Source: a virus
IMG/VR virus record: IMGVR_UViG_3300020578_000040
Span: 1 to 64,000 of that record
DNA: 64,000 bases
Strand: one strand, 5' to 3'
Shown: positions 1 to 64,000 of the stretch, piece after piece
How the letters are laid out: every line of letters starts with the position of its first letter
Numbering within the stretch: the stretch's first letter is position 1
Made by a program: the position numbers and the translations under genes
The notes under the pieces: generated by a model
What the model was told of the DNA's origin: nothing
Database searches by the model: none
Seen by the model: the letters and a program-made list of their open reading frames with translations, nothing else

Positions 1-34
1 CACACCCTCACCCCCTCACACCCTCACCCCCTCA
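1..34. repeat. C-rich 16-bp tandem repeat
   Basis: Two head-to-tail copies of a 16-base C-rich unit (CACACCCTCACCCCCT) occupy the left edge of the window. The array may continue outside. It lies 3' of the first minus-strand gene and holds no gene. Confidence 0.7.
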
Positions 35-77
35 GCCCACAACCCCCATCCCAGAGAGGAGCCAGGTCCAGGTCGCG

Positions 78-305
78 TCAGTCACGCTGCGTCTCGTCCC
101 AGATGTGGATGGTGCGCGCAGTCCCTGTCGCCCGGGTCGTCGTGCCCTGGGTCCACAGCCTCGTCATTCGCCTGTTCGAGTCGCGCTCGTCCCTCAGCAG
201 GCGGGTGAACAGGCGGGTGTCGGTCTGCCACATCCACACCACCAGCAGGAGGGCAGGCACGTACACCATGCTCGCCGCCAGCAGCCCGAGGAGGAACGTC
301 ACCAT
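78..305 (-). CDS. small membrane protein
   Basis: This 75-residue protein has one N-terminal hydrophobic segment (about residues 3-25, rich in Leu, Val and Trp) followed by a basic Arg/Thr-rich tail that should face the cytoplasm. Its start overlaps the end of the upstream gene by a few bases, so it is the last gene of the leftward early operon. No family is recognised; a role at the host membrane is only a guess from topology. Confidence 0.75.
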   Translation of the reverse strand: MVTFLLGLLAASMVYVPALLLVVWMWQTDTRLFTRLLRDERDSNRRMTRLWTQGTTTRATGTARTIHIWDETQRD

Positions 306-613
306 GCGACCGGGTCACCCTCGTCGTCAGTCCCCTCGCTGTAGGCAGCAGGGAAGGGGTACACCACCAGGGGGGTCTTGGGGCCGACCCAGGCACCCAC
401 GATGTTGAACTGGGCGTACTCCTCGGCCTCCTCCTCTGTCATCTCGTCGTCGTCGATCAGGACGCTGATGATCTTCTCCCACGAGTACACGGCCACCAAC
501 TCCTCACCCACCCTCTGGGCGAACCCGATCAGGGCCTCGTCGAACCCGTCGAGCAGGAGGGTGGCCTCCTCCATGTCCTCCAGGTACTGTTGAATGTGCT
601 CACGCTTGGGCAT
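299..613 (-). CDS. hypothetical acidic protein
   Basis: A 104-residue acidic protein starting MPKREH. The ATG at 613 is chosen over an upstream in-frame start because AAAGGGAG sits just before it and the longer version would run through the neighbouring gene. It has a helical N-terminal half, a run of Asp/Glu near the middle (DDDEMTEEEAEE) and a C-terminal beta-rich part. It overlaps both neighbours by 7-14 bases, typical of translational coupling. Function unknown. Confidence 0.8.
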   Translation of the reverse strand: MPKREHIQQYLEDMEEATLLLDGFDEALIGFAQRVGEELVAVYSWEKIISVLIDDDEMTEEEAEEYAQFNIVGAWVGPKTPLVVYPFPAAYSEGTDDEGDPVAW

Positions 614-794
614 GGCTACTCCCTTTCGCAGTCTCGTAGGCCCACACGGCCTCCTTGATGAGTGGTTCGATGCCGGCAATGCTAGTCGCCACAGAGGCGA
701 GGTTGTCGGCAAAGTAGGTCAGGCTCATGAGGGCCTCCTCCAGTTCGTGGATGCGCGCCCTCAGCACGGCCATCTTTATGGCGTCATGATCCAT
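600..794 (-). CDS. hypothetical small helical protein
   Basis: A 64-residue, probably all-helical protein (MDHDAIKMAVL...). The ATG at 794 is preceded by GGAGGCGAGG, a strong ribosome-binding site. The first half has a heptad-like pattern (MAVLRARIHELEEALMSL) suggesting a short coiled coil. It overlaps its neighbours at both ends and belongs to the leftward operon. No family recognised. Confidence 0.8.
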   Translation of the reverse strand: MDHDAIKMAVLRARIHELEEALMSLTYFADNLASVATSIAGIEPLIKEAVWAYETAKGSSHAQA

Positions 795-1107
795 TCCTCG
801 CCTCCAGCCACTTACGGAGGGGCGACATGATGCTCCGATGGCACCAGAACTCAATCACCCCATCAGGGCGCCTTGACTTCTTGATGAGGGACTCGTCGTC
901 ACAGTAGAACAGGGGACCCCAGGAGCCAGGGGCGACGACCTCGTACCAGCCGTCCTCGTCAGGCTGGCGGCGGCACAGGCAGGGGACCTCATTCCCATCG
1001 AGCACGACAAGGGCAGCGCCATACGACTCGGGGTGCTCGTCTGCCACCCGCTGGAGGTTGGTCGTCCACCAGAGGTTGATGTCGTGGCTGGTCATCAGTT
1101 CGGTCAT
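784..1107 (-). CDS. hypothetical protein
   Basis: A 107-residue protein beginning MTELMTSHD. The ATG at 1107 overlaps the stop of the upstream gene as ATGA, which fixes the start. It contains several Trp and Cys residues (LCRRQ, FYCDDES, FWCHRS) and reads like a small alpha/beta domain. No motif identifies a function. Confidence 0.8.
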   Translation of the reverse strand: MTELMTSHDINLWWTTNLQRVADEHPESYGAALVVLDGNEVPCLCRRQPDEDGWYEVVAPGSWGPLFYCDDESLIKKSRRPDGVIEFWCHRSIMSPLRKWLEARNGS

Positions 1108-1289
1108 TGGTTCGCCATCCAGTAGGCGAAGTTGGCTTCGCGCCTCTCCTGGGTGCACTCATGGTCAAGTTCGCAGTAGCAGTCGTAGTACGGGAACTGG
1201 GTGAAGCACGTGTCGCACACAGTCACGAAGGTCAGGTACGAGAAGCCCTTGGGCTGGGGCGCACCACAGCAATGCCAAAACTCACTCAT
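1104..1289 (-). CDS. small Cys-rich protein, possible zinc binder
   Basis: A 61-residue protein with seven Cys residues (CC at 7-8, CDTC, YCEL, HEC) and several aromatics. The CxxC pairs suggest a small zinc ribbon. It is tied to the next gene by an ATGA overlap. Zinc binding is inferred from Cys spacing only. Confidence 0.75.
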   Translation of the reverse strand: MSEFWHCCGAPQPKGFSYLTFVTVCDTCFTQFPYYDCYCELDHECTQERREANFAYWMANQ

Positions 1290-1638
1290 AGGGCTTCCAA
1301 CCTTCGACGATGTAATACGCGCTCAGGGTCTTGTGCCGGCCACCCTTGCTCATGAGGACGCCGGGATTCCCTGTGACCTCACAGGTGACGGCGCAGAGCA
1401 ACTCGGCCCCACGGACAAGTGCGTCGAGGCGCTCACGATACTCCTCGCTGGAGGGCTCGTAGTAGTAGCGCAGGCCCCCGAACTTCTCCTTGACCTGGTG
1501 CAGGACATAGTCAGGGTCGACGGCACTCATCGTCTCGTCCAGACCCACGATGGTCTGGTGCCAGCCGGGGTCGCAGTCCACGGAGGTGATCCAGCCGGGG
1601 GCGAACCTCCTGAGGACTGGGCCCAGATCGGCGGTCAC
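1282..1638 (-). CDS. phage protein, QVKEKFGGLRYYY family
   Basis: A 118-residue protein with a DCDPGWH stretch, then QVKEKFGGLRYYY, then a Cys-containing tail. This arrangement recurs in many phage proteins of unknown function. The GTG at 1638 is preferred: GGGGGA lies just upstream and it overlaps, as GTGA, the stop of the short reading frame ending at 1635. A longer version would start at GTG 1671. Confidence 0.8.
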   Translation of the reverse strand: MTADLGPVLRRFAPGWITSVDCDPGWHQTIVGLDETMSAVDPDYVLHQVKEKFGGLRYYYEPSSEEYRERLDALVRGAELLCAVTCEVTGNPGVLMSKGGRHKTLSAYYIVEGWKPYE

Positions 1639-1748
1639 TTCGTCCCCCACAGTGATTCGATACGCGCCCACACGGCGTCATCCACGAAGGTCTGATGGAA
1701 GGGGTCGTGCTCGGTGCCCCTGATTTGGTCGGGAATGTCCGGCCTCAC
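1635..1748 (-). CDS. short frame continuing the membrane protein, or separate 37-aa gene
   Basis: In the +1 frame relative to the end of the next gene there is a coding-like stretch (RPDIPDQIRGTEHD, then a Trp-containing end) that stops at 1635, exactly where the downstream gene begins with a GTGA overlap. It could start at GTG 1748, with GAGGGAGAG upstream, as a 37-residue peptide. It could instead be the true C-terminus of the membrane protein encoded from 1989, separated from it by one indel or a frameshift. Confidence 0.45.
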   Translation of the reverse strand: MRPDIPDQIRGTEHDPFHQTFVDDAVWARIESLWGTK

Positions 1749-1989
1749 CTTGTATTTGCTCTCCCTCAAAGACAACCCCATCGCTATCAGCGACAAATGT
1801 GCGCCCATCAGCAAATTGACCGGCGTTGGGTGTCCTCTGTAAACGCCTCAGGTGTCCGTCGTAAAAGGTGTCCTCGTAACAGTCTCGTTCGCCCCACCCC
1901 TGTGCTTGTTGAACCAAGTAAATGAATGCTCCGTACACGGCGATGAAGAAAATCACCGAGCCAAAGATGAACAACGAAACCTGCGACAT
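1678..1989 (-). CDS. membrane-anchored protein, possibly frameshifted
   Basis: The protein starts with a hydrophobic segment (residues 5-27, FIFGSVIFFIAVYGAFIYLV) and continues with a soluble domain containing FADGRTFVADSDGVVF. After that the frame turns into low-quality sequence (HSRPNQGHRARPL) while a neighbouring frame becomes coding-like, so the last 25-30 residues shown here are doubtful. A one-base indel in the sequence, a natural frameshift or a programmed shift are all possible. Confidence 0.65.
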   Translation of the reverse strand: MSQVSLFIFGSVIFFIAVYGAFIYLVQQAQGWGERDCYEDTFYDGHLRRLQRTPNAGQFADGRTFVADSDGVVFEGEQIQGEAGHSRPNQGHRARPLPSDLRG

Positions 1990-1991
1990 GA

Positions 1992-2192
1992 CTACTTCTT
2001 ACTCCCCGACGAGGAAGCGTTGATGACAAAACTCCCAAGAGCGAGAATAGACGGAACCCACACGCCGACAAAAATGCCGTTGAGTCTGTCGGTTTCTGAT
2101 GCGTTGTTCGCAAAGTACAGACCGACGCTGACTCCTAGGCTGACGGCGGAGGCACCGAGCGTCGTGATCAAGAGTGTCTTTTTGGATTTCAT
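1992..2192 (-). CDS. small protein with two membrane segments
   Basis: A 66-residue protein with two hydrophobic helices (about 6-28 and 39-58) joined by a short polar loop, and Lys-rich ends. GAGGA precedes the ATG. Holin-like topology is visible, but it lies far from the lysis genes, so that function is not claimed. Confidence 0.8.
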   Translation of the reverse strand: MKSKKTLLITTLGASAVSLGVSVGLYFANNASETDRLNGIFVGVWVPSILALGSFVINASSSGSKK

Positions 2193-2202
2193 TGGGTTTT
2201 CC

Positions 2203-2463
2203 TCATTTCTGTGTGGGTGGATACTCGGGGTGAACCCCGCGAAACTGATAACGATTGTTGTGTTGTTGGGTTATGTCTATCTGCCCTCCAACACCACGGG
2301 TTTCGGCAAGGCGATTTGCCATGAGGTTTTCTTCTTTATTGAAGAAGAGGCATGGCTCGGCTTCCATCATCGCTCGCACTAGCGTATTGATTTGTATGTT
2401 AGTACCGCTGACGGATTGCTCTTTTTCGTATTCGATTATGTCGTAGGTGTCTCTGCTCGTCAT
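2203..2463 (-). CDS. hypothetical protein from a leaderless promoter
   Basis: An 86-residue, mainly polar protein starting MTSRDTYD. A TAGTAT element ends six bases before the ATG, with TTGCGA 16 bases further upstream, so the mRNA probably starts at the start codon. No family recognised. Confidence 0.7.
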   Translation of the reverse strand: MTSRDTYDIIEYEKEQSVSGTNIQINTLVRAMMEAEPCLFFNKEENLMANRLAETRGVGGQIDITQQHNNRYQFRGVHPEYPPTQK

Positions 2464-2469
2464 ACGGTC

Positions 2470-2497
2470 ATACTACCTGTTCTTGGCTCGTTCGCAA
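2470..2497 (-). promoter_or_regulatory. leaderless promoter
   Basis: TTGCGA (2497-2492), a 16-base spacer and TAGTAT (2475-2470) on the minus strand, followed by six bases and the ATG at 2463. The spacing places +1 at or next to the start codon. Confidence 0.55.
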
Positions 2498-2529
2498 ATT
2501 GTTTGTTCCATGGCAAAAGACGATGTAGG

Positions 2530-3000
2530 TCACTTGTCGGCCTCACGATCGGCCTTGGGGTCACGGACCTCATACAGACCACGCTTGATGTTGCGGAACA
2601 GGTCGGGCCTGTCCTTGATGACCTTGAGTGCGGTGGGGTACGAAATGCTTCCGATCTCGGCCACATCAAGGGGCGTGACCTGACGATAGGTGTTCTCGTC
2701 GCACCACTGGTAGACCTTGTTGTACTTGTCGGAGCGCTTCTCCTTGCGCTGCGGCTCCACCTCCTTGTCGATGCCCATCTCGTCGAGGACGCGCTTGGCG
2801 ATGTCGGGAGGCAGCATGTACTGGCTGATGATGGTGGGGTTGATAGCGCTACCGAACTTCTGGATGACGTAAAACGCGCGCATCTCTTCGGTGACCTGAC
2901 GGAGCCTTTCCGTGGGGGCTCTGAAGGGGCCGAACTCGTCGTTCAGTTCCTTCATGCGCTTCTTGCATCGGGCGAGGGCTTGCTCTTCGGTGAGTGACAT
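2530..3000 (-). CDS. probable DNA-binding HTH protein
   Basis: A 156-residue basic and acidic mixed protein. The region TYRQVTPLDVAEIGSISYPTALKVIK (described by its ends; residues about 104-128) looks like a winged-helix or HTH segment, and the tail (DLFRNIKRGLYEVRD) resembles a wing. GAAGGA precedes the ATG. It has its own phage-type promoter. A transcription regulator of the early genes is plausible but not shown. Confidence 0.85.
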   Translation of the reverse strand: MSLTEEQALARCKKRMKELNDEFGPFRAPTERLRQVTEEMRAFYVIQKFGSAINPTIISQYMLPPDIAKRVLDEMGIDKEVEPQRKEKRSDKYNKVYQWCDENTYRQVTPLDVAEIGSISYPTALKVIKDRPDLFRNIKRGLYEVRDPKADREADK

Positions 3001-3023
3001 AGTAGTTCCTTCCTGTCAATCGG

Positions 3024-3052
3024 AGTCTATCGGACTGTTACGCGCCAGTCAA
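3024..3052 (-). promoter_or_regulatory. phage promoter with GCGCGTAA spacer
   Basis: TTGACT (3052-3047), 17 bases, then TAGACT (3029-3024) on the minus strand. A small palindrome AGTC/GACT surrounds the -10 box, and GCGCGTAA, a variant of the array motif, lies directly after the -35 box. Confidence 0.75.
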
Positions 3053-3528
3053 ATTACCAGGTGCTTGATGTCGATGACTCGGGTCGTGTCGGGAGCGTAC
3101 TGTGACGGCTCCCCTCGCTCCCACGCCTCGTCGTACCGCATCCAGCCATGCAGGTGGACCTCACGGAACTCTGGCACCACGGCATGAGCCACCCACAGGA
3201 CGAGCCCCTTGCCCAACTGGTGCTTGCGTACGGCGGCGGCGGTCCCTGTACGGATGCGTCGGACTTCGATGTTGCGACCCACGTCGGGCAGGTCACGATA
3301 CTTGTTGTGCTCGGAGACGTGCCAGACGTGTGCCGGCCAGTACCTGTTGGTGTGTTTGGCTACGGCGAGTTCACAGATCGCTGAGGCGACCTGAGCAGTG
3401 CGGTTGTCCTCCATGCGCTTGGCGTCATAGTGGGCGGCGTCCTGCTTGGACCAGTTGGCAGTGAACCTACGGATGCCCACGTTGCAGGCATGCTCGTACT
3501 CCCATGCCTCAAGGGTGATGGGGACCAT
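3049..3528 (-). CDS. hypothetical protein, possible nuclease fold
   Basis: A 159-residue protein rich in Trp, His and Arg. It has AICELAVAKHTNRYW early, then GRNIEVRRIRTG and a C-terminal half with HLHGWMRY and DIKHL. The order Glu, then Asp-x(n)-Glu-Val-Arg-Arg resembles distant PD-(D/E)XK proteins, but the match is weak. The start overlaps the upstream stop as TGATG, and GAGGG precedes it. Confidence 0.8.
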   Translation of the reverse strand: MVPITLEAWEYEHACNVGIRRFTANWSKQDAAHYDAKRMEDNRTAQVASAICELAVAKHTNRYWPAHVWHVSEHNKYRDLPDVGRNIEVRRIRTGTAAAVRKHQLGKGLVLWVAHAVVPEFREVHLHGWMRYDEAWERGEPSQYAPDTTRVIDIKHLVI

Positions 3529-3776
3529 CAATCGCCCTCAATCATGATGCGGTATGCCTCGGCAAAGAGGGCATCGGTACTGGAGTGCCACTGCTCGGTG
3601 GGGATCACGGGGGTCGTCTCGTTGTTCCAGGCGTCCCTGTGGTCGTCCTCGGCTCGGCAGTAGTCCACGATGAGGCTTTCGAGTCGCTCAATGTAGTCGG
3701 CGGCCTCGGACATGATCTTGAAGGGGGGCTGCTGGTCGTCCCGGTTGCGCAGGCGGGTCTTGATGTCCTCGCTCAC
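3528..3776 (-). CDS. hypothetical small protein
   Basis: An 82-residue protein with a charged N-terminus and two probable helices (ADYIERLESLIVDYCRAEDD and DALFAEAYRIMIEGD). It overlaps the neighbours by 1-4 bases on each side, so it is co-translated in the leftward operon. Function unknown. Confidence 0.8.
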   Translation of the reverse strand: MSEDIKTRLRNRDDQQPPFKIMSEAADYIERLESLIVDYCRAEDDHRDAWNNETTPVIPTEQWHSSTDALFAEAYRIMIEGD

Positions 3777-4039
3777 TCGGCCTCCTCGTAGGTCTCGGCA
3801 AAGATGTCGGGCTTGCAGGGGTAGAACTCTCCACGGACACCCTGGATGATCCAGTCCCCGGTATCGGCCCTCATGGTGCCTTCAGGGGTTTCGATCTCAA
3901 CGTACACGTGGTCCTTGCGACCATCGAAGTAGAAAGTCTTGACACTGTTGCCGGCGCACCACTTGACGACCTCAAGGATGTTGTCCTTGGTGATCTGTCG
4001 CGCTTCGATGACGATCGGCTTCTTGCGGTACTTAGGCAT
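3773..4039 (-). CDS. conserved phage protein, GEFYPCKPDIF family
   Basis: An 88-residue protein starting MPKYRKKPIVIEA and ending with DTGDWIIQGVRGEFYPCKPDIF. This pattern, a short beta-rich protein with the C-terminal GEFYPCKPDIF signature, is very widespread in tailed phages and prophages. Its role is not known. AGAGGAGGGG precedes the ATG. Confidence 0.92.
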   Translation of the reverse strand: MPKYRKKPIVIEARQITKDNILEVVKWCAGNSVKTFYFDGRKDHVYVEIETPEGTMRADTGDWIIQGVRGEFYPCKPDIFAETYEEAE

Positions 4040-4387
4040 TGCCCCTCCTCTGTAAGTGTGAGTAGTTTCGCGACTTGCTCACGAGGTCGTCCTCTTCGGT
4101 TCGTTTGACTGCGAGGCACAGTGCTATGTCACGGGGAGTACCGATACCCCGTAGCGCAGTTTCAAGTCATGCTAGGGACAGAGGCGCAAGGGGGGCGACC
4201 CCCGCATTCCTCATCGGCATAGTGGACTCGTTCCCCTCCGCCGACGAGAGGTTCACTACCCTGCCATCGATATTGCAGTCGATGACCCCACGACGGCTGC
4301 AACCGATCCTGGGTGGTTCCCTATGAGGGGTTTCCCCCTCCGCTCTGGGCCTAAAGGCTGTTTTACATCGCCCAGACGATGCCACCA
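4040..4387. other. non-coding interval between early operons
   Basis: No convincing gene lies here. On the minus strand there is a possible promoter (TTGAAA near 4164, with an ACGGGG/CCCCGT inverted repeat around a GGTACT box), a GGGGG-TCG-CCCCC hairpin near 4190-4205, a GGGGG/CCCC hairpin near 4317-4330 and a CATCG/CGATG hairpin just after the ParB-like gene. The last two could act as terminators. Confidence 0.4.
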
Positions 4388-5236
4388 TCACTTGGTGGGT
4401 GCGACTCGCTTGTCCGCACTGACGGGCATGGGGATGGCGTCGCCGGTCTTCCATACCGAAACGCGCGAACGTCGTGCACCAGTCGCCCAGTCATTGTAGC
4501 CACGGATGAGCGTCGGGATCAACCAGTCGGCAACGTCAGTCGGACGATGGGTCGCGGAGAACGTACGGATGATGTAGTTCCGCAGGGCCAGGATGGGCGA
4601 CGTTGGGCGAAGGCCAGCGCCGTCCTGGAGTCGGCTGATGAAGTAGTCAGCGCCGTCGTAGTCAGCGCAGTACAGGATGTACGACACGACTCCGGCAACT
4701 CCGCGGGGGAGCCCGATGTTGCGCAGGGTGCCCCCACGACTGTCAGCGAACTCGAATGCGGTGCGATTCGCATCGAAGTACGACACCAGGTCGTCACGGG
4801 TGTACTTGTCCATGTACTTGTGGTCGGCCAGCGAGACACCATCGAGGTACTGCATCACAGCCTTCGTGTTACTCGCCTGCTGGTTACCGCTCTTGATTCC
4901 GTGCGAACGGAACACATCGCCCATGGAGCGCTTCATGCCCGTGTCCATCACGTTGAACGTGTCCTCTTCCACCCCGGCGATCACCACTGTGGTGAGGGGG
5001 ATGTTCGACTCCACGACTGCGTGCAGGCGATGCTGTCCATTCAGGAGGCGGCCACTCTTGCCGAAGATGATGGGCTCACCCGTCAACTTCCAGTTGCCAG
5101 CCTTCATCTCACGAGCCCAACGCTCCACGCGCGCCTTACGGACGTTGCGATTGCCGTGGTTGCTCGTTTCCAGGATTTCCTTCGCCTGCTTCGGCGTGAT
5201 GGTCCTGACTTCCGTCACCAGTTTGGTGCCGCTCAT
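4388..5236 (-). CDS. ParB/sulfiredoxin-like domain protein
   Basis: A 282-residue protein with a ParB-N-like domain in the first 100 residues, including GKSGRLLNGQHRLHAVVE with NGQHR at 66-70. This box is the hallmark of phage ParB-like proteins annotated as nuclease or DNA-binding. The C-terminal 180 residues are helical and end in a basic segment. Two tandem phage promoters lie directly upstream. Known relatives include partition proteins and nucleotide-dependent DNA-modification partners; which applies here is unknown. Confidence 0.88.
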   Translation of the reverse strand: MSGTKLVTEVRTITPKQAKEILETSNHGNRNVRKARVERWAREMKAGNWKLTGEPIIFGKSGRLLNGQHRLHAVVESNIPLTTVVIAGVEEDTFNVMDTGMKRSMGDVFRSHGIKSGNQQASNTKAVMQYLDGVSLADHKYMDKYTRDDLVSYFDANRTAFEFADSRGGTLRNIGLPRGVAGVVSYILYCADYDGADYFISRLQDGAGLRPTSPILALRNYIIRTFSATHRPTDVADWLIPTLIRGYNDWATGARRSRVSVWKTGDAIPMPVSADKRVAPTK

Positions 5237-5277
5237 ATTGCTTCCTCTTTCTGTCTAGTCGGTTTGACTTGAGTGCA

Positions 5278-5306
5278 AACCTATCGGTTGTGTACCGCTC
5301 TGTCAA
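5278..5306 (-). promoter_or_regulatory. phage promoter, proximal copy
   Basis: TTGACA (5306-5301), 17 bases and TAGGTT (5283-5278) on the minus strand, with an AACC/GGTT inverted repeat around the -10 box. Confidence 0.8.
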
Positions 5307-5343
5307 CTCGGAGAGCGACTCTCTCTGTGACTCGGCACAACGA

Positions 5344-5372
5344 ATCCTACGGATGTAGTTACGCGCTGTCAA
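5344..5372 (-). promoter_or_regulatory. phage promoter, distal copy
   Basis: TTGACA (5372-5367), 17 bases and TAGGAT (5349-5344) on the minus strand. GCGCGTAA follows the -35 box directly, as at 3024-3052. Together with the proximal copy it gives a tandem promoter for the ParB-like gene. Confidence 0.75.
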
Positions 5373-5384
5373 CTCGGAGGCGTT

Positions 5385-5777
5385 TTACCTGGTCAGGCGC
5401 GCAATATCGTCTGCGGAGAGGAACACGAGTCCGTGCTTGATGTTGCCGAACGAGTCGATGACGAGGTCCACGGAGAACGCCTCCAGTCCGAGCATCCCAG
5501 CGATCCTTGACTGGATGTGCTGGTGCTTGATCTCCGCCATGAAGTCGATCTCGTCTAGGGGCCCTTCGGGGAGGCTCGGCCCCTTGGTCTTGAACTGCGT
5601 GGCCTTGAGGCACTCGGTACATGCAATATGTAGAGCGCCGCTCTGACGCTTGCGCACCAGGGTGTGCCCGCACGACAGGCGGTGACGATAGGTCACCTCT
5701 CCCCAGTCACCCTCACGGATGATGTCGAGTACGGCCCTACGGGGAGCCCTCTTGGCGCTCAGTGGCTCTGCAGCCAT
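5385..5777 (-). CDS. hypothetical zinc-ribbon protein
   Basis: A 130-residue protein with LSCGHTLVRK and HIACTECLK near residues 34-58, giving a C-x-x-H/C-x-x-C arrangement likely to bind zinc. The second half is an alpha/beta segment (IAGMLGLEAFSVDLVIDSFG). GAGGGG precedes the ATG, which overlaps the upstream gene by 19 bases. Function unknown. Confidence 0.82.
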   Translation of the reverse strand: MAAEPLSAKRAPRRAVLDIIREGDWGEVTYRHRLSCGHTLVRKRQSGALHIACTECLKATQFKTKGPSLPEGPLDEIDFMAEIKHQHIQSRIAGMLGLEAFSVDLVIDSFGNIKHGLVFLSADDIARLTR

Positions 5778-6160
5778 TCACGGCCCCTCTGAATCGCCTC
5801 ATCGTGCTTGTGCGAAATGGGATTGCTGAGAAGGGTGAACCATTCTTGGGCAATGTATTCAGGGAGGCCGGCACCATTCAGCAACTCCTGCCGCGTTGGT
5901 ACGGGGAACCGCTGGGCGAGTTCGTCCATGATGCTGTTGGCCTCTTCAGTAGCCACCTCACGACTAGCCAGCCACGACTCAAGGTGCTTGATGACGTTCT
6001 CGTCGATGGGCGTACTGCCTCGGGTTGAGGCGAGCCACACGATGTCCTGCACGAAGTTCGGGGGAGCCATCGAATCGTCGAACGACTTCGTCCTGACGAA
6101 GACGGATGCGTACTCGCGGATTTCGTTGGGGATTGTCTGGGCGACCTGTGATGCCTTCAT
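5759..6160 (-). CDS. hypothetical protein
   Basis: A 133-residue, largely helical protein (MKASQVAQTIPNEIREYAS...). A TAGGAT box ends eight bases before the ATG at 6160, so it is probably leaderless. A start further upstream would run through the SSB terminator hairpin and is rejected. No family recognised. Confidence 0.78.
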   Translation of the reverse strand: MKASQVAQTIPNEIREYASVFVRTKSFDDSMAPPNFVQDIVWLASTRGSTPIDENVIKHLESWLASREVATEEANSIMDELAQRFPVPTRQELLNGAGLPEYIAQEWFTLLSNPISHKHDEAIQRGREWLQSH

Positions 6161-6200
6161 GGCGGGTGATCCTAGCGTGTCGATGACTGCGGAAAAGCAA

Positions 6201-6228
6201 GAGGGCCCGGGGGTTAGCCCGGGCCCTC
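6201..6228 (-). terminator. terminator after SSB
   Basis: A near-perfect 11-bp GC stem (GAGGGCCCGGG / CCCGGGCCCTC) followed on the minus strand by TTGCTTTTCC, placed just after the SSB stop. Confidence 0.85.
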
Positions 6229-6260
6229 TCGTCACAAGAGACTTCGTTCTGGGGGGGGGA

Positions 6261-6695
6261 TCAGAACGGATCGTCGTCTTGGACGGTCTTGCGAGCCGGC
6301 GCAGCCTTGGGCTTCTGCCCGGCCTTGCCGTTCTCTTCGTACTTCTTGCGGGTCACGGTTTCGAGGCTGCGCACGTTCAGCGAGATGCTGTCCGCGATGA
6401 CGACCAACTTCGACCGCTTCTTGCCAGTCTCCTTGTCGTCCCACGACTGCTGCTCCAGGCGACCGGTGACAGTCACGCCGATTCCCTTTTCGAGGATCGA
6501 TGCGGCCTCCTCAGCGAGTTCTCGCCAGACCGTGACATCGATGTAGGACACCTGCTTCTCCCACTCGCCATCGCCATTCTTCCACGAGTGGTTGCAGGCC
6601 ACCGTGAACGAGGTGAGCGCCTGGCCCCCTGAGGTGTACTTCAGTTCCGGGGTCTCGGTGAGATTCCCGTAAAGTGTTGCGTTTGCTGACGGCAT
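6261..6695 (-). CDS. ssb: single-stranded DNA-binding protein
   Basis: A 144-residue SSB. The OB-fold region spans residues 5-110 (LYGNLTETPELKYT, FTVACNHSW, YIDVTVWRELAEEAASIL, VTVTGRLEQQSW), followed by a Lys/Ala/Pro linker and an acidic tip ending DDDPF, the usual partner-docking tail. It binds ssDNA during replication and recombination. The tip and length match bacterial and actinophage SSBs. A strong terminator follows, and a divergent operon starts on the other side. Confidence 0.96.
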   Translation of the reverse strand: MPSANATLYGNLTETPELKYTSGGQALTSFTVACNHSWKNGDGEWEKQVSYIDVTVWRELAEEAASILEKGIGVTVTGRLEQQSWDDKETGKKRSKLVVIADSISLNVRSLETVTRKKYEENGKAGQKPKAAPARKTVQDDDPF

Positions 6696-6728
6696 CTTTT
6701 CTCCTTATGGTTCAGTTTTACTTCCGTC

Positions 6729-6758
6729 TTGCCATACTGGCACCCGTGACACTAGCAT
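6729..6758 (+). promoter_or_regulatory. leaderless promoter
   Basis: TTGCCA (6729-6734), 18 bases and TAGCAT (6753-6758), then eight bases to the ATG at 6767. Confidence 0.5.
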
Positions 6759-6766
6759 GTCAAATC

Positions 6767-6976
6767 ATGGAACACACCGATGCACGCCTAAATATTCTCA
6801 AGTCTGTGGCAAGGGTTCTGGTGGACTTCGCCCTTGAGGATGACCCCGATGCCGATGCCACGGAACTGGAGGACCTGTTCCTGGATGTGGCCGAGAGCAT
6901 CTTCGATGAGGTGGCACTGGAGATTGTAAGCATCAGCGGCGACCTGGCGACCGTGACGATGCGACTCAACGGATGA
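6767..6976 (+). CDS. hypothetical acidic protein
   Basis: A 69-residue strongly acidic protein (LEDDPDADATELEDLFLDVAE). The ATG at 6767 lies eight bases after a TAGCAT box. It overlaps the deaminase-like gene by ATGA, so the two are co-expressed. Function unknown. Confidence 0.75.
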   Translation: MEHTDARLNILKSVARVLVDFALEDDPDADATELEDLFLDVAESIFDEVALEIVSISGDLATVTMRLNG

Positions 6977-7413
6977 TCTCCGCGCAGGACCGGCGCTGGA
7001 TTACGCGCACCGTTCGAGAGGCCGAGAAGTCCGACCACTACTTCCGCGTTGGGGCTACCGTCGTTGTTGCCAAGCGTGCCTCCACGGCCCACAACCTCAT
7101 CCGCAACAGCCCTCTGGTCGTATGGCAGGCAGCATCAAAGCACGCCGAGGAGGCAGCCCTGGCTCGTGCGTACTCGCTCGGCAAGGGTGGCACGATCTAT
7201 GTAGCCCGTATCGGGCGTCGAGGACGACTGTTGCCGTCTCACCCGTGTTCTCGGTGCATGTCGCAGATCATCGATAGCGGAGTCAAGAGGGTGGTGTTCT
7301 ACGACGGAGAGACCTGGCGCTCGTACCGCGTGAGTGGTGACTTGCCGGCAATGCGCTCGTTCTCTACACGAGGGCGAGCACTGCATCCTGTGCTTGATAC
7401 TTCAGCCGACTGA
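6973..7413 (+). CDS. cytidine/deoxycytidylate deaminase-like protein
   Basis: A 146-residue protein with the zinc-deaminase signature: HAEE at 57-60 (zinc His and catalytic Glu) and PCSRC at 91-95 (two zinc Cys), with an alpha/beta core (VGATVVVAK, GTIYVARIG, KRVVFYDG). Family members hydrolyse the amino group of cytosine or dCMP, and phages use them to supply dUMP/dTMP; others edit nucleic acids. Substrate cannot be told from sequence. Its last 50 bases overlap the convergent TIGR03299 gene. Confidence 0.85.
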   Translation: MISAQDRRWITRTVREAEKSDHYFRVGATVVVAKRASTAHNLIRNSPLVVWQAASKHAEEAALARAYSLGKGGTIYVARIGRRGRLLPSHPCSRCMSQIIDSGVKRVVFYDGETWRSYRVSGDLPAMRSFSTRGRALHPVLDTSAD

Positions 7414-8389
7414 CCCACGACAGGTCGTCCATCGAGGTGAGCGCACGCTCATCAGCGGTGCCACCACGATAGTGGTCAAGGTACTCCACGATTGAGTTGT
7501 ACACCGCCCAGCCATTTTCACCGAAGCCACCGGCATTGCGCTCATTGACGTACAGCCCACGGACGAGGGCGATGGTCTCCTCGCGGTTCTTGCGCATCCG
7601 GTCAGTCTCCGTCCTCTTGGCGGGGAATACCTTGTTGATGACGCGATCCAACTTCTGCGAGGAGTAGGGGACATTGATGGCCAGCATGCGCTCCGCCATG
7701 ACCTTGAAGTTCTTGGACCACTCCACGGACATCCCCAGCACGATACGGGCGTCCTCCACGGAGACATCCGACGATGGGGTGTGCCGTGCCTTGTAGATAC
7801 CCGAAGCGCTCTGTAGGCCGAGGCGAAGGGTGTTCTTGCACACCGCCCTGACGTCAGTGTTGGCGTAGGTGATCGGCACCTTGCCGTTGTGCCCGTTGCG
7901 GACGATCAGGTAGCGGTCGATCTTGTCATTTACGCCGGCCGGATCGATGACCAGCGCGCCGAGGTCGATGGTTGCGAAGAACTCACGACCCCTGTCGAGA
8001 ACGCCCACCACATCCATCACCGCGTCGCCGCTTGATGCTCCGACGATCTCCAGGGCTCGGTTCAGGACCTCGCGGTTCTGATGCACAGCGAAGCGAGTGC
8101 CGACAGTAGCGAGTCCGTCGTACGAGCCATCATTGTTGATGCGGATGGTGGCCCGACTGTCTTCGATGATGACTGGACTCCCGTCAGGATTGACGATGAG
8201 GTTCCCGTCGTCATCAACCGCGGCGACCTGCGAGAGTTTGACCTCAAACCCAGCCTGGGCGGCGACCAACATCTCCTCAGCCCGCTGTAGCCCCCTCATG
8301 GACACGCCGAGGCGGTGCCAGGGGACTTTCGTGTTTGACCAGGCGATTCGCGCCGTTCCGTCAGAGTTGGATTCAATATCGTGAGCCAT
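7364..8389 (-). CDS. TIGR03299/DUF932 phage-plasmid protein
   Basis: A 341-residue protein with the order typical of the TIGR03299 family: an early PWHRLG box (residues about 23-28), GLATVGTRFAVHQNREVL, a central NGHNGKVPITYANTDVRAVCKNTL segment and a helical C-terminus. These proteins are common in actinophages and plasmids; their job is unknown, though a role in DNA metabolism is often supposed. A TAGCAT box ends six bases before the ATG, suggesting a leaderless mRNA. Confidence 0.93.
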   Translation of the reverse strand: MAHDIESNSDGTARIAWSNTKVPWHRLGVSMRGLQRAEEMLVAAQAGFEVKLSQVAAVDDDGNLIVNPDGSPVIIEDSRATIRINNDGSYDGLATVGTRFAVHQNREVLNRALEIVGASSGDAVMDVVGVLDRGREFFATIDLGALVIDPAGVNDKIDRYLIVRNGHNGKVPITYANTDVRAVCKNTLRLGLQSASGIYKARHTPSSDVSVEDARIVLGMSVEWSKNFKVMAERMLAINVPYSSQKLDRVINKVFPAKRTETDRMRKNREETIALVRGLYVNERNAGGFGENGWAVYNSIVEYLDHYRGGTADERALTSMDDLSWVSRLKYQAQDAVLALV

Positions 8390-8430
8390 GCCGCAATGCT
8401 AGACGGTAATGCCCACCATTTGTTTCAAAT

Positions 8431-8871
8431 CTAAACGAATACTGGTTGATTCTCCGGCCATACATACGGATGGCTGCCATCCGTTGCCGGCCATTGGGGT
8501 CCGTAGTGGTCCGGGTGCTTGCGGATCAAGTTCGACCGGTGCGAGAGCACAACCTCGTCATCGTCGATCCACCACGGCATCTCAGCAGGCTCGTCCGGCA
8601 CGTGAGGCGCGAAGGCCAGTATCTTCTCCCGGCAGGTGTCCTTGTAGCCGCGAGCGATCCACTCGTCGCAGATAGCAACACCATAGACCACGAGTGCCTC
8701 GGTGTAACCCTGCCACATCTTGACCGCCGGATGGGTGCTCCATCCCCTGGCCTGATTGGTGATGCAACGGAGAATCTGGTACGTCTCTACCCGCTGCTTT
8801 CCGAGTCGCTGTCGGTCAAGGCACCGTGCCGTGGCTGAAAAGTCGGACCCATAAGGTACAAATGTCTGCAT
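8431..8871 (-). CDS. MSMEG_6728-like protein (pyrimidine-dimer glycosylase-type)
   Basis: A 146-residue protein starting MQTFVPYGSDFSATARCLD, with RLGKQRVETYQIL, HPAVKMWQGY and LSHRSNLIRKHPDHY. These boxes match the MSMEG_6728 family found in actinobacteria and their phages, often annotated as pyrimidine-dimer DNA glycosylase. A DNA-repair role is inherited from annotation and not proven. GGAGGGA precedes the ATG. Confidence 0.88.
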   Translation of the reverse strand: MQTFVPYGSDFSATARCLDRQRLGKQRVETYQILRCITNQARGWSTHPAVKMWQGYTEALVVYGVAICDEWIARGYKDTCREKILAFAPHVPDEPAEMPWWIDDDEVVLSHRSNLIRKHPDHYGPQWPATDGSHPYVWPENQPVFV

Positions 8872-8925
8872 AGTAATTCCCTCCTTCCAGAGAACCTACC
8901 GTGCAGGCACTTGCCCGCCAAATCG

Positions 8926-9456
8926 TCAGCCGGGGACAGGCCCCGAGAAGCGCCATGGACGCCATCCGCTGCCCTCCCACAGGCGGAGCGCGAAGGTCAG
9001 GTTCTTCTCGGCGTCGAACATGTCCTTGGGGTGGTTCCATCCCATGTCCGACAGCCACTTGCTATGAACCTTGTTGATTTGGGTCAAGCCGGCGTCAGCA
9101 CCGTTCCAGGCTTCTACCTGGCACCGTGATTCGCGCCAGATGACCTGGCTCAAGAACGACCATTCCTCTTCGGGCCAGCCGACCTGAATGGCTAGGTCGT
9201 GCCATTCCCCACACTTGCCATAGGTGAGGCGGGCCAGTCCCACCCAGTCGACACCGCTCAAGTCGGGGACCGTTGTGGTTGGGGCCGGCGGAACCGTCTC
9301 GGGAGCCGCCGTCGTAGTTGGGGCCGGCGCTGCAACGGTCGTGACTGGACTAACCGTCACCTCCGTCCGCTGTGAGTCGCCCTGAGGATTCGCGCATCCG
9401 GCGAGGGCGGTGATTGCAGCAATGGCAATAACGGTTTTGTTCAGTCTTCGGCGCAT
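8926..9456 (-). CDS. lytic transglycosylase-like lipoprotein
   Basis: A 176-residue exported protein. A basic start and hydrophobic stretch lead to a lipobox LAGC (Cys 21), then a Thr/Pro/Ala-rich linker (31-68), then an SLT-like domain with the catalytic-type Glu in WRESR (Glu 109), GADAGLTQIN and a C-terminal LWEGSGWRPW. Such domains cut peptidoglycan glycan strands. Early position and lipid anchoring suggest wall remodelling from inside the host rather than lysis. It has its own promoter. Confidence 0.87.
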   Translation of the reverse strand: MRRRLNKTVIAIAAITALAGCANPQGDSQRTEVTVSPVTTVAAPAPTTTAAPETVPPAPTTTVPDLSGVDWVGLARLTYGKCGEWHDLAIQVGWPEEEWSFLSQVIWRESRCQVEAWNGADAGLTQINKVHSKWLSDMGWNHPKDMFDAEKNLTFALRLWEGSGWRPWRFSGPVPG

Positions 9457-9536
9457 TGATATTTCCTTCTCTAGGGGACAGGGGCGAGCGGACTGGAAGG
9501 GTTAGGTGTCCGCCTATGGCAGTAGGTGATCCATCG

Positions 9537-9564
9537 AGTATACCATCTTTGCTTCGTAACGCAA
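9537..9564 (-). promoter_or_regulatory. promoter of the transglycosylase gene
   Basis: TTGCGT (9564-9559), 16 bases and TATACT (9542-9537) on the minus strand, about 80 bases before the gene. The -10 box is closer to the ordinary sigma-70 consensus than the phage array promoters are. Confidence 0.55.
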
Positions 9565-9608
9565 CGGCAACGTCCCATTAAATTGCTGTTGTCTATATAA
9601 CAGGATTT

Positions 9609-9824
9609 GAGCCCCGCTTTTTGTTTTCCGCTGGGATGGCTGTTGGGCCTCGATGATTTCCCACCATCATGGATTCTAGCCCCGCTCCCTCGATGAAAGC
9701 AATTCGACTGCCGGGGCTGCGAAGCGACACGCCACCACGGGGCTTGCGGCCGGCGAACCGCGCGTATCGCCCACACGCCGGCAGGATCGGCGCGTATCCC
9801 CGTTCACCCCGGATTCGCGCGTAT
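9609..9824 (+). repeat. AGCCCCGC/GCGCGTAT module, copy 1
   Basis: Two AGCCCCGC boxes (near 9609 and 9669) and two GGGGCT partners (near 9711 and 9738) are followed by three co-oriented GCGCGTAT copies at 9760, 9790 and 9817. It occupies the divergent region between the leftward and rightward gene sets and contains no gene. Confidence 0.75.
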
Positions 9825-9863
9825 CTGGAGCCTCCCCCGCCCCCGACAGGCTCGCCCGCCCCC

Positions 9864-10033
9864 TGGGGGGTGCTGGGGGTGCTGGGGGCGTTACCCGCCC
9901 CCTGGGGGCGTTCTAGGGGGCGTTCTGGGAGGTCTGGGGCGCCCCTCTATGGGGGGGCGTTCTGGGGGGCGTTCTGGGGGGTCTGGGGGTGCTGGGGCGT
10001 TTCGGGGGTCTGAGCAGGGGAAACGCTGGGGGC
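9864..10033 (+). repeat. G-run cluster with repeated GGGGGCGTTCT
   Basis: More than a dozen runs of 4-7 G lie within 170 bases, in units such as GGGGGCGTTCT and TGCTGGGGG, on the plus strand. Many sets of four runs with short loops are available, so G-quadruplexes could form. It lies between the two divergent transcription units and upstream of the first rightward promoter, a typical place for an origin or switch. No gene is visible. Confidence 0.7.
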
Positions 10034-10087
10034 AGACGCGAAAGACAGGCAAGAAAGTGCCTCTGACCAGGGGTTTTGTTGATTGAC

Positions 10088-10117
10088 TTGACACTTACAA
10101 CACCCAAGGGCTAAGGT
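10088..10117 (+). promoter_or_regulatory. first rightward array promoter
   Basis: TTGACA (10088-10093), 18 bases and TAAGGT (10112-10117). The leader continues with TTTGTCGG, as in other operon-head promoters of this phage. Confidence 0.6.
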
Positions 10118-10192
10118 GATGTTTGTCGGAGCACAGGGCAACGACACGGAGGGCACACACCCTCCGCCCTACAGAAAGGGAACGGTGTTCAC

Positions 10193-10303
10193 ATGGACCC
10201 CGAAGATTACGACCCCGATTACGAGGGTTACATCGCCGACCCGGAGGCGTTCATCATCGAACTCCTCGGAGAGGATGGGTGGGACATCGACCCCGAGGCG
10301 TGA
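10193..10303 (+). CDS. tiny acidic protein, paralogue A
   Basis: A 36-residue protein (MDPEDYDPDYEGY...) with AFIIELLGEDGW near its end. AAAGGGAA precedes the ATG. It is clearly related to the protein at 10998-11126 (shared PDYEGY, EAFII and LLGEDGWD boxes). Small acidic phage proteins of this kind often mimic DNA or bind host proteins; nothing more is known here. Confidence 0.8.
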   Translation: MDPEDYDPDYEGYIADPEAFIIELLGEDGWDIDPEA

Positions 10304-10310
10304 GCCTCAG

Positions 10311-10330
10311 CCGGGGGGGAAACCCCCCGG
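10311..10330 (+). terminator. GC hairpin with GAAA loop
   Basis: An 8-bp stem (CCGGGGGG / CCCCCCGG) eight bases after the stop codon. No U-tract follows. Confidence 0.55.
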
Positions 10331-10450
10331 CACCCCGAACCACCCCAGGAGGGGGCTAGGCAGCCGACAGGCATGGGACCTAGTTCGACCGTTCGATTCG
10401 GCACTGGTTCACGATCGGGCACTCCCGCCCGACAGAAAGGAAAGAGACAC

Positions 10451-10564
10451 ATGGACACCTGCCACTACTGCGAGAGAATCCTCACCGATCACATCGTGAG
10501 GCACGGCGACTACCTCGCCTGCGAGACGTGCGAGGCCTGCGAGGAGCCAGAGTACGACGAGTGA
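10451..10564 (+). CDS. 37-aa zinc-ribbon peptide
   Basis: A 37-residue protein starting MDTCHYCERIL and continuing LACETCEACEEPEYDE. Two CxxC pairs make a compact zinc ribbon. AAAGGAAAGAG precedes the ATG. It is similar in size and Cys spacing to the 47-residue protein at 14894. Function unknown. Confidence 0.78.
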   Translation: MDTCHYCERILTDHIVRHGDYLACETCEACEEPEYDE

Positions 10565-10574
10565 CCGCCTCGAT

Positions 10575-10595
10575 CCCCCCTCACATCGAGGGGGG
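10575..10595 (+). terminator. GC hairpin
   Basis: CCCCCCTC and GAGGGGGG form an 8-bp stem with a five-base loop just after the zinc-ribbon gene. Confidence 0.5.
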
Positions 10596-10640
10596 ACAGG
10601 CACATCCCTGGTTACGCGCTGAGATCGAGGTCGAGAGCCC

Positions 10641-10782
10641 CGCACATAAAGGAAGGCAGGAAGCCCCGCGCTCACTCGACCAAGCGGGGCTGCGGCTCAC
10701 CGCGCGTATGCCGGCGCGTCCGCGTGTCGCGCGTATGCGTGAGTCACGGCGCGTATCGTGGCAGGGCAGGAACGGCGCGTAT
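10641..10782 (+). repeat. AGCCCCGC/GCGCGTAT module, copy 2
   Basis: Two AGCCCCGC boxes and one GCGGGGCT partner (an 8-bp stem with a 14-base loop) are followed by GCGCGTAT at 10702, 10729, 10749 and 10775. The next phage promoter is 120 bases downstream, preceded by CTGCTAGATGGCAC, which recurs at 12508. Confidence 0.8.
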
Positions 10783-10904
10783 CTCGCCCCCTCTCCCCAC
10801 CCTCCCCATTCTATGGCGGCGACCCTCTCGCCGTCCACCGGACACCCTGCTAGGAAGGTCACGGTGAGCATAAGTCCTGCTAGATGGCACATTCTGAGCA
10901 TGAT

Positions 10905-10933
10905 TTGACTCGTCCCCTTGGTGCTGATAGGTT
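10905..10933 (+). promoter_or_regulatory. phage promoter, operon-head class
   Basis: TTGACT (10905-10910), 17 bases and TAGGTT (10928-10933) inside CTGATAGGTTCAG. The leader continues GGTTGTCGG. Confidence 0.85.
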
Positions 10934-10997
10934 CAGGGTTGTCGGAGCAACCGAGCAACGACACGGGACACACTCCCGAGACCACAGGAGGACGGAC

Positions 10998-11126
10998 ATG
11001 GGACCGGACTACTACGACGACGACTACGAGGGGAACCCCGATTACGAGGGTTACCTGCTCGACGGGGAGGCGTTCATCATCGCACTCCTCGGAGAGGACG
11101 GGTGGGACACCGACCCCGAGGAGTGA
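10998..11126 (+). CDS. tiny acidic protein, paralogue B
   Basis: A 42-residue acidic protein, MGPDYYDDDYEGNP then PDYEGYLLDGEAFIIALL and a GEDGWDTDPEE end. It matches the 36-residue protein at 10193 over about 30 positions, so the two arose by duplication. GAGGACGG precedes the ATG. Confidence 0.8.
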   Translation: MGPDYYDDDYEGNPDYEGYLLDGEAFIIALLGEDGWDTDPEE

Positions 11127-11132
11127 GCGGTC

Positions 11133-11158
11133 GGGGTGGGGGCGCAAGCCCCCGCCCC
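11133..11158 (+). terminator. hairpin with GCAA tetraloop
   Basis: GGGGTGGGGGC and GCCCCCGCCCC pair around a GCAA loop after the stop codon. The GNRA-type loop is shared by several inter-gene hairpins in this array. Confidence 0.65.
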
Positions 11159-11220
11159 ACCCCCTCGGGGAACTGTGCCACACCCTCATGACAGACTGAC
11201 CTCAACAGAAAGGAGCCACC

Positions 11221-11403
11221 ATGTGGCAGGAAGCAAGATGCAAGGGCAAGACCGAACTGTTCTTCGCCCCCCACGGGGAGCGCGAGCAGGCACGGAACGA
11301 GCGAGTGAGCAAGGCTCTCGCGCTCTGCGGAGTCTGCCCCGTCCGTCAGCAGTGTGCCGACGCGAAGGGCGACAACGAGGGAATCTGGGGTGGGGTCGCA
11401 TGA
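11221..11403 (+). CDS. whiB: WhiB-like regulator 1
   Basis: A 60-residue WhiB-like protein. It has one early Cys (ARCKGKTELFFAP), then a CGVCPVRQQC cluster and GIWGG, the four Cys that hold a 4Fe-4S cluster in this family plus the G[VI]WGG turn. The basic C-terminal DNA-binding tail is absent, as in other short phage WhiB proteins, which act by binding the host sigma factor. A good AAAGGAG site precedes the ATG. Confidence 0.95.
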   Translation: MWQEARCKGKTELFFAPHGEREQARNERVSKALALCGVCPVRQQCADAKGDNEGIWGGVA

Positions 11404-11456
11404 CCCCACCTCACCACCCCGGCAAGATCGAACACCCAACCCAGAAAGGAAACCCC

Positions 11457-11747
11457 ATGAAGAGCATCACTGTCAAAGACCGTGAGTACCCGATCGAGGA
11501 GGTCGAGGTCCCGGAAGGAACCCTGCGATTCGTCACCGCCACGGTGCAGTTCGACGACGACGACACGCCCCTCGATGGCGCGATCATCGCCATCGGAACC
11601 GAGTTCGACGAGTTGGTGACCGCAGAGGCGGCATCCGACGAACTGCTCCGGTTCGATTTGTCGATCTTCTTCTACTGCGCCGACGAGGACGAGTTCATCG
11701 ACCTGGCTGGGAACGGAGTCGCCGGCATGGAGTGGCGGATCGTCTGA
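11457..11747 (+). CDS. hypothetical acidic protein
   Basis: A 96-residue acidic protein (MKSITVKDREYPIEEVEVPE...) with a predicted all-beta N-terminal half and a Glu/Asp-rich C-terminal half. AAAGGAAA precedes the ATG. It follows whiB in the same unit. No family recognised. Confidence 0.8.
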   Translation: MKSITVKDREYPIEEVEVPEGTLRFVTATVQFDDDDTPLDGAIIAIGTEFDELVTAEAASDELLRFDLSIFFYCADEDEFIDLAGNGVAGMEWRIV

Positions 11748-11752
11748 CCGAC

Positions 11753-11792
11753 TGGACAGGCTCCCCTGCCACTGCTAGAATCAGTGGTGGGG
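11753..11792 (+). promoter_or_regulatory. phage promoter with hairpin -10
   Basis: TGGACA (11753-11758), 17 bases and TAGAAT (11776-11781). The -10 box is the loop of an 11-bp hairpin (11764-11774 with 11782-11792) that includes two G:T wobbles. Confidence 0.75.
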
Positions 11793-11831
11793 AAGCCGTC
11801 CCCCTACCTACTACCGAAAGAAAGGAACCCG

Positions 11832-11960
11832 ATGAACCGCAAGAAGTGGAACGAGCAAGATCGATTTGCTTTCGCTACCCAGCGTCTGCGAGCATCGACG
11901 ATGCCGAACAAGAAAGCACAGGCTCGCAAGAGTGCCTGTCGAAAGTGGAGGGCAGAATGA
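11832..11960 (+). CDS. 42-aa basic peptide
   Basis: A 42-residue Lys/Arg-rich protein (MNRKKWNEQDRFAFATQR, ending ACRKWRAE), probably nucleic-acid binding. GAAAGAAAGGAA precedes the ATG. It overlaps the next start by ATGA. Confidence 0.72.
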   Translation: MNRKKWNEQDRFAFATQRLRASTMPNKKAQARKSACRKWRAE

Positions 11961-12205
11961 ACTACTACCAAATCCGGGCGCTCGTCCGAGTCGTGTTCTG
12001 GGGAGCGGTCCTGTTCCTCGCCGGCACGGGGTGCGCGAAACTGGTCGAGATGGCTAGCCTCACCGCCGACAACCCGTGCGCGGTGAACGTGAACCGTGAC
12101 TTCACATGGACGACAAACGCGCCACTCAACATCGACCTGTGCGATCACCCCGAGGGGATCATGCTGTTCGATGACGGCCACTGGGAATGGGACTACGAGG
12201 GATAG
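11957..12205 (+). CDS. small membrane/exported protein
   Basis: An 82-residue protein with a hydrophobic N-terminal segment (LVRVVFWGAVLFLAGTGCAK, residues about 8-27). The GTGC near its end could be a lipobox. The acidic C-terminal domain would then be outside the cell. Translation is coupled to the preceding basic peptide. Confidence 0.78.
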   Translation: MNYYQIRALVRVVFWGAVLFLAGTGCAKLVEMASLTADNPCAVNVNRDFTWTTNAPLNIDLCDHPEGIMLFDDGHWEWDYEG

Positions 12206-12230
12206 GAGGCCTCGGCCCAACCAGGGCCGG

Positions 12231-12417
12231 AAGCCCCGCCTCGATCATTGTAACGACACATCGAGGTCGTAAGCCCCGCTCACGCTGGTGACCAGCGGGG
12301 CTCGAGGGCCGGCAGAGAATACGGGGCTCTCGCCCACCGCGCGTATCCTCGCTCGCCGTGAGCGCGCGTATCGCCAGACCGGCGCGTATGTACGGAACCG
12401 GCTGAAACCGCGCGTAT
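12231..12417 (+). repeat. AGCCCCGC/GCGCGTAT module, copy 3
   Basis: Two AAGCCCCGC boxes, then GCGGGGCT and GGGGCT give nested stems. GCGCGTAT follows at 12339, 12364, 12382 and 12410. Downstream lie CCACGGTAGGCACA (about 12468) and CTGCTAGATGGCAC (about 12508), both shared with other modules, and then a promoter. Confidence 0.8.
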
Positions 12418-12524
12418 CCCACCGGCTCGTCCTGTCCTATCTATGCCCCCCAACCTAGCAGACCGAGCCACGGTAGGCACAAGAGCAGGGGTTTCGGTGC
12501 GTTTGCCCTGCTAGATGGCACGAT

Positions 12525-12553
12525 TTGACTCGGCTCCTTAGGGCTGATAGGTT
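12525..12553 (+). promoter_or_regulatory. phage promoter, operon-head class
   Basis: TTGACT (12525-12530), 17 bases and TAGGTT (12548-12553) within CTGATAGGTTCAG. The leader forms GTCGGC/GCCGAC. Confidence 0.85.
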
Positions 12554-12596
12554 CAGGTTTGTCGGCAACACCGCCGACCGAAGCAAAGGAGCCACC

Positions 12597-12863
12597 ATGC
12601 TGTGGAGGCAGGTACTCACCACCATCCAGTCCGACGACCTGAGCGTCTGCCCGCCCGACCTGCGGGACGAGATTCGTCAGGCCTGTGACGAACTCATGGC
12701 CGTGAACGTGGGCGAACGCACCACCAGCGTCGGACTCACGACCCGTCAGGTGTTCGACCTCGCCCGTCGGTTCGCCACCTCGCCCGACCTCCGTGAGGAG
12801 TCGCTCATCTGGAAGCGGCACATCATCCGGCACTACTGCTGGGTCTACCGCCGACCGATTTGA
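12597..12863 (+). CDS. hypothetical helical protein
   Basis: An 88-residue protein starting MLWRQVLTTIQSDDLSV, mostly helical and ending in a Trp/His/Arg-rich stretch (WKRHIIRHYCWVYRRP). AAAGGAGCCACC precedes the ATG. The stop codon runs directly into the next promoter. Function unknown. Confidence 0.82.
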   Translation: MLWRQVLTTIQSDDLSVCPPDLRDEIRQACDELMAVNVGERTTSVGLTTRQVFDLARRFATSPDLREESLIWKRHIIRHYCWVYRRPI

Positions 12864-12901
12864 CAGTCCCCTCTACCCCTGATAGGTTCAGGGGTGGAGG
12901 G
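12860..12901 (+). promoter_or_regulatory. phage promoter with hairpin -10
   Basis: TTGACA (12860-12865), 17 bases and TAGGTT (12883-12888). TAGGT is the loop of a 14-bp hairpin (12869-12882 with 12888-12901) with one G:T wobble. Confidence 0.85.
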
Positions 12902-12934
12902 AACACCACCCACCACCAACCCCGAAAGGAAGCC

Positions 12935-13147
12935 ATGCCCACCATGCCCATGCCCACCCTGTCCCCCGAGGCCGACGCTCGGCTCGTCATGCCCCGAGCG
13001 TACCTCGCTCAGGCTCGTTCCTACTGTGCCGAGGTGTACGCCGACGCTGACTCCACGCTCACCGAGAAGTGGGAGGCCTCAGCCCTGCTCGCCACGGCGG
13101 AGAGCAACTTCCGCACCGCCCTCACTCGGGAGTTGGTGGGGCGATAA
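12935..13147 (+). CDS. hypothetical small helical protein
   Basis: A 70-residue protein (MPTMPMPTLSPEADARLVM...) with a Pro/Met-rich start followed by two Ala-rich helices. AAAGGAAGCC precedes the ATG. It shares a unit with the next gene. No family recognised. Confidence 0.78.
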   Translation: MPTMPMPTLSPEADARLVMPRAYLAQARSYCAEVYADADSTLTEKWEASALLATAESNFRTALTRELVGR

Positions 13148-13196
13148 GCCCCACCCACCCCGAACCCATCTCACCAACCCAGAAAGAGAGAAACCC

Positions 13197-13556
13197 ATGA
13201 CCACACTCACCCAGTCAGTCATCGACTACCTGAACGCCCGCAAGGCCTGCGAGGAAGCGGAGCAGGCGAAAGCCCGAGCCGAAGCCATGCTCCAGCAGGC
13301 CTACGCCAAAGCCGGCGTGGACTTCGCAGTCGTGGACGGCACGAAGGTCGCCATCGTCAGGGGCGAGCGTCCTAAGTACGACCCGACCCGACTGGCGGAA
13401 CTCGTCACCAGCGAGGTGTTCGCCAGCGTCACGAAGCAGGAAGTGGACGGCACGAAGTGGAAGGCGGCTCTGACCCTCGGGAACATCGCCCCCGAGGTGG
13501 CGGAAGCCGTGACCACGCTGACCACCTACCAGCAGGTGCGAGTCAGCAAGGTCTGA
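13197..13556 (+). CDS. coiled-coil phage protein, paralogue 1
   Basis: A 119-residue protein with an Ala/Glu-rich coiled coil (residues 9-37) and a beta-rich C-terminal half ending QQVRVSKV. It is related to the protein at 21896-22285: both have the Ala/Glu helix, AGvDf/h, a [RK]-rich strand, a KQ.VD..[KA]..A segment and a final QVRV strand. Function unknown; duplicates may bind alternative partners. Confidence 0.83.
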   Translation: MTTLTQSVIDYLNARKACEEAEQAKARAEAMLQQAYAKAGVDFAVVDGTKVAIVRGERPKYDPTRLAELVTSEVFASVTKQEVDGTKWKAALTLGNIAPEVAEAVTTLTTYQQVRVSKV

Positions 13557-13565
13557 CCGAGGGAC

Positions 13566-13583
13566 GGGGGGCGAAAGCCCCCC
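13566..13583 (+). terminator. hairpin with GAAA tetraloop
   Basis: GGGGGGC and GCCCCCC pair around GAAA just after the stop codon and before a phage promoter. Confidence 0.6.
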
Positions 13584-13596
13584 ACCCTCCCCCGAT

Positions 13597-13638
13597 TTGA
13601 CAGTCTCCCTTACCCCTGATAGATTCAGAGGTGAGGGG
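13597..13638 (+). promoter_or_regulatory. phage promoter with hairpin -10
   Basis: TTGACA (13597-13602), 17 bases and TAGATT (13620-13625). The flanks pair over about 14 positions with one mismatch and G:T wobbles. GGGGAAACCCC follows in the leader. Confidence 0.85.
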
Positions 13639-13665
13639 AAACCCCAACAGCAGAAAAAGGAAACC

Positions 13666-14100
13666 ATGACCACCATCACCCAGATCGCGAGCACGATCGA
13701 CGAACTTGTCCACCGAGAGTTGGGCGACAACCAGTTCGACATGTACAGTCGCCTGTATGTCACCGACCCCGATGGGGCTTGGATGATCGGACAGTCGCAC
13801 GACCCGTACGACATGTTCGACGGCGACACCGCCGTCACGCGCCCCCGTGGGGCGACCGCCGTGGGCTTCGTGTGTACGGGCTGGGCGGCTCCGATCACGG
13901 ACACGCCCACGGACACGCCCCCGAGCCAGAGTCCTGATCGTATCCGAGTGCGAATCACCGTCGCCTACAACGGCTCCGAGTGGACGACCGTAATGCGTCG
14001 CGAGGGCGAGAACACGCCGGACATCATGGAGGAAGCCGGAGCAGGCCCGCTTGCCGACGCAATCGAGTTCTGGTGGGCAGAGGCCGAGGTCGCCTTCTGA
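13666..14100 (+). CDS. hypothetical protein
   Basis: A 144-residue acidic protein (MTTITQIASTIDELVHREL...) with a central VGFVCTGWAAPI segment, a Thr/Pro/Asp spacer and a C-terminal beta strand plus helix (RIRVRITVAYNG...ADAIEFWWAEA). The layout resembles phage proteins that carry a modest alpha/beta fold; no function can be given. Confidence 0.83.
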   Translation: MTTITQIASTIDELVHRELGDNQFDMYSRLYVTDPDGAWMIGQSHDPYDMFDGDTAVTRPRGATAVGFVCTGWAAPITDTPTDTPPSQSPDRIRVRITVAYNGSEWTTVMRREGENTPDIMEEAGAGPLADAIEFWWAEAEVAF

Positions 14101-14110
14101 CCCACTCCGA

Positions 14111-14136
14111 GGCTGGGGGGCGCAAGCCCCCTAGCC
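14111..14136 (+). terminator. hairpin with GCAA tetraloop
   Basis: GGCTGGGGGGC and GCCCCCTAGCC pair around GCAA, ten bases after the stop codon. Confidence 0.65.
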
Positions 14137-14170
14137 ACCCCAACATCAACTATCACCCCGAGAGGAACAC

Positions 14171-14377
14171 ATGAACATCACCATCACGACCACCACCGAG
14201 ACCCTTCAGAACATCGAGACCCTGCTCTGGGACTACGAGCGAGCGCTCGATGATCACCTGTACCGAATCTTCCCCGAGGCCTCGACCCGTCAGGCTCTGA
14301 ACGACATCCACACTCTGCGGGCCGACCTGAACCGAATGATCGGTCAGGCCGAGCGTCAGATTCTCGCCAAGCAGTGA
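14171..14377 (+). CDS. hypothetical small helical protein
   Basis: A 68-residue protein with two probable amphipathic helices after a Thr-rich start (MNITITTTTETLQNIE...). GAGAGGAA precedes the ATG. It is the last plus-strand gene before a single minus-strand gene. Function unknown. Confidence 0.8.
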   Translation: MNITITTTTETLQNIETLLWDYERALDDHLYRIFPEASTRQALNDIHTLRADLNRMIGQAERQILAKQ

Positions 14378-14393
14378 TCGAGGTGTAGTCCCC

Positions 14394-14603
14394 TCAGGCT
14401 TGAGCGTCCCACTTACCGAGTGGGCATCGGGCCGAGGGGACACGCACCTTGAGTGGCATCACGCACCCGCACTCACGGCACTGGCTCAGCGCATTGAGTC
14501 GATCGCAGTCCATACAGATCGCGAGCCGGCTCTCCTTGACCTCGTGTGATACGCGCACCCAGGGCAGTCGAAGAATGTCGAGTGGTGTCGCGTCGTCGTC
14601 CAT
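14394..14603 (-). CDS. zinc-ribbon phage protein
   Basis: A 69-residue protein encoded against the direction of its neighbours. It has ICMDCDRLNALSQCRECGCVM, then a Cys in ARCPLGKWDA. The C-x2-C, C-x2-C-x-C and CPxGKW order recurs in small phage proteins near tail genes, probably binding zinc. The gene carries one GCGCGTAT on its own coding strand (14556-14549), so that motif keeps its orientation relative to transcription here. Confidence 0.85.
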   Translation of the reverse strand: MDDDATPLDILRLPWVRVSHEVKESRLAICMDCDRLNALSQCRECGCVMPLKVRVPSARCPLGKWDAQA

Positions 14604-14605
14604 GG

Positions 14606-14731
14606 AAGCCCCGCTTACTACAATAGCAGCAGAGCCCCGCGTGCATTCGTTCTGCCGGGGCTGCAGCGCGCGCGATCGCGCGTATCTCAGGATCGGCGCG
14701 TATCCCTGGGGCCGACGAGATTGGCGCGTAT
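14606..14731 (+). repeat. AGCCCCGC/GCGCGTAT module, copy 4
   Basis: Two AGCCCCGC boxes and a CGGGGCT partner are followed by GCGCGTAT at 14678, 14696 and 14724. GGCCGGCC-rich repeats with CTATCTAT (14745-14800) and CCACGGTTGGCACATGG (14804-14820) lie between it and the next promoter. Confidence 0.8.
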
Positions 14732-14825
14732 CTCCACCCTGCCGGCCCCATCTATGAAGGGCCGGCCCGGCCCCCTATCTATGGCCGGCCCCTATCTATA
14801 GGGCCACGGTTGGCACATGGCCGGT

Positions 14826-14881
14826 TTGACACCGACCCTTGGGACTGATAGGTTCAGGTTTGTCGGCAACCCCGCCGACTC
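14826..14881 (+). promoter_or_regulatory. phage promoter with alternative leader pairing
   Basis: TTGACA (14826-14831), 17 bases and TAGGTT (14849-14854). CCGAC upstream (14832), GTCGG in the leader (14862) and CCGAC again (14874) could pair in two mutually exclusive ways. Confidence 0.8.
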
Positions 14882-14893
14882 AGAAAGGAAACC

Positions 14894-15037
14894 ATGACCA
14901 CCGACACCTGCGAACACTGCCAGGAAGAGCAAGGCCACTACAGAAAGTCGTTCGACACTGTGCTCTGCGACGAGTGCTTATGCGCTTGGGCAGACGGAGT
15001 GCGCGAGCGCGAGCGCGACCTCGACTGGGGAGACTGA
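14894..15037 (+). CDS. 47-aa zinc-ribbon protein
   Basis: A 47-residue protein with CEHCQEEQ and LCDECLCAW, two CxxC pairs spaced as in small zinc ribbons, and an acidic/Arg-rich end. AAAGGAAACC precedes the ATG. It ends six bases before the next gene. Confidence 0.8.
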   Translation: MTTDTCEHCQEEQGHYRKSFDTVLCDECLCAWADGVRERERDLDWGD

Positions 15038-15042
15038 CAACC

Positions 15043-15207
15043 ATGCACACCATCAACCTCCGCGCTGGCGACAACTACCTCGTCCTGACGGACGACGAGA
15101 GCAACTTCGTGGACTTGTTCTACAACTACGAGCAGGCCCAAGAAGTTGCCAACCTGATCCTGGAGGAAGGCTCCAGCAAAGTCCAGGTCATCAGGATCAC
15201 CCTCTGA
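15043..15207 (+). CDS. hypothetical small protein
   Basis: A 54-residue protein (MHTINLRAGDNYLVLTDDE...) with a beta-alpha-beta look and VQVIRITL at the end. It follows the zinc-ribbon gene by five bases and is followed by a GCAA hairpin. Confidence 0.75.
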   Translation: MHTINLRAGDNYLVLTDDESNFVDLFYNYEQAQEVANLILEEGSSKVQVIRITL

Positions 15208-15215
15208 CCAATCCC

Positions 15216-15239
15216 GGCCGGGGGCGCAAGCCCCCGGCC
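15216..15239 (+). terminator. perfect 10-bp hairpin with GCAA loop
   Basis: GGCCGGGGGC and GCCCCCGGCC pair perfectly around GCAA, eight bases after the stop codon. It is the cleanest member of the GNRA-loop hairpin set. Confidence 0.7.
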
Positions 15240-15259
15240 ACCAAACAGAAAGAGAAACA

Positions 15260-15544
15260 ATGGGACACCAATCAGCAACCGAGATGGCAGGAATGCCGAT
15301 CAGCCTCGAACAGCAACTCACGTGGCACCTCACGTCGAACCACTACCCGCCGGTTCCGCTCAGCATGATCGAGCCGTGCATGAAGGCCATCGACGCGATC
15401 GTCATGGACGAGCCGAACACGCTCATCGAGTTGCCGGACGGAATCACCTACCGTGACTCGACTCACGCGCCGGCGTGGGCGATCGCGGAGGGTCACCACC
15501 TCCAAGCGTTCATCGACTCCTGCTTCGACGAGTACGAAGACTGA
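15260..15544 (+). CDS. hypothetical protein
   Basis: A 94-residue acidic protein (MGHQSATEMAGMPISLEQQ...) with an LPDGITYRDSTHAPAWAI segment and an acidic end. AGAAAGAGAAAC precedes the ATG. The stop codon lies directly before a hairpin promoter. No family recognised. Confidence 0.8.
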   Translation: MGHQSATEMAGMPISLEQQLTWHLTSNHYPPVPLSMIEPCMKAIDAIVMDEPNTLIELPDGITYRDSTHAPAWAIAEGHHLQAFIDSCFDEYED

Positions 15545-15545
15545 G

Positions 15546-15585
15546 TTGACAACCTCCCCTGCTACTGTAGATTCAGTAGCAGGGG
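15546..15585 (+). promoter_or_regulatory. phage promoter with perfect 12-bp hairpin
   Basis: TTGACA (15546-15551), 16 bases and TAGATT (15568-15573). CCCCTGCTACTG and CAGTAGCAGGGG form a perfect 12-bp stem whose loop is exactly the -10 hexamer. Confidence 0.85.
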
Positions 15586-15616
15586 GCCCAACCCCATCAA
15601 ACAGAAAGAAGGAATC

Positions 15617-15862
15617 ATGTCCGACCACATCCAGCGCATCCAGCCCATCCTGCCCAACGGCGCGATGTTCTCCATCGTGGAGTCGTTCGGCCGCAAAGAG
15701 GTGGCTGTTCTTCAGAACGACGAGTTCGTCTCGCCCACCGAGTGGGCCGACATCGACACCGGCGACGACATCGTACGCCTGTCCGACGTGGCCGACGAGT
15801 TGGCCGTGTACCTCATGAAGGCCATCTCGTGGGGCCTCAACAACACGGAGGTGGCGCGATGA
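15617..15862 (+). CDS. hypothetical protein
   Basis: An 81-residue protein (MSDHIQRIQPILPNGAMFS...) with a beta-rich N-terminal half and a C-terminal helix. AGAAAGAAGGAATC precedes the ATG. It overlaps the next gene by ATGA. Confidence 0.8.
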   Translation: MSDHIQRIQPILPNGAMFSIVESFGRKEVAVLQNDEFVSPTEWADIDTGDDIVRLSDVADELAVYLMKAISWGLNNTEVAR

Positions 15863-16089
15863 GCCTGGGCGCGCTCGCACAGGACATCCTCGACGACAAG
15901 TGGGTTCTCTGCTCGATCACGGAGGCTCTAGAGCACGCGCTCGATGAGCACCTGATCGACAGGACCTACCTCGTCTACGACGAAGCCGGCGACAGCAGGC
16001 CCGCCACGGACATCGAGTTTCTCATGGCGGTTCAGGAGATACTCGTCGCGCTCAATGCCGGCGCCATCGGCGACTCAGCCGTAGCATGA
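15859..16089 (+). CDS. hypothetical helical protein
   Basis: A 76-residue mainly helical protein (MSLGALAQDILDDKWVLCS...). It is translationally coupled to the previous gene. No motif is visible. Confidence 0.78.
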   Translation: MSLGALAQDILDDKWVLCSITEALEHALDEHLIDRTYLVYDEAGDSRPATDIEFLMAVQEILVALNAGAIGDSAVA

Positions 16090-16143
16090 GGTGAAGGGGG
16101 TCAGGGCAACCTGGCCCCACTCGCCCGCCCACCATCTGGGCTA

Positions 16144-16310
16144 GAGCCCCGTCCCCATACGAGGGTCGAGAGCCCCGCGCACATCGCTAGATGCGGGGCT
16201 GCCGAAGCAAATAACTAGCGGGGCTGCCGGCCAAAACCGCGCGTATCAAAACCGCGCGTATCAAAACCGCGCGTATCCCAGGATGGCGCGTATGCCGGCA
16301 CAGCGCGTAT
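16144..16310 (+). repeat. AGCCCCGC/GCGCGTAT module, copy 5
   Basis: AGCCCCG, AGCCCCGC, GCGGGGCT and GCGGGGCT give nested stems, followed by five GCGCGTAT copies at 16239, 16254, 16269, 16286 and 16303, spaced 15, 15, 17 and 17 bases. The first three sit in tandem 15-base units (AAACCGCGCGTATCA type). This is the densest array. Confidence 0.82.
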
Positions 16311-16387
16311 GCCCTCGCGCGTGCGCACGGTGTGCGTATGTGCGTGCGTGCGCCCGTTCCTCTCTCCCTCCACCACCTCGGCCCGAT

Positions 16388-16416
16388 TTGACAGCGACCC
16401 CTGGGGCTGATAGGTT
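16388..16416 (+). promoter_or_regulatory. phage promoter, operon-head class
   Basis: TTGACA (16388-16393), 17 bases and TAGGTT (16411-16416) within CTGATAGGTTCAG. The leader has GTTGTCGG and GGGGAG/CTCCCC. Confidence 0.85.
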
Positions 16417-16462
16417 CAGGGTTGTCGGGGAGAACGGCTCCCCAACAAGAAAGGAGCGCACA

Positions 16463-16783
16463 ATGCGCTGGAACGCAAGCACTCAGGACGTGGTGGACCA
16501 CCTCGTCTTCTCAGGAGCGGACACGTACGACTGGTATCGCCAGTTGGATGTGGACGGCGACGATGCCATCACCATCGGGATGGACGATCCGAACGACGAG
16601 GACGGTGCCATCTTCACGACGATGTCGGCTACCGCCATCCGCCGGCTGGCGGAGCAGTTCGTCAAGGAGGAGAAGCCCGGCTACCGGGTTGTCGCCCGGG
16701 CGATCCAGGACGACGACTTCGATTCGGACGCCGCCGACGTGGTCCTTCAGTGGGCTGTGTTCGGGACGCTCGTCTACGGCTGA
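16463..16783 (+). CDS. hypothetical acidic protein
   Basis: A 106-residue protein (MRWNASTQDVVDHLVFSG...) with GMDDPNDEDGAIFTTMSATA and a C-terminal helix-rich part. The layout, an N-terminal helix, acidic loop and AIRRLAEQF, resembles small phage adaptor proteins. AAAGGAGCGCAC precedes the ATG. The stop codon overlaps the next promoter's flank. Confidence 0.82.
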   Translation: MRWNASTQDVVDHLVFSGADTYDWYRQLDVDGDDAITIGMDDPNDEDGAIFTTMSATAIRRLAEQFVKEEKPGYRVVARAIQDDDFDSDAADVVLQWAVFGTLVYG

Positions 16784-16784
16784 T

Positions 16785-16825
16785 TTGACTCAGCCCCCTG
16801 CCACTGATAGATTCAGTGGTGGGGG
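16785..16825 (+). promoter_or_regulatory. phage promoter with 13-bp hairpin
   Basis: TTGACT (16785-16790), 17 bases and TAGATT (16808-16813). Arms 16795-16807 and 16813-16825 pair over 13 positions, and both non-Watson-Crick positions are G:T. GGTGGGG/CCCCACC can form instead in the leader. Confidence 0.88.
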
Positions 16826-16856
16826 GCAACCCCACCAACAACAGAAAGGAAACCCA

Positions 16857-17216
16857 ATGAACATCCTGTTCATCCACGACGACTCCGAGCGAGGACTCGT
16901 CAATGTCCGCAACCTTGCGCCCGAGCACATCGACATCAACTCGATGGTCGGCGGTTGGTTCGACTGCGTACGGTCCCGTGACGGTGCGATCGTCGGGTAC
17001 GTCAATGACACCGGCTTGACCGATGGCATGGCGCCCAACCTCGTCGCATCGCTCCTGTTCGCTCGTCCGCTCTACGGTCCCTGCGTGGTCGTGGGCGGTC
17101 TCAACGAAGCCGGCGAGTACGACGGCGACAACCACGACGTGCCGGAGAGCGTCATCCGGGGAGTGCTCCCGCTGAACGACATCTTCCGGATGCGGCCCGA
17201 GTCCACCACGGTCTGA
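16857..17216 (+). CDS. DUF3846-like phage protein
   Basis: A 119-residue protein with IDINSMVGGWFDCVRS, VNDTGLTDGMAPNLVAS and GPCVVVGGLNEAGEYDGDNHDVPE. This order (VGGW..CV, VN..GL..G..PN, GP.VVVG) is that of DUF3846-type actinophage proteins of unknown function. AAAGGAAACCC precedes the ATG. Confidence 0.88.
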   Translation: MNILFIHDDSERGLVNVRNLAPEHIDINSMVGGWFDCVRSRDGAIVGYVNDTGLTDGMAPNLVASLLFARPLYGPCVVVGGLNEAGEYDGDNHDVPESVIRGVLPLNDIFRMRPESTTV

Positions 17217-17217
17217 T

Positions 17218-17261
17218 TTGACCGCTCCCCCTGCGCCTGATAGATTCAGGTGTGGGGGGAG
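17218..17261 (+). promoter_or_regulatory. phage promoter with 16-bp hairpin
   Basis: TTGACC (17218-17223), 17 bases and TAGATT (17241-17246). Arms 17225-17240 and 17246-17261 pair over 16 positions; the three non-Watson-Crick positions are all G:T. This is the longest stem of the set. Confidence 0.88.
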
Positions 17262-17284
17262 AACAACCCCACAGAGAGGAACCC

Positions 17285-17464
17285 ATGACGAAGTTTTACA
17301 TGGTCGAATACATCGTCCGTACCTACGTCCACGCCGACGACTCAGATCAGGCGCGCGAACTGTCGGCACGAATGCTCGACGAGAAAGAAGCACGAGGCGA
17401 ACTCGCCCGCGAGTGTGTCGAACTCGACTGGTTCGAGTTGGACGAAGAAGGAGAGATGATCTGA
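17285..17464 (+). CDS. hypothetical small acidic protein
   Basis: A 59-residue protein (MTKFYMVEYIVRTYVHADD...) with a strand-helix-strand pattern and an acidic end. GAGAGGAACCC precedes the ATG. No family recognised. Confidence 0.8.
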   Translation: MTKFYMVEYIVRTYVHADDSDQARELSARMLDEKEARGELARECVELDWFELDEEGEMI

Positions 17465-17497
17465 ACCATGTTCCGTGAACCAATCGAGGAGCCAGAG

Positions 17498-17701
17498 ATG
17501 ACCAAACTCAACCCCCAGGAGCGAGCCCTGCTCATCCTGAACAACGCCAAGCGTGACATCACCAACATCATGGCTCTCCCCATGGAGGACTACGAGGTGA
17601 TCGAACGGCAACTACGTGACTCGATCGCGTGGCTCATGTCGGGAAGCCGGCACAGGCCTCTGATCCGCGTCGCCTTGACAAAGGGCGAAGAGCCCTTCTA
17701 A
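17498..17701 (+). CDS. hypothetical helical protein
   Basis: A 67-residue helical protein (MTKLNPQERALLILNNAKR...). The ATG at 17498 is chosen because GAGGAG lies eight bases upstream; the earlier ATG at 17468 has no ribosome site. Function unknown. Confidence 0.75.
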   Translation: MTKLNPQERALLILNNAKRDITNIMALPMEDYEVIERQLRDSIAWLMSGSRHRPLIRVALTKGEEPF

Positions 17702-17743
17702 CATCAACCAACAGCAACACCCACCTATAGAAAGGAACTACAA

Positions 17744-17953
17744 GTGGAAGCAACAGAAACCAAGAAGAAGATCACCGATACGAACCTCGATGAGTTTAAG
17801 CACCGAATGGGCACCATCGACGTGGAGGGACTGATCGTCTCGATCACCGTGACGGACGCTCGATTCCGCTACGGACACATCGACCTTAAGGTCACGCCCA
17901 TCTCGGGCCGTGGCGAGCGTTGGGTCGAGAGCACCAAGGTGACTCTGATCTAA
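17744..17953 (+). CDS. hypothetical beta-rich protein
   Basis: A 69-residue protein starting at GTG (AAAGGAAC upstream), MEATETKKKITDTNLDEF, with alternating strands to the end (VTPISGRGERWVESTKVTL). It ends exactly where the convergent minus-strand gene ends. Confidence 0.75.
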   Translation: MEATETKKKITDTNLDEFKHRMGTIDVEGLIVSITVTDARFRYGHIDLKVTPISGRGERWVESTKVTLI

Positions 17954-18181
17954 TCAGAACAGAGTTAGAGACATGTCAGGGGGGTTGTCTTTCAGATCAA
18001 CACAGGTCTGACAGGCAACCCCGCCGATCATCTTCAGCATCTTCACATCGCCGGCATTGAGTTTGCCCTTCTTCGTGATGCGGGTATAGCCCTCGATGCG
18101 CAGCCACACGTCCTTCTCAATCCGAAGAATGTCGCGGCCACACAGGTCGCACTGATACAGCGGGGGAAGATGTCCGTCCAT
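17954..18181 (-). CDS. zinc-binding protein on the opposite strand
   Basis: A 75-residue protein with QCDLCGRDI early and VACQTCVDL late, two CxxC pairs. A TACGAT box ends six bases before the ATG, with TTGAGT 17 bases upstream, so the mRNA is probably leaderless. It is one of only a few genes in the array that read leftward. Confidence 0.83.
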   Translation of the reverse strand: MDGHLPPLYQCDLCGRDILRIEKDVWLRIEGYTRITKKGKLNAGDVKMLKMIGGVACQTCVDLKDNPPDMSLTLF

Positions 18182-18187
18182 CGCTCA

Positions 18188-18216
18188 ATCGTATCGAAGC
18201 CCCGCACTCAACTCAA
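18188..18216 (-). promoter_or_regulatory. leaderless promoter
   Basis: TTGAGT (18216-18211), 17 bases and TACGAT (18193-18188) on the minus strand, six bases before the ATG at 18181. Confidence 0.7.
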
Positions 18217-18406
18217 GACGGAAGCCCCGCTTTCCCAGGGGAGGAGTCTGTCTAGCGGGGCTGCGAATCGCTCGATCCTTACGGGGCTGCGGCGCGTAAC
18301 CGAGGCCCTCGACGCCGGCCACCAACCGCGCGTATCCGACACCCGAGCACCGCGCGTATCCTGAACCGCGCGTATGCGCACGCACGGTAGGCACATGGGC
18401 GCGTAT
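18198..18406 (+). repeat. AGCCCCGC/GCGCGTAT module, copy 6
   Basis: AAGCCCCGC twice, then GCGGGGCT and CGGGGCT give nested stems. GCGCGTAA at 18292 is followed by GCGCGTAT at 18328, 18352, 18368 and 18399. CACGGTAGGCACATGG lies between the last two copies. The first AAGCCCCGC overlaps the spacer of the leaderless minus-strand promoter. Confidence 0.8.
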
Positions 18407-18460
18407 GCGCTCGCGCGCGCGTGTGCGTGTTCCTCTCTCCCCCCTCCACGGAGCGTCGAT

Positions 18461-18489
18461 TTGACACGCTCACTACGGTCTGATAGGTT
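18461..18489 (+). promoter_or_regulatory. phage promoter, first of tandem pair
   Basis: TTGACA (18461-18466), 17 bases and TAGGTT (18484-18489). The leader has TGTCGG-GGAAA-CCGACA. Confidence 0.85.
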
Positions 18490-18541
18490 CAGTGTTGTCG
18501 GGGAAACCGACACCCCCGAATCCCCTCCACGGAGCGTCGAT

Positions 18542-18570
18542 TTGACACGGCACACTGTGGGTGATAGGTT
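18542..18570 (+). promoter_or_regulatory. phage promoter, second of tandem pair
   Basis: TTGACA (18542-18547), 17 bases and TAGGTT (18565-18570). It repeats the preceding promoter, including a shared CCCCTCCACGGAGCGTCGAT flank, with no gene between them. Confidence 0.85.
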
Positions 18571-18619
18571 CGGGGTTGTCGGGGAAACCTGACGCTACCT
18601 ACTACAGAAAGGAATCATC

Positions 18620-19141
18620 ATGATTTGTCGTTCATGCGACACGCCCGCAGTGGGCAAGAGTGCCTACTGCTCCACTCACCGCGCCGAGGCACGGGCCGCG
18701 TGGAAGGCCAAGATCAGCGACGAGGCCGAGGCCCGCAAGGCCCGCAAGGCCGGTCACGCCGAACTCTGGTCGCGCGCCGTTCAGGCCGGTATCAAGGCGT
18801 GGCACGAAGCCATCCCCACCCCCATGCTCGTGGGCACGGCGAAGGGTCTGTTCGACGACTCGTTCGACGAGACCAAACCCGTGTACCACGTGAGCGAGGG
18901 CGTGTGCGGTTTCGCGTCGCTCGTCGTGAAGCCCGCGAACTCGTCGTTCGCTCACTGGCTCAAGGCCAACGTGCGCACGAGCAAGCACTACGGCGGTGGC
19001 CTCTCCGTGTGGTCGTCCGTCATCGTGCCGGAGGACGCGCGCAGTCAGTCCTACGAGCGCAAGGACGCGGCCATGCGCGCCGTGGCCGAGGTGCTCCGCG
19101 AGGCCGGTATCAAGGCCTCGTGCTGGAGCAGGCTCGACTGA
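18620..19141 (+). CDS. hypothetical protein with N-terminal zinc finger
   Basis: A 173-residue protein. The first 20 residues hold a CRSCDTP...YCSTH knuckle, then a Lys/Ala/Arg-rich helix (25-47), then a soluble domain with WLKANVRTSKHYGGGLSVWSS. The finger suggests nucleic-acid or protein binding. AAAGGAATCATC precedes the ATG. No family recognised. Confidence 0.83.
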   Translation: MICRSCDTPAVGKSAYCSTHRAEARAAWKAKISDEAEARKARKAGHAELWSRAVQAGIKAWHEAIPTPMLVGTAKGLFDDSFDETKPVYHVSEGVCGFASLVVKPANSSFAHWLKANVRTSKHYGGGLSVWSSVIVPEDARSQSYERKDAAMRAVAEVLREAGIKASCWSRLD

Positions 19142-19149
19142 GCGAGGGC

Positions 19150-19167
19150 GGGGGGCGCAAGCCCCCC
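19150..19167 (+). terminator. hairpin with GCAA tetraloop
   Basis: GGGGGGC and GCCCCCC pair around GCAA directly after the stop codon. Confidence 0.6.
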
Positions 19168-19180
19168 ACTCCCCCTCGAT

Positions 19181-19219
19181 TTGACAGACCCACCTACCGC
19201 TGATAGATTCAGTGGTGGG
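19181..19219 (+). promoter_or_regulatory. phage promoter with 11-bp hairpin
   Basis: TTGACA (19181-19186), 17 bases and TAGATT (19204-19209). Arms 19193-19203 and 19209-19219 pair over 11 positions with two G:T wobbles. Confidence 0.85.
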
Positions 19220-19248
19220 AGCAATACCCCAACCAAGAAAGAGGAACA

Positions 19249-19614
19249 ATGACCATCACCAACATCACGGGAACCGTGCTCATCGGACACGTGGGCGTGG
19301 ACTCCGGCCAACTCATGATCTGCGACCCGTGCTACATCAAGGCCGACGACTGGGCCGACCAGCCGTACGCCCCCGCAAACGCCGTGGACGGCAAGTACCC
19401 GTTCACCTACAACGGCGCGTGTGGCGCGACGCTCAATGAGGACAGTGCTGGGCAGTTGGGCACGTTCGATACCGGCATCGCGTTCGCATCGGGCTACGGC
19501 GACGGCACCTACCCCGTGTACGCCACGTACGTCGATGGGCGCATCGCCAGTGTCGAGATCGTGCTCATCAGCGAGGACGAGGACGACGAGGACGAGGAGG
19601 AGTACCTCCTCTGA
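19249..19614 (+). CDS. DUF4241-like protein
   Basis: A 121-residue protein with HVGVDSGQLMICDPCYI, YNGACGATLN, AFASGYGDGTYPVYATY and VEIVLISED followed by a very acidic end. The GVDSG..ICDPCY and GYGDGxYPVY boxes resemble the DUF4241 fold found in bacteria and phages; function unknown. GAAAGAGGAAC precedes the ATG. Confidence 0.85.
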   Translation: MTITNITGTVLIGHVGVDSGQLMICDPCYIKADDWADQPYAPANAVDGKYPFTYNGACGATLNEDSAGQLGTFDTGIAFASGYGDGTYPVYATYVDGRIASVEIVLISEDEDDEDEEEYLL

Positions 19615-19615
19615 T

Positions 19616-19656
19616 TTGACAGCGACCCCTGCCCCTGATAGATTCAGGGGTGGGGG
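19616..19656 (+). promoter_or_regulatory. phage promoter with 13-bp hairpin
   Basis: TTGACA (19616-19621), 17 bases and TAGATT (19639-19644). Arms 19626-19638 and 19644-19656 pair over 13 positions, two of them G:T. Confidence 0.87.
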
Positions 19657-19688
19657 AAGCAATACCCATCAGCAACAGAAAGGAAATC

Positions 19689-19964
19689 ATGACCACCATC
19701 ACCACCATCAAGCAACGGAACATCGACGCCGGCCACTACTTCTTCGACACAAAGGCCATGCGGTTCTTCAACAGTCGCGTGAGTCGCACCACCTACGGCG
19801 ACTTCTTCGTGACCAGCGAGAAAGGCCCCGACAAGGTGCGCCGGTACACGGTGCGCTACAGCGACCCCGCCACCGGCCACATCAACACGGTCGGAGAGTT
19901 CCAGCAGTTCGACACGCTGTGGGGCGCGCTCGCGGAAGCGCGACGCCTCTACCTCGCGATCTGA
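19689..19964 (+). CDS. conserved phage protein, MRFFxSRV family
   Basis: A 91-residue protein with YFFDTKAMRFFNSRVS, DFFVTSEKG and RRYTVRYSDP...GEFQQF. The MRFF.SR, FVTSE and YTVR boxes recur in small proteins of many actinophages (DUF7447-like). Function unknown. AAAGGAAATC precedes the ATG. Confidence 0.87.
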   Translation: MTTITTIKQRNIDAGHYFFDTKAMRFFNSRVSRTTYGDFFVTSEKGPDKVRRYTVRYSDPATGHINTVGEFQQFDTLWGALAEARRLYLAI

Positions 19965-20210
19965 TCGTGCGCTCGTTGTCGGCTCCGTGGCTCTGGTCGT
20001 TCGTCGTCGTGTACGAAGGACGCCCAGAGTCGAGGTTCCGGTTTGGCTCCCCCTGCCGGCTTGTGCGTTCCGTTGATCTTGCCGTGCATGTGTTACTGCC
20101 CGAACTTCTGACACCGCATCTTCCGATCCTGGCGTGCTACCTCCGTTCGACTTCCCCTAGATGGGGTCGAGCGTGGCGTCGCTGGTAGACCCAAATGGCC
20201 AGTTGCTGAT
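19965..20210. other. non-coding interval
   Basis: These 246 bases show no convincing gene. A plus-strand frame from GTG 19968 is open to 20188 but has no ribosome site and unusual composition (many Trp, Arg and Leu). No terminator hairpin of the usual type is seen after 19964. Confidence 0.4.
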
Positions 20211-20254
20211 TTGACAACCTGTCCCTGCCACCACTAGGATTAGTGGTGGTGGGG
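20211..20254 (+). promoter_or_regulatory. phage promoter with 14-bp hairpin
   Basis: TTGACA (20211-20216), 18 bases and TAGGAT (20235-20240). Arms 20223-20236 and 20241-20254 pair over 14 positions, including two G:T; the loop is GGAT, part of the -10 box. Confidence 0.85.
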
Positions 20255-20293
20255 GCAACCCAACCAAATACCTACTACAGAAAGGAATCCCCA

Positions 20294-20758
20294 ATGGGAC
20301 TCGATCAGTACCTACACGCAAAGAAATACACCTCGCCCGCCGAATGGCGACCCGAGGCCGAGCGCAAGGCTTACGCCGACATCATGAAGGCGGTGCAAGT
20401 CAGCGAGTTCATGGATGACCACTTGCCCTCCGCAACCGTCGAAGTGATGGTGGCCTACTGGCGCAAGCAGAACGCCATCCACAAGTGGTTCGTGGACAAC
20501 CATCAGGGTGGCGAGGACGACTGCCGTGAGTCCTACGTCGGACGTCAGGGGCTGGAAAGCCTGCGCGACGTCTGTCGCGAGGTGCTGGCCGACCACTCGA
20601 AGGCCGACGAACTCCTGCCCACGGAGTCCGGGTTCTTCTTCGGTGGCACGGAGTACGACAAGTGGTACTTCGATGGGCTGGCCTACACGGTCGAGCGTAT
20701 CGAGAAGTTGCTCACCATGCCCGACGACTGGGACTTCTACTACCAGTCATCGTGGTGA
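20294..20758 (+). CDS. conserved phage protein, MGLDQYL family
   Basis: A 154-residue protein starting MGLDQYLHAKKY, with VAYWRKQNAIHKWFVDN, CREVLADH and GFFFGGTEYDKWYFDGL. This set of boxes marks a widespread phage and bacterial family of unknown function. AAAGGAATCC precedes the ATG. A strong hairpin follows the stop. Confidence 0.9.
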   Translation: MGLDQYLHAKKYTSPAEWRPEAERKAYADIMKAVQVSEFMDDHLPSATVEVMVAYWRKQNAIHKWFVDNHQGGEDDCRESYVGRQGLESLRDVCREVLADHSKADELLPTESGFFFGGTEYDKWYFDGLAYTVERIEKLLTMPDDWDFYYQSSW

Positions 20759-20766
20759 CCCGCTCA

Positions 20767-20794
20767 GGGGTCGGTCTCTTCGGAGGCCGACCCC
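20767..20794 (+). terminator. hairpin with inner TTCG loop
   Basis: GGGGTCGG and CCGACCCC pair, with CTC-TTCG-GAG possible inside, eight bases after the stop codon. Confidence 0.6.
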
Positions 20795-20829
20795 ACCATC
20801 ATCTACAAACACAGAAACAGGAGAATGAA

Positions 20830-20994
20830 ATGACACTCACCGAATGCGACGTCCAGCGGATCGAAGACCTGCTGAAGGAACTCCCCGCCATGATCGAAGA
20901 GCATGGATACCCGTATGCGCTAGGCGGTGCTGAGTATTGGCTGAAGCGCATCGTCGAATTGTCCGCGCACCAGAAGAAAGGAATTGGGCAATGA
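20830..20994 (+). CDS. hypothetical small helical protein
   Basis: A 54-residue helical protein (MTLTECDVQRIEDLLKELP...). AGGAG precedes the ATG. It overlaps whiB-2 as ATGA. Confidence 0.78.
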   Translation: MTLTECDVQRIEDLLKELPAMIEEHGYPYALGGAEYWLKRIVELSAHQKKGIGQ

Positions 20995-21215
20995 ACAACG
21001 AGGAAGCCAAGTGCAAGGGCAAGGGCAAAATCTTCTTCGCCCCTCACGCAGAGCGACCCCAGGCCCGCGTCCGTCGCGAGGCCATCGCCATCGCCCTCTG
21101 CCTGTCGTGCCCACTCGTCGATGAGTGTCGAGTGGCTGGCGCGAATGAGGAGCACGGCATCTGGGGTGGCACCACCGAGCGCGACCGCGGAATGGTCAAG
21201 GAGCGAGCCCGCTAA
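20991..21215 (+). CDS. whiB: WhiB-like regulator 2
   Basis: A 74-residue WhiB-like protein: early Cys in AKCKGKGKIFFAP, the CLSCPLVDEC cluster, GIWGG and a basic tail (RDRGMVKERAR). It is close to whiB-1 (11221) in its CKGK...FFAPHxER stretch, so the two are duplicates, but it keeps the basic tail that whiB-1 lacks. It probably binds the host sigma factor through a 4Fe-4S cluster. Confidence 0.95.
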   Translation: MNNEEAKCKGKGKIFFAPHAERPQARVRREAIAIALCLSCPLVDECRVAGANEEHGIWGGTTERDRGMVKERAR

Positions 21216-21317
21216 ATAGCCAGCCATTATCCGAACAAATGTTCGGGTGTTGCTGGATGACGGCCGGCGTTCTCGGTTAGGGTGTGCTCGACGCACAACC
21301 TCCATGTGTGTCCGAGA

Positions 21318-21566
21318 GCCCCGCCGTTTCTTTCCTCCTTTCTGGACGGCGGGGCTTCTCGTATTCTGGAGCCCCGCACACTGCGCTGCCCTGGAGCCCC
21401 GCTCGCACTCGATCCAGCGGGGCTCGCGCGGCCACGGACCAGCGGGGCTGCGGCGTTCGCGCGTATGTCTTACGCGGCCTCACGATTCGCGCGTATGTAA
21501 TGGGCCGGCAGATTCGCGCGTATGTCTCCCACTTCGCGCGTATGTAGGCCACGGTAGGCACATGAC
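21318..21566 (+). repeat. AGCCCCGC/GCGCGTAT module, copy 7
   Basis: Six AGCCCCGC/GCGGGGCT boxes in the order A, A', A, A, A', A', followed by GCGCGTAT at 21459, 21489, 21516 and 21536. CCACGGTAGGCACATG follows at 21549. This is the largest copy. Confidence 0.82.
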
Positions 21567-21604
21567 GATCCACGCGCGCGTAATCTTTGTGGTGTCCCCT
21601 CGAT

Positions 21605-21633
21605 TTGACAGAGGGTGGCAGGGCTGATAGGTT
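21605..21633 (+). promoter_or_regulatory. phage promoter, tandem 1 of 4
   Basis: TTGACA (21605-21610), 17 bases and TAGGTT (21628-21633); leader TTTGTCGGGGCAACTCGACA. Confidence 0.85.
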
Positions 21634-21672
21634 TGGGTTTGTCGGGGCAACTCGACACCAAGCCAACTCGAT

Positions 21673-21701
21673 TTGACCAGCCCTGTATGGTCTGATAGAG
21701 T
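21673..21701 (+). promoter_or_regulatory. phage promoter, tandem 2 of 4
   Basis: TTGACC (21673-21678), 17 bases and TAGAGT (21696-21701); leader TTTGTCGGGGCAACTCGG. Confidence 0.75.
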
Positions 21702-21763
21702 TCGGTTTGTCGGGGCAACTCGGCAGGCCTGCTATGACGCACTATCTAAGTGACTCGCCCGAT

Positions 21764-21792
21764 TTGACGGTGACTCACCCACCTGATAGATT
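21764..21792 (+). promoter_or_regulatory. phage promoter, tandem 3 of 4
   Basis: TTGACG (21764-21769), 17 bases and TAGATT (21787-21792) within ACCTGA/TCAGGT; leader TGTCG...CGACA. Confidence 0.83.
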
Positions 21793-21831
21793 CAGGTTTG
21801 TCGAGTTCTCCCGACACCTAGCCGATTCGAT

Positions 21832-21865
21832 TTGACAGGCTCACACCTGTCCGATAGATTCGGAA
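21832..21865 (+). promoter_or_regulatory. phage promoter, tandem 4 of 4
   Basis: TTGACA (21832-21837), 17 bases and TAGATT (21855-21860). The usual CTGA/TCAG core is replaced on both sides by CCGA/TCGG, so pairing is kept by a double change. Confidence 0.85.
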
Positions 21866-21895
21866 ACGCAATACCTACTACCGAAAGGAATACCA

Positions 21896-22285
21896 ATGTC
21901 CCTTACCATCGACCGTGCTATTGCCGATCTCTTGGTTCTCCGTGACAAGGAGAAGGAGATCGAGCAGGCCAAGCGAGACACGGAGGCTCTGCTCGTCGCC
22001 CTGTTCGACGACGCAGGAATCGACCACTACGAGACCACCGACAAGGTGCGTGTCGCCGTGGAGAACCGTCCCCGTCGCTCATTCGACATGGACAGTCTGC
22101 TGGCGAACCTGCCGGCGACCGTCCTCAACATGGTGCTGAAGCAGACCGTCGATTCGTCGGCGTTCGACAGTGCCGTGGAGACCGGCCTCGTCCCGACCCC
22201 CGTGGTCGAGCAGGCCGTCACGATCTCGTATTCCACGCAAGTGCGTGTGTACGGGCAGAAGGGTGTTCGGGGCGACCGCTCCTGA
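21896..22285 (+). CDS. coiled-coil phage protein, paralogue 2
   Basis: A 129-residue protein with an N-terminal coiled coil (about 10-40), AGIDHYETTDKVRVAVENR, and a beta-rich end with VRVYG. It is the homologue of the 119-residue protein at 13197. It sits behind four tandem promoters, so strong or finely tuned expression is likely. CCTACTACCGAAAGGAAT, a leader sequence used repeatedly here, precedes the ATG. Confidence 0.85.
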   Translation: MSLTIDRAIADLLVLRDKEKEIEQAKRDTEALLVALFDDAGIDHYETTDKVRVAVENRPRRSFDMDSLLANLPATVLNMVLKQTVDSSAFDSAVETGLVPTPVVEQAVTISYSTQVRVYGQKGVRGDRS

Positions 22286-22297
22286 CACCCCTCACAA

Positions 22298-22319
22298 CCT
22301 GACATTTGGTCATGTCAGG
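22298..22319 (+). terminator. 8-bp hairpin
   Basis: CCTGACAT and ATGTCAGG pair around a six-base loop, followed by CTCCTTTCC. Confidence 0.65.
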
Positions 22320-22351
22320 CTCCTTTCCGCATGACCCCTCACCCCGTCGAT

Positions 22352-22381
22352 TTGACAGGGGTGGGGGGAATGTGGGAGACT
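22352..22381 (+). promoter_or_regulatory. weak phage promoter
   Basis: CGATTTGACA matches the shared -35 block, but the expected -10 position (about 22375) reads GGAGAC, a poor match. It is the only visible candidate for the MoxR operon. Confidence 0.4.
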
Positions 22382-22430
22382 TCATTCGGAGCCAACCACT
22401 CCACCTACCTACTACCGAAAGGCAAACTCA

Positions 22431-23156
22431 ATGACCACCACCAATACCGCCATGCCTCAGTGCTGGCAAGATGTACACGACTGCCTCGCCTCGGGTGTCG
22501 ATCGCCTCGTGCTGTTCGGCCCTCCGGGGACTGGCAAGACCTTCGCCGGTCTCACGATGGGCGATGTAACCACCGGAGCGTTCCGCGTCGTCTGTAACGA
22601 GGAGATGACCTCGGCCGATGTGACCGGACACTTCCAGCCCACGGGCAACGAGTGGACTTGGAACGAGGGCGCGGTTCTCCGTGCTTGGAAGGGCAACGGC
22701 TCTCACGGCGGTCGCGTCGTGGCAGACGAGATCGACCGTGCGTCGGGCGATGTGTTGTCGCTCCTGCTCGCCATGTTCGACTCGCCGGAGTCGGCCTCTT
22801 GGACGCACCCTGCGACCAAGCAGACCTTCCGTCCCCTCCCCGGATTCAGCGTCATCATGACGACGAACATCGAGGACATGAGGGAACTCCCGACCGCTCT
22901 CAGGGATCGGTTCCCCGTGGCTATTCGTATCAACCGCCCACACCCGAACGCCCTGTTGGCCCTGCCGGAGGACTTGCGTGAGGTGGCCTCAGCCAGCGTG
23001 GACGCAGACGACGAGCGACGGTACTCGATTCGTACCTTCCAGTCATACGCCAAGTTGCGTGGAACGCTGGGTTCGGAGCGAGCCGCGACGCTGGTGTTCG
23101 GCAAGAACGCCAAGTCCATCATGGACGCCATCAAGATCGAGGAGGTCTCCAAGTGA
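22431..23156 (+). CDS. MoxR-like AAA+ ATPase
   Basis: A 241-residue AAA+ ATPase of the MoxR/dynein-related group. Walker A GPPGTGKT at 30-37, Walker B VVADEID at 96-102, sensor TTN near 143 and an arginine-finger region ALRDRF near 157. MoxR proteins use ATP to remodel or load metal into partner proteins, usually a VWA-domain protein encoded next door. Exactly such a gene follows with a GTGA overlap. CTACTACCGAAAGG precedes the ATG. Confidence 0.93.
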   Translation: MTTTNTAMPQCWQDVHDCLASGVDRLVLFGPPGTGKTFAGLTMGDVTTGAFRVVCNEEMTSADVTGHFQPTGNEWTWNEGAVLRAWKGNGSHGGRVVADEIDRASGDVLSLLLAMFDSPESASWTHPATKQTFRPLPGFSVIMTTNIEDMRELPTALRDRFPVAIRINRPHPNALLALPEDLREVASASVDADDERRYSIRTFQSYAKLRGTLGSERAATLVFGKNAKSIMDAIKIEEVSK

Positions 23157-24622
23157 CCACCAAGATCAACGCTGGTGTGGTCACCCCCAAGGGGGTGGCC
23201 ATGCCGGAGTGGCTCACTCGTGAGGACTCCCCCCAAGGCCCGTGGACTGTCAAGGAAGGCAACGCCACTCGTGGCGAGGCGTTCACCAACCGTATCGAGC
23301 GTCTCATGACGGTTCCCTACGGCGACGACGACCTCTCCCGTGCGGTTCGCGCCCACGAGATGATGCACGCCAAGGTGTCCCCGGAGTCGATGGCTTCGTT
23401 CGACGGGTTCTCGATTTCGCCGGAGGCCATTCGGGCTTCGGAGGAATTTCGTGTGAACACGCTCTGCTCGCTCGCCGGCTTCGACATGGACAATCTGCGT
23501 GACGGGTCGGAGTCACAGACTGGCAAGCGACTGGCCGAGAACAAGGACTGGAACAACACCGTCCTGTTCATCGCGGCTACCGCCGGAACCAAGGCCTGCA
23601 AGGATGTGCTTCGTGGTATGCGTACCGTGAGTCCCGAAATGGCTGACAAGGCCAAGCGTGTCGAGAAGGCTCTGCTCGATTCGTGGAAGTCCGAGATCAA
23701 GCGTTTCGGCCCTGTGCGTGACTCTCGTGCGGTCACCTACGCTCGTCGTGAGATGGCTAGCACCACGCCCGTGGTCTACAAGGCGGACGGCACGCCGTCT
23801 CGTCCCGTCAATCACGACACCGTTCTTGCCGAGGGCGAGCGCATCCTCCCTGAGGGGGCGAAGTTCACGCTCAGGTTTGCTTCGCTCGTGGACGCTCTAC
23901 TCAAATACGACGACTCCGTGGACGGACACGAAGGCGACGGCGAGCCGAGCGACGAGGAACTCGACGCTGTGACCAAGACGGCCGGTGGCAAGACTTGGGC
24001 GCGACTCATCGTCGATCGTTCGGTTCCGCTGACTCGTCGAGTCAAGGGCAACCTCGGTCGTCGGCGTATGGCCACCAACATCGGTGTCTCGCCTCGTCGA
24101 ATGGAGCGACTGCTGACCGACCCCGACAAGCGTGTGTTCGACCGCACGATCAAGGGGCAGGGCGGTGTCGTTCTCATCGACCAGTCCGGCTCGATGAGGC
24201 TGAACGACGACGATGTGATGGCTCTCGTGAACGAGGCTCCCGGCTGTGTGGTCGTGGGCTACTCGCACCGACCCAACTCGTCGGGTGTCCCGAATGTGTG
24301 GATTCTCGCCGACCGTGGCAAGGTCTGTAGCGCGGTTCGCTCCGGCAACGGTGGCAACGGCGTGGACTACCCTGCCTTGGTGTTCGCCAACAAACTTCGC
24401 AAGAAGGGCGAGCCGTTGGTGTGGGTCTGCGACGGTCATGTCACGGTGTCCGATGACGGGTTCGCACCTGCTCCGCTTCGCAAGCAGGTGGCCGGCTTCG
24501 TTCGCAAGAATCAGGTTCACATGGTTCCGACCGTGGGTGAGGCTGTGACTGCGTTGCGACGCGCCAAGTCGGGCGTTCGTCTCACGACCAAGATCGTCGG
24601 TTCGGAACTCTCCGCGTCCTGA
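23153..24622 (+). CDS. VWA-domain protein with HExxH motif, MoxR partner
   Basis: A 489-residue protein. Near the N-terminus there is AHEMMH (HExxH, residues 68-72), as in zinc-metallopeptidase-like domains. The middle is helical with an acidic stretch (about 256-270). The C-terminal third is a von Willebrand A domain with the MIDAS box DQSGS at 343-347. Bacterial MoxR-VWA pairs act as chaperone-like machines; here the target may be a host protein or a virion protein. The GTG start overlaps the ATPase stop. Confidence 0.9.
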   Translation: MTTKINAGVVTPKGVAMPEWLTREDSPQGPWTVKEGNATRGEAFTNRIERLMTVPYGDDDLSRAVRAHEMMHAKVSPESMASFDGFSISPEAIRASEEFRVNTLCSLAGFDMDNLRDGSESQTGKRLAENKDWNNTVLFIAATAGTKACKDVLRGMRTVSPEMADKAKRVEKALLDSWKSEIKRFGPVRDSRAVTYARREMASTTPVVYKADGTPSRPVNHDTVLAEGERILPEGAKFTLRFASLVDALLKYDDSVDGHEGDGEPSDEELDAVTKTAGGKTWARLIVDRSVPLTRRVKGNLGRRRMATNIGVSPRRMERLLTDPDKRVFDRTIKGQGGVVLIDQSGSMRLNDDDVMALVNEAPGCVVVGYSHRPNSSGVPNVWILADRGKVCSAVRSGNGGNGVDYPALVFANKLRKKGEPLVWVCDGHVTVSDDGFAPAPLRKQVAGFVRKNQVHMVPTVGEAVTALRRAKSGVRLTTKIVGSELSAS

Positions 24623-24628
24623 CCGCGA

Positions 24629-24674
24629 GAGGGGTGGGGCAGGGTTTGTTCTCCTTGTCCCCACCCCACCCCTC
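24629..24674 (+). terminator. 11-bp GC hairpin
   Basis: GAGGGGTGGGG and CCCCACCCCTC pair across a 24-base loop after the VWA gene, ending at the next promoter. Confidence 0.55.
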
Positions 24675-24677
24675 GAT

Positions 24678-24706
24678 TTGACCCAGCCTCACCGCTGGTG
24701 TAGGAT
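24678..24706 (+). promoter_or_regulatory. phage promoter
   Basis: TTGACC (24678-24683), 17 bases and TAGGAT (24701-24706). The leader forms TGTGGG-GAAA-CCCACA. Confidence 0.8.
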
Positions 24707-24760
24707 CGAGTTTGTGGGGAAACCCACACCTATCAAGTACCTACCTACAAAGGAGTCATC

Positions 24761-25537
24761 ATGCCGAACTGGGCATACAACTCGATGACCGTCCGCTCGA
24801 CTTCCGAGTCCAAGCAGACTGCCATCCACGACCTTCAGGAGTTCCTGGAGTTCATCAAGGTCACCGACCCCGAGACTGGGGCTATCAGTTACGACCTGAC
24901 CAAAGCACACCCTATGCCCGAGGCACTCATGGGCACTCGCTCACCTGTCCCCTACTCGCCTGAACCGCACCCCAATTGGGTCGAGATGTTGGCGGAGGGA
25001 CAGATGACGCAGGAGCGTTTCGACGAACTCTGTGCCGAGAACATCAAGTTCTACGAGGCTGGGCAGAAGGCATACGCCGAGACCGGCTACACCGACTGGT
25101 ACGACTGGGCGAACAAGGAGTGGGGAACCAAGTGGGCACCTCGCTTCGAGCACAACGACCCCGAGTTGGACGAGGAGCACGAACAGGTCTCGATGTACTA
25201 CGAGACTGCGTGGTCGCCGGCAGATGGGCTGGTTTCCAAGATGAGCGAACGCTTCCCGAACTTGGTGTTCGAGGTGTCCGTGACAGAGGAAGCAAACCTG
25301 TATGTCGGTGCGTCGCACTTCCACAACGGCGTGGCGACGATGTTCTACACCTCGTTCGATGACAAGGATTTGCCCGACCGCTACACGAAGCGGTACGCCG
25401 AGATTGTCGAACACGAGGCGAAAGACGACATCGACTGGGATTCCTACTTCGAGAAGATGAGTGACCTCCAGTCCGATGTTCTCGAATACTGCGAGAATCA
25501 GATTGCGCTCATGGCCTCATTTGAGGTGGGGTCATGA
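24761..25537 (+). CDS. Api92-like/DUF1281 phage protein
   Basis: A 258-residue protein starting MPNWAYNSMTVRS, with YDLTKAHPMPEAL and DWYDWANKEWGTKWAP. These boxes identify the Api92-like (DUF1281) family, made of a ferredoxin-like fold, found on phages and plasmids; its function is not established. AAAGGAGTCATC precedes the ATG. It heads an operon of five overlapping genes. Confidence 0.92.
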   Translation: MPNWAYNSMTVRSTSESKQTAIHDLQEFLEFIKVTDPETGAISYDLTKAHPMPEALMGTRSPVPYSPEPHPNWVEMLAEGQMTQERFDELCAENIKFYEAGQKAYAETGYTDWYDWANKEWGTKWAPRFEHNDPELDEEHEQVSMYYETAWSPADGLVSKMSERFPNLVFEVSVTEEANLYVGASHFHNGVATMFYTSFDDKDLPDRYTKRYAEIVEHEAKDDIDWDSYFEKMSDLQSDVLEYCENQIALMASFEVGS

Positions 25538-25899
25538 GTGCCGACCTGACTATCGCCATGGCTCCGATTGTCAAGACCAAGGACGAGGCAATCATCAAAC
25601 TCAAATCCATGGAACCCGAGGTTCTGCTCCATGTTCTATCCGAGTATTTCGCCCGTGAGTTTGATGAGGCGACCGACGAGGAGGAGTATGCCGAGGCGGT
25701 CTCCTATGTCATCGGCAAGATCGAAGAGGTGTACTCGTACTACGAGCATGGCTCTCGTGACACGGAGGTGCGGAGGATCAACGGAACCGACTGGTTGATT
25801 ACCGGAGGTTTGTCGTGGGGCGATGACCCAACGGACGCATACGAGCCGGTGTCCATCGTTTCAGGACTACAACTGACGCACGACGAGGAGAGTTCATGA
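25534..25899 (+). CDS. hypothetical protein
   Basis: A 121-residue protein (MSADLTIAMAPIVKTKDEA...) with an acidic helical middle and GTDWLITGGLSWGDDPTDAYEP. The [ST]GG.SWGD.P..... box is found in small phage proteins near Api92-like genes. It is coupled to both neighbours by ATGA overlaps. Confidence 0.85.
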   Translation: MSADLTIAMAPIVKTKDEAIIKLKSMEPEVLLHVLSEYFAREFDEATDEEEYAEAVSYVIGKIEEVYSYYEHGSRDTEVRRINGTDWLITGGLSWGDDPTDAYEPVSIVSGLQLTHDEESS

Positions 25900-26018
25900 C
25901 AATCCGAGTGTTCGACCCGAACCCGACATACGACGAATGGTGCGAGGCGAACGGCCTCGACCCTGACAACGACGAGACCTACAACGCTTACTGCGAATGG
26001 AGAAGCAACAACCGATGA
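25896..26018 (+). CDS. 40-aa acidic peptide
   Basis: A 40-residue protein (MTIRVFDPNPTYDEWCEANG...) held between two ATGA overlaps, which makes it a real gene despite its size. Two Cys and several Trp suggest a small folded domain. Function unknown. Confidence 0.78.
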   Translation: MTIRVFDPNPTYDEWCEANGLDPDNDETYNAYCEWRSNNR

Positions 26019-26356
26019 CCACGCACAACTACAACTCGATTCCCGAGGAGTTCCGGATGTACGTCCAGCAACCGCTCGACGACTCCATGCTCGATGAGCG
26101 GAAATACTCACTCAAGATCACGGACGAGATGGAACACTCCCGTGGGATCGCATGGGTGGGCAGTCTCACGGCCGGCGACAAGATCATTGCCACGGTCGAG
26201 AACGCCGGCCACGGTGGTGCCAACGACTACATCATCGCCAACGACTCCCTGTGGGATGTGTTCGTCGAGGATGCGTACACTGCGTATGGCAATCGAGGCG
26301 AGGCCAAGGACTCGCTCGTCCAACTGATCGACGTACTCACAGCGGTGACGGTGTGA
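26015..26356 (+). CDS. hypothetical protein
   Basis: A 113-residue protein (MTTHNYNSIPEEFRMYVQQ...) with GDKIIATVENAGHGGANDYIIA. The GHGG.ND turn might be a binding loop. Both ends overlap neighbours by four bases. Confidence 0.83.
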   Translation: MTTHNYNSIPEEFRMYVQQPLDDSMLDERKYSLKITDEMEHSRGIAWVGSLTAGDKIIATVENAGHGGANDYIIANDSLWDVFVEDAYTAYGNRGEAKDSLVQLIDVLTAVTV

Positions 26357-26517
26357 AACCCACGCTCGACCAAGAAGTAACAGCACTCGATTCCTTGCTG
26401 GCCAAGATCGATTTCGCCCTGAGCGAGATCGGGCACAAGACGGTCGTGGAGGCACCAGTCATGGTGGACTTACTACTCGACATTCGCTTCTTGGCAACAA
26501 CAGTCAAGGACACCTGA
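26353..26517 (+). CDS. hypothetical small helical protein
   Basis: A 54-residue helical protein starting at a GTG that overlaps the previous stop. Its bases 26465-26481 recur exactly inside the insertion at the end of whiB-3 (35174-35190). Confidence 0.78.
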   Translation: MKPTLDQEVTALDSLLAKIDFALSEIGHKTVVEAPVMVDLLLDIRFLATTVKDT

Positions 26518-26540
26518 TCACTGGTGGTAGGTGACGCAGA

Positions 26541-26564
26541 GGGGCGGGCCGAAAGGCTCGCCCC
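26541..26564. terminator. bidirectional terminator with GAAA loop
   Basis: GGGGCGGGCC and GGCTCGCCCC pair around GAAA between two convergent operons. T-runs lie on the plus side and A-runs (T on the minus strand) on the other. Confidence 0.8.
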
Positions 26565-26572
26565 TTTGTGCT

Positions 26573-26842
26573 TTACTTGCGTAGAAAGTTGTCGAGTGTT
26601 CGCCAGTACCGCCACGCAACGCCGGCACCGACCAATGGCAACAGCCGTGGCTGGACAGCCAGCACCTCAGCCTCGTTGAGGTTGAGGAGAATCGCGTAGG
26701 CCAGCACGCCCTCGAAGGCACCGGTCACCGCAGCGAGGATCAGTCCGACTGGCGTATTGACCCGACGCACGAACACCCGTTCATCGTCATCGTCCCACTC
26801 GTACTCGACTTCGCGCTTGTCGGTTGAACGCAACTGCTTCAC
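26573..26842 (-). CDS. small membrane protein
   Basis: An 89-residue protein with a charged N-terminus (about 1-28) and a long hydrophobic middle (31-58), followed by an amphipathic end. It is coupled by ATGA to the upstream HTH gene. Function unknown. Confidence 0.8.
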   Translation of the reverse strand: MKQLRSTDKREVEYEWDDDDERVFVRRVNTPVGLILAAVTGAFEGVLAYAILLNLNEAEVLAVQPRLLPLVGAGVAWRYWRTLDNFLRK

Positions 26843-27213
26843 TGTGCCTTTCCTTTCAGGATTTGATGGACGCGCTGACGCGACAAACCTACTCGATCCG
26901 CGATCTGCTGTAGGCTCAGTCGCATCCCGCGCAGCGTGTGGACATCACGGTGCATAGCGATGTTCATCTTCGCCCCAGGCGCACGAGCCTCCCACTCCCA
27001 TGAAGGGATGTGCTCGAAGGCCTGAGCCTGCTCGATGGTCAAGAGCCCCGCTCGGTAGCGACTCTTGATGTAACTGGCCCACCGGCCGATGGCGACTCGT
27101 TCGCCGGCCGCACCGCGCGTATTGTGCGACAGCGGGATATTTGTGTGGCCATTCTCTCGCGCGTATTTCTCGATCATGTGAACGCGCGTATGGAACTGTT
27201 CGTCTCGGGTCAT
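26839..27213 (-). CDS. helicase-associated domain plus HTH protein
   Basis: A 124-residue protein. The first 80 residues follow the helicase-associated-domain pattern (GHTNIPLSH, RWASYIKSRYRAGLLT, L..IP.WEWE). The C-terminus is an HTH (MRLSLQQIADRVGLSRQRVHQIL). It is likely a DNA-binding regulator. A TTGACA-18-TAACTT promoter ends six bases before the ATG. It contains three GCGCGTAT copies on the plus strand, antisense to itself. Confidence 0.85.
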   Translation of the reverse strand: MTRDEQFHTRVHMIEKYARENGHTNIPLSHNTRGAAGERVAIGRWASYIKSRYRAGLLTIEQAQAFEHIPSWEWEARAPGAKMNIAMHRDVHTLRGMRLSLQQIADRVGLSRQRVHQILKGKAQ

Positions 27214-27242
27214 GTCAATAAGTTAGCCCACGGTGCGCGTAT
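27115..27242 (+). repeat. GCGCGTAT array, copy 8 (overlaps a gene)
   Basis: GCGCGTAT at 27115, 27159, 27184 and 27235 on the plus strand, and a lone AGCCCCGC near 27045. Unlike other copies it overlaps a minus-strand coding sequence and its leaderless promoter. CCCACGGTGCGCGTATGTG links the last copy to the conserved CCACGGT motif. A plus-strand phage promoter follows 30 bases later. Confidence 0.7.
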
Positions 27243-27249
27243 GTGTCAA
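27220..27249 (-). promoter_or_regulatory. leaderless promoter
   Basis: TTGACA (27249-27244), 18 bases and TAACTT (27225-27220) on the minus strand, six bases before the ATG at 27213. The spacer holds a GCGCGTAT copy in antisense. Confidence 0.75.
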
Positions 27250-27271
27250 GGTTTGCGCGGATTGTTTCGAT

Positions 27272-27300
27272 TTGACGGCCAGCCATTTATCTGATAGATT
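27272..27300 (+). promoter_or_regulatory. phage promoter
   Basis: TTGACG (27272-27277), 17 bases and TAGATT (27295-27300). ATCT/AGAT and AGCCA/TGGCT flank the -10 box. Confidence 0.82.
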
Positions 27301-27353
27301 TGGCTTTGGCGGTTGAGAGATTGCCATTTAGTACCTACTACCAAAGGAGAGTT

Positions 27354-27548
27354 ATGGGAACCCCCCATGAAGATACAGAGTTGCGCAACGCCGACGGCGA
27401 TAACTGTTGCGAGTGCGGTGAGGTCATGCTCGCCATGTTCGGCAATGGGCCGGTTCGTTTCGAGGATGGCTTTGCGCACGAGCAGTGCGCCCTCGATGCG
27501 GAGGCGTTCGACGCGGATGCTTATTTCGCAAAGTTCGAGGAGGCGTGA
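27354..27548 (+). CDS. small zinc-binding protein
   Basis: A 64-residue acidic protein with CCECGEV and HEQCALD, a CxxC and HxxC pair likely to bind one zinc. AAAGGAGAGTT precedes the ATG. It overlaps the next gene by GTGA. Confidence 0.82.
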   Translation: MGTPHEDTELRNADGDNCCECGEVMLAMFGNGPVRFEDGFAHEQCALDAEAFDADAYFAKFEEA

Positions 27549-27832
27549 TCGTGGGTATCGACCCCTGCACATACTGCGGTGAGTCCACCGCCCTCGGGGC
27601 CACACGCCACGATGGATCACTGATTGGCAAGTTCATCAACCGCATTCCCGTGGATGACGGCTGGGGCTGTGCCGAGTGTTCTGGATTCAAGTGCGACGAG
27701 TGCGAGAAGCAGATTTATCTCGACCACGAAGTCCGCGTCGATTTCACCGACCCCATCACCGGCAAGTACCGCTACGGCAACTACCACGAAGAGTGCTACT
27801 CGGCCGAGATACATGGGCCGTGTGAGTACTGA
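27545..27832 (+). CDS. multi-zinc-ribbon protein
   Basis: A 95-residue protein with three CxxC-type pairs (PCTYCGES, GCAECSGFKCDECEKQ) and a HEECY end. It resembles LIM or treble-clef arrays in spacing, so it probably binds two zinc ions and a protein partner. The GTG start overlaps the previous stop. Confidence 0.83.
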   Translation: MIVGIDPCTYCGESTALGATRHDGSLIGKFINRIPVDDGWGCAECSGFKCDECEKQIYLDHEVRVDFTDPITGKYRYGNYHEECYSAEIHGPCEY

Positions 27833-27833
27833 T

Positions 27834-27862
27834 TTGATCCATTCGCTTACAGGTGATAGGAT
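27834..27862 (+). promoter_or_regulatory. phage promoter, duplicated leader copy 1
   Basis: TTGATC (27834-27839), 17 bases and TAGGAT (27857-27862). The leader 27855-27890 is repeated at 28595-28630 and contains GTGGCAG-GCGA-CTGCCAC (27870-27887). Confidence 0.78.
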
Positions 27863-27913
27863 TGCCTCAGTGGCAGGCGACTGCCACCACCTACTAACTA
27901 CAGAGGAGTACCA

Positions 27914-28354
27914 ATGAAGTACATCGTCCACGAAGGAACCGGCACCATCATCAGTGCCGACGAGTGCGTCATCGTCAGTGTCCCCAGGGAAATCTTGGAT
28001 GCCATGAGCGGTGACGACTACTTCGACGATCAGCAGGTTCTCGACCTCGCAGTCGAAGCCGGCAAGCCCATCAACCTGACCGACATGACGTACGGCAACA
28101 CCATGGCATTCTCGCCTTCCGCTCTCCGTGAGGAGGCTCGGGAGATGATCGATGCCGAGTTGTTCGGCACCGAGGAGAGTTGGCACGAAGCACTCGTGTG
28201 GTGTGCGAACACCGCCACCGACGACGAACTGAATGCCGTTGCGTCATACATCCTCGATGACGATGATCTGTGGAGAACCTTCCGCGTCAGCGTCACCGAC
28301 GGCCTGCTTCAGGGCCTGATCTGGCACAAAGAATCACTGAAAGGAAAGTCGTGA
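27914..28354 (+). CDS. hypothetical acidic protein
   Basis: A 146-residue acidic protein (MKYIVHEGTGTIISADEC...) with helical segments in the second half. CTACAGAGGAG precedes the ATG. It overlaps the next gene by GTGA. No family recognised. Confidence 0.83.
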   Translation: MKYIVHEGTGTIISADECVIVSVPREILDAMSGDDYFDDQQVLDLAVEAGKPINLTDMTYGNTMAFSPSALREEAREMIDAELFGTEESWHEALVWCANTATDDELNAVASYILDDDDLWRTFRVSVTDGLLQGLIWHKESLKGKS

Positions 28355-28596
28355 ACTCGACACATCTCACCCACATATTCACACTCCCGGAGCGTTCGCT
28401 CACGTCGAGGATCGAGAACGGAGAGGAAGTGATCGTTGGCATCCACATTGGTAACAACAACTTCATCACCATTCATCTCTCGGCCAACGCGAACGGCGAT
28501 CTCGACTACGAGGTGGTGGAGGATGCCAACCCCGACGTTGGTTTCGCCGGCACCTATCCCGAGTTCTTCGATTTGACCGCTATCAGCACCAACTGA
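28351..28596 (+). CDS. hypothetical beta-rich protein
   Basis: An 81-residue protein starting at GTG, with alternating strands (EEVIVGIHIGNNNFITIHL) and an acidic end. Its last codons overlap the next promoter. Confidence 0.8.
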   Translation: MNSTHLTHIFTLPERSLTSRIENGEEVIVGIHIGNNNFITIHLSANANGDLDYEVVEDANPDVGFAGTYPEFFDLTAISTN

Positions 28597-28602
28597 TAGG
28601 AT
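28573..28602 (+). promoter_or_regulatory. phage promoter, duplicated leader copy 2
   Basis: TTGACC (28573-28578), 18 bases and TAGGAT (28597-28602), inside the end of the previous gene. The GCGA-loop hairpin of the leader is at 28610-28627. Confidence 0.78.
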
Positions 28603-28660
28603 TGCCTCAGTGGCAGGCGACTGCCACCACATACTTACTACCTACTACCGAAAGGCAAAC

Positions 28661-28882
28661 ATGAAACAGCATCACTTCGTGGTCTGCGCTACGTTCGATG
28701 AGAACGGCGACCCACATTTCGAGATCACCGATTCCATCTGTGATCCCACGAAGCCCGTGTGGGACACGGAGTCAGAGATGTGGGGTCGCGTATCAGCAGG
28801 GGATGAGGATGACGACTTCCTCCTCCTGACCGCCCTGAAGGAAGCCCTGACCGAAGCAAATCTCACAAAGGAGACATCATGA
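28661..28882 (+). CDS. hypothetical small protein
   Basis: A 73-residue acidic protein (MKQHHFVVCATFDENGDPH...) with FEITDSICDPTKP and a C-terminal helix. CCTACTACCGAAAGG precedes the ATG. Coupled by ATGA to the next gene. Confidence 0.82.
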   Translation: MKQHHFVVCATFDENGDPHFEITDSICDPTKPVWDTESEMWGRVSAGDEDDDFLLLTALKEALTEANLTKETS

Positions 28883-29073
28883 CCATCAGCATGGTTGAGA
28901 AGGATTACGCCGTTCTGTTCGTCGGCGATTACTTCTCCATGACAGTTCACGTACAAGGAGTTGAGGGCGACGAAGATGTCGCCATCGATCTTGCCAGCAA
29001 CATCATCAAGGATTTCTATGGCTGGGATGTGCGAAGCGCATCCACCATCGATATCGAGGTAACAGAGGAATGA
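28879..29073 (+). CDS. hypothetical small protein
   Basis: A 64-residue protein with an alpha/beta pattern (MTISMVEKDYAVLFVGDYF...). Both ends overlap neighbours as ATGA. Function unknown. Confidence 0.8.
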   Translation: MTISMVEKDYAVLFVGDYFSMTVHVQGVEGDEDVAIDLASNIIKDFYGWDVRSASTIDIEVTEE

Positions 29074-29279
29074 TTATCATGGACCTACACACCTGTCCGC
29101 GTTGTTTTGGGGGAATCCCCAACAACGTACGCCGAGGCGAATACCCTGGCGCGCTCTCCCGCACCGACAACAAGACGCACGTCTGCTCGGCCTGCGGGGA
29201 ACTCGAAGCACTGGAAGATTTCCAGTTCGGATCGCCACTTCCGCAATCCCTGTGGCAAGCAGTCACCACCAACACCTGA
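29070..29279 (+). CDS. conserved phage zinc-ribbon protein
   Basis: A 69-residue protein with TCPRCFGGIPNNVRRGEYPGALSR and VCSACGELEALE. The CPRC.GGIPN...G.YPGALSR..N...CS.CG.EA pattern is shared by small zinc-ribbon proteins in a great many actinophages. Its role is unknown. An internal ATG at 29079 could also be used. Confidence 0.93.
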   Translation: MIIMDLHTCPRCFGGIPNNVRRGEYPGALSRTDNKTHVCSACGELEALEDFQFGSPLPQSLWQAVTTNT

Positions 29280-29287
29280 GGAGAACA

Positions 29288-29701
29288 ATGTTCGATTTCG
29301 ATTACAAGCCCCCGTTCGATGGGATGCACCCACTCGACACCGACAAACTGGTCTGGCTGTCAGAGGCCCGAAGCAACATGATGGCCAAGGTCATGGCTGA
29401 GGGAAAGTTCACGCCGGCCACGCTGTCCAACATTAAGGAGTATTTGCTCCGCGTCACCGGTCTCACCCCTGAGGAGTACAACGAACTCAGCAGGATCGGG
29501 ATGTGGATCGCCTGGGACCGCGAGGTTCGTGACATGAACGAAGAGGGGCGCGCTGCCTACTGGGCGAAGTATCACGCCGACGATGAGGAGCACGCGCAAG
29601 AACTCGACGCAGAGGTGTCCGAGGACTTTCGCAAGTTCATGGCCGCCCGACAGGCCGAGCGCGAAGCGTTCGACGAGATCACCAAGAACATCAACAACTG
29701 A
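29288..29701 (+). CDS. hypothetical helical acidic protein
   Basis: A 137-residue protein, helical and acidic in its second half (ADDEEHAQELDAEVSEDF...). GAGGAGAACA precedes the ATG. It closes the small-gene array and is followed by a strong terminator. Confidence 0.83.
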   Translation: MFDFDYKPPFDGMHPLDTDKLVWLSEARSNMMAKVMAEGKFTPATLSNIKEYLLRVTGLTPEEYNELSRIGMWIAWDREVRDMNEEGRAAYWAKYHADDEEHAQELDAEVSEDFRKFMAARQAEREAFDEITKNINN

Positions 29702-29704
29702 GAT

Positions 29705-29737
29705 TTATAGGGGGTAGCCTAGCGCTGCCCCCTATAA
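29705..29737 (+). terminator. strong hairpin ending the array
   Basis: TTATAGGGGG and CCCCCTATAA pair, extended by AGC/GCT inside, followed by GCGTTT. Confidence 0.8.
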
Positions 29738-29757
29738 GCGTTTACTAGGGAACAATC

Positions 29758-30129
29758 ATGACATTCTCACTACCTGACGATGGAGTTATTTTCGAGTTGG
29801 AGTCTGGCGAACTTTCCGCCACGGTCATCCTGGCCGGCGACATAGCAATGAAGCACGAGGCGGGCCCCATCATCCACCCTACGTTCGATAAGAAGCGCGT
29901 CATCGTGGCATTCAACGCGCGTGCCTACAAGTGGCGGATCAAGAAGTTGATCGAACACTTTCAGGAGCGCCGGCCCTGGGAGGACAAAGACACGATCCTG
30001 AAGGGATGCGTGGACGAACTGAATCGCAAGTACTTCGAACTGACGGCGGCTGCGCTTCATGACTACTACATTCAGGAAGGCCTCGCAGGATTTGCCGATA
30101 TTGATGACGATCTCGATGACCAGTCGTGA
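29758..30129 (+). CDS. hypothetical protein
   Basis: A 123-residue protein (MTFSLPDDGVIFELESGEL...) with KKRVIVAFNARAYKWRIKKLI and an acidic end. AGGGAACAATC precedes the ATG. It opens the replication block. No family recognised. Confidence 0.83.
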   Translation: MTFSLPDDGVIFELESGELSATVILAGDIAMKHEAGPIIHPTFDKKRVIVAFNARAYKWRIKKLIEHFQERRPWEDKDTILKGCVDELNRKYFELTAAALHDYYIQEGLAGFADIDDDLDDQS

Positions 30130-30142
30130 TAAGAATGACGGT

Positions 30143-30619
30143 ATGCATATCGAGCCGACTACCTGGAAAGAGGCGGCCGAAACCGCAAGCGAAATCATCT
30201 TTGGATGCGTGCGTCCTCATGCGAAGGTTTCAGTGGCCGGCCTGAAGGAGCATCACGAGAAGATCATCAATGATTTCTTCGAGAGCCCGACGACCGATTT
30301 ACTGATTGCTCGATGGTCCACCCTTGGATCGATGGCGATTGAATACTCAATTCAAGATGACTCCGCGATTTCGGCAAAGACCCTGGTCACCACGCTGTGC
30401 AAGAAGCAGCACGACTATGGTCCGAACAACATCCTGCGGTTCGGGCAGAAGGGTTTAATGATTCGAGTCTGGGATAAGATTTCGCGTCTTGACAACCTCT
30501 CGACCCAGGATTACGCCCCAGAAGTCGATGAATCCAAAATTGACACATTGCTTGACATTGCCGGGTACTCAACCATTGGTATCATGTTGAGACGAGGATG
30601 GTTCCGTCTCCCTCTCTGA
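30143..30619 (+). CDS. nucleotide-modification-associated domain 1 (DUF1599) protein
   Basis: A 158-residue protein starting MHIEPTTWKE, with KQHDYGPNNILRFGQKGLMIRVWDKISRLDNL and DTLLDIAGYSTIG. The K.HDYG..NI...G..G...R..DK..RL.NL signature identifies Nmad1/DUF1599, related to the all-alpha NTP pyrophosphatase (MazG-like) superfamily. It may act on modified or unwanted nucleotides during replication. It ends in the usual F.LPL. Confidence 0.92.
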   Translation: MHIEPTTWKEAAETASEIIFGCVRPHAKVSVAGLKEHHEKIINDFFESPTTDLLIARWSTLGSMAIEYSIQDDSAISAKTLVTTLCKKQHDYGPNNILRFGQKGLMIRVWDKISRLDNLSTQDYAPEVDESKIDTLLDIAGYSTIGIMLRRGWFRLPL

Positions 30620-30985
30620 GGGGGCTTTCCTCCACATAAACGGAACAACGCTGCTCGATGCAGTGACGGAAGGAATGGGCGGGACCGCCAGCAGCCGTCG
30701 CTAGAAGAACTGTATTGAGGACTGGTGCAACTCCAGCGCGGTCGTAAGGAAACTTAGGGACCTTACGCCTATGGACCACGCGATCCGGTGAAAACCTCGG
30801 AAGTGATCTTTAGGATATGCCCCTTAATACCTCCAGGGTTCAACACCCTTCTGGGGGTAGGGGGGCCTATTCTCCCGCTCTCCGGCTCTCCCTCAGAAGT
30901 AAGCCTGGGGTGAAGGTAAAGCGAAGATCGAGCCTGGTACGGTGTAGGGTAAGAAACCCAAACAAACTAGAGATAGGGTGGAGGC
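30620..30985 (+). ncRNA. candidate structured RNA
   Basis: About 370 bases without a coding frame between two replication genes. Several helices nest: GACCGC (30683) with GCGGTC (30737); CTGG/CCAG at 30722-30736; GTAAGG/CCTTAC at 30744-30766; GGT-GAAA-ACC near 30787. A large hairpin runs from about 30811 to 30872, with TACC(T)CCAG/CTGGGGGTA and AGGG-TTCAACA-CCCT at its tip, the last with a T-loop-like loop. Further helices include CCGGCTC/GAGCCTGG and GGGT/ACCC near 30948-30960. No known RNA class is recognised. Confidence 0.45.
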
Positions 30986-30990
30986 CTACT

Positions 30991-31419
30991 GTGAATGATG
31001 AAGATGAACAACTGACACTTTTTGACGATCCAAATGTTCAAAAGGTTGTTCCTGAATTGCCGGTACAACACACCTCCGCGGAATCGCGTGCTTATGTTGC
31101 CAAGGCAAATAACGCTGAAGTTGTCGAACTGTTCCAACTTTGGCAGCAAACTCTTCACCAATCTGCGGCGTCCGGTGTTCTTCTCACGGAAAAGCGCTAC
31201 GCGCGTATCGCTGCGGCGCTGTGCATTTACGGAATCGATACGTGCCGGCTCGCCATCAGGGGATGCGCGAAGTCCGGTTGGCATATGGGAGACAATCCCC
31301 GCGGCGCCAAGTACACCGATATCGATTTGATCTTCAGGTCCCATGACCACGTGCAACGGTTTGTTAGTCTGGCCCTGGGCGAGACCGACGCGGCCCGTGC
31401 GTTCATGGAGGAAGAGTGA
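30991..31419 (+). CDS. phage replication-associated protein
   Basis: A 142-residue protein starting at GTG 30991, with GGAGG seven bases upstream. The core is LLTEKRYARIAAALCIYG, CRLAIRGCAKSGWHMG and TDIDLIFRSHDHVQRF. The WHMG.N....YTDI.LI.R..DHV.RF pattern accompanies phage replication genes; it may help load or recruit the helicase. It overlaps the next gene by GTGA. Confidence 0.85.
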   Translation: MNDEDEQLTLFDDPNVQKVVPELPVQHTSAESRAYVAKANNAEVVELFQLWQQTLHQSAASGVLLTEKRYARIAAALCIYGIDTCRLAIRGCAKSGWHMGDNPRGAKYTDIDLIFRSHDHVQRFVSLALGETDAARAFMEEE

Positions 31420-31880
31420 CCAAGGAAGAGATTGTCAAAATAGTTGACAGAGTTTGTTCCGCCTGGAACCAGAACTTGGTCATGTCGGCCAAGAAGGAAA
31501 TGTACGAGACTTGGTATCACGTACTCCAGGACATCGACGGCGTCAATGTTTTGCGCGTAATTGACGATCTCATTATCGAGGATGAGCGCTTCATGCCGCG
31601 CGTAGGCACGGTGCGCAAAAGAGTCCTCATTCAGAAGATCGAAGCCCCGCTGGAGCCCATCATCGCGTGGCAGCAGTTCCGTTCGATAGCAGACTCTGCG
31701 GGAGCCGGCGTCGAAATACTTGACATGCATCCCCTGGTTCGTGTAACTTTGAACCGCCTTGGCGGCACGAGCGCGTTCGGCCTCCACACCAACGGGGATC
31801 GCGAATCGTTTCTCTCTGTGTACAGGCTCGTCGTAGCAGAATGGGAGAGGGAGCACTATGGCATCAACCGAGGTCGATAA
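31416..31880 (+). CDS. helicase-loader-like protein
   Basis: A 154-residue, mostly helical protein (MTKEEIVKIVDRVCSAWNQ...) with MYETWYHVLQDID and RFMPRVGTVRKRV. Size, helical content and position just before the primase-helicase fit phage helicase loaders, but there is no decisive motif. Its end overlaps the primase gene by 23 bases. Confidence 0.78.
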   Translation: MTKEEIVKIVDRVCSAWNQNLVMSAKKEMYETWYHVLQDIDGVNVLRVIDDLIIEDERFMPRVGTVRKRVLIQKIEAPLEPIIAWQQFRSIADSAGAGVEILDMHPLVRVTLNRLGGTSAFGLHTNGDRESFLSVYRLVVAEWEREHYGINRGR

Positions 31881-33564
31881 CTTCCTGGAGCGCCTCAACG
31901 GTGTGCGTAAGGACGGCTCAGGATGGATGGCCAGGTGCCCATGCCGGGATGACGACAAGAATCCCTCGATGCACATTGCCGAGGGGGGCGACGGCCGCGT
32001 GCTCGTCACGTGCCACCGGGGGACGCCCTGCTCCCTCGATCAGATTTGCGCTGCGGTGGGGCTCGATGTCAAGGACCTGATGCCGCCGCGCAAGGAGAAG
32101 GACGAAGAGCCGCGCCTTACCCTTGTCAAGGCTTACAACTACTACGACCAGAACGGGGAGATGCTGTTCCAGAAGCAGCGCTTCGTTGATCAGTTCGGCA
32201 AGAAGACATTCCGCCAGCGCAAGCCAGACGGCCGCGGCGGGTGGACATACTCACTGGGATCAACGCCCAAGGTTCTGTACAACCTGCCGGCAGTTGTCCA
32301 GGCAGCGGCCAACGGTGGGCATATATGGGTCGTTGAGGGCGAGAAGGATGCCGATGCTGTCAACGAAACCGGTGAAGTCGCAACGACGATGCCCAACGGT
32401 GCGGGCTCATGGCAGCGGATTCACACCGAAGCCCTGGCCGGCGCATCAGTCACGATTATTGCTGACAACGATAAGACAGGACTCGAACATGCGGCTCACG
32501 TGTTTCGCGAACTTCAGGCCGCCGGCTGCGAAGTCGAGGCATTCCGGCCGCCGGATAACGCCAAGGATGTGGCCGAACTTCTGGGAAGAGGAGAGCCACT
32601 CGCCAACCTTATCCCCTACAACCCGCTAGAAGAATCTCCTGAACCGATCCAGGAGCGCGACGAGTTCGCAGAACTGATCGACGGTTTGCATAAGTTGCAC
32701 GACAATCAGCGGCTGACAATCCAGCAGAAGTTGACCCGGGCCCGCAACGCGATCGATCGCATCCAGTTCGATGACGAAGGGTTCTACGACTCAGGGACCC
32801 TGGTCGACTGGGCGGAGTTCATCGCTGAAAGTGTTGACGAGGATTATGACTGGGTCATCCCGGGCGCGCTCGAGCGCAGCGAGCGGGTGATTGTGGTGGC
32901 GGCCGAAGGTGTAGGCAAGACGATGCTGGCCCGCCAGGTGGCGATCATGTCCGCTGCCGGCATTCAGCCATTCACCTGGGGCCGGATGAAGCCGATCAGA
33001 ACTTTGACGATTGACCTCGAAAACCCCGCACGCATCATCCGGCGCACATCATCCAAGATCATGCGGGCGGCACAAGAGCGGGCCCGCTCCACCAAGATCG
33101 AGGCGCATCTCCTCATCAAGCCCGCCGGCCTTGACCTACTCAACTCCCAGGACAGGATTCTGGTCGAGGACGTCATCGAGCGCACCAGGCCTGAACTGAT
33201 CTGCCTGGGCCCGCTGTACAAAGCGTTCGTTGATCCAGGCTCACGAACCAGCGAATCGATCGCCATCGAGGTGGCGAAGTACCTGGACTCGATCCGCACG
33301 CACTACAAGTGCGCCCTATGGCTGGAACATCACGCACCTTTGGGGTCATCGGTAGGCGGAAGAGACCTGCGGCCCTTCGGCTCCGCGGTCTGGTCGCGCT
33401 GGCCTGAATTCGGATTGGCATTAGAGCCTGATCCAGTGGCTACCGAGAGGTATACTTATATTGTCAAAAACTTCCGAGGCGGGCGCGATGTTCGTAACTG
33501 GCCGCGGAGGATGCAGCGAGACGAGTTGTTCCCCTTCAGAGTCATCGAGTTCCGGGAGCCGTAA
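31858..33564 (+). CDS. bifunctional primase-helicase
   Basis: A 568-residue protein. A zinc-binding primase start (ARCPCRDDDKNPSMH, Cys 27/29, and TCHRGTPC around 51-58) leads to a TOPRIM region (VVEGEKDAD at 158-166, ADND at 202-205). A RepA/DnaB-type ATPase domain follows with Walker A AEGVGKT at 349-355, a Walker B-like ICLGPLYK and EHHAPLG. It would make primers and unwind DNA at the phage fork. Neighbouring loader-like genes support this. Confidence 0.93.
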   Translation: MASTEVDNFLERLNGVRKDGSGWMARCPCRDDDKNPSMHIAEGGDGRVLVTCHRGTPCSLDQICAAVGLDVKDLMPPRKEKDEEPRLTLVKAYNYYDQNGEMLFQKQRFVDQFGKKTFRQRKPDGRGGWTYSLGSTPKVLYNLPAVVQAAANGGHIWVVEGEKDADAVNETGEVATTMPNGAGSWQRIHTEALAGASVTIIADNDKTGLEHAAHVFRELQAAGCEVEAFRPPDNAKDVAELLGRGEPLANLIPYNPLEESPEPIQERDEFAELIDGLHKLHDNQRLTIQQKLTRARNAIDRIQFDDEGFYDSGTLVDWAEFIAESVDEDYDWVIPGALERSERVIVVAAEGVGKTMLARQVAIMSAAGIQPFTWGRMKPIRTLTIDLENPARIIRRTSSKIMRAAQERARSTKIEAHLLIKPAGLDLLNSQDRILVEDVIERTRPELICLGPLYKAFVDPGSRTSESIAIEVAKYLDSIRTHYKCALWLEHHAPLGSSVGGRDLRPFGSAVWSRWPEFGLALEPDPVATERYTYIVKNFRGGRDVRNWPRRMQRDELFPFRVIEFREP

Positions 33565-34166
33565 TGGCCGGCTTATCCAAAGAGTTCCTAGCCGAGCGCG
33601 ATCTACGCATCTTCAAGATGCGCCAAGCCGGCGTATCTGTCAACGAAATTGCACGACGGTTTGGCATATCGGTAGGCGCATGTAGCAATGCGATCCAGCG
33701 GCAACTACAGAAGTTAAACAAAGAAGCGCTCATGGCGTACCCAGAAGTGCTTCGAATGGAACTGGAGCGACTAGACGCACTGCAGCAGGCCGTCTGGCCG
33801 ATGACTCAGCACCGCAAGGTGGCCCTCAACGACGGCACGGAAACGACGGTCGAGCCTGATCTCAAGGCAATTCAACAGGTGCTGGCCATCATGGACCGGC
33901 GGAGTAAGTTGCTGGGCATGGAGCAGACGAACGTATCGCTCACGGTAGACACAAGTGACCAACCGGCCAGAGCCGCTCTGGCGGGCGCTGACGCCCCTCT
34001 GGCGGTCTCTTTGGTGTCCGCTGAGCAGGAAGCGCGTAAGTTGCTCGAACTCATGGGAGCCGCCGGCGTACTGCCTCTAGATGTCGTGCGCCAGATCACA
34101 GGGGACTCTGAAGCCCCGCGCGCGCTACCCACCGCACAGCCCCGGGAGGAGAGCGCGTATGAGTGA
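33564..34166 (+). CDS. HTH protein, possible small terminase-like
   Basis: A 200-residue protein. Residues 15-45 form an HTH (MRQAGVSVNEIARRFGISVG), followed by a long helical region with ELERLDALQQAVWPMTQH and AIQQVLAIMDRRSKLLGME, then an Ala/Pro tail. The HTH-plus-helix layout with RRSKLLG is common in small terminase subunits and other phage DNA-binding proteins. No large terminase is in the window, so packaging is unproven. Confidence 0.85.
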   Translation: MAGLSKEFLAERDLRIFKMRQAGVSVNEIARRFGISVGACSNAIQRQLQKLNKEALMAYPEVLRMELERLDALQQAVWPMTQHRKVALNDGTETTVEPDLKAIQQVLAIMDRRSKLLGMEQTNVSLTVDTSDQPARAALAGADAPLAVSLVSAEQEARKLLELMGAAGVLPLDVVRQITGDSEAPRALPTAQPREESAYE

Positions 34167-34470
34167 AGAGGACAATTTGAACTCTGCGGTAGACCATGTT
34201 GCGGAAACGATGAAACTTTCGCGCGTATCCAATATCGGTTCAAAGCCTGGAGCGCCGGCCTCGAAACAAGTTCTGATACGCGCCATCGAGGGGGATCACC
34301 TCCGGTGGAAGGAAGCCGCAGAGAAGTCAGGCGTAACGCTGAGCGAGTTTATCCGCGAGGCTCTGAATGCCGCCGCCAAAGACCTGCTCGAATGTTCCCA
34401 TCCCTTGGAATACAGGAGATGGAATCTTCGCGGAGAACGCTGTCTAAAATGTGGGATGAAAATCCGCTAA
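34159..34470 (+). CDS. ribbon-helix-helix-like protein with Cys/His tail
   Basis: A 103-residue protein. The middle (KQVLIRAIEGDHLRWKEAAEKSGVTLSEFIREALNAAAKDLL; residues about 42-83) is a ribbon-helix-helix-type DNA-binding segment. The tail has ECSHPLEYRRWNL and CLKCGMKI, a probable zinc ribbon. GGGAGGAGAG precedes the ATG at 34159. Probably a repressor. Confidence 0.85.
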   Translation: MSEEDNLNSAVDHVAETMKLSRVSNIGSKPGAPASKQVLIRAIEGDHLRWKEAAEKSGVTLSEFIREALNAAAKDLLECSHPLEYRRWNLRGERCLKCGMKIR

Positions 34471-34509
34471 ATTCCTGGGAAAAACTGTAGAAAAATGTAG
34501 GTAAAAAAT

Positions 34510-34578
34510 ATGGATGTTTTACTTCTAACAATCTTTTGCATCGCCTCCTTCCTTATCGTTGACAGGATCACCAAATGA
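34510..34578 (+). CDS. 22-aa hydrophobic peptide
   Basis: A 22-residue peptide (MDVLLLTIFCIASFLIVDR...) that is almost entirely one membrane helix. It ends in an ATGA overlap with the next gene, and TAGGT lies upstream, so translation is plausible. It sits in an AT-rich patch. Confidence 0.5.
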   Translation: MDVLLLTIFCIASFLIVDRITK

Positions 34579-34739
34579 ATCGCCCCGGCCGCAAGCCAAC
34601 CAACAACCCAACGCTGACAATCAAACTGACGCCGAAGATTAAGCGACATCTTATTGAGGTTGCCAGCCTTAACGACATGTCGATCACCGAGTACCTGGTG
34701 ACGCTGATCGAGCGCGACGCCGGCCAGTCACTACAGTAA
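34575..34739 (+). CDS. small ribbon-helix-helix protein
   Basis: A 54-residue protein (MNRPGRKPTNNPTLTIKL...) with LTIKLTPKIKRHLIEVASLN and MSITEYLVTLIERDA, the strand-helix-helix pattern of CopG/Arc-type repressors. It is one of three such proteins in a row. Confidence 0.85.
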   Translation: MNRPGRKPTNNPTLTIKLTPKIKRHLIEVASLNDMSITEYLVTLIERDAGQSLQ

Positions 34740-34759
34740 GTAGTTGTAAAGTAATAACT

Positions 34760-35113
34760 ATGGGTAGGCAGCCACAAGTAGCCACCACAACTGGGACTGT
34801 CTACTTACAGTTACGAGTCCCAGGCTGGATGAAGAACAAGATCATCGAGCGGGCGGACGAACTCGACACGAGTGTGAACGCTGTGCTCCTGTCCGCGGTG
34901 AAGAAGTGGCTCGAAGAGGACGGAGCGCTGCCGGCCCCACCCGTAGCGACGAGGCCACTACCGACGACGGCTGACCAGATTCGAGCCTGGGCCACCGGTG
35001 AGAAGATCACCGGCCCCTGCGGTCAGACGAAGTGCCCCGCGCTGGACGAAGAAGGCCGCTGGCAGTCAGACGGAATGGGCTTCTGTACGCACTGCGGAAT
35101 CCGGGTGCAATAG
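34760..35113 (+). CDS. ribbon-helix-helix protein with zinc ribbon
   Basis: A 117-residue protein. Residues 12-50 (GTVYLQLRVPGWMKNKIIERADEL...VNAVLLSAVKKWL) form the DNA-binding part. The tail has CGQTKCPAL and CTHCGIRV, a four-Cys zinc ribbon. A TAAAGT box seven bases before the ATG hints at a leaderless mRNA. Confidence 0.85.
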   Translation: MGRQPQVATTTGTVYLQLRVPGWMKNKIIERADELDTSVNAVLLSAVKKWLEEDGALPAPPVATRPLPTTADQIRAWATGEKITGPCGQTKCPALDEEGRWQSDGMGFCTHCGIRVQ

Positions 35114-35125
35114 AATCAGTCGCCC

Positions 35126-35208
35126 CACATTTGCGCGATCGTCATCCACCAATTTCTGTTGAATGAGTTCCAATGGACTTACTACTCGACCACATTTGCG
35201 CGATCGTC
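35126..35208. repeat. 65-bp patchwork insertion flanked by 18-bp repeats
   Basis: CACATTTGCGCGATCGTC occurs at 35126-35143 and again at 35191-35208. Between the copies, 35145-35175 is identical to 46763-46793 (inside the halogenase gene) and 35174-35190 is identical to 26465-26481. Removing one repeat copy and the filler would give whiB-3 a natural end (IAQMWGD then stop). Confidence 0.85.
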
Positions 35209-35465
35209 GGGCGGATCGGTGTGATCCCCCTCTTGCGCTGCTCGGCGGCCAACTGTCGCGGTGTCAGCCCTGCCCACACCCCATGCATATCCGCAGGTGG
35301 GAACTCCAGCGCGTAGTCCAGGCACAGGTCCTTCACCGGACAATGCTTACATATCTGGCGCGCTTTGGTGATGTACGTAATGTCCTTATACTCCTTCGGG
35401 AACATAAGGTCCGTCTTACCTCGGCAGTTAGCAAGGTGAGTCCATGTGGGTCTTTGTGGGAGCAT
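35142..35465 (-). CDS. whiB: WhiB-like regulator 3, altered C-terminus
   Basis: A 107-residue WhiB-like protein: Cys in LANCRGKTDLMF, CKHCPVKDLC, then GVWAGLTPRQLAAEQRKRG, the four cluster Cys, the GVWAG turn and the basic DNA-contact region. It is the only complete WhiB of the three. The last 15-16 residues come from the 65-bp insertion. The start is uncertain: ATG 35465 lacks a ribosome site and a TTG at 35495 is also possible. Confidence 0.92.
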   Translation of the reverse strand: MLPQRPTWTHLANCRGKTDLMFPKEYKDITYITKARQICKHCPVKDLCLDYALEFPPADMHGVWAGLTPRQLAAEQRKRGITPIRPTIAQMWSSSKSIGTHSTEIGG

Positions 35466-35532
35466 GTGGTGGCCGGTGGGGGGTGGTGGTGACAAATGGG
35501 GATTGCGTGTATATCTATTTTACGTATATTCC

Positions 35533-35853
35533 CTAGTTCATTCTAATTTGTTTGATTTTCTTGATCCAAGGTTTGGGGATGGTGATCCCATGCGCTAGGT
35601 GTGAGTCGTTGATGAGCGCCACAATCGTGATGTACGTATCCGTTTCGTGCCACAGGTATCCCAATGAAACAGACTTCGCCGGGGTCTGCTGTGTGGCTTC
35701 CTCCGGCGTAGCCCAATCATTCCCACCCACCGATACGGCGTCCTCCCACAGAATCTCGACAATCGGGAGTTTGCTCTTGTTCTCCCAGATGCTTACGAGA
35801 ATCTCCTCTAGGTCTTGCTCCTTCTGGACCAGATTGCGTTTGGCGCGCTTCAT
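35533..35853 (-). CDS. hypothetical protein
   Basis: A 106-residue protein with a basic N-terminus (MKRAKRNLVQKEQDLEEIL...) and WEDAVSVGGNDWATPEEA, GYLWHETDTYITIVALIN and IPKPWIKKI. The D...[GN]DW....E and [GY]YL.E.TD.YI....I boxes are common in small phage proteins of unknown function. Confidence 0.85.
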   Translation of the reverse strand: MKRAKRNLVQKEQDLEEILVSIWENKSKLPIVEILWEDAVSVGGNDWATPEEATQQTPAKSVSLGYLWHETDTYITIVALINDSHLAHGITIPKPWIKKIKQIRMN

Positions 35854-35861
35854 CGGTTCTC

Positions 35862-36290
35862 CTATGCCAGCGGTTGATTCAGTGCGATGTATTCAGCCTT
35901 CTCTCCTTGAGAGGGGCAGAGATTGGTGATTCCTGCTAGGACGATGGCGAAGTGTTGCCGGCGATCGAAGTCGTCAGTTCCCCCCTCGTTGATGCGCTCC
36001 ACCACATCGGTGTCGCCCATTCCCTCGACCATCAACTCGCACCAGAGTTCTCCGTACCAGAGTTCGTCCTCGTCTGTGAGATTCGTGGGCCCGTCGTTGT
36101 AGTACACGACATCGTCGAAGAAGGCGAACTGTTCAGCCGTGTAGGTGACAGTCTCCTCGGGGAGGGTGATAACAACCGTTCTAGGTACGTCTGGATTTAA
36201 CGGAACTAGGGTGGTCGTCGCCGGCGTTCGCTCGATCGCGCAGGCCGTGAGGGCCAGCATGGATAATCCGAGTAATGTTTTTCTGTACAC
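35862..36290 (-). CDS. phage-encoded lipoprotein
   Basis: A 142-residue exported protein starting at GTG. A signal peptide ends in a lipobox LTAC (Cys 17), followed by a Thr/Pro stretch and a mature domain with two Cys (LWCELMV, LCPSQ) and TDEDELWYGELWCELMVEG. The domain resembles small actinobacterial DUF732-type proteins but is not a clear match. It would be anchored to the outside of the host membrane. Confidence 0.8.
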   Translation of the reverse strand: MYRKTLLGLSMLALTACAIERTPATTTLVPLNPDVPRTVVITLPEETVTYTAEQFAFFDDVVYYNDGPTNLTDEDELWYGELWCELMVEGMGDTDVVERINEGGTDDFDRRQHFAIVLAGITNLCPSQGEKAEYIALNQPLA

Positions 36291-36305
36291 AGTTTTTCTT
36301 TCTGG

Positions 36306-37526
36306 TTAGAGGATGTGTAGGTTTCCCCACCCATCGGGATGGACCGTGAAGGAGAGTGTCCCTGGTCGGGTCTTTACTCCCTTTGCGTCGGCGTAGTAAT
36401 CTCCCACATTTGTGAGAGATGGACAAATTAACAGCGCTCGTCCTTCTTGCTCTTTTACATTGAGGTGGTGATAATGGCCAGTTACCAGGATATCTGCGTC
36501 TGCGATTCCTGGATATCCCCGGCCCATCGACTGGTCTTTCCACCAGTTCCATACGCCGTTAGCGGCGCCGCCCGCTGGTCGAGTGACGTGCCCGTGCGTC
36601 AACCCCAAAATAGTTCCGTTCAGATTTAACGAAAGGGCGACCTCATCGCGGGAGAGTCTGAATCCCACATGCCCGTAAGCATCAGGATTAACTGACAGAA
36701 TCTCGGCTACCTGCTCGAATACCGCCACATCGTCGTTGTCGTGGACTGATGTGATGTTCTTACCGTTTTGCCGGTTCTCCCCGTGGTTCCCTGGCACCGC
36801 GGCGACCAGCACCTTTTCGGCGTGGGGGGCCACACTCATGATGATGTCGCGCACACCCCGGCGAACCAGTTTGATCTGGTCGCGTCGGTCGAGTTGTACC
36901 CGGAATTGCTGGGCCGCGTAGTGCCCGCAGGTTCCCTCTACGAGGTCTCCAAGTCCAAGAATCGCCACTTGCCCGATGTCGCATCCAATACGACGTAAAT
37001 CAGCGAGGCGCTGGGGCACGGACGATACGAGATCAGCAATTCGTCGGGCCTGCTCTTCGATGCCTCCACCGTCGCAGTTGCCGATCTGCCAATCTGACAA
37101 AGCAACGACAAAAGTGCCTGCCCCGGTTGGGGCTGGTTTGGCCGGCTTCTTGGCCTTACGAACCTCGCGATATACATCCTCGGGGATGACCCCGCCCGCT
37201 GATACCTTGCGGCGAATCTGAGCCTTAAACGAGTACAGAATGGCGCTATACGCTGACTCGCCCGGCGCATCTCGTTTCCAGCCGTCATACGAACACCAGC
37301 GAAGAGTGTCGCCAACGACTTCGAAAAGGTCGGGATCGAGGCCTCGGGCCCGGAGGATATCGTCCCACTCCGAGGGAGGGGAGTCGAGGGGGTCAGTTGT
37401 GATCTCTCCCGTGCTCCCGTCCCATACGACGCCAGGCTGCCAGCCCGCTGGGTACTGCTTGTCCTTGCGTCCATCCGGTTCTTCATCGCGTCCCTCTAGT
37501 GCGGCTAGCCTGTCGTGCAAACTCAT
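36306..37526 (-). CDS. calcineurin-like metallophosphoesterase
   Basis: A 406-residue protein. The C-terminal 270 residues form a metallophosphoesterase: D145-x-Q (SDWQIG), GDLVEG near 193, PGNHGE near 250, an H-containing GLTHGHV and TGHYHH. These ligands bind two metals and cleave phosphoesters; phage relatives resemble SbcD/Mre11 nucleases. The first 130 residues hold a separate domain. It shares MSLHDRLAALE with the next gene. Its start follows AGGAGAACCA. Confidence 0.9.
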   Translation of the reverse strand: MSLHDRLAALEGRDEEPDGRKDKQYPAGWQPGVVWDGSTGEITTDPLDSPPSEWDDILRARGLDPDLFEVVGDTLRWCSYDGWKRDAPGESAYSAILYSFKAQIRRKVSAGGVIPEDVYREVRKAKKPAKPAPTGAGTFVVALSDWQIGNCDGGGIEEQARRIADLVSSVPQRLADLRRIGCDIGQVAILGLGDLVEGTCGHYAAQQFRVQLDRRDQIKLVRRGVRDIIMSVAPHAEKVLVAAVPGNHGENRQNGKNITSVHDNDDVAVFEQVAEILSVNPDAYGHVGFRLSRDEVALSLNLNGTILGLTHGHVTRPAGGAANGVWNWWKDQSMGRGYPGIADADILVTGHYHHLNVKEQEGRALLICPSLTNVGDYYADAKGVKTRPGTLSFTVHPDGWGNLHIL

Positions 37527-37765
37527 TGGTTCTCCTTGCAAGCGCACCATCCACTACGGTGTGCGGTTAGTGATTCCCTGGCGATGCGGAATCCGGCGCC
37601 TCTCAGTTCCAAATGGATTTGTCTGATTGAGGCGCGCCCGGCGAGCAAACGCTTGAGAAGTTCGGCGGTCTGCTCATCCATCGAGTCGAGGATTCGCTTG
37701 ACCGGACATACGTTCGGTTTACCGACACGTTCTTCGATGGCCTGAAGCCTGTCGTGCAAAGACAT
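37523..37765 (-). CDS. HTH-like DNA-binding protein sharing an N-terminal tag
   Basis: An 80-residue protein beginning MSLHDRLQAIEERVGKP, nearly the same start as the phosphoesterase. It continues LAGRASIRQIHLELRGAGF and HRSGWCACKE, an HTH-like pattern. GAGGGGAAAT precedes the ATG. It is coupled to the phosphoesterase by ATGA, so the two probably work together. Confidence 0.83.
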   Translation of the reverse strand: MSLHDRLQAIEERVGKPNVCPVKRILDSMDEQTAELLKRLLAGRASIRQIHLELRGAGFRIARESLTAHRSGWCACKENQ

Positions 37766-37828
37766 ATTTCCCCTCACTGTGCGGAAACTGGCCGCGTCCA
37801 CGGTCGTCTCCATTATAGTCTATGAACT

Positions 37829-38266
37829 ATGAGTGACGCTGTCCAGCAAGACCCTAACAATGAAAGCAACACAGGAAAGCGCGATCATGTTTTGCGCAAC
37901 TCTATTGAAATTGCTGTTAGCGGAGTCGGCTCGCCGGAAGAGATCGCCGAAAGAATGTTGCGGTTGCTCGATGAGCGCAAACTGATTCAGTATGCGCCTA
38001 AGGAAACCCTGGCCCTGCTATCCGCCGCCGGTCGAGTGTTGCTCTGCCTGATCGAGAATCCTGGCTCAACGATCCGCGAAATCTCTGTTCGTCTGGGGAT
38101 CACCGAAGCAAACGTCGGGAAAAGCATCGCTACGCTGGCAGAACATAAGATCATAGCAAGAACAAAAGTTAAGAACAAATACACCTACAATTTCAACGTC
38201 GAGGTCATGCTGAATCACCCTGATATACGCAGGTTCTACGAGGCGATTTCGCCCTTCTTCAAGTAG
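37829..38266 (+). CDS. winged-helix regulator
   Basis: A 145-residue protein. Residues 60-125 (LALLSAAGRVLLCLIENPGSTIREISVRLG...IATLAEHKIIARTK) form a MarR/ArsR-like winged helix. It is divergent from the phosphoesterase genes, with a TATAGT box nine bases before its ATG. A regulator of this switch region is likely. Confidence 0.88.
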   Translation: MSDAVQQDPNNESNTGKRDHVLRNSIEIAVSGVGSPEEIAERMLRLLDERKLIQYAPKETLALLSAAGRVLLCLIENPGSTIREISVRLGITEANVGKSIATLAEHKIIARTKVKNKYTYNFNVEVMLNHPDIRRFYEAISPFFK

Positions 38267-38309
38267 ACCGATTGGCGCCATGGGTGATTACGTGCGTATG
38301 CTGAGCGGT

Positions 38310-38660
38310 ATGAACACAGATTTTCATAACCATTCTCGCGATATCATCCCCAGCGGCCTCACCCCGCCCAAGCCATACCAGCCCAGGAACCTGACGGACC
38401 GCCTGACGCCGGCCGCTCAGATGTATCGGGACGAGACCATCAGCGAGAACCAGCACGTCATTCAGCATGTCATGAGCCAGATTGCGTCGGTGATGGAGAA
38501 CTTCGAGCATTTAGTCAATGAGCGCTACGAGTTGGACATGTTGCTGATGAAGTCCTGCGACATCATTGGGGAACTGCTACACGCCGTCAAGACTGGCGTT
38601 TCCGTGAGCGAGGACAAGGTCACCGCCGCCCAAGATTACCTGGAGATTTTTGGGTACTGA
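38310..38660 (+). CDS. hypothetical helical protein
   Basis: A 116-residue protein starting MNTDFHNHSRD, with a long helical segment (ENQHVIQHVMSQIASVMENFEHLV...). TATGCT ends seven bases before the ATG at 38310, supporting this leaderless start over the in-frame ATG at 38280. Function unknown. Confidence 0.75.
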   Translation: MNTDFHNHSRDIIPSGLTPPKPYQPRNLTDRLTPAAQMYRDETISENQHVIQHVMSQIASVMENFEHLVNERYELDMLLMKSCDIIGELLHAVKTGVSVSEDKVTAAQDYLEIFGY

Positions 38661-38686
38661 CAGCCACTGAGTTGTATGCTTGATGC

Positions 38687-39199
38687 ATGCCACAAGGACC
38701 AGGCAATCGCCCATGTTTTGGCTCCGAAAAGACCTGCGCTGATTGTGATGGCACCCCTCAGAATTGTTCGCTGAACTTTTGCACTGATCTGGGCATTCCC
38801 CCGGACATGGTGCCCAAGGTTGGGGAAACCGACAAGGTACATCTGAACCATGTTCAGGTTCTATCTGAATGGTTCCGTCAGCAGTATGGGTACACCAGTA
38901 AGAGCGAGTTGCTCCAACAGATTCCTGACATCACTCTCAGCAGCAAAAAAACCACTCGTAATGATTACAGGGCTTTTCTCACTGAATGTGCATGGCAAAT
39001 CGCTCATCTGGAGTTCATCATCCAGCGGATGTCGGAAGACTTTGCCGATCTCAGTATTCTGGCCGAGCGGATGGGGGATGCCCTGATGTCTGTGCAAATG
39101 ACATCGCGCACCGAGGTTACAAACGCCCTTGCCGAGTGGACTGCCTTCCGCGAGTGGCTGTACGATGATCAAGGTGACGACGATCAAGACGAAGATTAA
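38687..39199 (+). CDS. hypothetical protein with Cys-rich N-terminus
   Basis: A 170-residue protein. The first 35 residues have six Cys (PCFGSEKTCADCDGTPQNCSLNFC), probably a zinc site. A helical domain and an acidic tail (DDQGDDDQDED) follow. TATGCT ends six bases before the ATG, so it is probably leaderless, like its neighbour. Confidence 0.83.
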   Translation: MPQGPGNRPCFGSEKTCADCDGTPQNCSLNFCTDLGIPPDMVPKVGETDKVHLNHVQVLSEWFRQQYGYTSKSELLQQIPDITLSSKKTTRNDYRAFLTECAWQIAHLEFIIQRMSEDFADLSILAERMGDALMSVQMTSRTEVTNALAEWTAFREWLYDDQGDDDQDED

Positions 39200-39467
39200 G
39201 CGCCCCAATCGAACCAAGATTGCCTACGGGTCGCGCAACCACACTTGTTTGATCTTTGCGCAGGTCATGCGCTTCGGGACATTCACGCCGGCCCAAGCCT
39301 GGAATTGTTTTCCGGAGTTGAAGAAGGACACCTACGAGACCCGGCGCTCGCTACAGAACCTGGTACGTCTGGGCCTCATTACTGAAACTGGCGACGAGGT
39401 ATACAAGATCACTGCGCTGGGCCGGAACACCCTGCAGGATGTAGCCGCTACTAAGCGCAAACTGTAG
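39165..39467 (+). CDS. winged-helix protein
   Basis: A 100-residue basic protein (MIKVTTIKTKIKRPNRTK...) with FTPAQAWNCFPEL, DTYETRRSLQNLVRLGLI and YKITALGRNTL, a winged-helix pattern. It begins inside the end of the previous gene. A DNA-binding regulator is likely. Confidence 0.82.
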   Translation: MIKVTTIKTKIKRPNRTKIAYGSRNHTCLIFAQVMRFGTFTPAQAWNCFPELKKDTYETRRSLQNLVRLGLITETGDEVYKITALGRNTLQDVAATKRKL

Positions 39468-39471
39468 CCCG

Positions 39472-39804
39472 CTAACCCTGAGTTGCCCTCCATGAGGCGT
39501 ACATGTCGTCCGTGACAGGGATGACCCACACCTGGCATTCGTCAATGTGTTTGAGGGAGCCCTGAACCGACCAGGCGATTCCTAGTTCTTCCTGTGGCGC
39601 ACAACTACCGACATTGCAGTCGAGGCCATAGTTGTTCAGGAAGTAGGTAACGATGCACCCGCCGGCGTCCTCGTGGAAGCAGTCACTGTCTGGCGCCCCA
39701 TTTGCGGGACAGTAAACCATGGTGATGTTCAGGTCTGCACCTGACAGTGTTAAATGTAGTACGTGGCCGTCGTCGTGCCACAGGTATTCGAGTTCACCGG
39801 CCAT
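39472..39804 (-). CDS. hypothetical protein
   Basis: A 110-residue beta-rich protein (MAGELEYLWHDDGHVLHL...) with four Cys (YCPANG, DCFHEDAGGC, LDCNVGSC) that could form disulphides or bind zinc. It converges on the winged-helix gene. No family recognised. Confidence 0.82.
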   Translation of the reverse strand: MAGELEYLWHDDGHVLHLTLSGADLNITMVYCPANGAPDSDCFHEDAGGCIVTYFLNNYGLDCNVGSCAPQEELGIAWSVQGSLKHIDECQVWVIPVTDDMYASWRATQG

Positions 39805-39813
39805 ACCGGAATA

Positions 39814-40200
39814 CTACTTGGTATCGAACCAGCCGCCGCGAGCCTCGCCGTTGTATTTGCGGGCCAGGCCGGCGTCGATGATGTCCTCATTTAGGCAAGC
39901 GGTCTTTTTCTCGTCAGAGTAAATCTCTGCCAGAATGCGTCCGAACTTTTCCTTCTTATCTTTGACAGTCTTTACAAATACAGTGGGATGTCGGACTGTC
40001 CAGTCTTTGGTGTACGCCTTAGCCTGAAGGCCTAGTTCTTTCTCAGCCTTATTGCTTGTTCTGGATTCTGGGGTGTTGATTCCGTGTAAGCGCACCCGCA
40101 CCTGAAAGTGAACGTCGAATCCAAGGTCAACACTCAGGTCGAGGGTATCCCCATCGATGACGTCGAGAACTTTTGCGCTGTAAAAGAATCTATCCGACAT
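39814..40200 (-). CDS. thermonuclease-like (SNase) protein
   Basis: A 128-residue staphylococcal-nuclease fold. VIDGDTLDL (14-22), RVRVRLHGINTPES and KFGRILAEIY carry the Asp, Arg and Glu residues of the active site. It is a Ca-dependent DNA/RNA-cutting fold. Lacking a signal peptide, it may degrade host DNA or help at the end of infection. It lies next to the endolysin. Confidence 0.92.
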   Translation of the reverse strand: MSDRFFYSAKVLDVIDGDTLDLSVDLGFDVHFQVRVRLHGINTPESRTSNKAEKELGLQAKAYTKDWTVRHPTVFVKTVKDKKEKFGRILAEIYSDEKKTACLNEDIIDAGLARKYNGEARGGWFDTK

Positions 40201-40204
40201 TAGG

Positions 40205-41020
40205 TCAGCCGAACATCTTCTTCCAGGTCACCGGCCCAACAATACCGTCATCCTTGAGGCCGTTCGCTCGCTGCCAAGCCTTCAGGGCCTCGGCCGACTT
40301 GGGGCCGAAATCTCCGTCTGGCTTAGCGCCGATGATGGCTTGAACCAGTTTGGCGGCATCGCCCTTGGAGCCCTGCTTGACGGGGGTTCCGGGGTAGTCA
40401 AACCTCATACCCCCGCCGCCACCGGCAGGAGCAGCAGCAGCAGCAGCGGCGGGAGCAGGTGCGGCAGAGCCGTCGGGCGAAGCATCACCGAGCGCGTACT
40501 GCCAGTGCCAAGCCTCAAATTCCTTTGAGTTGCGGTCAGCGGTCTGGAGGTAGAAGCCGTACTTGGGAGCGTTGGCACACATCCAGTCGAAGCATGCGCC
40601 GCCCATCCCGGTCAGTTTCCCACCAACGTCGTAGCCGAGGTCGATGGCCAGGCCCCATCCATGGTTCGAGCCCTTCACCCCGGTGGGGTCTGGAGCCGCC
40701 GAAGGAGCCTTGCCCGGCTTGAGGTACCAGGTTTTCCCCTCATACTGACGGGTAACCTGAGGCTTGCGTCCTTGGTCAGTTGTGGTGTAGCGGTCCATGA
40801 ACATCTTCAACTGCCCATCGAACGAACGGTAGTCACCGACATTCTTCAGTTTGAAGCCGGCAGCCATCGCTGCGTCGTACATCTTGTCGAACTGAGCGGC
40901 CACAGGGGCATACATCAGTCCACCGGTCTTGATCTTGGCTAGCAAGTTTTGGGGCAACTGCCCGTTCTTGTGGGCCTTGAGCGCGGTAGGGACAACGAGT
41001 TTTACGAAGGGCAGGTTCAT
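40205..41020 (-). CDS. endolysin: M15 peptidase plus peptidoglycan-binding domain
   Basis: A 271-residue endolysin. The N-terminal M15/VanY-type zinc peptidase has SNHGWGLAIDLG (His 120, Asp 127) and EAWHWQ (Glu 169, His 172). An Ala/Pro/Gly linker follows, then a PG_binding_1 domain with GAKPDGDFGPKSAEALKAWQ and DGIVGPVTWKKM. It would cut peptide cross-links of the host wall. It lies beside small membrane proteins that could act as its holin. Confidence 0.95.
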   Translation of the reverse strand: MNLPFVKLVVPTALKAHKNGQLPQNLLAKIKTGGLMYAPVAAQFDKMYDAAMAAGFKLKNVGDYRSFDGQLKMFMDRYTTTDQGRKPQVTRQYEGKTWYLKPGKAPSAAPDPTGVKGSNHGWGLAIDLGYDVGGKLTGMGGACFDWMCANAPKYGFYLQTADRNSKEFEAWHWQYALGDASPDGSAAPAPAAAAAAAPAGGGGGMRFDYPGTPVKQGSKGDAAKLVQAIIGAKPDGDFGPKSAEALKAWQRANGLKDDGIVGPVTWKKMFG

Positions 41021-41022
41021 GA

Positions 41023-41226
41023 TTACTCCTCTGAGGTCTCCTCCATTGTACTATTTTCCTCCTTCTCCCCGGTGAAGGCCACGCTCAGGATGTGAACAGC
41101 CAGGGCCGCGACAGAAATCCAAAACGCCTGAGCCTGAACCTTTCCCGAGAGAGTGATGATGACGACGGCCGTTCCTGCGAGGGTCCACGAGAGAGCGCCG
41201 GCTTCTGAGAGCAATTTCTTCAACAT
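41023..41226 (-). CDS. putative holin
   Basis: A 67-residue protein with two hydrophobic helices (about 12-30 and 33-52) and an acidic tail. Position directly before the endolysin fits a holin, though a second holin-like gene lies at 59092. Confidence 0.75.
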   Translation of the reverse strand: MLKKLLSEAGALSWTLAGTAVVIITLSGKVQAQAFWISVAALAVHILSVAFTGEKEENSTMEETSEE

Positions 41227-41298
41227 TTATTTTTCCTTCCGTGTCCGTGCGATTCGTACAATTACTACACCTAATAGCCCCAATAGTGCTGCGACCAC
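41227..41298 (-). CDS. 23-aa membrane peptide
   Basis: A GTG-started peptide, MVAALLGLLGVVIVRIAR then TRKEK, with one membrane helix and a basic end. It starts inside the previous stop codon (TAGTG) and ends one base before the holin start. It may instead be the tail of a frameshifted product of the preceding 16-residue frame. Confidence 0.45.
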   Translation of the reverse strand: MVAALLGLLGVVIVRIARTRKEK

Positions 41299-41348
41299 TA
41301 CGGTTCCTGTGTCGCCGCCATGACAATCCCGTATTTGATGAGTTTCAT
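41298..41348 (-). CDS. 16-aa leader peptide or first part of a frameshifted gene
   Basis: MKLIKYGIVMAATQEP, with AAGGAGAAGG immediately upstream and a TAATG overlap with the preceding stop, so initiation is well supported. Its shortness suggests a leader peptide or a -1/+1 frameshift into the 23-residue membrane peptide. Confidence 0.45.
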   Translation of the reverse strand: MKLIKYGIVMAATQEP

Positions 41349-43258
41349 TACCTTCTCCTTGAAGAAACTGTTATTGGGGCCGCTGCGATGATTGCTCCAG
41401 CAGCGACAACTACTCGACGTTCCCCTACCGAAATCACAGAGTTGGCAGGGACATAGGTATCGAACTGACCACCAAAGACGTTGATTTCTTCTTCGAAGGC
41501 TTCCTTCACTTCTGCCGGCGCTTCGGATAGGGCGGCCGCGAGAACCTCAGCCTGCTCGTCGGTTAGTTCGGCGGAGGCGATTTCTGTGATTAGCGCGTCC
41601 ACCTGCTCGGTGCTTAGTTCGGACAGAACTTCCTCAGAAAAGATGGCGGCGATTGCCTCAACTGATGTCGACGAGATGTCGAGTTCCTCGATGAGTTCAG
41701 CCAACTGTTCTGGCTCAAGGTCCAGGATTTCTTCAATAATTGCTTCGCTCGACCCTGACTCAAGGGGCGGTTCTGGGACCGCGGTTGTAGTCGGTTGATT
41801 AGTTGTCGGCGGAATCGTCGTCGTCGGCGGAACCGTCGTCGATGTTGTAGTTGTAGTGGGAGGGAGCGTCGTTACAGGGACAGTCGTTGCGGGGACAGTA
41901 GTAGTAGTCGTTGTCGCTGGAACTGTGGATGTTGTTGTAGGAACCCATGTCGTCGTCGTTTCTGGAACAGTCGTTTCCGGGATCGTAGTCGTAGTTGTCG
42001 TGGTTGTAGTGCTAGTAGTTGTAGTTGTTGTAGTGGGCGGAGTGGGGTCAATCACCACAGTGTCAATAGTGGTTTCGGGTCCGTACATACAAGACCCTTC
42101 GCCCTCTCCGACACATGGCGCTGTCCCTGCCTGAATCTTGAATCTCACTGGTCCGTATCCAGTTGTTCCAGGCCACATCCACGGACCGAGACTGTATGAA
42201 GTGTTCGTGGCGTATGTCCATATTCCCCAACCACCAGTTTCCGCTTCGTCAACGAGGTCAACAAACGAAATGTTGTACATGTATGGAGCAGTGTTGCCTG
42301 CTGTTGGGGCATCCCAATTTAGAACAACATTTCCATCGGTGTCCGCTACTGCGGTGAGATTTTGAACAGGGTTAAAGTATGGGGCTATCGTTGTGGTTGT
42401 AGTGGGGGAAGAAGAATACTGAGTAACAATGGCTAGCCGCTTTCCGATGCCGGGACATGGGTCGCCAAAGATGTGGTTGAACGCCCCAATTTCGAGGGTT
42501 GCCTGTCCAAGGTATTGGCTGAGTTGCTCTTCGCTTAGGGTTGCGTGGCACCCAGGGTTGATGGTGTATTGCCCGTTCTCCCCGTCTGGAAGGCCGTAGG
42601 AAATGAAACTGATTCCGGTGAATGTTGATCCTTCTGGGGCAGTCAAAAGGACTGACTGGTTCTCCCAGACCTTCTGCCAAACAGAGTTTTCTGGGATTGC
42701 TGGTACGGTTGGTTCGCCAATCAGGGAGGCATTCTTGATCGATGGCCCGTAACAGCCGGCCCAAAAGAGACCATCCTTCCCACTGAAGGTGACAGTCACT
42801 AATTCATTTGGTGATGTAGTCGTGATAGAGAGCGTCTGGTTCTGAGGGGGCATTGACGCTGTGGATACTCCAGTGCTTTGCACTTCGTCGCTATCTGCCA
42901 GGGTCGCCTGGTATGTCCCGCCCCAGACTCCGGCCACCGTGTAGGAGAGGGTTAGGCTCGATGGCTCAGGAACTACGATTTGTTGATTGACCGAGCCTTG
43001 GACATAACTGAAGAACAGTCCGTTCTGACCATCCCACCCGCCAACAGCGGGCATACCATTCGAGCATGAGGCTCCGCCGGTCGGGCCACTCCACCCACCC
43101 TGATCAAGAACAAATGATCCGTTCGATAAGTATTGACTGGAGGCGATGACCGACGTGGCCGGTGCAAAGAAGGCCAGCACTGACACTGGAATAAAGATAA
43201 AAGCCCTAGTTAGGCGCAGCAATCCCCTCACCACACACCCCAAGAAAAAGTGTACCAC
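41348..43258 (-). CDS. large exported Thr-rich surface protein
   Basis: A 636-residue protein. A long N-terminal signal (to about residue 41) is followed by a beta-rich domain (42-300), a fibronectin-III-like domain (VQNLTAVADTDGNVVLNWDAP near 300) and a Thr/Pro/Val linker of roughly 90 residues. An acidic helical repeat region with EEILDLEPEQLAELIEE and LSTEQVDALITE comes next, and a C-terminal hydrophobic stretch with a basic end (VVVAAGAIIAAAPITVSSRRR region). It would be displayed on the host surface. Its Thr-rich style matches host-type surface proteins. Superinfection exclusion or adhesion are possible. Confidence 0.85.
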   Translation of the reverse strand: MVHFFLGCVVRGLLRLTRAFIFIPVSVLAFFAPATSVIASSQYLSNGSFVLDQGGWSGPTGGASCSNGMPAVGGWDGQNGLFFSYVQGSVNQQIVVPEPSSLTLSYTVAGVWGGTYQATLADSDEVQSTGVSTASMPPQNQTLSITTTSPNELVTVTFSGKDGLFWAGCYGPSIKNASLIGEPTVPAIPENSVWQKVWENQSVLLTAPEGSTFTGISFISYGLPDGENGQYTINPGCHATLSEEQLSQYLGQATLEIGAFNHIFGDPCPGIGKRLAIVTQYSSSPTTTTTIAPYFNPVQNLTAVADTDGNVVLNWDAPTAGNTAPYMYNISFVDLVDEAETGGWGIWTYATNTSYSLGPWMWPGTTGYGPVRFKIQAGTAPCVGEGEGSCMYGPETTIDTVVIDPTPPTTTTTTTSTTTTTTTTTIPETTVPETTTTWVPTTTSTVPATTTTTTVPATTVPVTTLPPTTTTTSTTVPPTTTIPPTTNQPTTTAVPEPPLESGSSEAIIEEILDLEPEQLAELIEELDISSTSVEAIAAIFSEEVLSELSTEQVDALITEIASAELTDEQAEVLAAALSEAPAEVKEAFEEEINVFGGQFDTYVPANSVISVGERRVVVAAGAIIAAAPITVSSRRR

Positions 43259-43308
43259 TAATGGGTATACTTAAATGGGAGGTAGTTTTTATGGAGGAGT
43301 GATGGTTG

Positions 43309-44103
43309 TCAGGCTTCTGCGTAAAGCCCCAACTCCTCAAGCCGAGCAGTAATTTGACTTTCGTACTTTGAGGCAATCCCGGCAACTAACACCTGGATAA
43401 GGTCATTGCGCTGGCGCTGGGCGGTGCCTGGCCCAATGTGTTGCTTGTACAACAATTGCGGGATGTGGTGCATGCGGGTCTTGAGAAACGTGCGAACGAT
43501 CAGTTCGTAATCATCGGCTACGGGATAGGACGGATCATGCCCGTTTAGTTCTCGATACACATCAGCCCGCCAAGCCCGCACATGATTGGGGGCGGAAACA
43601 ATGTGCCGGATGGTTGCGTTGTTGATGGCCGGCGCGCTCATCACCCATACGCCATGAGCGTCCGACCAATACTCCGAACCATAGCCGAACGCCCAGCCTT
43701 CTGGATAAATACCAGATTCCCCGGAGGACAGAATTTCGCACCAGTCTGAATACACAAAGCCGACATCGCTATTATCAGAAAACGCAGAACTGATAATAGC
43801 GAGGGCGTCTGGTGTCAGTTCATCGTCGTGGTCAAGTTCAACGAGAATGTCGCCTTTAGCAACCATAAAACCTTTTCTTTTTACGTCGCCGATTGAGCCT
43901 GAGTGAACGTGGGAGCGATGCATCTGGATTTTGTATCTCTCATCAGCGCAAAATCCGTATAGTTGTCTCCAGGTTTCGTTGTCGGTTGAGTCATCCCAGA
44001 TAACCCACTCCCAGTCTGTGAATGTTTGTGATTTTAGGGAAGCCCAAGTGCGGGCAAGAATTTCCTGGGGGGTGTTATGTGTGGGCGTAATGACGGAAAT
44101 CAT
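43309..44103 (-). CDS. family 2 glycosyltransferase
   Basis: A 264-residue GT-A glycosyltransferase. It opens MISVITPTHNTP, has WVIWDDSTDN (35-43), a DHDDE metal site at 91-95 and a C-terminal acceptor half with PVADDYELIVRT. It would transfer a sugar from a nucleotide donor to an unknown acceptor. Position beside oxygenases and fibre genes makes virion glycosylation or host-surface modification plausible. The ATG overlaps the upstream stop as ATGA. Confidence 0.93.
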   Translation of the reverse strand: MISVITPTHNTPQEILARTWASLKSQTFTDWEWVIWDDSTDNETWRQLYGFCADERYKIQMHRSHVHSGSIGDVKRKGFMVAKGDILVELDHDDELTPDALAIISSAFSDNSDVGFVYSDWCEILSSGESGIYPEGWAFGYGSEYWSDAHGVWVMSAPAINNATIRHIVSAPNHVRAWRADVYRELNGHDPSYPVADDYELIVRTFLKTRMHHIPQLLYKQHIGPGTAQRQRNDLIQVLVAGIASKYESQITARLEELGLYAEA

Positions 44104-44396
44104 AAGAAGTGTTTCAGGATTGCTGATGTTGCCAGCCCAATCCAAGCAACATTAAAGAGGATAATAGTCGGGAGTGTTTTGTGGGTCGATGACCAAATAA
44201 GCGCAACACTTGAGGCGATGGCAAAAATGTATAGCCACCACCATTGGGTACCGAAAAGTAATCCTGGGAAAATGATTATTAGTTTTGTTACGAATCCCCA
44301 CGCCTCAACAATGTTGGGTCGGCTCCAATATTGTTTCTGAGACATTGCCTTGATGGCATCATGTATCTTTTTGTAAAATTCGACGATGTGATTCAT
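44100..44396 (-). CDS. small membrane protein
   Basis: A 98-residue protein with an amphipathic start and three hydrophobic segments (about 36-52, 51-68, 77-96). It lies between the glycosyltransferase and an oxygenase and overlaps both by four bases. It might hold the glycosyltransferase at the membrane; that is a guess. Confidence 0.8.
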   Translation of the reverse strand: MNHIVEFYKKIHDAIKAMSQKQYWSRPNIVEAWGFVTKLIIIFPGLLFGTQWWWLYIFAIASSVALIWSSTHKTLPTIILFNVAWIGLATSAILKHFL

Positions 44397-45013
44397 TCTA
44401 TCGATAATCCATTTTGTCTCTCATGCTCTCGTCTGGCGCGGACAATTTCATTCAAGTGGGATGGCCCTTTGGTGAAGTACCAATGTTCTGGTTCAGCAAA
44501 ATGAAAGAAAATCATCTGCACTTGATTATTCGCCGGGTCGGGAAACTTTTCGCGCCAGTGGTACTGGTCTTCGCCGTAATAACACACTGCTTGGTTTTGC
44601 TCAAGGTGCATCTCCTGCCCCTCAACATAGATGGGCCATTGAGTTTTATGGGAAAGACATAAATCAATCGTGTAGGTACAGGCGTTATCGTCCACATGGC
44701 GCGGAAGTCGGGCCTTGAATCCGCGATAGATAACCCACATACAGTAGGTGGGTTTTAATGTTGGGGTAAAAATGGCTCGGGCTTTATCTAATAGCACCTC
44801 ATGATATCGCTCCAATGCTTTCTTTTGGTCTGCCGCATCTAAATGGAATCTGCCCAAGAACGGCTCATAGGGAATAATCCGAGTTTCGTTGATTAGGGAC
44901 AGTTCATTATTTAATTGGGTGAATATATGCGGCTCAAAAACTTCATCAATGATGAATGCCGGAGGCCTTGTAAGCAAAGTTCGATTGGTCAATGGGTCAT
45001 AGTAGGTGCTCAT
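44393..45013 (-). CDS. Fe(II)/2-oxoglutarate-dependent oxygenase-like protein
   Basis: A 206-residue protein. HVDD (His 106, Asp 108) is followed by LCLSHKTQWPIYVEGQE, YYGEDQYHWREKF (His 152) and QVQMIFFHF. The H-x-D...H order and strands around it fit a 2OG-oxygenase double-stranded beta helix. The basic 2OG-binding residue is not obvious. The ATG at 45013 follows GGAAAG; an earlier in-frame ATG lies at 45034. Confidence 0.82.
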   Translation of the reverse strand: MSTYYDPLTNRTLLTRPPAFIIDEVFEPHIFTQLNNELSLINETRIIPYEPFLGRFHLDAADQKKALERYHEVLLDKARAIFTPTLKPTYCMWVIYRGFKARLPRHVDDNACTYTIDLCLSHKTQWPIYVEGQEMHLEQNQAVCYYGEDQYHWREKFPDPANNQVQMIFFHFAEPEHWYFTKGPSHLNEIVRARREHERQNGLSIE

Positions 45014-45680
45014 TGGCCAAGGGCTTTCCGTCATCAGGTGCGTCCGTGGGGTGACTGTTGCTTTGTTGTATTATGAATGTACTGACAATCCATTTGTCAC
45101 TTGAAATAGGCATACAGCCCTGATGTGGGTGCGTCCAGTACGCAGGGAACAGTGCTATTGAACCTACTCGTGCAGGCACAAAAACATCCTGATGACGAAA
45201 ATATGTTTCTCCGCCGACATCAACTGTATTCAGGTAAACAACAGCACCAAGAACACGCTCCGGAACAGTCGCGGGGAGCGGCCCTCCATCAATGTGCTCA
45301 CGGTAGTACCCACCGCCCTTTATGTATCTTTGCACCCTGAAGCCAGTATCAGACATTCCTGGCCAATCCCAGAGCCATGTAAATTGTTCTTGGTAGTAAC
45401 CAACACAAGAAAATAGTACTTGAGTAACTTCATTCTCATAAGATGAAAGTGGTTCTGGCGGAACGCCGCTGTTTATCAAATTAGGGGATGACCAACTCAT
45501 GTCCATGCTGTTTTTAACGTATGGCATTAAGCCGCCCATGACCGGCCCTGGAGAAAATAATTTTTCGTAATATGTTGATAATTCCCGAATCACCGAGGAA
45601 CATAATTCTTCGCTCAAAGCATTTTCGGCAACCATAATGGCCGAGGACTTTCCCGCAGGCCATGAAAATTTGATAGTCAT
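44997..45680 (-). CDS. prolyl-4-hydroxylase-like 2OG oxygenase
   Basis: A 227-residue enzyme with the P4H-type core: FRVQRYIKGGGYYREHIDGG (His 129, Asp 131), VVYLNTVDVGGETYF, GSIALFPAYWTHPHQG (His 184) and DKWIVSTFI with Lys 196 for 2-oxoglutarate. It uses Fe(II), O2 and 2OG to hydroxylate a protein or small molecule. The nearby collagen-like fibre is an obvious candidate substrate, but that is inference. Confidence 0.92.
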   Translation of the reverse strand: MTIKFSWPAGKSSAIMVAENALSEELCSSVIRELSTYYEKLFSPGPVMGGLMPYVKNSMDMSWSSPNLINSGVPPEPLSSYENEVTQVLFSCVGYYQEQFTWLWDWPGMSDTGFRVQRYIKGGGYYREHIDGGPLPATVPERVLGAVVYLNTVDVGGETYFRHQDVFVPARVGSIALFPAYWTHPHQGCMPISSDKWIVSTFIIQQSNSHPTDAPDDGKPLANEHLL

Positions 45681-45695
45681 AGATAGTATCTCGTT

Positions 45696-45935
45696 TCAGG
45701 CGTACGACAGAAATTTTTCGTAGACATTAAGGATGTCTCGCAAGTGAAGTTGAGCGCTGTCACTGTAGGCGGCGTTCGAAAAATTAGGTTGCCAGGTGAA
45801 GGAGCCATCTACCAACTCTAGGTCGTCCGGGTCCACTCCCGCAAGTAGCGCAGCAGTAAATAATTCTGTTTCCAACCGGCGACGCGCAATTTCTCGTGCA
45901 GTAGTTTTTTGACTTTCCGTAATGATGAATTCCAT
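45696..45935 (-). CDS. small cassette protein, AGxDPDD family
   Basis: A 79-residue protein with two helices around ELFTAALLAGVDPDDLELVDG. The E.LFT..[LI].AG.DPD motif is shared with 49892-50140 and, more weakly, 48883-49152. Each of these small genes lies next to an enzyme gene. They may be adaptor or substrate proteins. Confidence 0.82.
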   Translation of the reverse strand: MEFIITESQKTTAREIARRRLETELFTAALLAGVDPDDLELVDGSFTWQPNFSNAAYSDSAQLHLRDILNVYEKFLSYA

Positions 45936-45947
45936 ATCAAACCCCTA

Positions 45948-46760
45948 TCAATCTCGTCTCATGATTTTAAACAAAGATGTTTTTTCTGGTTTGGCTAATT
46001 CAGAGTCTACATCTCTTTGCAATTTTTTGTATTTACTTTTCTGGTTGAGCGGCATGAATGCCCCGCCGAACCCTCTGTGCTTGAGGAGGTCGTAAGACCT
46101 TGAATTGCCCCACAGGATTTCCGATTCCTTGCTTCTCTTAAATGGAATAACGTGCCACATGGGGCGCCCTATTTCAAGTTCGAAAGGCTCGTCCCCCAGC
46201 ACACTAATGACCATATGGGCGGAGTGATAGTAGTCTGTATTGACCACCGCCGGAAGCATTGTGTAATTTGGATCGGGGTCCCAGAGCGGGGGCAGAAACA
46301 GGGATGACCAACCCGGTGGAGTTTTTATTTTCCAGGGATTGATGACCTTGATGTAGTTTGATTGTTGAAGTTTACGTGCCCTGGAAACAGGGCATTCTCC
46401 TGTTTGCGAATATGAGAAACCCTCAATCAAAAATTGTTGACAGTCGCGCGTCAGGTCAAACTGTGCTTCCCAATTCCTGCCGTTCAATGACGGACGAATC
46501 ATCAATTTGGCCCACAGTGGAATGGTAAAGCCTGTTGCAAGATAATCAGACGTGCCGGAGCACCGCTTGATGCTTCCCTCGGCGCCGCTGAGTTCCTTCC
46601 ACCACTGAGGCCAATTTCCTGTATTGACGTATGGGCGACATGAGTCGTCCATTAAATTAGGGTCAGGACAAGACAGCAACACTTGATTCTTTTTTAATTT
46701 AGGCAAATCATCAAAAACTTCTGGATTAACTATTTGCAGTTGCTTTGAGCGCCTGGGCAT
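45948..46760 (-). CDS. DUF6065-like protein
   Basis: A 270-residue protein of the kind found beside phage halogenases and oxygenases. It has NTGNWPQWWKEL, DYLATGFTIPLWAKLMI, INPWKIKTPPGWSSLFLPP and VVNTDYYHSAH. The PGWS.LF.PP and V.TDY boxes resemble DUF6065 proteins, for which no activity is known. It overlaps the halogenase end by 35 bases. Confidence 0.8.
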   Translation of the reverse strand: MPRRSKQLQIVNPEVFDDLPKLKKNQVLLSCPDPNLMDDSCRPYVNTGNWPQWWKELSGAEGSIKRCSGTSDYLATGFTIPLWAKLMIRPSLNGRNWEAQFDLTRDCQQFLIEGFSYSQTGECPVSRARKLQQSNYIKVINPWKIKTPPGWSSLFLPPLWDPDPNYTMLPAVVNTDYYHSAHMVISVLGDEPFELEIGRPMWHVIPFKRSKESEILWGNSRSYDLLKHRGFGGAFMPLNQKSKYKKLQRDVDSELAKPEKTSLFKIMRRD

Positions 46761-48201
46761 GGTCCACCAATTTCTGTTGAATGAGTTCCAATGATATTTG
46801 TGAAATATTCTTTCTAGAGGACTGACGAGAATTGTATGCGTCTAGTTGTATTGATGCAATCTCCTTGTTGAGCACCCCCTGGCCCTGGGCCACATGCCAC
46901 AAATGTGCTGCACCAAATAATTCAAATCCCGTTGAGGGTATGTCGTGATGCTCAGGGCACCTGGTGTTCCACAATTCAAGAAGGTGCGCCAACAACTCCG
47001 GTTTTTCTGCCTTTTGCTGTTCCGCCCACATCGGTGTGTCGTCTCTGTCTGAAATATAGTGGAGTGAAATCATGCATAGAATATTTTCCATAATAGAATC
47101 CATGACACGGTGATATTCCTTGACTCCGTATGTTTTCTCACGCGAGAATGTTGGAAGGTATGAGCAAATAAGCCTGGCCTGTTGAATCGTAGTAGAAATT
47201 GATGTTGCCTCAAGCGGTTCAACAAATCCTGCAGCCAATCCAACTGCGACACAATTGTTTTTCCAAGTTGTTTTGAAGTACCCCGATTTGAAAGAAAGCG
47301 TTTTCGCTGGCTCTATTTCAAACCCGTGAGTGTCTGAAGCCTCTTTAACCGCCTCATCGACCGAGCAGAAATCTGATGAAAAAACATAACCATTACCGCG
47401 GCGTTTCTGGGTTGGAATTTCCCACATCCAACCATTTTTTAATGCCCTAGCGCGTGTATATGGGCGTATCTGACCCGACGGGCACGATGGCGTTGGGAAC
47501 GCGACTGCGCTATCACATGGGAGATACTTGCGATATGAAACAAAATTATTTTCCGAAATTGTGCTCAATATTTCACGACTGAACCCTGTTGCGTCGATAA
47601 AAAAGTCACCCTCAATTACACCCGGGTGCGAATCAATTTGTATGTGCTGAATAAACCCATGCTCATCTGCTCTGACATCTGTTACATTCGCATCAATAAA
47701 ATAAATCTGCCTCTGTTTTGCAATCTGCGTCAGAAACAAGTTCAGTTTAAATGTATCGAAATGATATTGATTTGTTCCGAGATGCGTCTTGTCTCCGGCA
47801 TCAATAATTTTGTTATCTATCAAACCGCGCCACGAGAATACGCTCGTTAGGGGCCAGCCATTCTCTAGCGCATGGGCGTAGCCGCCCCAGAAAGTCCCCG
47901 CACTTAAGCCCGTCCCACCCACGCTATGGAAATAGTCTGGCGTATGATTCGTCCAATTTTCGTATCTGATGCCGTACTTGTGCGTAATGTCGGCATTTCT
48001 TATCATGTCATGAACATCGATGCCGATGATTTCTTGAAAAAGACGCCAATGCTCTGTGGAGCCCTCGCCCACGCCCACGATGCCTATCGCGCTAGAGGAA
48101 ACAACAACAACCTTATAGTCTGTAAAAAGAGTTTTTATTATAAGTGCGGTTACTAATCCTGCGGTCCCCGAACCAGCGACCACTATTGTCTTGTTTTTCA
48201 T
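46726..48201 (-). CDS. flavin-dependent tryptophan halogenase
   Basis: A 491-residue PrnA/RebH-type protein. A dinucleotide site AGSGTAGL (9-16) and EGST lie at the N-terminus. Lys 75 sits in NADITHKYGIRYENW, where the catalytic Lys of PrnA lies. GWMWEIP at 257-263 is the W-x-W-x-I-P signature, and FVEPLEATS holds the catalytic-type Glu 328. Such enzymes use FADH2, O2 and halide to chlorinate or brominate Trp or indoles; a flavin reductase is not seen nearby. Bases 46763-46793 recur at whiB-3. Confidence 0.94.
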   Translation of the reverse strand: MKNKTIVVAGSGTAGLVTALIIKTLFTDYKVVVVSSSAIGIVGVGEGSTEHWRLFQEIIGIDVHDMIRNADITHKYGIRYENWTNHTPDYFHSVGGTGLSAGTFWGGYAHALENGWPLTSVFSWRGLIDNKIIDAGDKTHLGTNQYHFDTFKLNLFLTQIAKQRQIYFIDANVTDVRADEHGFIQHIQIDSHPGVIEGDFFIDATGFSREILSTISENNFVSYRKYLPCDSAVAFPTPSCPSGQIRPYTRARALKNGWMWEIPTQKRRGNGYVFSSDFCSVDEAVKEASDTHGFEIEPAKTLSFKSGYFKTTWKNNCVAVGLAAGFVEPLEATSISTTIQQARLICSYLPTFSREKTYGVKEYHRVMDSIMENILCMISLHYISDRDDTPMWAEQQKAEKPELLAHLLELWNTRCPEHHDIPSTGFELFGAAHLWHVAQGQGVLNKEIASIQLDAYNSRQSSRKNISQISLELIQQKLVDHAQALKATANS

Positions 48202-48890
48202 TTTTTGACCACAAATGTGAAGCCTGTTGCTAGGGGAACATGAAATAGATACTTGTCGTCGTCCTCGGTCAGGCGCGACAGATACTGGAAATAGGGGTGC
48301 CTCTCCTTCAGCGCATACAGTGCCCCAAAATCATTGACGGTATTGAGAATCATAAGTGAGTTCTGCGCAAGTTTTTCCCAGGCACTGTCAATAATTGAGA
48401 AATCATGGCTCATCATCTCGGTGTCAACAAAAAACACATCATAGTCAGTATCAATCACCCCACTCGCAAAATCTTGCATAGAGATGATGTGATCGTCCGG
48501 AATTTGCGCACCTATATATTGCTCCAAATAATCAATACTTGTTGTATTGACATAGTCTACGCGGGGAACAATTTCATTGAGCGTTGCAGCAAGAACATAA
48601 TTCATGCCACAGAATAATAATTTAGAAGGATTTTTAATCCTTACGATTATTTCCACAATGGAGCGACTCAAAATTTCTATATCCATTGTTGAGCCCGTGA
48701 GATTACCTGGGTCAAGCCAATTTAGTTGGACGGAAAATCCAATAGCAGAACGACTTCTGTCCACGCCTGTTTCAACTTCTGACTGCAGAAACTGCGCATT
48801 TTTTGCGACAACAAGTGCCTTGTCTATTTCTGAGGAAGCCGTATGAGATAGCAGGTTTGCAAATTGGAAAACACCATAATTATCACTCAT
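48198..48890 (-). CDS. methyltransferase-like Rossmann protein
   Basis: A 230-residue protein. KLLFCGMNYVLAATLNEIVP resembles a Rossmann nucleotide-binding turn, with YDVFFVDTEMM and NSLMILNTVNDFG as later strands. This fits a class I methyltransferase-like fold, but the SAM motif is not classic. It overlaps the halogenase by four bases. Confidence 0.75.
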   Translation of the reverse strand: MSDNYGVFQFANLLSHTASSEIDKALVVAKNAQFLQSEVETGVDRSRSAIGFSVQLNWLDPGNLTGSTMDIEILSRSIVEIIVRIKNPSKLLFCGMNYVLAATLNEIVPRVDYVNTTSIDYLEQYIGAQIPDDHIISMQDFASGVIDTDYDVFFVDTEMMSHDFSIIDSAWEKLAQNSLMILNTVNDFGALYALKERHPYFQYLSRLTEDDDKYLFHVPLATGFTFVVKK

Positions 48891-49152
48891 TTTCTATTCT
48901 CCATTTGAGAACATGAAACAGGTACCAAAAGCGCCTCAATGACATTTGATTTCTGCGCAATTCGGCGTGCCGTTCGATTGCTATGGGTGAATTTTGGTCA
49001 TGACCGGCCGCCCCATATACATTGCTACAGGCTTCCTGTAGGTCGTTTAGGGTAACATCAGCAATGTCTTCAAGGTCAAAACCGAGTGTTGCAAAAACTA
49101 TTGCTAGTTGCTCCTGGGCATAATTGAAATCGTCTTGCAAGTTATAGCCCAT
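48883..49152 (-). CDS. small cassette protein
   Basis: An 89-residue protein (MGYNLQDDFNYAQEQLAIV...). QLAIVFATLGFDLEDIADV resembles the AG.DPD region of its two relatives. GAGGACGAG precedes the ATG at 49152. The C-terminal part is basic and helical. Confidence 0.78.
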   Translation of the reverse strand: MGYNLQDDFNYAQEQLAIVFATLGFDLEDIADVTLNDLQEACSNVYGAAGHDQNSPIAIERHAELRRNQMSLRRFWYLFHVLKWRIENE

Positions 49153-49303
49153 TGTTCTCGTCCTCAATTACAAAAACTATAGGTTGGTCAAGCATTGCGC
49201 AGGAAATAATGATTTCATCAGGTGTTTTGTAGCGACTCGTAATCGGGTCAAAATCAAAATCACCAAATTGCTCAGCGTTTGGGTCCCTGGGTTCTGGTGT
49301 CAT
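49142..49303 (-). CDS. 53-aa hypothetical protein
   Basis: A 53-residue acidic protein (MTPEPRDPNAEQFGDFDFD...) with YKTPDEIIISCAMLD. Its start overlaps the oxygenase stop as ATGA and its end overlaps the next gene by 11 bases, so it is almost certainly translated. Confidence 0.75.
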   Translation of the reverse strand: MTPEPRDPNAEQFGDFDFDPITSRYKTPDEIIISCAMLDQPIVFVIEDENNGL

Positions 49304-49890
49304 CGGAACCACGTCACCAGAGAATATTTTACGGTTTCATCTTTTTCGCCTACGGGCTCAGCGATGTGTAGATACGGATAATTTGATGGGAACATAATTA
49401 CACTCCCTGCTCGTGGCTCAATATTTACATTAAAGCGGGGGAATACTAGATTGCCTCCAGTGAAATTGTCGTTCAGAAAAGCAACCAGACTCAAACTTCG
49501 TGCGTTGCTTCTGAAGTGGTCATGGTGGGCGTGATACTCGGCGCCGCCGCCATACTTGAGCACGCGATACCCTTCGTCTGCTTCTAGGCTCAACTCAAAG
49601 ATATTTCTGTAGTCCCATACAATCGGGTCAATTTTTTCCCAGATTTTCCGCCACTCGGAAACAAGAGGAATCATTCGTTCGACGCGGACCTCATCAGAGC
49701 CCAGGGGTGCTAATTCGCAGCCCAATGATGTTCTCATGTTGGAAATCTGCCCTTCACCAGTGGCGGACTTTTCCCATCGCACATATCCCCAAGTCTGGGA
49801 GCACTCTTCTTCAAGGAGTTTAATGAAATTATCAGCGTCAAAAATATTGTCATACTGGCAAATTGCGACGGCGTGCTCTTTAAATTTCAT
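49300..49890 (-). CDS. prolyl-hydroxylase-like 2OG oxygenase
   Basis: A 196-residue enzyme with EYHAHHDHF (His 122, Asp 124), SLVAFLNDNFTGGNLVFP, GSVIMFPSNYPYLHIAEPV (His 175) and a Lys in VKYSLVTW for 2OG. It is the third oxygenase of the cassette and is closest in layout to P4H-type enzymes. The ATG at 49890 lies one base after the upstream stop. Confidence 0.92.
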   Translation of the reverse strand: MKFKEHAVAICQYDNIFDADNFIKLLEEECSQTWGYVRWEKSATGEGQISNMRTSLGCELAPLGSDEVRVERMIPLVSEWRKIWEKIDPIVWDYRNIFELSLEADEGYRVLKYGGGAEYHAHHDHFRSNARSLSLVAFLNDNFTGGNLVFPRFNVNIEPRAGSVIMFPSNYPYLHIAEPVGEKDETVKYSLVTWFR

Positions 49891-49891
49891 G

Positions 49892-50140
49892 TCACTCAGC
49901 GATTCTCGCGCGAATTTGTTCAAGTTTTTCCAATGCCTCTAGAATATTGACGAACTGTTCACGCAAACCCAAGTTTTCCTCGGAGATGTCCGTCAGTGGA
50001 TTAAGGGTCTCCATATCAACTGAATCTGGGTCCAATCCGGCGATGATAAGGCATGTAAACAACTGCTCCTTAAGACCCCCTACCCGTAGGTCAATTGCTG
50101 CCAACTTACGCTCTTGACTCAGTGTGTCAAAAAATCCCAT
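49892..50140 (-). CDS. small cassette protein, AGxDPDD family
   Basis: An 82-residue helical protein with EQLFTCLIIAGLDPDSVDM, matching the motif of 45696-45935. It directly precedes an oxygenase gene in the operon. Confidence 0.82.
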   Translation of the reverse strand: MGFFDTLSQERKLAAIDLRVGGLKEQLFTCLIIAGLDPDSVDMETLNPLTDISEENLGLREQFVNILEALEKLEQIRARIAE

Positions 50141-50144
50141 TGTT

Positions 50145-50591
50145 TTATCTCCTTGGTTCGTCCTGTACTGTAACTACATTCTTGCACATCTCAGCACCGT
50201 TCCGCGTACTTATAACGACATAGTTGCCGGGTTTGGGAAATCTGTGTTTCACAACAATCCGATGCTCTTCTATAATGTCCGGCACCATCTCACCCACGAC
50301 CCGCTCAATGTCGTCATCATCATCTATTTCCATAAGAATCAATTTTATTTCTTTACACGATTCAAAATCATCTACCATAGTAAAAACAAACAATTGATTT
50401 ACGCCAATCGGGGAGTTACACTCAACATATTTTTCGACGGGGATAGAAAGCAAGGTCACCCGAGAATCATCAAAATCTAAAGTTTTTGTTCTGGGGGAAT
50501 GCCCATTTAGTATTGGCAAAACCCATAGACGAGCAAGTTTTGACGCCTCTTCAGCCATTGAATCGTCTGGACAAAAAATGACTCGGTCCAT
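50145..50591 (-). CDS. hypothetical protein
   Basis: A 148-residue protein (MDRVIFCPDDSMAEEASK...) with an acidic run (EIDDDDDIE) and a beta-rich end (GNYVVISTRNGAEMC). The start overlaps the upstream stop as TAATG. Function unknown. Confidence 0.82.
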   Translation of the reverse strand: MDRVIFCPDDSMAEEASKLARLWVLPILNGHSPRTKTLDFDDSRVTLLSIPVEKYVECNSPIGVNQLFVFTMVDDFESCKEIKLILMEIDDDDDIERVVGEMVPDIIEEHRIVVKHRFPKPGNYVVISTRNGAEMCKNVVTVQDEPRR

Positions 50592-52273
50592 TAGATATCA
50601 ACGACTTTTGTAAAGGGGAAGTTGCTGTGGCTCATCTGCGTGTTGGCTGTTCCGGCGTTGCGCGCAATAACTATAACGCCTCCATCCTTGCCGGTCTCTC
50701 CAGTTGAGCCGGAACTTGCTGTGCCTGCCGTTCCCCCGGCACCCCCAGGGCCACCCGGCCAATTTGGATGCGGAGTCGCGGACGGATTCGCAAAGGGATT
50801 GCTGCCCGTTGAGCCAGCAGGATGGTTTGACGCGGGGTGAGGGAAAACACCTGCGTTGTGTCCTGAGTTCCCGGGGTGCGCCGCAACATAATTAAGTCCG
50901 TGACCCGCGTTGTGGTGCCCAGGGTGAGAGCCCGGGCCGTGGGCGTGGTGGCCGTGCCCAGAGTTGTGATTACCGGCGTGATGCCCAGAGGGGTGATGAT
51001 GTGAACCGTGCCCAGGGTTGTGAGTACCGCCGTGATGTCCAGGCCCATGAGGATGTGTACCGTGCCCAGCGTTGTGCCCTTTGCCCTGCGGATTGGCATT
51101 GTGGTTAGTATGAGCGCTATGGGGTCCATTCGCAGGGTGGGGGCCAACATTATATCCAGGCCCATGATGAATGGCATTGCTGTGTCCGTTGTGGTTAGTA
51201 GTAATATTATGGGGCCCATTCGAAGGGTGAGAGGCATGATGCGTTCCACTCGGATGATGATGAGCATTGCTGGTTGCGTTGTGTTGCAGGTGAAAGCCAG
51301 TTCCATTGGGACCATGAGACCCGGTGGTATGTCCAGGCCCATGATTTACATGGTTGTGGTTCGCGTTGTGAATCGCTGGGAGAGGTCCGCCCGCATTGTG
51401 AGCGACGCCGGGGTGTGACTCTGGAATTGAGTTATTAAATGGGGTTCCGGTGTGGGCATTAAAACTATGAGGACCATTCGCCGGGTGAGGCACACTCCCT
51501 GCGGGGTGTCCTCCAGCATTGTGGCTTGCGGGCCGAGTCGGCGCGGATGTTCCTGGGTTGCCAGCAGAACCAGCAGTGGCGGCGCTTCCCGCTGAACCCG
51601 CCAAACCCCTACTTACAATCGTGCCGGACCCAGCGAGAGTCTTGGTAACTACGATGACTAGACCACCGCCAAGACCGCCTGAGCCTCCAGCCCCTGCGGT
51701 GGCTGCAGTTCCAGGGTTCCCGGCGTTTCCGATACCACCGGGCTCACCCGCGCTCGCGCCAGGAAAAACACCCAAAGGACCAGCGCTACCAGCACTACCA
51801 GAACCCGCGTTAGAAATAATTGCTCCAGCACTGCCTGCTGCCCCAAGTGAACCAGAACCAATTTTAGTTATAGTGCCGGCTGCGGTAATAAACCATCCAG
51901 CAAGTGCGTCGTCCAAATCGTTCAGCGCAGAAGTATCAATAGAATTTGTACTATCCCCCCAAGCGCTGTTCGGATTGAGTGAGCCTTGTCTGCCAGCAAT
52001 AGTGCCGCTACCATCAGAAATGTTTGCCGCCGTAGCCGTGGGGAAACCGATTACTCCATTATTAGTTAATGTTCCTTGTACGAAAATACGAAAACCGTTA
52101 GTAACAAGCACTCCACCGGAATCAACGGTCAGAGAGGAGTAGTACATATCCCGTATGAGGTGTACTGTTGTGCCATTAGTAATGGTGACAGAGCCGTCTA
52201 GTCCTGTGCCAAAAATGGAGTCTCCGCCAGTTCTCTGAACTAATGATTTATTTATTTTTCTGACCGCGCCCAT
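50591..52273 (-). CDS. virion-type protein with 240-residue His-rich domain
   Basis: A 560-residue protein. A beta-rich N-terminus with a Gly/Ala-rich stretch (to about 247) leads to a low-complexity domain (about 248-488) of His, Gly, Asn and Pro in which about 56 of 240 residues are His. A short C-terminal part follows (GETGKDGGVIVIARNAG). The Gly-rich ends resemble the protein at 52276. A His-rich fibre might bind metal or respond to pH. No homologue is recognised. Confidence 0.85.
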   Translation of the reverse strand: MGAVRKINKSLVQRTGGDSIFGTGLDGSVTITNGTTVHLIRDMYYSSLTVDSGGVLVTNGFRIFVQGTLTNNGVIGFPTATAANISDGSGTIAGRQGSLNPNSAWGDSTNSIDTSALNDLDDALAGWFITAAGTITKIGSGSLGAAGSAGAIISNAGSGSAGSAGPLGVFPGASAGEPGGIGNAGNPGTAATAGAGGSGGLGGGLVIVVTKTLAGSGTIVSRGLAGSAGSAATAGSAGNPGTSAPTRPASHNAGGHPAGSVPHPANGPHSFNAHTGTPFNNSIPESHPGVAHNAGGPLPAIHNANHNHVNHGPGHTTGSHGPNGTGFHLQHNATSNAHHHPSGTHHASHPSNGPHNITTNHNGHSNAIHHGPGYNVGPHPANGPHSAHTNHNANPQGKGHNAGHGTHPHGPGHHGGTHNPGHGSHHHPSGHHAGNHNSGHGHHAHGPGSHPGHHNAGHGLNYVAAHPGNSGHNAGVFPHPASNHPAGSTGSNPFANPSATPHPNWPGGPGGAGGTAGTASSGSTGETGKDGGVIVIARNAGTANTQMSHSNFPFTKVVDI

Positions 52274-52275
52274 CG

Positions 52276-53046
52276 CTAAACAACCTGTGAATAAATTACG
52301 GTTCCCGAGTTGCAGCCAGTTCCGCCAGTAACATCCGTCGATACGCTGGGATGTATGACAGAAGCGGAAGAGATAACAATAATTACTCCTCCCCCGCCCC
52401 CGCCCGAGCCAGGAGTTCCGGGCGCTCTAATTTGTGCCGTTCCTCCGGCAACACTGATGTACCTCGCGGCGAGAATTACGACACCACCACCTATGCCAGC
52501 AAAACCGCCGGCCCCTCCGCGCAAAAAAGTAGGTGTAGTTGATGTGCCGGTAACGGAATATCCACGAACAGACTGATTTGGTTGGTAGTAGAAGTTTGTT
52601 CCCCCCGTAGCCGCGGTCGGAGCGGTGGCGGTCTGCGTTGCACTTGAGCCCCCAAGACTGTGAGTCACCGCAGTCGCAATTCCGCCACCCTGTTGTATTG
52701 AGCCAGCAGTGGAAAACCCTATTGTATAACCGATGGTTGAACCATTATTCAATGTCAGAAGATTTTGAACGAAGATGCGGTATCCGCCGGGGTTAAGTCG
52801 AACGCTTGCAGAAAGAGTTAGATTGTAAAAAAACAGGTCCCTTGTTGCCGTGTAAATGGATGACGCTGGAGCCATACCAAGGACAGTAGTTGACCCATCT
52901 AGCGTCTGGCTGCCGTCAACAGATGAGCCGTATACGGAGTCGGGGGCGTCAAGGAATGCACTTAAATTAGAGTTCGCTTTTGATGTTGTTGATGGTCCAG
53001 AGACGACGCTCAAACCACCTCCATTGACAAAAAAGAACTTACCCAT
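52276..53046 (-). CDS. Gly-rich tail-type protein
   Basis: A 256-residue beta/Gly-rich protein. YRIFVQNLLTLNNGSTIGYTIGF, GGGVVILAARYISVAGG and GGGGGGVIIVISSAS resemble the ends of the His-rich neighbour (FRIFVQGTLTNNGVIGF, GGGLVIVVTKTLAGSG), so the two are related. Gly-rich tips of this sort occur in phage receptor-binding proteins. Confidence 0.83.
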   Translation of the reverse strand: MGKFFFVNGGGLSVVSGPSTTSKANSNLSAFLDAPDSVYGSSVDGSQTLDGSTTVLGMAPASSIYTATRDLFFYNLTLSASVRLNPGGYRIFVQNLLTLNNGSTIGYTIGFSTAGSIQQGGGIATAVTHSLGGSSATQTATAPTAATGGTNFYYQPNQSVRGYSVTGTSTTPTFLRGGAGGFAGIGGGVVILAARYISVAGGTAQIRAPGTPGSGGGGGGVIIVISSASVIHPSVSTDVTGGTGCNSGTVIYSQVV

Positions 53047-53047
53047 T

Positions 53048-53428
53048 TTAGTATTCCTCGTATCCGTTCAAAATTACATTTACGGTTGTTCCTGCGCTTG
53101 CCGAGCCAAGTATTTGGTCGGAGGTCGTGGCGCTTGCTGCGGAAGCGCCACCCTCATTAGTCAAGACCAGCGATGTCGACAGCGTGATTGTTTCGTTGGC
53201 TGCGAGGGAAAAACCGCTGAGAAAGTTATTGGATGTTCCAACAGAAACATTTTTTACCTTCAATGACATGGTTACGGTAACCGCGCTACCAGACGTATTG
53301 CATAAAACAATTTCCTTGATAACCGCAGTGGTTCCCCCGGTGCTTGAGTTGGGCACTGTATATATTGATGAGTTGGCAGTATTTGACAACTGCGCTGGAC
53401 CTGCTAGTCGTTTTACTAAAACTGGCAT
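53048..53428 (-). CDS. beta-rich virion protein
   Basis: A 126-residue protein of alternating strands (IKEIVLCNTSGSAVTVTMSL, ANETITLSTSLVLTNEGG). This pattern is common in small phage structural proteins. It ends two bases before the next gene in the fibre operon. Confidence 0.85.
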   Translation of the reverse strand: MPVLVKRLAGPAQLSNTANSSIYTVPNSSTGGTTAVIKEIVLCNTSGSAVTVTMSLKVKNVSVGTSNNFLSGFSLAANETITLSTSLVLTNEGGASAASATTSDQILGSASAGTTVNVILNGYEEY

Positions 53429-53613
53429 TAGATTACCTCCATAATGAATCTACGATTATCAGTAGTTTCACGACGAACTTCTACTGACGCGGTTACATAG
53501 GTTGATGTGTTCGTCGAATCTTGCGAGTCTTGTGCCGCTTCTTCCCCGGCCGTAAAATTGGCGGTTGAAGCCGTTTCCGTTGACCCGTCATATGTGTAGC
53601 GTACTCTTGTCAT
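53428..53613 (-). CDS. hypothetical small virion-operon protein
   Basis: A 61-residue protein (MTRVRYTYDGSTETASTAN...) overlapping its neighbour by one base. Its beta-rich end (YVTASVEVRRETTDNRRFIME) suggests a small structural role. Confidence 0.75.
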   Translation of the reverse strand: MTRVRYTYDGSTETASTANFTAGEEAAQDSQDSTNTSTYVTASVEVRRETTDNRRFIMEVI

Positions 53614-53626
53614 TATTCACCTCTCA

Positions 53627-56602
53627 CTAGTTGGTATATCCGTAAAGTTTCCAGGACCCAGATAAGTTGACTGCAGAAGAACCCAGTCTAAAACTTTGAA
53701 ATTGTATCCCATTATAGGCATTTGCCGTAGTGTGCTGAACGGTCCCCGTATAGTTGCCAAATGTCGATGCGCAGTGTGCTGAAATTATTGTTCTGTCAGC
53801 AACATTGGGGCGAGAAATATCCATAACTATGTGGCTGTCTGCGTTGGCTATTACTCCACAAATACCGAGAGATGAGTTTTGCCCGAAGAAATTGTCACTG
53901 CTTCCGCCATAAGTTAGGCCCTGAACTGCGTAGTAGTAACTTGTTGTAGCAGCCGTGCTGCCCGATAGTAGATTTATAAAAAATAAATATGTATTTGAAC
54001 TATTGGCCTGTAGGTCACTGATTATCAATCGATAATTGTCATAAGTGGCCGAAAAAACAGATTGTAAATTAACCTGCGTAGCGCCAGAAAATGTTCCGCT
54101 TGATAGATATACAAGCCCAATATTTCCTGTGGTGGCAATGGTTCCGTTCGCATTGGGGAGTGTTAGGGTCCTGTCTGCAGAGAGCGTTGTCGGCGTAAGC
54201 GTTACTTCGTAAGTTCCGGAGCCTCCAGCGCGACCCCGAAGTGCTACACCATCTTCGGTGGCTACTTCTCTTGCGGTGATAGAACCAATGACATCTAGTG
54301 ATGTTGCTGGCGATGAGGTATTGACACCGACGCGGTTATTTGTTGCGTCAACATAAAGCACATTTGTGTCGACTGATAGCGCTGCCGCAGAGAGCCTCGT
54401 TCCGTCAAATGTGAGATTCGCACTACCTGCGGCTGCGTTTGAACCATCTTTGTATACAACTTGGTTAGCACTGCCAGCGACTGGGCCAGTTGCGCCCTGC
54501 GCGCCCTGACTTCCAGTTGCGCCTTGCGCGCCTTGCGCTCCGGTTGCTCCAGTAGAACCCTGCGGTCCGGTGTCCCCCTGCGGACCCGTTGCGCCTTGTG
54601 GGCCCGTTGCCCCCTGTGCTCCTGTCGCCCCCTGTGCGCCCTGAGGACCAGTTGCCCCAGTCGCACCAGTATCACCCGTGGCTCCCGTGGCTCCCTGTGC
54701 GCCAGTTGCCCCCTGCGGACCCTGTGACCCTGCTGCTCCCTGAGGACCCGTGGCTCCTTGGGGTCCTGCATCGCCCTGAGCGCCCTGAGGGCCGGTCGAA
54801 CCCTGGGGTCCTTGCGCACCAGTTGCTCCCGTCGCACCCTGAGCACCCGTTGAGCCCTGTGGCCCCACATCACCCTGTGGTCCTTGTGCACCAGTTGCGC
54901 CGGTTGCCCCTTGGGTACCTGTCGCACCTTGCGGTCCCTGTGCCCCCGTTGCTCCGGTTGCCCCCTGTGCACCCGTAGCACCAGCGTCTCCTTGTGGACC
55001 CTGCGCGCCCGTTGCACCCTGCGCGCCCGTTGCACCTTGAGCACCAGTAGCACCCTGTGCCCCCTGCGCCCCCTGTGCCCCTACATCTCCAGTTCTGGCA
55101 AACGTAATGATGACGTCATCGTTGTTTGCGAATGGTGTAGTGCTTGAGCCTGTAACAAACGACGACGAAACGCGAAAGAATCCGGTTTCTTCAGTTATTG
55201 AAGAAATGGTGAATAGGGCAAATGCCGACGAATCACCTTTTTTAGAAACACGGAAGTGACCCTTAATTGTGCTCGTAGAGTCATCAATTGTCCTTAGGTA
55301 TGACTGAATGTCCGTTGAGTTGTCATCAACATCATCAATAATTAGTTCAGTCGATGTATCAAGGGGTGAATTATTAAACTTTAGTTTTCCTGCACCGGGG
55401 TCAGTTTGTGCGGTATTTGAATCAAAGGTGTAGTCAAATGTAATTCCGCCAAAGTTGCCCTGAGCACCCTGTGGACCCTGTGAGCCTGTTGCCCCCTGTG
55501 CTCCAGTTGAGCCTTGTGCTCCGGTGGCCCCCTGAGGGCCAGCATCTCCCTGAGGACCAGTTGCTCCTTGTGCGCCGGGATTTCCTTGTGGACCAGTTGC
55601 TCCTTGAGCGCCGGTAGCGCCCTGAGGTCCGATGTCGCCTTGTGCGCCGGTTGCTCCCTGTGAACCCTGTGCCCCCGTAGCGCCCTGAGGACCGGTTGCT
55701 CCCTGTGCACCCGTAGCGCCCGTAGAGCCTTGTGGACCAGCACCCCCCTGCGGTCCTGTCGCCCCCTGTGTTCCTTGAGGACCCTGAGGTCCTGTATCCC
55801 CTTGGGGACCAGTTGCTCCTTGTGGACCAGTAGAACCCTGAGGTCCCTGAGAGCCCTGAGGACCCTGAGCACCCTGTGCGCCCTGAGGACCGGTTGCTCC
55901 CTGTGCCCCCTGAGGACCCTGGGGACCAGTTGCCCCCTGTGGTCCTGTGTCTCCTTGTGGCCCAGTTGCCCCTTGCGGTCCTTGAGCACCAGTGGCACCA
56001 GTTGAGCCTTGTGGACCAGTTGCTCCCTGTGCTCCGGTGGCCCCTTGTGCTCCAGTGGCTCCCTGAGGGCCTTGAGCGCCCGTAGCGCCCACATCGCCCT
56101 GAGGACCGGTCGCGCCCGTGGCGCCGGTAGCACCCTGTGCTCCGGTTGCCCCCTGTGGTCCGGCCGCCCCCTGTGCTCCGGTGGCACCCTGTGGTCCAGT
56201 GTCCCCTTGTGGCCCCTGTGTACCCGTAGCGCCCTGAGAACCGGCCGCCCCCTGTGCTCCCTGAGGACCCTGCGCCCCCTGAGGACCAGTTGCTGTCGTG
56301 GGTTTGAATTTTGTACCGTCAAATACTAGGGCCTGGTTGCTTGTTGCGCCCGTCGTATCTACCTCAATATCATCGACAAAGAGTGCAGCAGCCTTAAAGG
56401 TGTCGTCGGTTTTGAGGACGTCGGCACTGTCGCGATAGAGATTAGTATCCGCAGCACCGCTTCCTGGTCCCCAAACTAAACGGCCACCCGCCTGTACCTG
56501 GAGGCGAGCATAGGTATCTGCGTCAACGAAAACGGTAATGGCATCAGAACCGGCAGACGATAACTGCCGTATCGTTATGGGAACGGTAAATTTCTGTGCC
56601 AC
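53627..56602 (-). CDS. collagen-like tail fibre
   Basis: A 991-residue fibre. The N-terminus (1-110) is a beta-rich attachment domain. Two long Gly-X-Y blocks (about 112-390 and 510-740), mainly GPQ, GAQ, GAT and GDT triplets, flank a globular domain, and a beta-rich C-terminal head of about 250 residues follows. Triplets of this kind form collagen triple helices in phage fibres. Pro lies mostly in the X position. It is the main candidate substrate for the oxygenase/glycosyltransferase cassette. Confidence 0.95.
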
Positions 56603-56644
56603 GACCTCAATCGCTTCCTATTCGCGGCCCCTCAAGGCCCTTTA

Positions 56645-58315
56645 TCAACCGACTACAACGATTGTGTAATCATTTACGGAAATTGACCCCAAGAGAACCA
56701 CAGATATGGTGTTTCCATTTGAGCGCGTTACGTCACCAATAACAGTTGCTCCGGTGTTCACTTCATAAATCTGCACGTTGACGTCAGTTGTTCCGAAGTT
56801 ATGCGTAACCGTAGTGGTCGATGTTCCGCTTACTGATGCTGCGCAACCTTGTTTTGCGACTCGCGCAAGAGATGGGGTGCTGGTTGTGCGACCAGTTGAT
56901 TCGCCTGATGCTGAAGCAAGGTTCGTTCTAGCCCCAGATTCAGTCGCCGCACCAGTGCCACCATGAGTGACCGCAATGGCCGTGCCGTTCCATGTCCCCG
57001 CAGAAATTGTTCCGACTGTAGTGATTGAATCATCACCAGTATATGTTCCCCCAGCAACTGTTGCCAGGGTTGCGTTGTAGGCCTGTACGTCAGTGCCGAT
57101 AGCAAGACCAAGCGTGGTGCGCATGTCTGATGTGGTTGAATCGTCAAGGAGCGTTCGTGCTGTCGCCGTTAGGTCGGCCAATGCGGCGGTGCCCGAGCCG
57201 GTGAAGTAGGGCATTTTGTTTGCCGCTGATGTTAGGCCAGCAAGTGCGGTAAGTTCGGCATCGTGCGCCTGAACATCTGTGCCAATCGCAAGGCCAAGAT
57301 TGGACCTCGCCGTTGAGGCACTGGTGGCGCCCGTACCACCGCTTGCAATCGCGATTGCCGTGCCGTTCCATACACCGGTTGTAATGGTGCCCAGTGTCGT
57401 GATGGTTGACTGTCCAACATATGTTGAAGCAATATCAATTGTGTCGGCGTTAACGGTGATTCTGTCAGCCGTACCAACTACATCAAGAGTATTGCCATTT
57501 TTTGTTAGACCCGCACCAGCAGTTATTTGTCCGGCACCGGAAAACTGTGCGAATACCAGGGGGGTCGTTCCCAGAGTAATTGTGTCGTTCGTAGTCAGGA
57601 CAAAGCCCGCATCACCATTTACAGTACCCTCGGTGACAAAGGTGAACATTCCTGCAGTTACTTCGGCAGAAGTATCCGCGTCATCGGCGCGACTTGGGGA
57701 ACCGGACGCGGCAACTACGTAAATTCCGTTTTCGGATGCACTGTCCTGGTTCTTTACGAGGACTCTGTTCCCGGTTGCAAGCACTACGCCATCAATCGTG
57801 TCGCCATTTTCCAGCCCTGAAGAAAGCGTGATTGCCTCCGTTGTAGCAACACGAACTGACGCCTTGACATCTAGGCCAGACCTTGCTGCGTCTACATAGG
57901 CCTTGGTCGCAGCATGCCCAGCCTCGGTTGGTGTGGCAACACTAAGATTTCCGTTCGCATCTCGTTTGGCAATCTTGCTGGCAGTCGCCGCATCTGTCGC
58001 ATCATTGATGGCATTCCAGAACGACGCTGGCAACAAACCCGCACTGTCTGTATCAGCAAGATTGAGTGTCAGCGAAACGGTACCGTTTGATTCACTAACA
58101 GTTAGGGCATCGGTGTGCGCGCCACCAGCCGAGATGGTGTGGGGGAGCGAACGCCATGCACCGTTGGCGTAAACTTTGATGGTATCAGTCGTGCTCTGAT
58201 AGATGAGACGGCCTTCGAAGTTGCCCGAACCAGGGTCACTGGCAACAACCTCAAATGTCGCATTGATAAGTTGATTCTGATTGAGGTCAATATTTGTTAG
58301 GAATTTTTGGGCCAT
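56645..58315 (-). CDS. tail fibre protein
   Basis: A 556-residue protein starting [22 protein letters not shown], a start common in phage fibre proteins. Two repeats around [20 protein letters not shown] and [20 protein letters not shown] are typical of long tail fibres. The N-terminus attaches and the C-terminus is beta-rich. Confidence 0.93.
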
Positions 58316-58324
58316 TTTTATTCC

Positions 58325-58663
58325 TTAAGTTAAGTAGGCAAAACCAGAAAATGGTGCACTAAATAATACCCTAACTTGGGTATTTGATAAATATTGTACC
58401 TCACCAAAAACCACCGTACCCGCAGAATCAACAACTGTTACGCTTGGCTTTCCACCAAGCGTGTGGGTAATCGTCCAGGTCGACGATACGGTGCCTTGGG
58501 TATGAACATGTCGGCGAGTAACGCCCTGTGATATTGACCCCGTTGCTACAGTAACGGAGTTTGTTACTGTTTGAATAGTGACGAGGTTCTGGTCTTCTTG
58601 ATTAACGGTTACGGTATTTGGCGTATCCTGTTGAATGTTGACAGTATTGGGTATGCCGCTCAT
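58325..58663 (-). CDS. virion structural protein
   Basis: A 112-residue protein with VTVATGSISQGVTRRHVH and WTITHTLGGKPSVTVVDSAG, then VLFSAPFSGFAYL. The WTI.H.LG..P.V.V.DS.G and FS.P.SG.A boxes mark small proteins in many phage tail operons. Confidence 0.9.
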   Translation of the reverse strand: MSGIPNTVNIQQDTPNTVTVNQEDQNLVTIQTVTNSVTVATGSISQGVTRRHVHTQGTVSSTWTITHTLGGKPSVTVVDSAGTVVFGEVQYLSNTQVRVLFSAPFSGFAYLT

Positions 58664-59028
58664 CTGGTAACCTCGGGCAGCAGCGTGAATGTGCCCTTTA
58701 TGAGTTTTGACACATCGCCGGATGAACTAATAATTTCCAGGTCATAAACACCGCTAGTTTCAAGTGCTGCTGTCTCTGCAGAGGTCATCCTGACTGTGGC
58801 TTCACCATTCACGGCATCCGTATATTCGATGCCATTATTCTCGGTTGTCAATTCAATCATGACCGCTGTTGACTCTATTGTACGACGTATTTGCATACGC
58901 GCCGTATAGTCAGTAAAATCCCAAGGGAGCATCACTGATGCATCATCGGGGTCGGGGTATTCGACGGTAATAATTCGGCTGAAAGTAGAGCCCTGTTCGC
59001 AAGTTATATTATAAATACCAGCAAGCAT
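58660..59028 (-). CDS. baseplate/tail-type protein
   Basis: A 122-residue beta-rich protein (MLAGIYNITCEQGSTFSRI...) with PWDFTDYTARMQIRRTI and GVYDLEIISSSGDVSKLIKGT. The G.T....I.......P.DLTGYTARMQIR and G.....YDLEI.S..G.V..L..G pattern is common in phage tail proteins. Confidence 0.9.
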   Translation of the reverse strand: MLAGIYNITCEQGSTFSRIITVEYPDPDDASVMLPWDFTDYTARMQIRRTIESTAVMIELTTENNGIEYTDAVNGEATVRMTSAETAALETSGVYDLEIISSSGDVSKLIKGTFTLLPEVTR

Positions 59029-59091
59029 GGTTCACTCTCCTCCAACATCACTCAATATTGTAGTTGAGTTGGGTATGTCCTGGCAGGACTA

Positions 59092-59307
59092 TCAGAGGAT
59101 GGAGCCAGAGTCCTTATTGGGGCCGACTTTCTTCAGTCCGAATGCAGCGGCAACAACGGCCACAGCAGCAACTGCGCCAACCTTTAGGTTGTCGGCATTT
59201 GTGAGTGCATCGAAGTCTGATCCAGCCTCAACCCAAACGCCCACATATGCAGCAACAAATGCTGTTACTGCACGCTCTGCGGTATCTTTAATGAATTTAG
59301 TTGACAT
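59092..59307 (-). CDS. r1t-type holin
   Basis: A 71-residue protein (MSTKFIKDTAERAVTAFVA...) with FIKDTAERAVTAFVAAYVG, the signature of Phage_r1t-type holins, followed by a second hydrophobic segment. GGAGGT lies just before the ATG at 59307. It would form pores for the endolysin. It lies among fibre genes rather than beside the endolysin, which has its own holin-like neighbour. Confidence 0.9.
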   Translation of the reverse strand: MSTKFIKDTAERAVTAFVAAYVGVWVEAGSDFDALTNADNLKVGAVAAVAVVAAAFGLKKVGPNKDSGSIL

Positions 59308-59348
59308 AACTACCTCCATAAATATTATACATTAATGAGTGCGATAAT

Positions 59349-61124
59349 CTAGGAGATACTCCCGCCAACTGTCTGGTGGCCCTCAACGTAAAAATTTCGT
59401 GCCCTAAATGCGAAAGTCCCTGGTGCTGAACAGTTACTCTGGTATTGACCCCAGCCGGTACCATTGACGGCAACTTTTGCTTTTTTTTCGCTGATGTCGC
59501 TTCCACCCATATAGACACCATAGGAACGCTCTCCTGCGGTAAAGTTTGGCGGAGGATTATAGTTCAACCCCCCTTCTGAGAACGCAATCCCAAATAGGGA
59601 TGACCAGCCACTGGGTGTTCCTCCGTTCAAGATCTCCCATTGCGTGTTTCGTGTTGGAGAGTTGAGGTTTGCAAGACCGCCGTCTGCTTCTCGGTGTGTT
59701 AGTAGTTCGGCAAACTCACAATTGATCGTATTGATAAATTTGTACCCCACCTCACTGTCGGTTGATGGTGAAGACGGTAGCGTCAAGACCACATTACCGA
59801 TATCGGTTGTCCCACATGTTCCCTGAAGTGCAATAACTTTTTCTGTATAATCAGCTGACGCTGGATATCTCCAAGCAACGTTCTTCTTTGGTGTTACGAA
59901 ACTCCTGGTATTGCTGTTCCCGGAGTTAGCAAAAATTCTATTGGTGACATAGGCATATATTGAATATGTTTGGTTAAAACTTAGCCCATCAACAGACCAT
60001 ACCCATTTGTCACCAGAAGATGTTGCGGAATATGTGCCAACACCAGATATGACTAATGTGGCTGAGGTGCTATATGTCGGTTGCATCATTTCAAGCTTTG
60101 CGGTTGTTGAGTTTACATTCATGTCGCTATGCCAGTTAAGTGTTCCGACAGTAGGTGTCAATGGGTCCAGCTGCCGAATCGCAGGATGTTCGTTGCTACT
60201 GGCCCCATAGGTTCCGACGGTTCCTGTTGTTGCTGAAACTGCGGCAACCTCAACTGTGAAAAATTCATCCGCCCCAACACCAACTGCAACTGTTTTTGAC
60301 GTTTCTGCCGCCGTGAGTGTTCCAGAGTTGACGAGATGCCCTGAAGAGTTTTTTGTTTGCCATTTATAGCTAGCAATCGCATAGGTTCCACCTGTTGGTG
60401 TTGATCTAGTGAACGTGGCCTGGGTGGTGTTGACGCTATTGACTGTTACGCTTGGCGCGAGGTATGCCTTCTCAACATCGGTTGATGTCGTCGCAGTACC
60501 TGCCGTACCAGCTAAACCGGATGTTGCAGAAACTGCTCGAACTTCGACCGTATGTGCGGCATTATGCACCAGACCAGTGATTATGTAGTCGGTGCTAGGC
60601 GACATAGGTGTTGTTGTAAACCCTGATGTCAGCTCAGTTGCACCACGATACAGACGGTACTGATAGTAGGATACCGCATAGGTCCCGCCACTGGAAGCCG
60701 CGAAGCTCCACTTTAGTTTGGTAGCATTTAGTGGATCGACGTCAGAATCAAGCTGAGTCAATGTTACGACTGGAGCGCTATTTGCTACTTCGGCAGAAGT
60801 TGTGGCGCTAGCTGAACTTGATGCCGGACCAGACTGTCCCGTTACATCAACTCCGCGCATTGTTATCGAGTGGGCGGTTGATGGTATGAGTCCACTAATT
60901 GTGAATGATGTTGCGGAACCACTAATCGATCCAGTGTACGCGGCACCATTTAAACTGTATTCAAAGTAAGAGATCGTAAATGAACCGGTTACTGCAGTAA
61001 AATTCACAACAACCGTAGTTGGGGTTACGCTTGTACTATTGATAGTTGGTGCACCCGGTGGCATGCCACTGGTGAGCCCCAAACCGCGTGCAGCAGTTGC
61101 GCCGAAAGAAGCAAACAGGGGCAT
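59349..61124 (-). CDS. fibronectin-III-domain tail protein
   Basis: A 591-residue protein starting MPLFASFGATAARGLG. Three or four FN3-like units follow (SFTISGLIPSTAHSITMRGV, YIITGLVHNAAHTVEVRAV), then a C-terminal domain with NCEFAELLTHREADGG and GERSYGVYMGG. FN3 units in phage tails help bind cell-surface sugars. The start lies one base after the upstream stop. Confidence 0.92.
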   Translation of the reverse strand: MPLFASFGATAARGLGLTSGMPPGAPTINSTSVTPTTVVVNFTAVTGSFTISYFEYSLNGAAYTGSISGSATSFTISGLIPSTAHSITMRGVDVTGQSGPASSSASATTSAEVANSAPVVTLTQLDSDVDPLNATKLKWSFAASSGGTYAVSYYQYRLYRGATELTSGFTTTPMSPSTDYIITGLVHNAAHTVEVRAVSATSGLAGTAGTATTSTDVEKAYLAPSVTVNSVNTTQATFTRSTPTGGTYAIASYKWQTKNSSGHLVNSGTLTAAETSKTVAVGVGADEFFTVEVAAVSATTGTVGTYGASSNEHPAIRQLDPLTPTVGTLNWHSDMNVNSTTAKLEMMQPTYSTSATLVISGVGTYSATSSGDKWVWSVDGLSFNQTYSIYAYVTNRIFANSGNSNTRSFVTPKKNVAWRYPASADYTEKVIALQGTCGTTDIGNVVLTLPSSPSTDSEVGYKFINTINCEFAELLTHREADGGLANLNSPTRNTQWEILNGGTPSGWSSLFGIAFSEGGLNYNPPPNFTAGERSYGVYMGGSDISEKKAKVAVNGTGWGQYQSNCSAPGTFAFRARNFYVEGHQTVGGSIS

Positions 61125-61125
61125 A

Positions 61126-62115
61126 TTAGGTAGCAAACCTAGTTCTAGAGGCGAAAACCGTATAATTATCCGCAGTAGTGCGTACAATTGTGTAGGTATA
61201 TGCGTCTGTTCCCGCACTGGTGTTTGTGGTTCCGGGAGTAATGCCACCCTGCCATAACGTAGTTACACTTGATGCGCTAGTGATGGTGATCGAACTTGAA
61301 TACCCCGCGCTTGATCCAACTTTTACTATGACAACTATTGTTACAGCTCGTCCATCAGCGCCGAGAAGCGTGTTGATGTTTGCATTTGTAAAAGTTGGCG
61401 TCCATGTGGTGGTAACTGCTGTAGATGGATTGTAAAAGAAAGCAGTGGAGCTAGTTGGATCAAGCGACAACACACCAGAAGGCGATGACGTAGAGTAGCT
61501 CCACTGCTCTATTGCTCTACTCAGAACAGATTGGTTAATTGTTGAGGTGGAAAGAGTAGCGGAGTTGATTACTGGTGATGTTAGGGTTTTATTTGTGAGG
61601 GTTTGAGTTGCGGTAGGCGTCACTGCTTCTGCCCAAACGACGGCCGAAGCGGTACTTGAGAGAAAGTAACCGTTTGTGCCATTAAGTATTTTGTCAACGG
61701 TGACCGCATCGTCGGCCAGTCCTACAGTTGCTACCTGTCCCCATTTGAGACCTGGGCCTACCGCGCTGTCGGCAATAAGAACAGTACCGTTTGTGCCCAC
61801 CGAAAGCGCGACAACTTCTCCGGCCCCCACTGTGGGGTCAAAGGTTGCCAAGTCACCCTGTTCTGTTGTGACGAATCCACCAATCTCCGACTGAGCTGCC
61901 AGCCTAACCCAGTTAGTGCCATCGTAATACTCTGGAGCCCCAGCTGTTTCTATGTATCGTACGGCGCCATCATCGGGAGTAAAACCAGAGTTTGTGTAGG
62001 CGGCTGTATCAGCAAACACAAGTACCGACTGGTTCATCAAATAGCCATTTACCTCCGATGCAGTAAGTACGGCATTTGCTTGAAATTCTTTCCATCCAGA
62101 TCCTGAGTCAGCCAT
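61126..62115 (-). CDS. tail fibre-type protein
   Basis: A 329-residue protein starting MADSGSGWKEFQANAVLTAS and continuing EVNGYLMNQSVLVFADTAAY, a start common to actinophage tail proteins. TQTLTNKTLTSPVI is a typical fibre repeat, followed by a beta-rich C-terminal domain. Confidence 0.93.
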   Translation of the reverse strand: MADSGSGWKEFQANAVLTASEVNGYLMNQSVLVFADTAAYTNSGFTPDDGAVRYIETAGAPEYYDGTNWVRLAAQSEIGGFVTTEQGDLATFDPTVGAGEVVALSVGTNGTVLIADSAVGPGLKWGQVATVGLADDAVTVDKILNGTNGYFLSSTASAVVWAEAVTPTATQTLTNKTLTSPVINSATLSTSTINQSVLSRAIEQWSYSTSSPSGVLSLDPTSSTAFFYNPSTAVTTTWTPTFTNANINTLLGADGRAVTIVVIVKVGSSAGYSSSITITSASSVTTLWQGGITPGTTNTSAGTDAYTYTIVRTTADNYTVFASRTRFAT

Positions 62116-62124
62116 TTTTGCTCC

Positions 62125-64000
62125 TTAGCCGAGTGATGCCTTGGACAGTTTACCCAACGCAACGCTATTTAATGTAAATTCGAATAAATTTTCAGACGAA
62201 TGAGTGATTTGGTAACCCATTGGTTTACTGTATTCAAGTAGTTCAAGTATTGCTTCCGATGATCTGGATGCCGTCCCATCCTGGTCGTCGACAGCAGCAC
62301 AAGTTCCACTTGAAACAGTCACAGTTGAGGTTGTTGCGTTGACGACATCGAATGTTGTGGCTGTCACCGAAGTGACGGTGAAGGTTCCATTATATCCAGA
62401 CGGCGCCAAACCGGTAATTACAACAATATCCCCACTAGAAAGATTGTGGGCCGATGATGTTGTGTATCGCACGGAGCCCGAACTTGGCGTCGAGGGGGTC
62501 ACTGCGCTGATTGTCGAAGTGGATACGGTTGTTGTCGCGTTTGCGACTACGAAAGTGGTCGGTGTTGGGGCAGAGGTAACCTCAAACGTCCCGTTATATC
62601 CACTTGCAGAAAGACTCCGAATTGTTACAGTATCCCCAGCTGTAAATCCGTGAGCCGAGCTTGTCGTGTATGTCACCGATCCAGATGTCGGTGACGATGG
62701 TGCGACACCAGTGACAACTGAGGCCGGATCGGTGTCGGCTGTTTCGCGAGCGAGGGTAAGGACATGTATTTGCCATGGGTCATCTTGATAAATTGGCAGA
62801 ACCGCTATTGATCGCATATCTACCACGGACTTGAGAATTTGTGTACTAACAGCAGTATTTTCTGTTCCATCAGAATTAAGTTTTTTAATTTCTGGGTAAA
62901 ACTCCCCAGCAACATAGACGTTGTTTTCGTCATCGAGAACGATTGATGTGACCTCATTGGCCGAAGAGGAGCCAAAAAATGATGAGGATAGGTTTGAATT
63001 GAATCTTGAGTCTACAGTGCCATCATCAAGTAGACGTGCACAGTGATTCGCAGGCTCAGTAAAAGCCCCACCCAGCACGATCTTATCATCACCATCAACC
63101 GCAACCGTGCTGACCGAATCGTCTATGAAATACGAAGACGTCACTATGTCCACAAATGTTGTGTCAATCGTGAAATTGAGACTATATGGCGTTACCTTCC
63201 AGAACGTTCCAGAGTTGCTTGTTCCCTCCGTAACCGCAACAATAGGTTCGGCAAGTACTTTTGCTTTCGTGTTTAGATCTGTTGCGCGTGTAAACGATGT
63301 TCCAGAATAGACATAAACACCATTTTGTTCACGTCGCGCCGAAGCCGAACCCGTTACTTTGGTAGGTGTATCGGCATACGCCTGAACCACATCAAAGGTA
63401 GTCGATGTAACAGCATCAATTTCATACGTTTGATTATATTGACCTGGGGCTATTCCAGTAATGATTACATAATCATCTTCAGCAAATCCATGGGCAGCCG
63501 ATGTTGTAAATCTAACTTTTCCTGATGTTGGGGTGTTTGGGGCGACAGCAGTAATTGATGCAGTTAGTTCCTGATCTTTGACAAGGACCCTATCTCCATT
63601 GACAAGTGCTTGGCCATCTATGGTTGAGGAAAATGAGGCAAGGTTGATTCCAGTTGTTGTGGCTAGTCTCACTGGGGCAATCGTATTTCCAATTGTTTGC
63701 GAAAAGTCCGTATCTTCCGCACCAGTCGATAGGAGTCGCGCCACGTAACGTGTTGGTTTAGTGAATTCGCCGACGACAATTATTTTCCCATCAGACTGAA
63801 CGGCTATGTCGTTAACCTGTCCGTTCAGGACGGTCGCCGCATTGGCAGTGAACGCCGTATCTTCGGTGCCATCTGAATTAAAGCGTCCTACATAGTTGGC
63901 GGGATCGGTAAAGGATCCACCGATCAATACCTTGTTATCATCCTGCAGATGAATACACAGCACCTCACCATTTATGTTTGTTGAAATATTTGAATTGAAC
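62125..64000 (-). CDS. delta-60 beta-propeller tail protein (partial)
   Basis: At least 625 residues; the reading frame stays open through the right edge, so the start is outside. It has delta-60/DUF5122-type repeats (VQSDGKIIVVGEFTKP, VDGDDKIVLGGAFTEP, LDDENNVYVAGEF) and three copies of a TTSSAHGFTAGDTVTI...SGYNGTF module. The repeats build beta-propellers. A structural or receptor-binding role is likely. Confidence 0.9.
   Translation of the reverse strand, partial: FNSNISTNINGEVLCIHLQDDNKVLIGGSFTDPANYVGRFNSDGTEDTAFTANAATVLNGQVNDIAVQSDGKIIVVGEFTKPTRYVARLLSTGAEDTDFSQTIGNTIAPVRLATTTGINLASFSSTIDGQALVNGDRVLVKDQELTASITAVAPNTPTSGKVRFTTSAAHGFAEDDYVIITGIAPGQYNQTYEIDAVTSTTFDVVQAYADTPTKVTGSASARREQNGVYVYSGTSFTRATDLNTKAKVLAEPIVAVTEGTSNSGTFWKVTPYSLNFTIDTTFVDIVTSSYFIDDSVSTVAVDGDDKIVLGGAFTEPANHCARLLDDGTVDSRFNSNLSSSFFGSSSANEVTSIVLDDENNVYVAGEFYPEIKKLNSDGTENTAVSTQILKSVVDMRSIAVLPIYQDDPWQIHVLTLARETADTDPASVVTGVAPSSPTSGSVTYTTSSAHGFTAGDTVTIRSLSASGYNGTFEVTSAPTPTTFVVANATTTVSTSTISAVTPSTPSSGSVRYTTSSAHNLSSGDIVVITGLAPSGYNGTFTVTSVTATTFDVVNATTSTVTVSSGTCAAVDDQDGTASRSSEAILELLEYSKPMGYQITHSSENLFEFTLNSVALGKLSKASLG

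Follow-up and report, generated by a model that had tools for sequence, protein, structure and literature searches.

The SAS and ESAS motifs of Cluster K mycobacteriophages, as described in PMC3203893, are repeated intergenic motifs of actinophages that carry inverted repeats and lie in the non-structural half of the genome, mostly in one orientation, with an inverted-repeat sequence that varies between phages; the locus described here is similar in all of these respects. The SAS itself, however, is given there as a 13-bp GGGATAGGAGCCC sequence at the ribosome site (PMC3203893), whereas the unit repeated here, a promoter module, spans several hundred bp and has upstream arrays, and one module also holds a G-rich tract. 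In the window, meaning the whole stretch of 64,000 bases that was analyzed, GGGATAGGAGCCC is not enriched (two matches with up to two mismatches, against 1.5 expected). The locus also resembles the stoperators of Cluster A phages and their immunity repressor, for which numerous regulator sites across the phage genome, early promoters included, have been described (PMC9283540). Unlike the stoperators as presented in that source, the GCGCGTAT sites here form clusters of three to five that precede promoters, there is a single G tract, and no repressor was found. In bacterial DNA, a G-rich element upstream of a promoter is known from the pilE G-quadruplex of Neisseria gonorrhoeae (PMC3547852; PMC10094033), but that element is tied in those accounts to pilin gene conversion, whereas the tract here is ∼170 bp long and in a phage, and its folding is predicted. 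A survey of quadruplexes in dsDNA viruses gives viruses of Actinobacteria as rich in such motifs, with a mean of 2.27 per kb (PMC8036883); the tract here is notable for its length and the number of its long G runs, not for its peak score.

The window comprises bases 1–64,000 of an 81,366-base record of an uncultivated virus. The virus is an actinophage, as evidenced through gene calls made with our own script and through domain searches, which identified three WhiB proteins (at 11,221, 20,991 and 35,142), WhiB having been suggested as a key indicator for actinophages (PMC10202952), in addition to an SSB, a DUF932 protein, a pyrimidine-dimer glycosylase, an SLT lipoprotein and a Toprim/AAA primase-helicase. 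The isolates that best cover the primase-helicase are Arthrobacter phages, with ∼30–33% identity, and for the early AAA protein a set of 50,697 phage records gave no more than two matches, both weak. By the same gene calls, a leftward gene set (lipoprotein, DUF932, SSB) starts at 9456 with the SLT-domain lipoprotein gene (8926–9456, − strand; Pfam SLT E-value 1.4e-6), and a rightward series starts at 10,193 with the gene of a 36-aa acidic protein (10193–10303, + strand), which has a paralogue at 10998–11126 and whose product gave no PHROG match.

The preliminary description of this DNA had noticed repeated G runs between the leftward and rightward genes, linked to a first repeat module, and both observations were borne out: a tract of G-rich degenerate direct repeats, a predicted quadruplex former, lies between the two gene starts at 9864–10033 (+ strand), inside the promoter module that is numbered 1 below. 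G makes up 91 of its 170 bases, the highest density among the 170-bp stretches of the window, and its runs of at least five G number 11, whereas Markov sequences of orders 1 and 3, trained on the whole window or on 8500–22000, reached maxima of only 4, 4, 4 and 5 such runs per 170 bp (four models, 40 sequences per model). The number of G runs is far above chance. The units of the tract consist of CTGGGGG followed by CGTT, TG or T, with GGGGGCGTTCT present in four copies (starts at 9904, 9916, 9953 and 9965), and run starts are mostly 9–13 bp apart and in places 15 or 20 bp (range 9–20). A period of 10 gave the best helical phasing of the runs (p 0.003 against random placement), but this is no better than with the tract's own gaps permuted (p 0.30), and exact phasing was rejected. 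A coding tract was also rejected after reading of all six frames, as the sole through-frame, an open frame of 114 aa at 9669–10013 (+ strand) that crosses most of the tract, was not selected by our gene caller and was judged not to be a gene.

For runs of four or more G with loops of 1–7, the only motif in the window is found at 9951–10008 on the + strand, with none on the − strand; for runs of three or more G, the window has two motifs on the + strand, both within the tract, and 13 on the − strand. The tract therefore contains the four or more G runs with short loops that define a candidate G-quadruplex element. Allowing quadruplexes in RNA folding changed the energy of 9864–10033 from −84.5 to −117 kcal/mol (a gain of ∼33) and that of 9951–10008 from −20.1 to −41.6 kcal/mol (a gain of ∼21), with zero gain for the sub-stretch 9900–9940, all of these energies being predictions that use RNA parameters. 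The 25-base G4Hunter score of the tract peaks at 2.48, with 10776–10817 and 73259–73296 (− strand) higher at 2.52, and 42 clusters of at least 1.5 are present in the 81-kb record, so the tract is not unique by score; what sets it apart is how long it is and how many long G runs it contains, rather than its peak G4Hunter score. Motifs, G4Hunter score and fold gain together agree with the earlier wording of a region prone to quadruplexes, the folding being a prediction.

Eight intergenic stretches of the window pair a GCGCGTAT array with a promoter. Modules 1–7 share one plan, in which right-pointing and then left-pointing AGCCCCG sites are followed by three to five copies of GCGCGTAT, one or more promoters, a TTGTCGG leader and a ribosome site. 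GCGCGTAT occurs 39 times in the window against 1.7 expected, AGCCCCG 32 times against 10.6, and the rightward promoter form TTTGAC-N-GATAGGTTC recurs to the right of the tract, a looser pattern of it having 18 matches on the + strand of the window and one on the − strand. Modules 2–5 lie at 10565–10997, 12206–12596, 14378–14893 and 16090–16462, followed by module 6 with two promoters (18182–18619), module 7 with four (21216–21895) and a reduced module 8 (27044–27353), all on the + strand; module 8 has one AGCCCCG site, four copies of GCGCGTAT and one promoter without the TTGTCGG leader, and its array is partly inside a gene called on the other strand (26839–27213). A GGTAGGCACA-type element is present in modules 2, 3, 4, 6 and 7 and absent from modules 1, 5 and 8. 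In modules 2–7 the right-then-left AGCCCCG sites were observed at 10636–10691, 12232–12328, 14607–14662, 16145–16225, 18198–18288 and 21317–21449; many of the steps between sites are 20–26 bp and some 33–68 bp, and the sites are enriched in relatives of different GC content too. They may be terminators or protein sites.

In module 1 the parts follow the same order as in the other modules, with ∼170 bp of G-rich repeats added between its GCGCGTAT array and its proposed promoter. The AGCCCCG sites are at 9610–9744 (+ strand at 9610 and 9678, − strand at 9712 and 9738), three copies of GCGCGTAT are at 9760–9824 (+ strand), and the TTGTCGG leader and a GAAAGGG ribosome site occupy 10123–10192 (+ strand). 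The proposed first rightward promoter, TTGACA-N18-TAAGGT at 10088–10117 (+ strand), was read by eye from its position relative to the leader; it was missed by the pattern that caught the promoters of other modules, and a consensus scan of 9400–10250 returned none. From the last GCGCGTA to the −35 element the distance is ∼263 bp in module 1, compared with 122, 107, 94, 77, 54, 21 and 29 bp in modules 2 to 8, respectively. Taking out the 170-bp tract would leave ∼93 bp, which falls within the range of the other modules, so that module 1 is best regarded as following the common plan with the tract inserted into it. A comparable G tract is absent from all seven other modules.

The reading that we favor, with a probability of about 0.42, is that the tract serves as a control insert specific to this lineage, located in the actinophage's divergent early-gene region and placed before the first rightward early promoter. 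This is suggested by the non-chance G runs, the fold gain, the excess distance between array and promoter, the absence of the tract from other modules, the lack of a called gene in it and the arrays that hold the same slot in two relatives (records A and B, below). Counted against it are the lack of conservation in the eight relatives compared, the want of a second same-population contig across the tract, a promoter that was read by eye and that the consensus scan did not return, the zero fold gain of 9900–9940, the unphased runs, the 114-aa open frame and the lack of a protein linked to the tract. Such an insert would affect the first rightward promoter through the DNA itself: divergent transcription underwinds the DNA between the promoters, which would favor opening of the tract and quadruplex folding on the + strand, and once folded the tract would shield the promoter from proteins bound to the arrays upstream, or adjust how it fires. 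Alternatively, its repeats could be read as duplex by a bound protein. The anatomy, with the tract between the leftward set and the first of eight rightward modules, fits a region of transcription control, in line with the transcription switch that had been put forward as one possibility. If the insert works, it would place an element of the quadruplex or repeat-array type at an early promoter of a phage.

Protein searches returned 12 loci by the DUF932 protein, seven by the lipoprotein and 30 by the AAA protein, of which three belong to the same population as the window, and these loci are not independent, because several overlap or are near copies. The stretch from DUF932 to AAA was compared in eight records, A (G005), B (G004) and L213–L218, several of them closely related. 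A and B were read directly, and one switch from − to + strand was read in each of L213–L218, in which the gene calls show more than one, so that the switch read may not be the corresponding one in every record. No comparable G tract was found in the stretches of the eight relatives, where runs of at least five G or C number no more than three per 170 bp, and the tract is thus not conserved at this site in them. Among 34 related loci scanned, a G4-type motif was found solely in records A and B, each of them having a single short motif with at least four G runs, located in another module beside copies of TTATCCACA, a DnaA box. Of the lineages compared, only this one has the tract.

Before their first rightward gene, A and B each have six GAACACNNGTTCG palindromes (GAACAC-NN-GTTCG), with 0.1 or fewer expected, and these are found nowhere else in the two records of 145 and 129 kb; the slot before the first rightward gene therefore carries arrays elsewhere in the family. 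CGAAC-N4-GTTCG is an SOS box. Arrays of SOS-box-like palindromes (GAAC-N4-GTTC) before early genes of relatives were observed at 9150–9760 of L213 (reversed), 92637–92771 of G005 and 117477–117641 of G004, the L213 array consisting of five palindromes that come after DnaA boxes and a pair of AGCCCCG sites, in a module that lies ∼2 kb to the right of the first switch and thus away from it. TTATCCACA is present in 29 copies within 56 kb of A and in 23 copies within 40 kb of B (0.43 expected in each), partly in one dense cluster of about 500 bp. Dense TTATCCACA arrays near early promoter modules were observed at 18581–19161 of L051 and in other modules of G004 and G005, and a DNA search with the densest matched phage DNA over just 35 bases, in two records. 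By AAA and primase-helicase identity the closest relative is L065, which ends before the divergence point and has a GTGCGCGT version of the array between its AGCCCCG sites and promoters. In these relatives, with their GAACACNNGTTCG, TTATCCACA, L213 and GTGCGCGT arrays, the module plan is thus retained and the arrays differ. Amplified 8-mers of their own were seen in L085 (CGTTATTA/CTAATAAC), L091 (GACCGATA/CGGTCATA) and L086/L087, and are perhaps lineage-specific operators.

With its slot the same as that of the GAACACNNGTTCG array, and with four copies of GGGGGCGTTCT, the tract could instead be an array of duplex operators, its CTGGGGG(CGTT) units being sites of a phage or host regulator that replace the palindromes of A and B. 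The candidate regulators are the three WhiB proteins and an RHH/HicB-like protein (34159–34470) that falls under the Pfam cut-offs and has a weak PHROG match named transcriptional repressor, but none of them is tied to the units, and an HTH-like protein (33564–34166) is under the Pfam cut-offs too, with one called RNase E as its best PHROG match. The units, moreover, vary in length, are non-palindromic and are missing from the other modules. This reading is possible, if rather doubtful, and its score overlaps with that of the control insert, because a control insert could act through duplex binding.

The same-population contigs L034/L212, L025 and L011 match the window at 98–100%, none extends left of 11,216, and no second same-population contig covering the tract was found. 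In 200-bp bins, L212 has 78–88% identity to the window left of 11.8 kb and 99–100% right of it (the cut last bin excepted), indicating that the module series is mosaic near the divergence point in at least one strain. Over 11216–11800, WhiB and its neighbor gene are diverged from L212, with the rest 99–100% identical, and a protein search with 11457–11747 matched the same-population contig only. This diverged segment would be in line with neutral slippage, by which a G-rich repeat without function grew where the spacing of array and promoter is tolerant, and so would the degenerate tandem structure with its short steps, the absence of the tract from the relatives examined and the spacing of 21 to 122 bp among the other modules. 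Nothing similar is seen in the other seven modules, however, despite like surroundings, and the tract sits at the divergence point, probably the likeliest place to matter. Slippage seems to us on the unlikely side, yet it and duplex binding are both strong rivals to a control role. The mosaic break at ∼11.8 kb, together with paralogous genes in modules 1 and 2 that are 89% alike over 94 bp, might also be taken for the trace of a recombination hot spot, at which a quadruplex starts exchange between repeated modules as for gonococcal pilE, but the break is 1.8 kb away from the tract and is present against one contig only, which makes this explanation highly improbable.

The preliminary description had further proposed a replication origin, for which no support was obtained. 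Cumulative GC skew, named there as a check, with a minimum elsewhere counting against the origin, has its minimum at 79,309 of 81,366, with no turn or V near 10 kb, although skew is weak in this genome, and AT skew changes sign at 10 kb, as expected from gene direction. Neither TTATCCACA nor TTGTCCACA boxes occur in the window. Repeats of initiator type are present as GCGCGTAT iterons, but these extend across eight modules, each having a promoter. An origin made up of the lower-GC stretch at 9500–9660, the GCGCGTAT iterons and the G tract together would draw on the GC content of 0.46–0.48 there, adjoining iterated sites, and on the dense DnaA-box cluster of relatives A and B, ∼1.5–2 kb to the right of the divergence point; without a skew turn or a DnaA box, we consider it very unlikely.

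A broader possibility, which we offer as a speculation with the odds well against it, is that these phages form an uncultivated actinophage family with a conserved early-promoter module (inverted AGCCCCG sites, arrays, promoter), the array slots of which are filled per lineage, with DnaA boxes and SOS-box-like palindromes in some, GCGCGTAT or GTGCGCGT in others and a quadruplex-forming G tract here. Host regulator sites or DNA structures would then be interchangeable inputs, or host DnaA and LexA would be titrated. A conserved promoter module with exchangeable arrays, DnaA boxes included, would provide a handle on the way in which early transcription, and perhaps replication as well, is coupled to the host in uncultured actinophages. 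No such arrangement is named in the titles of the DnaA-box literature, among the matches listed, and the literature joining GCGCGTAT and phage has, by title and start of abstract, nothing on phage control repeats.

Searches for the same arrangement in more distant sequences gave no match in phage records for the DNA of 9400–16400 and no relatives among 38 stretches of genome contigs with a DUF932 protein. GCGCGTAT triplets in viral contigs were found in 31 stretches, five of which are from the same population (three contigs: L008/L034, L011 and L025/L027); among the remainder, tblastn with the window proteins matched only L009 and L012, through proteins of the structural half, and the GCGCGTAT array of L013 looks like coding repeats. 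CTGGGG triplets in viral contigs occur in at least 120 stretches, and tblastn of the window proteins against the 120 listed gave scattered matches: L093, L115 and L195 matched structural proteins, L140 a gene of unknown function, L200 an exonuclease, and L159, L172 and L181 primase-type proteins (25–37%). L181, which also has an SSB match near the primase and a 12-bp CTGGGG repeat, was rejected as the same arrangement, as it has no GCGCGTAT, only two AGCCCCG sites and no module promoter.

Elsewhere in the window, a match to the Pistol ribozyme was observed at 4319–4381 (− strand; Rfam score 53.4 bits, cut-off 34.5). A tryptophan halogenase (46726–48201, − strand; Pfam E-value 3.3e-101) is encoded among the leftward genes in the right-hand part of the window, and a 991-aa gene at 53627–56602 (− strand) contains many tandem repeats of 18, 27, 36 and 54 bp and is putatively collagen-like by its repeat pattern.
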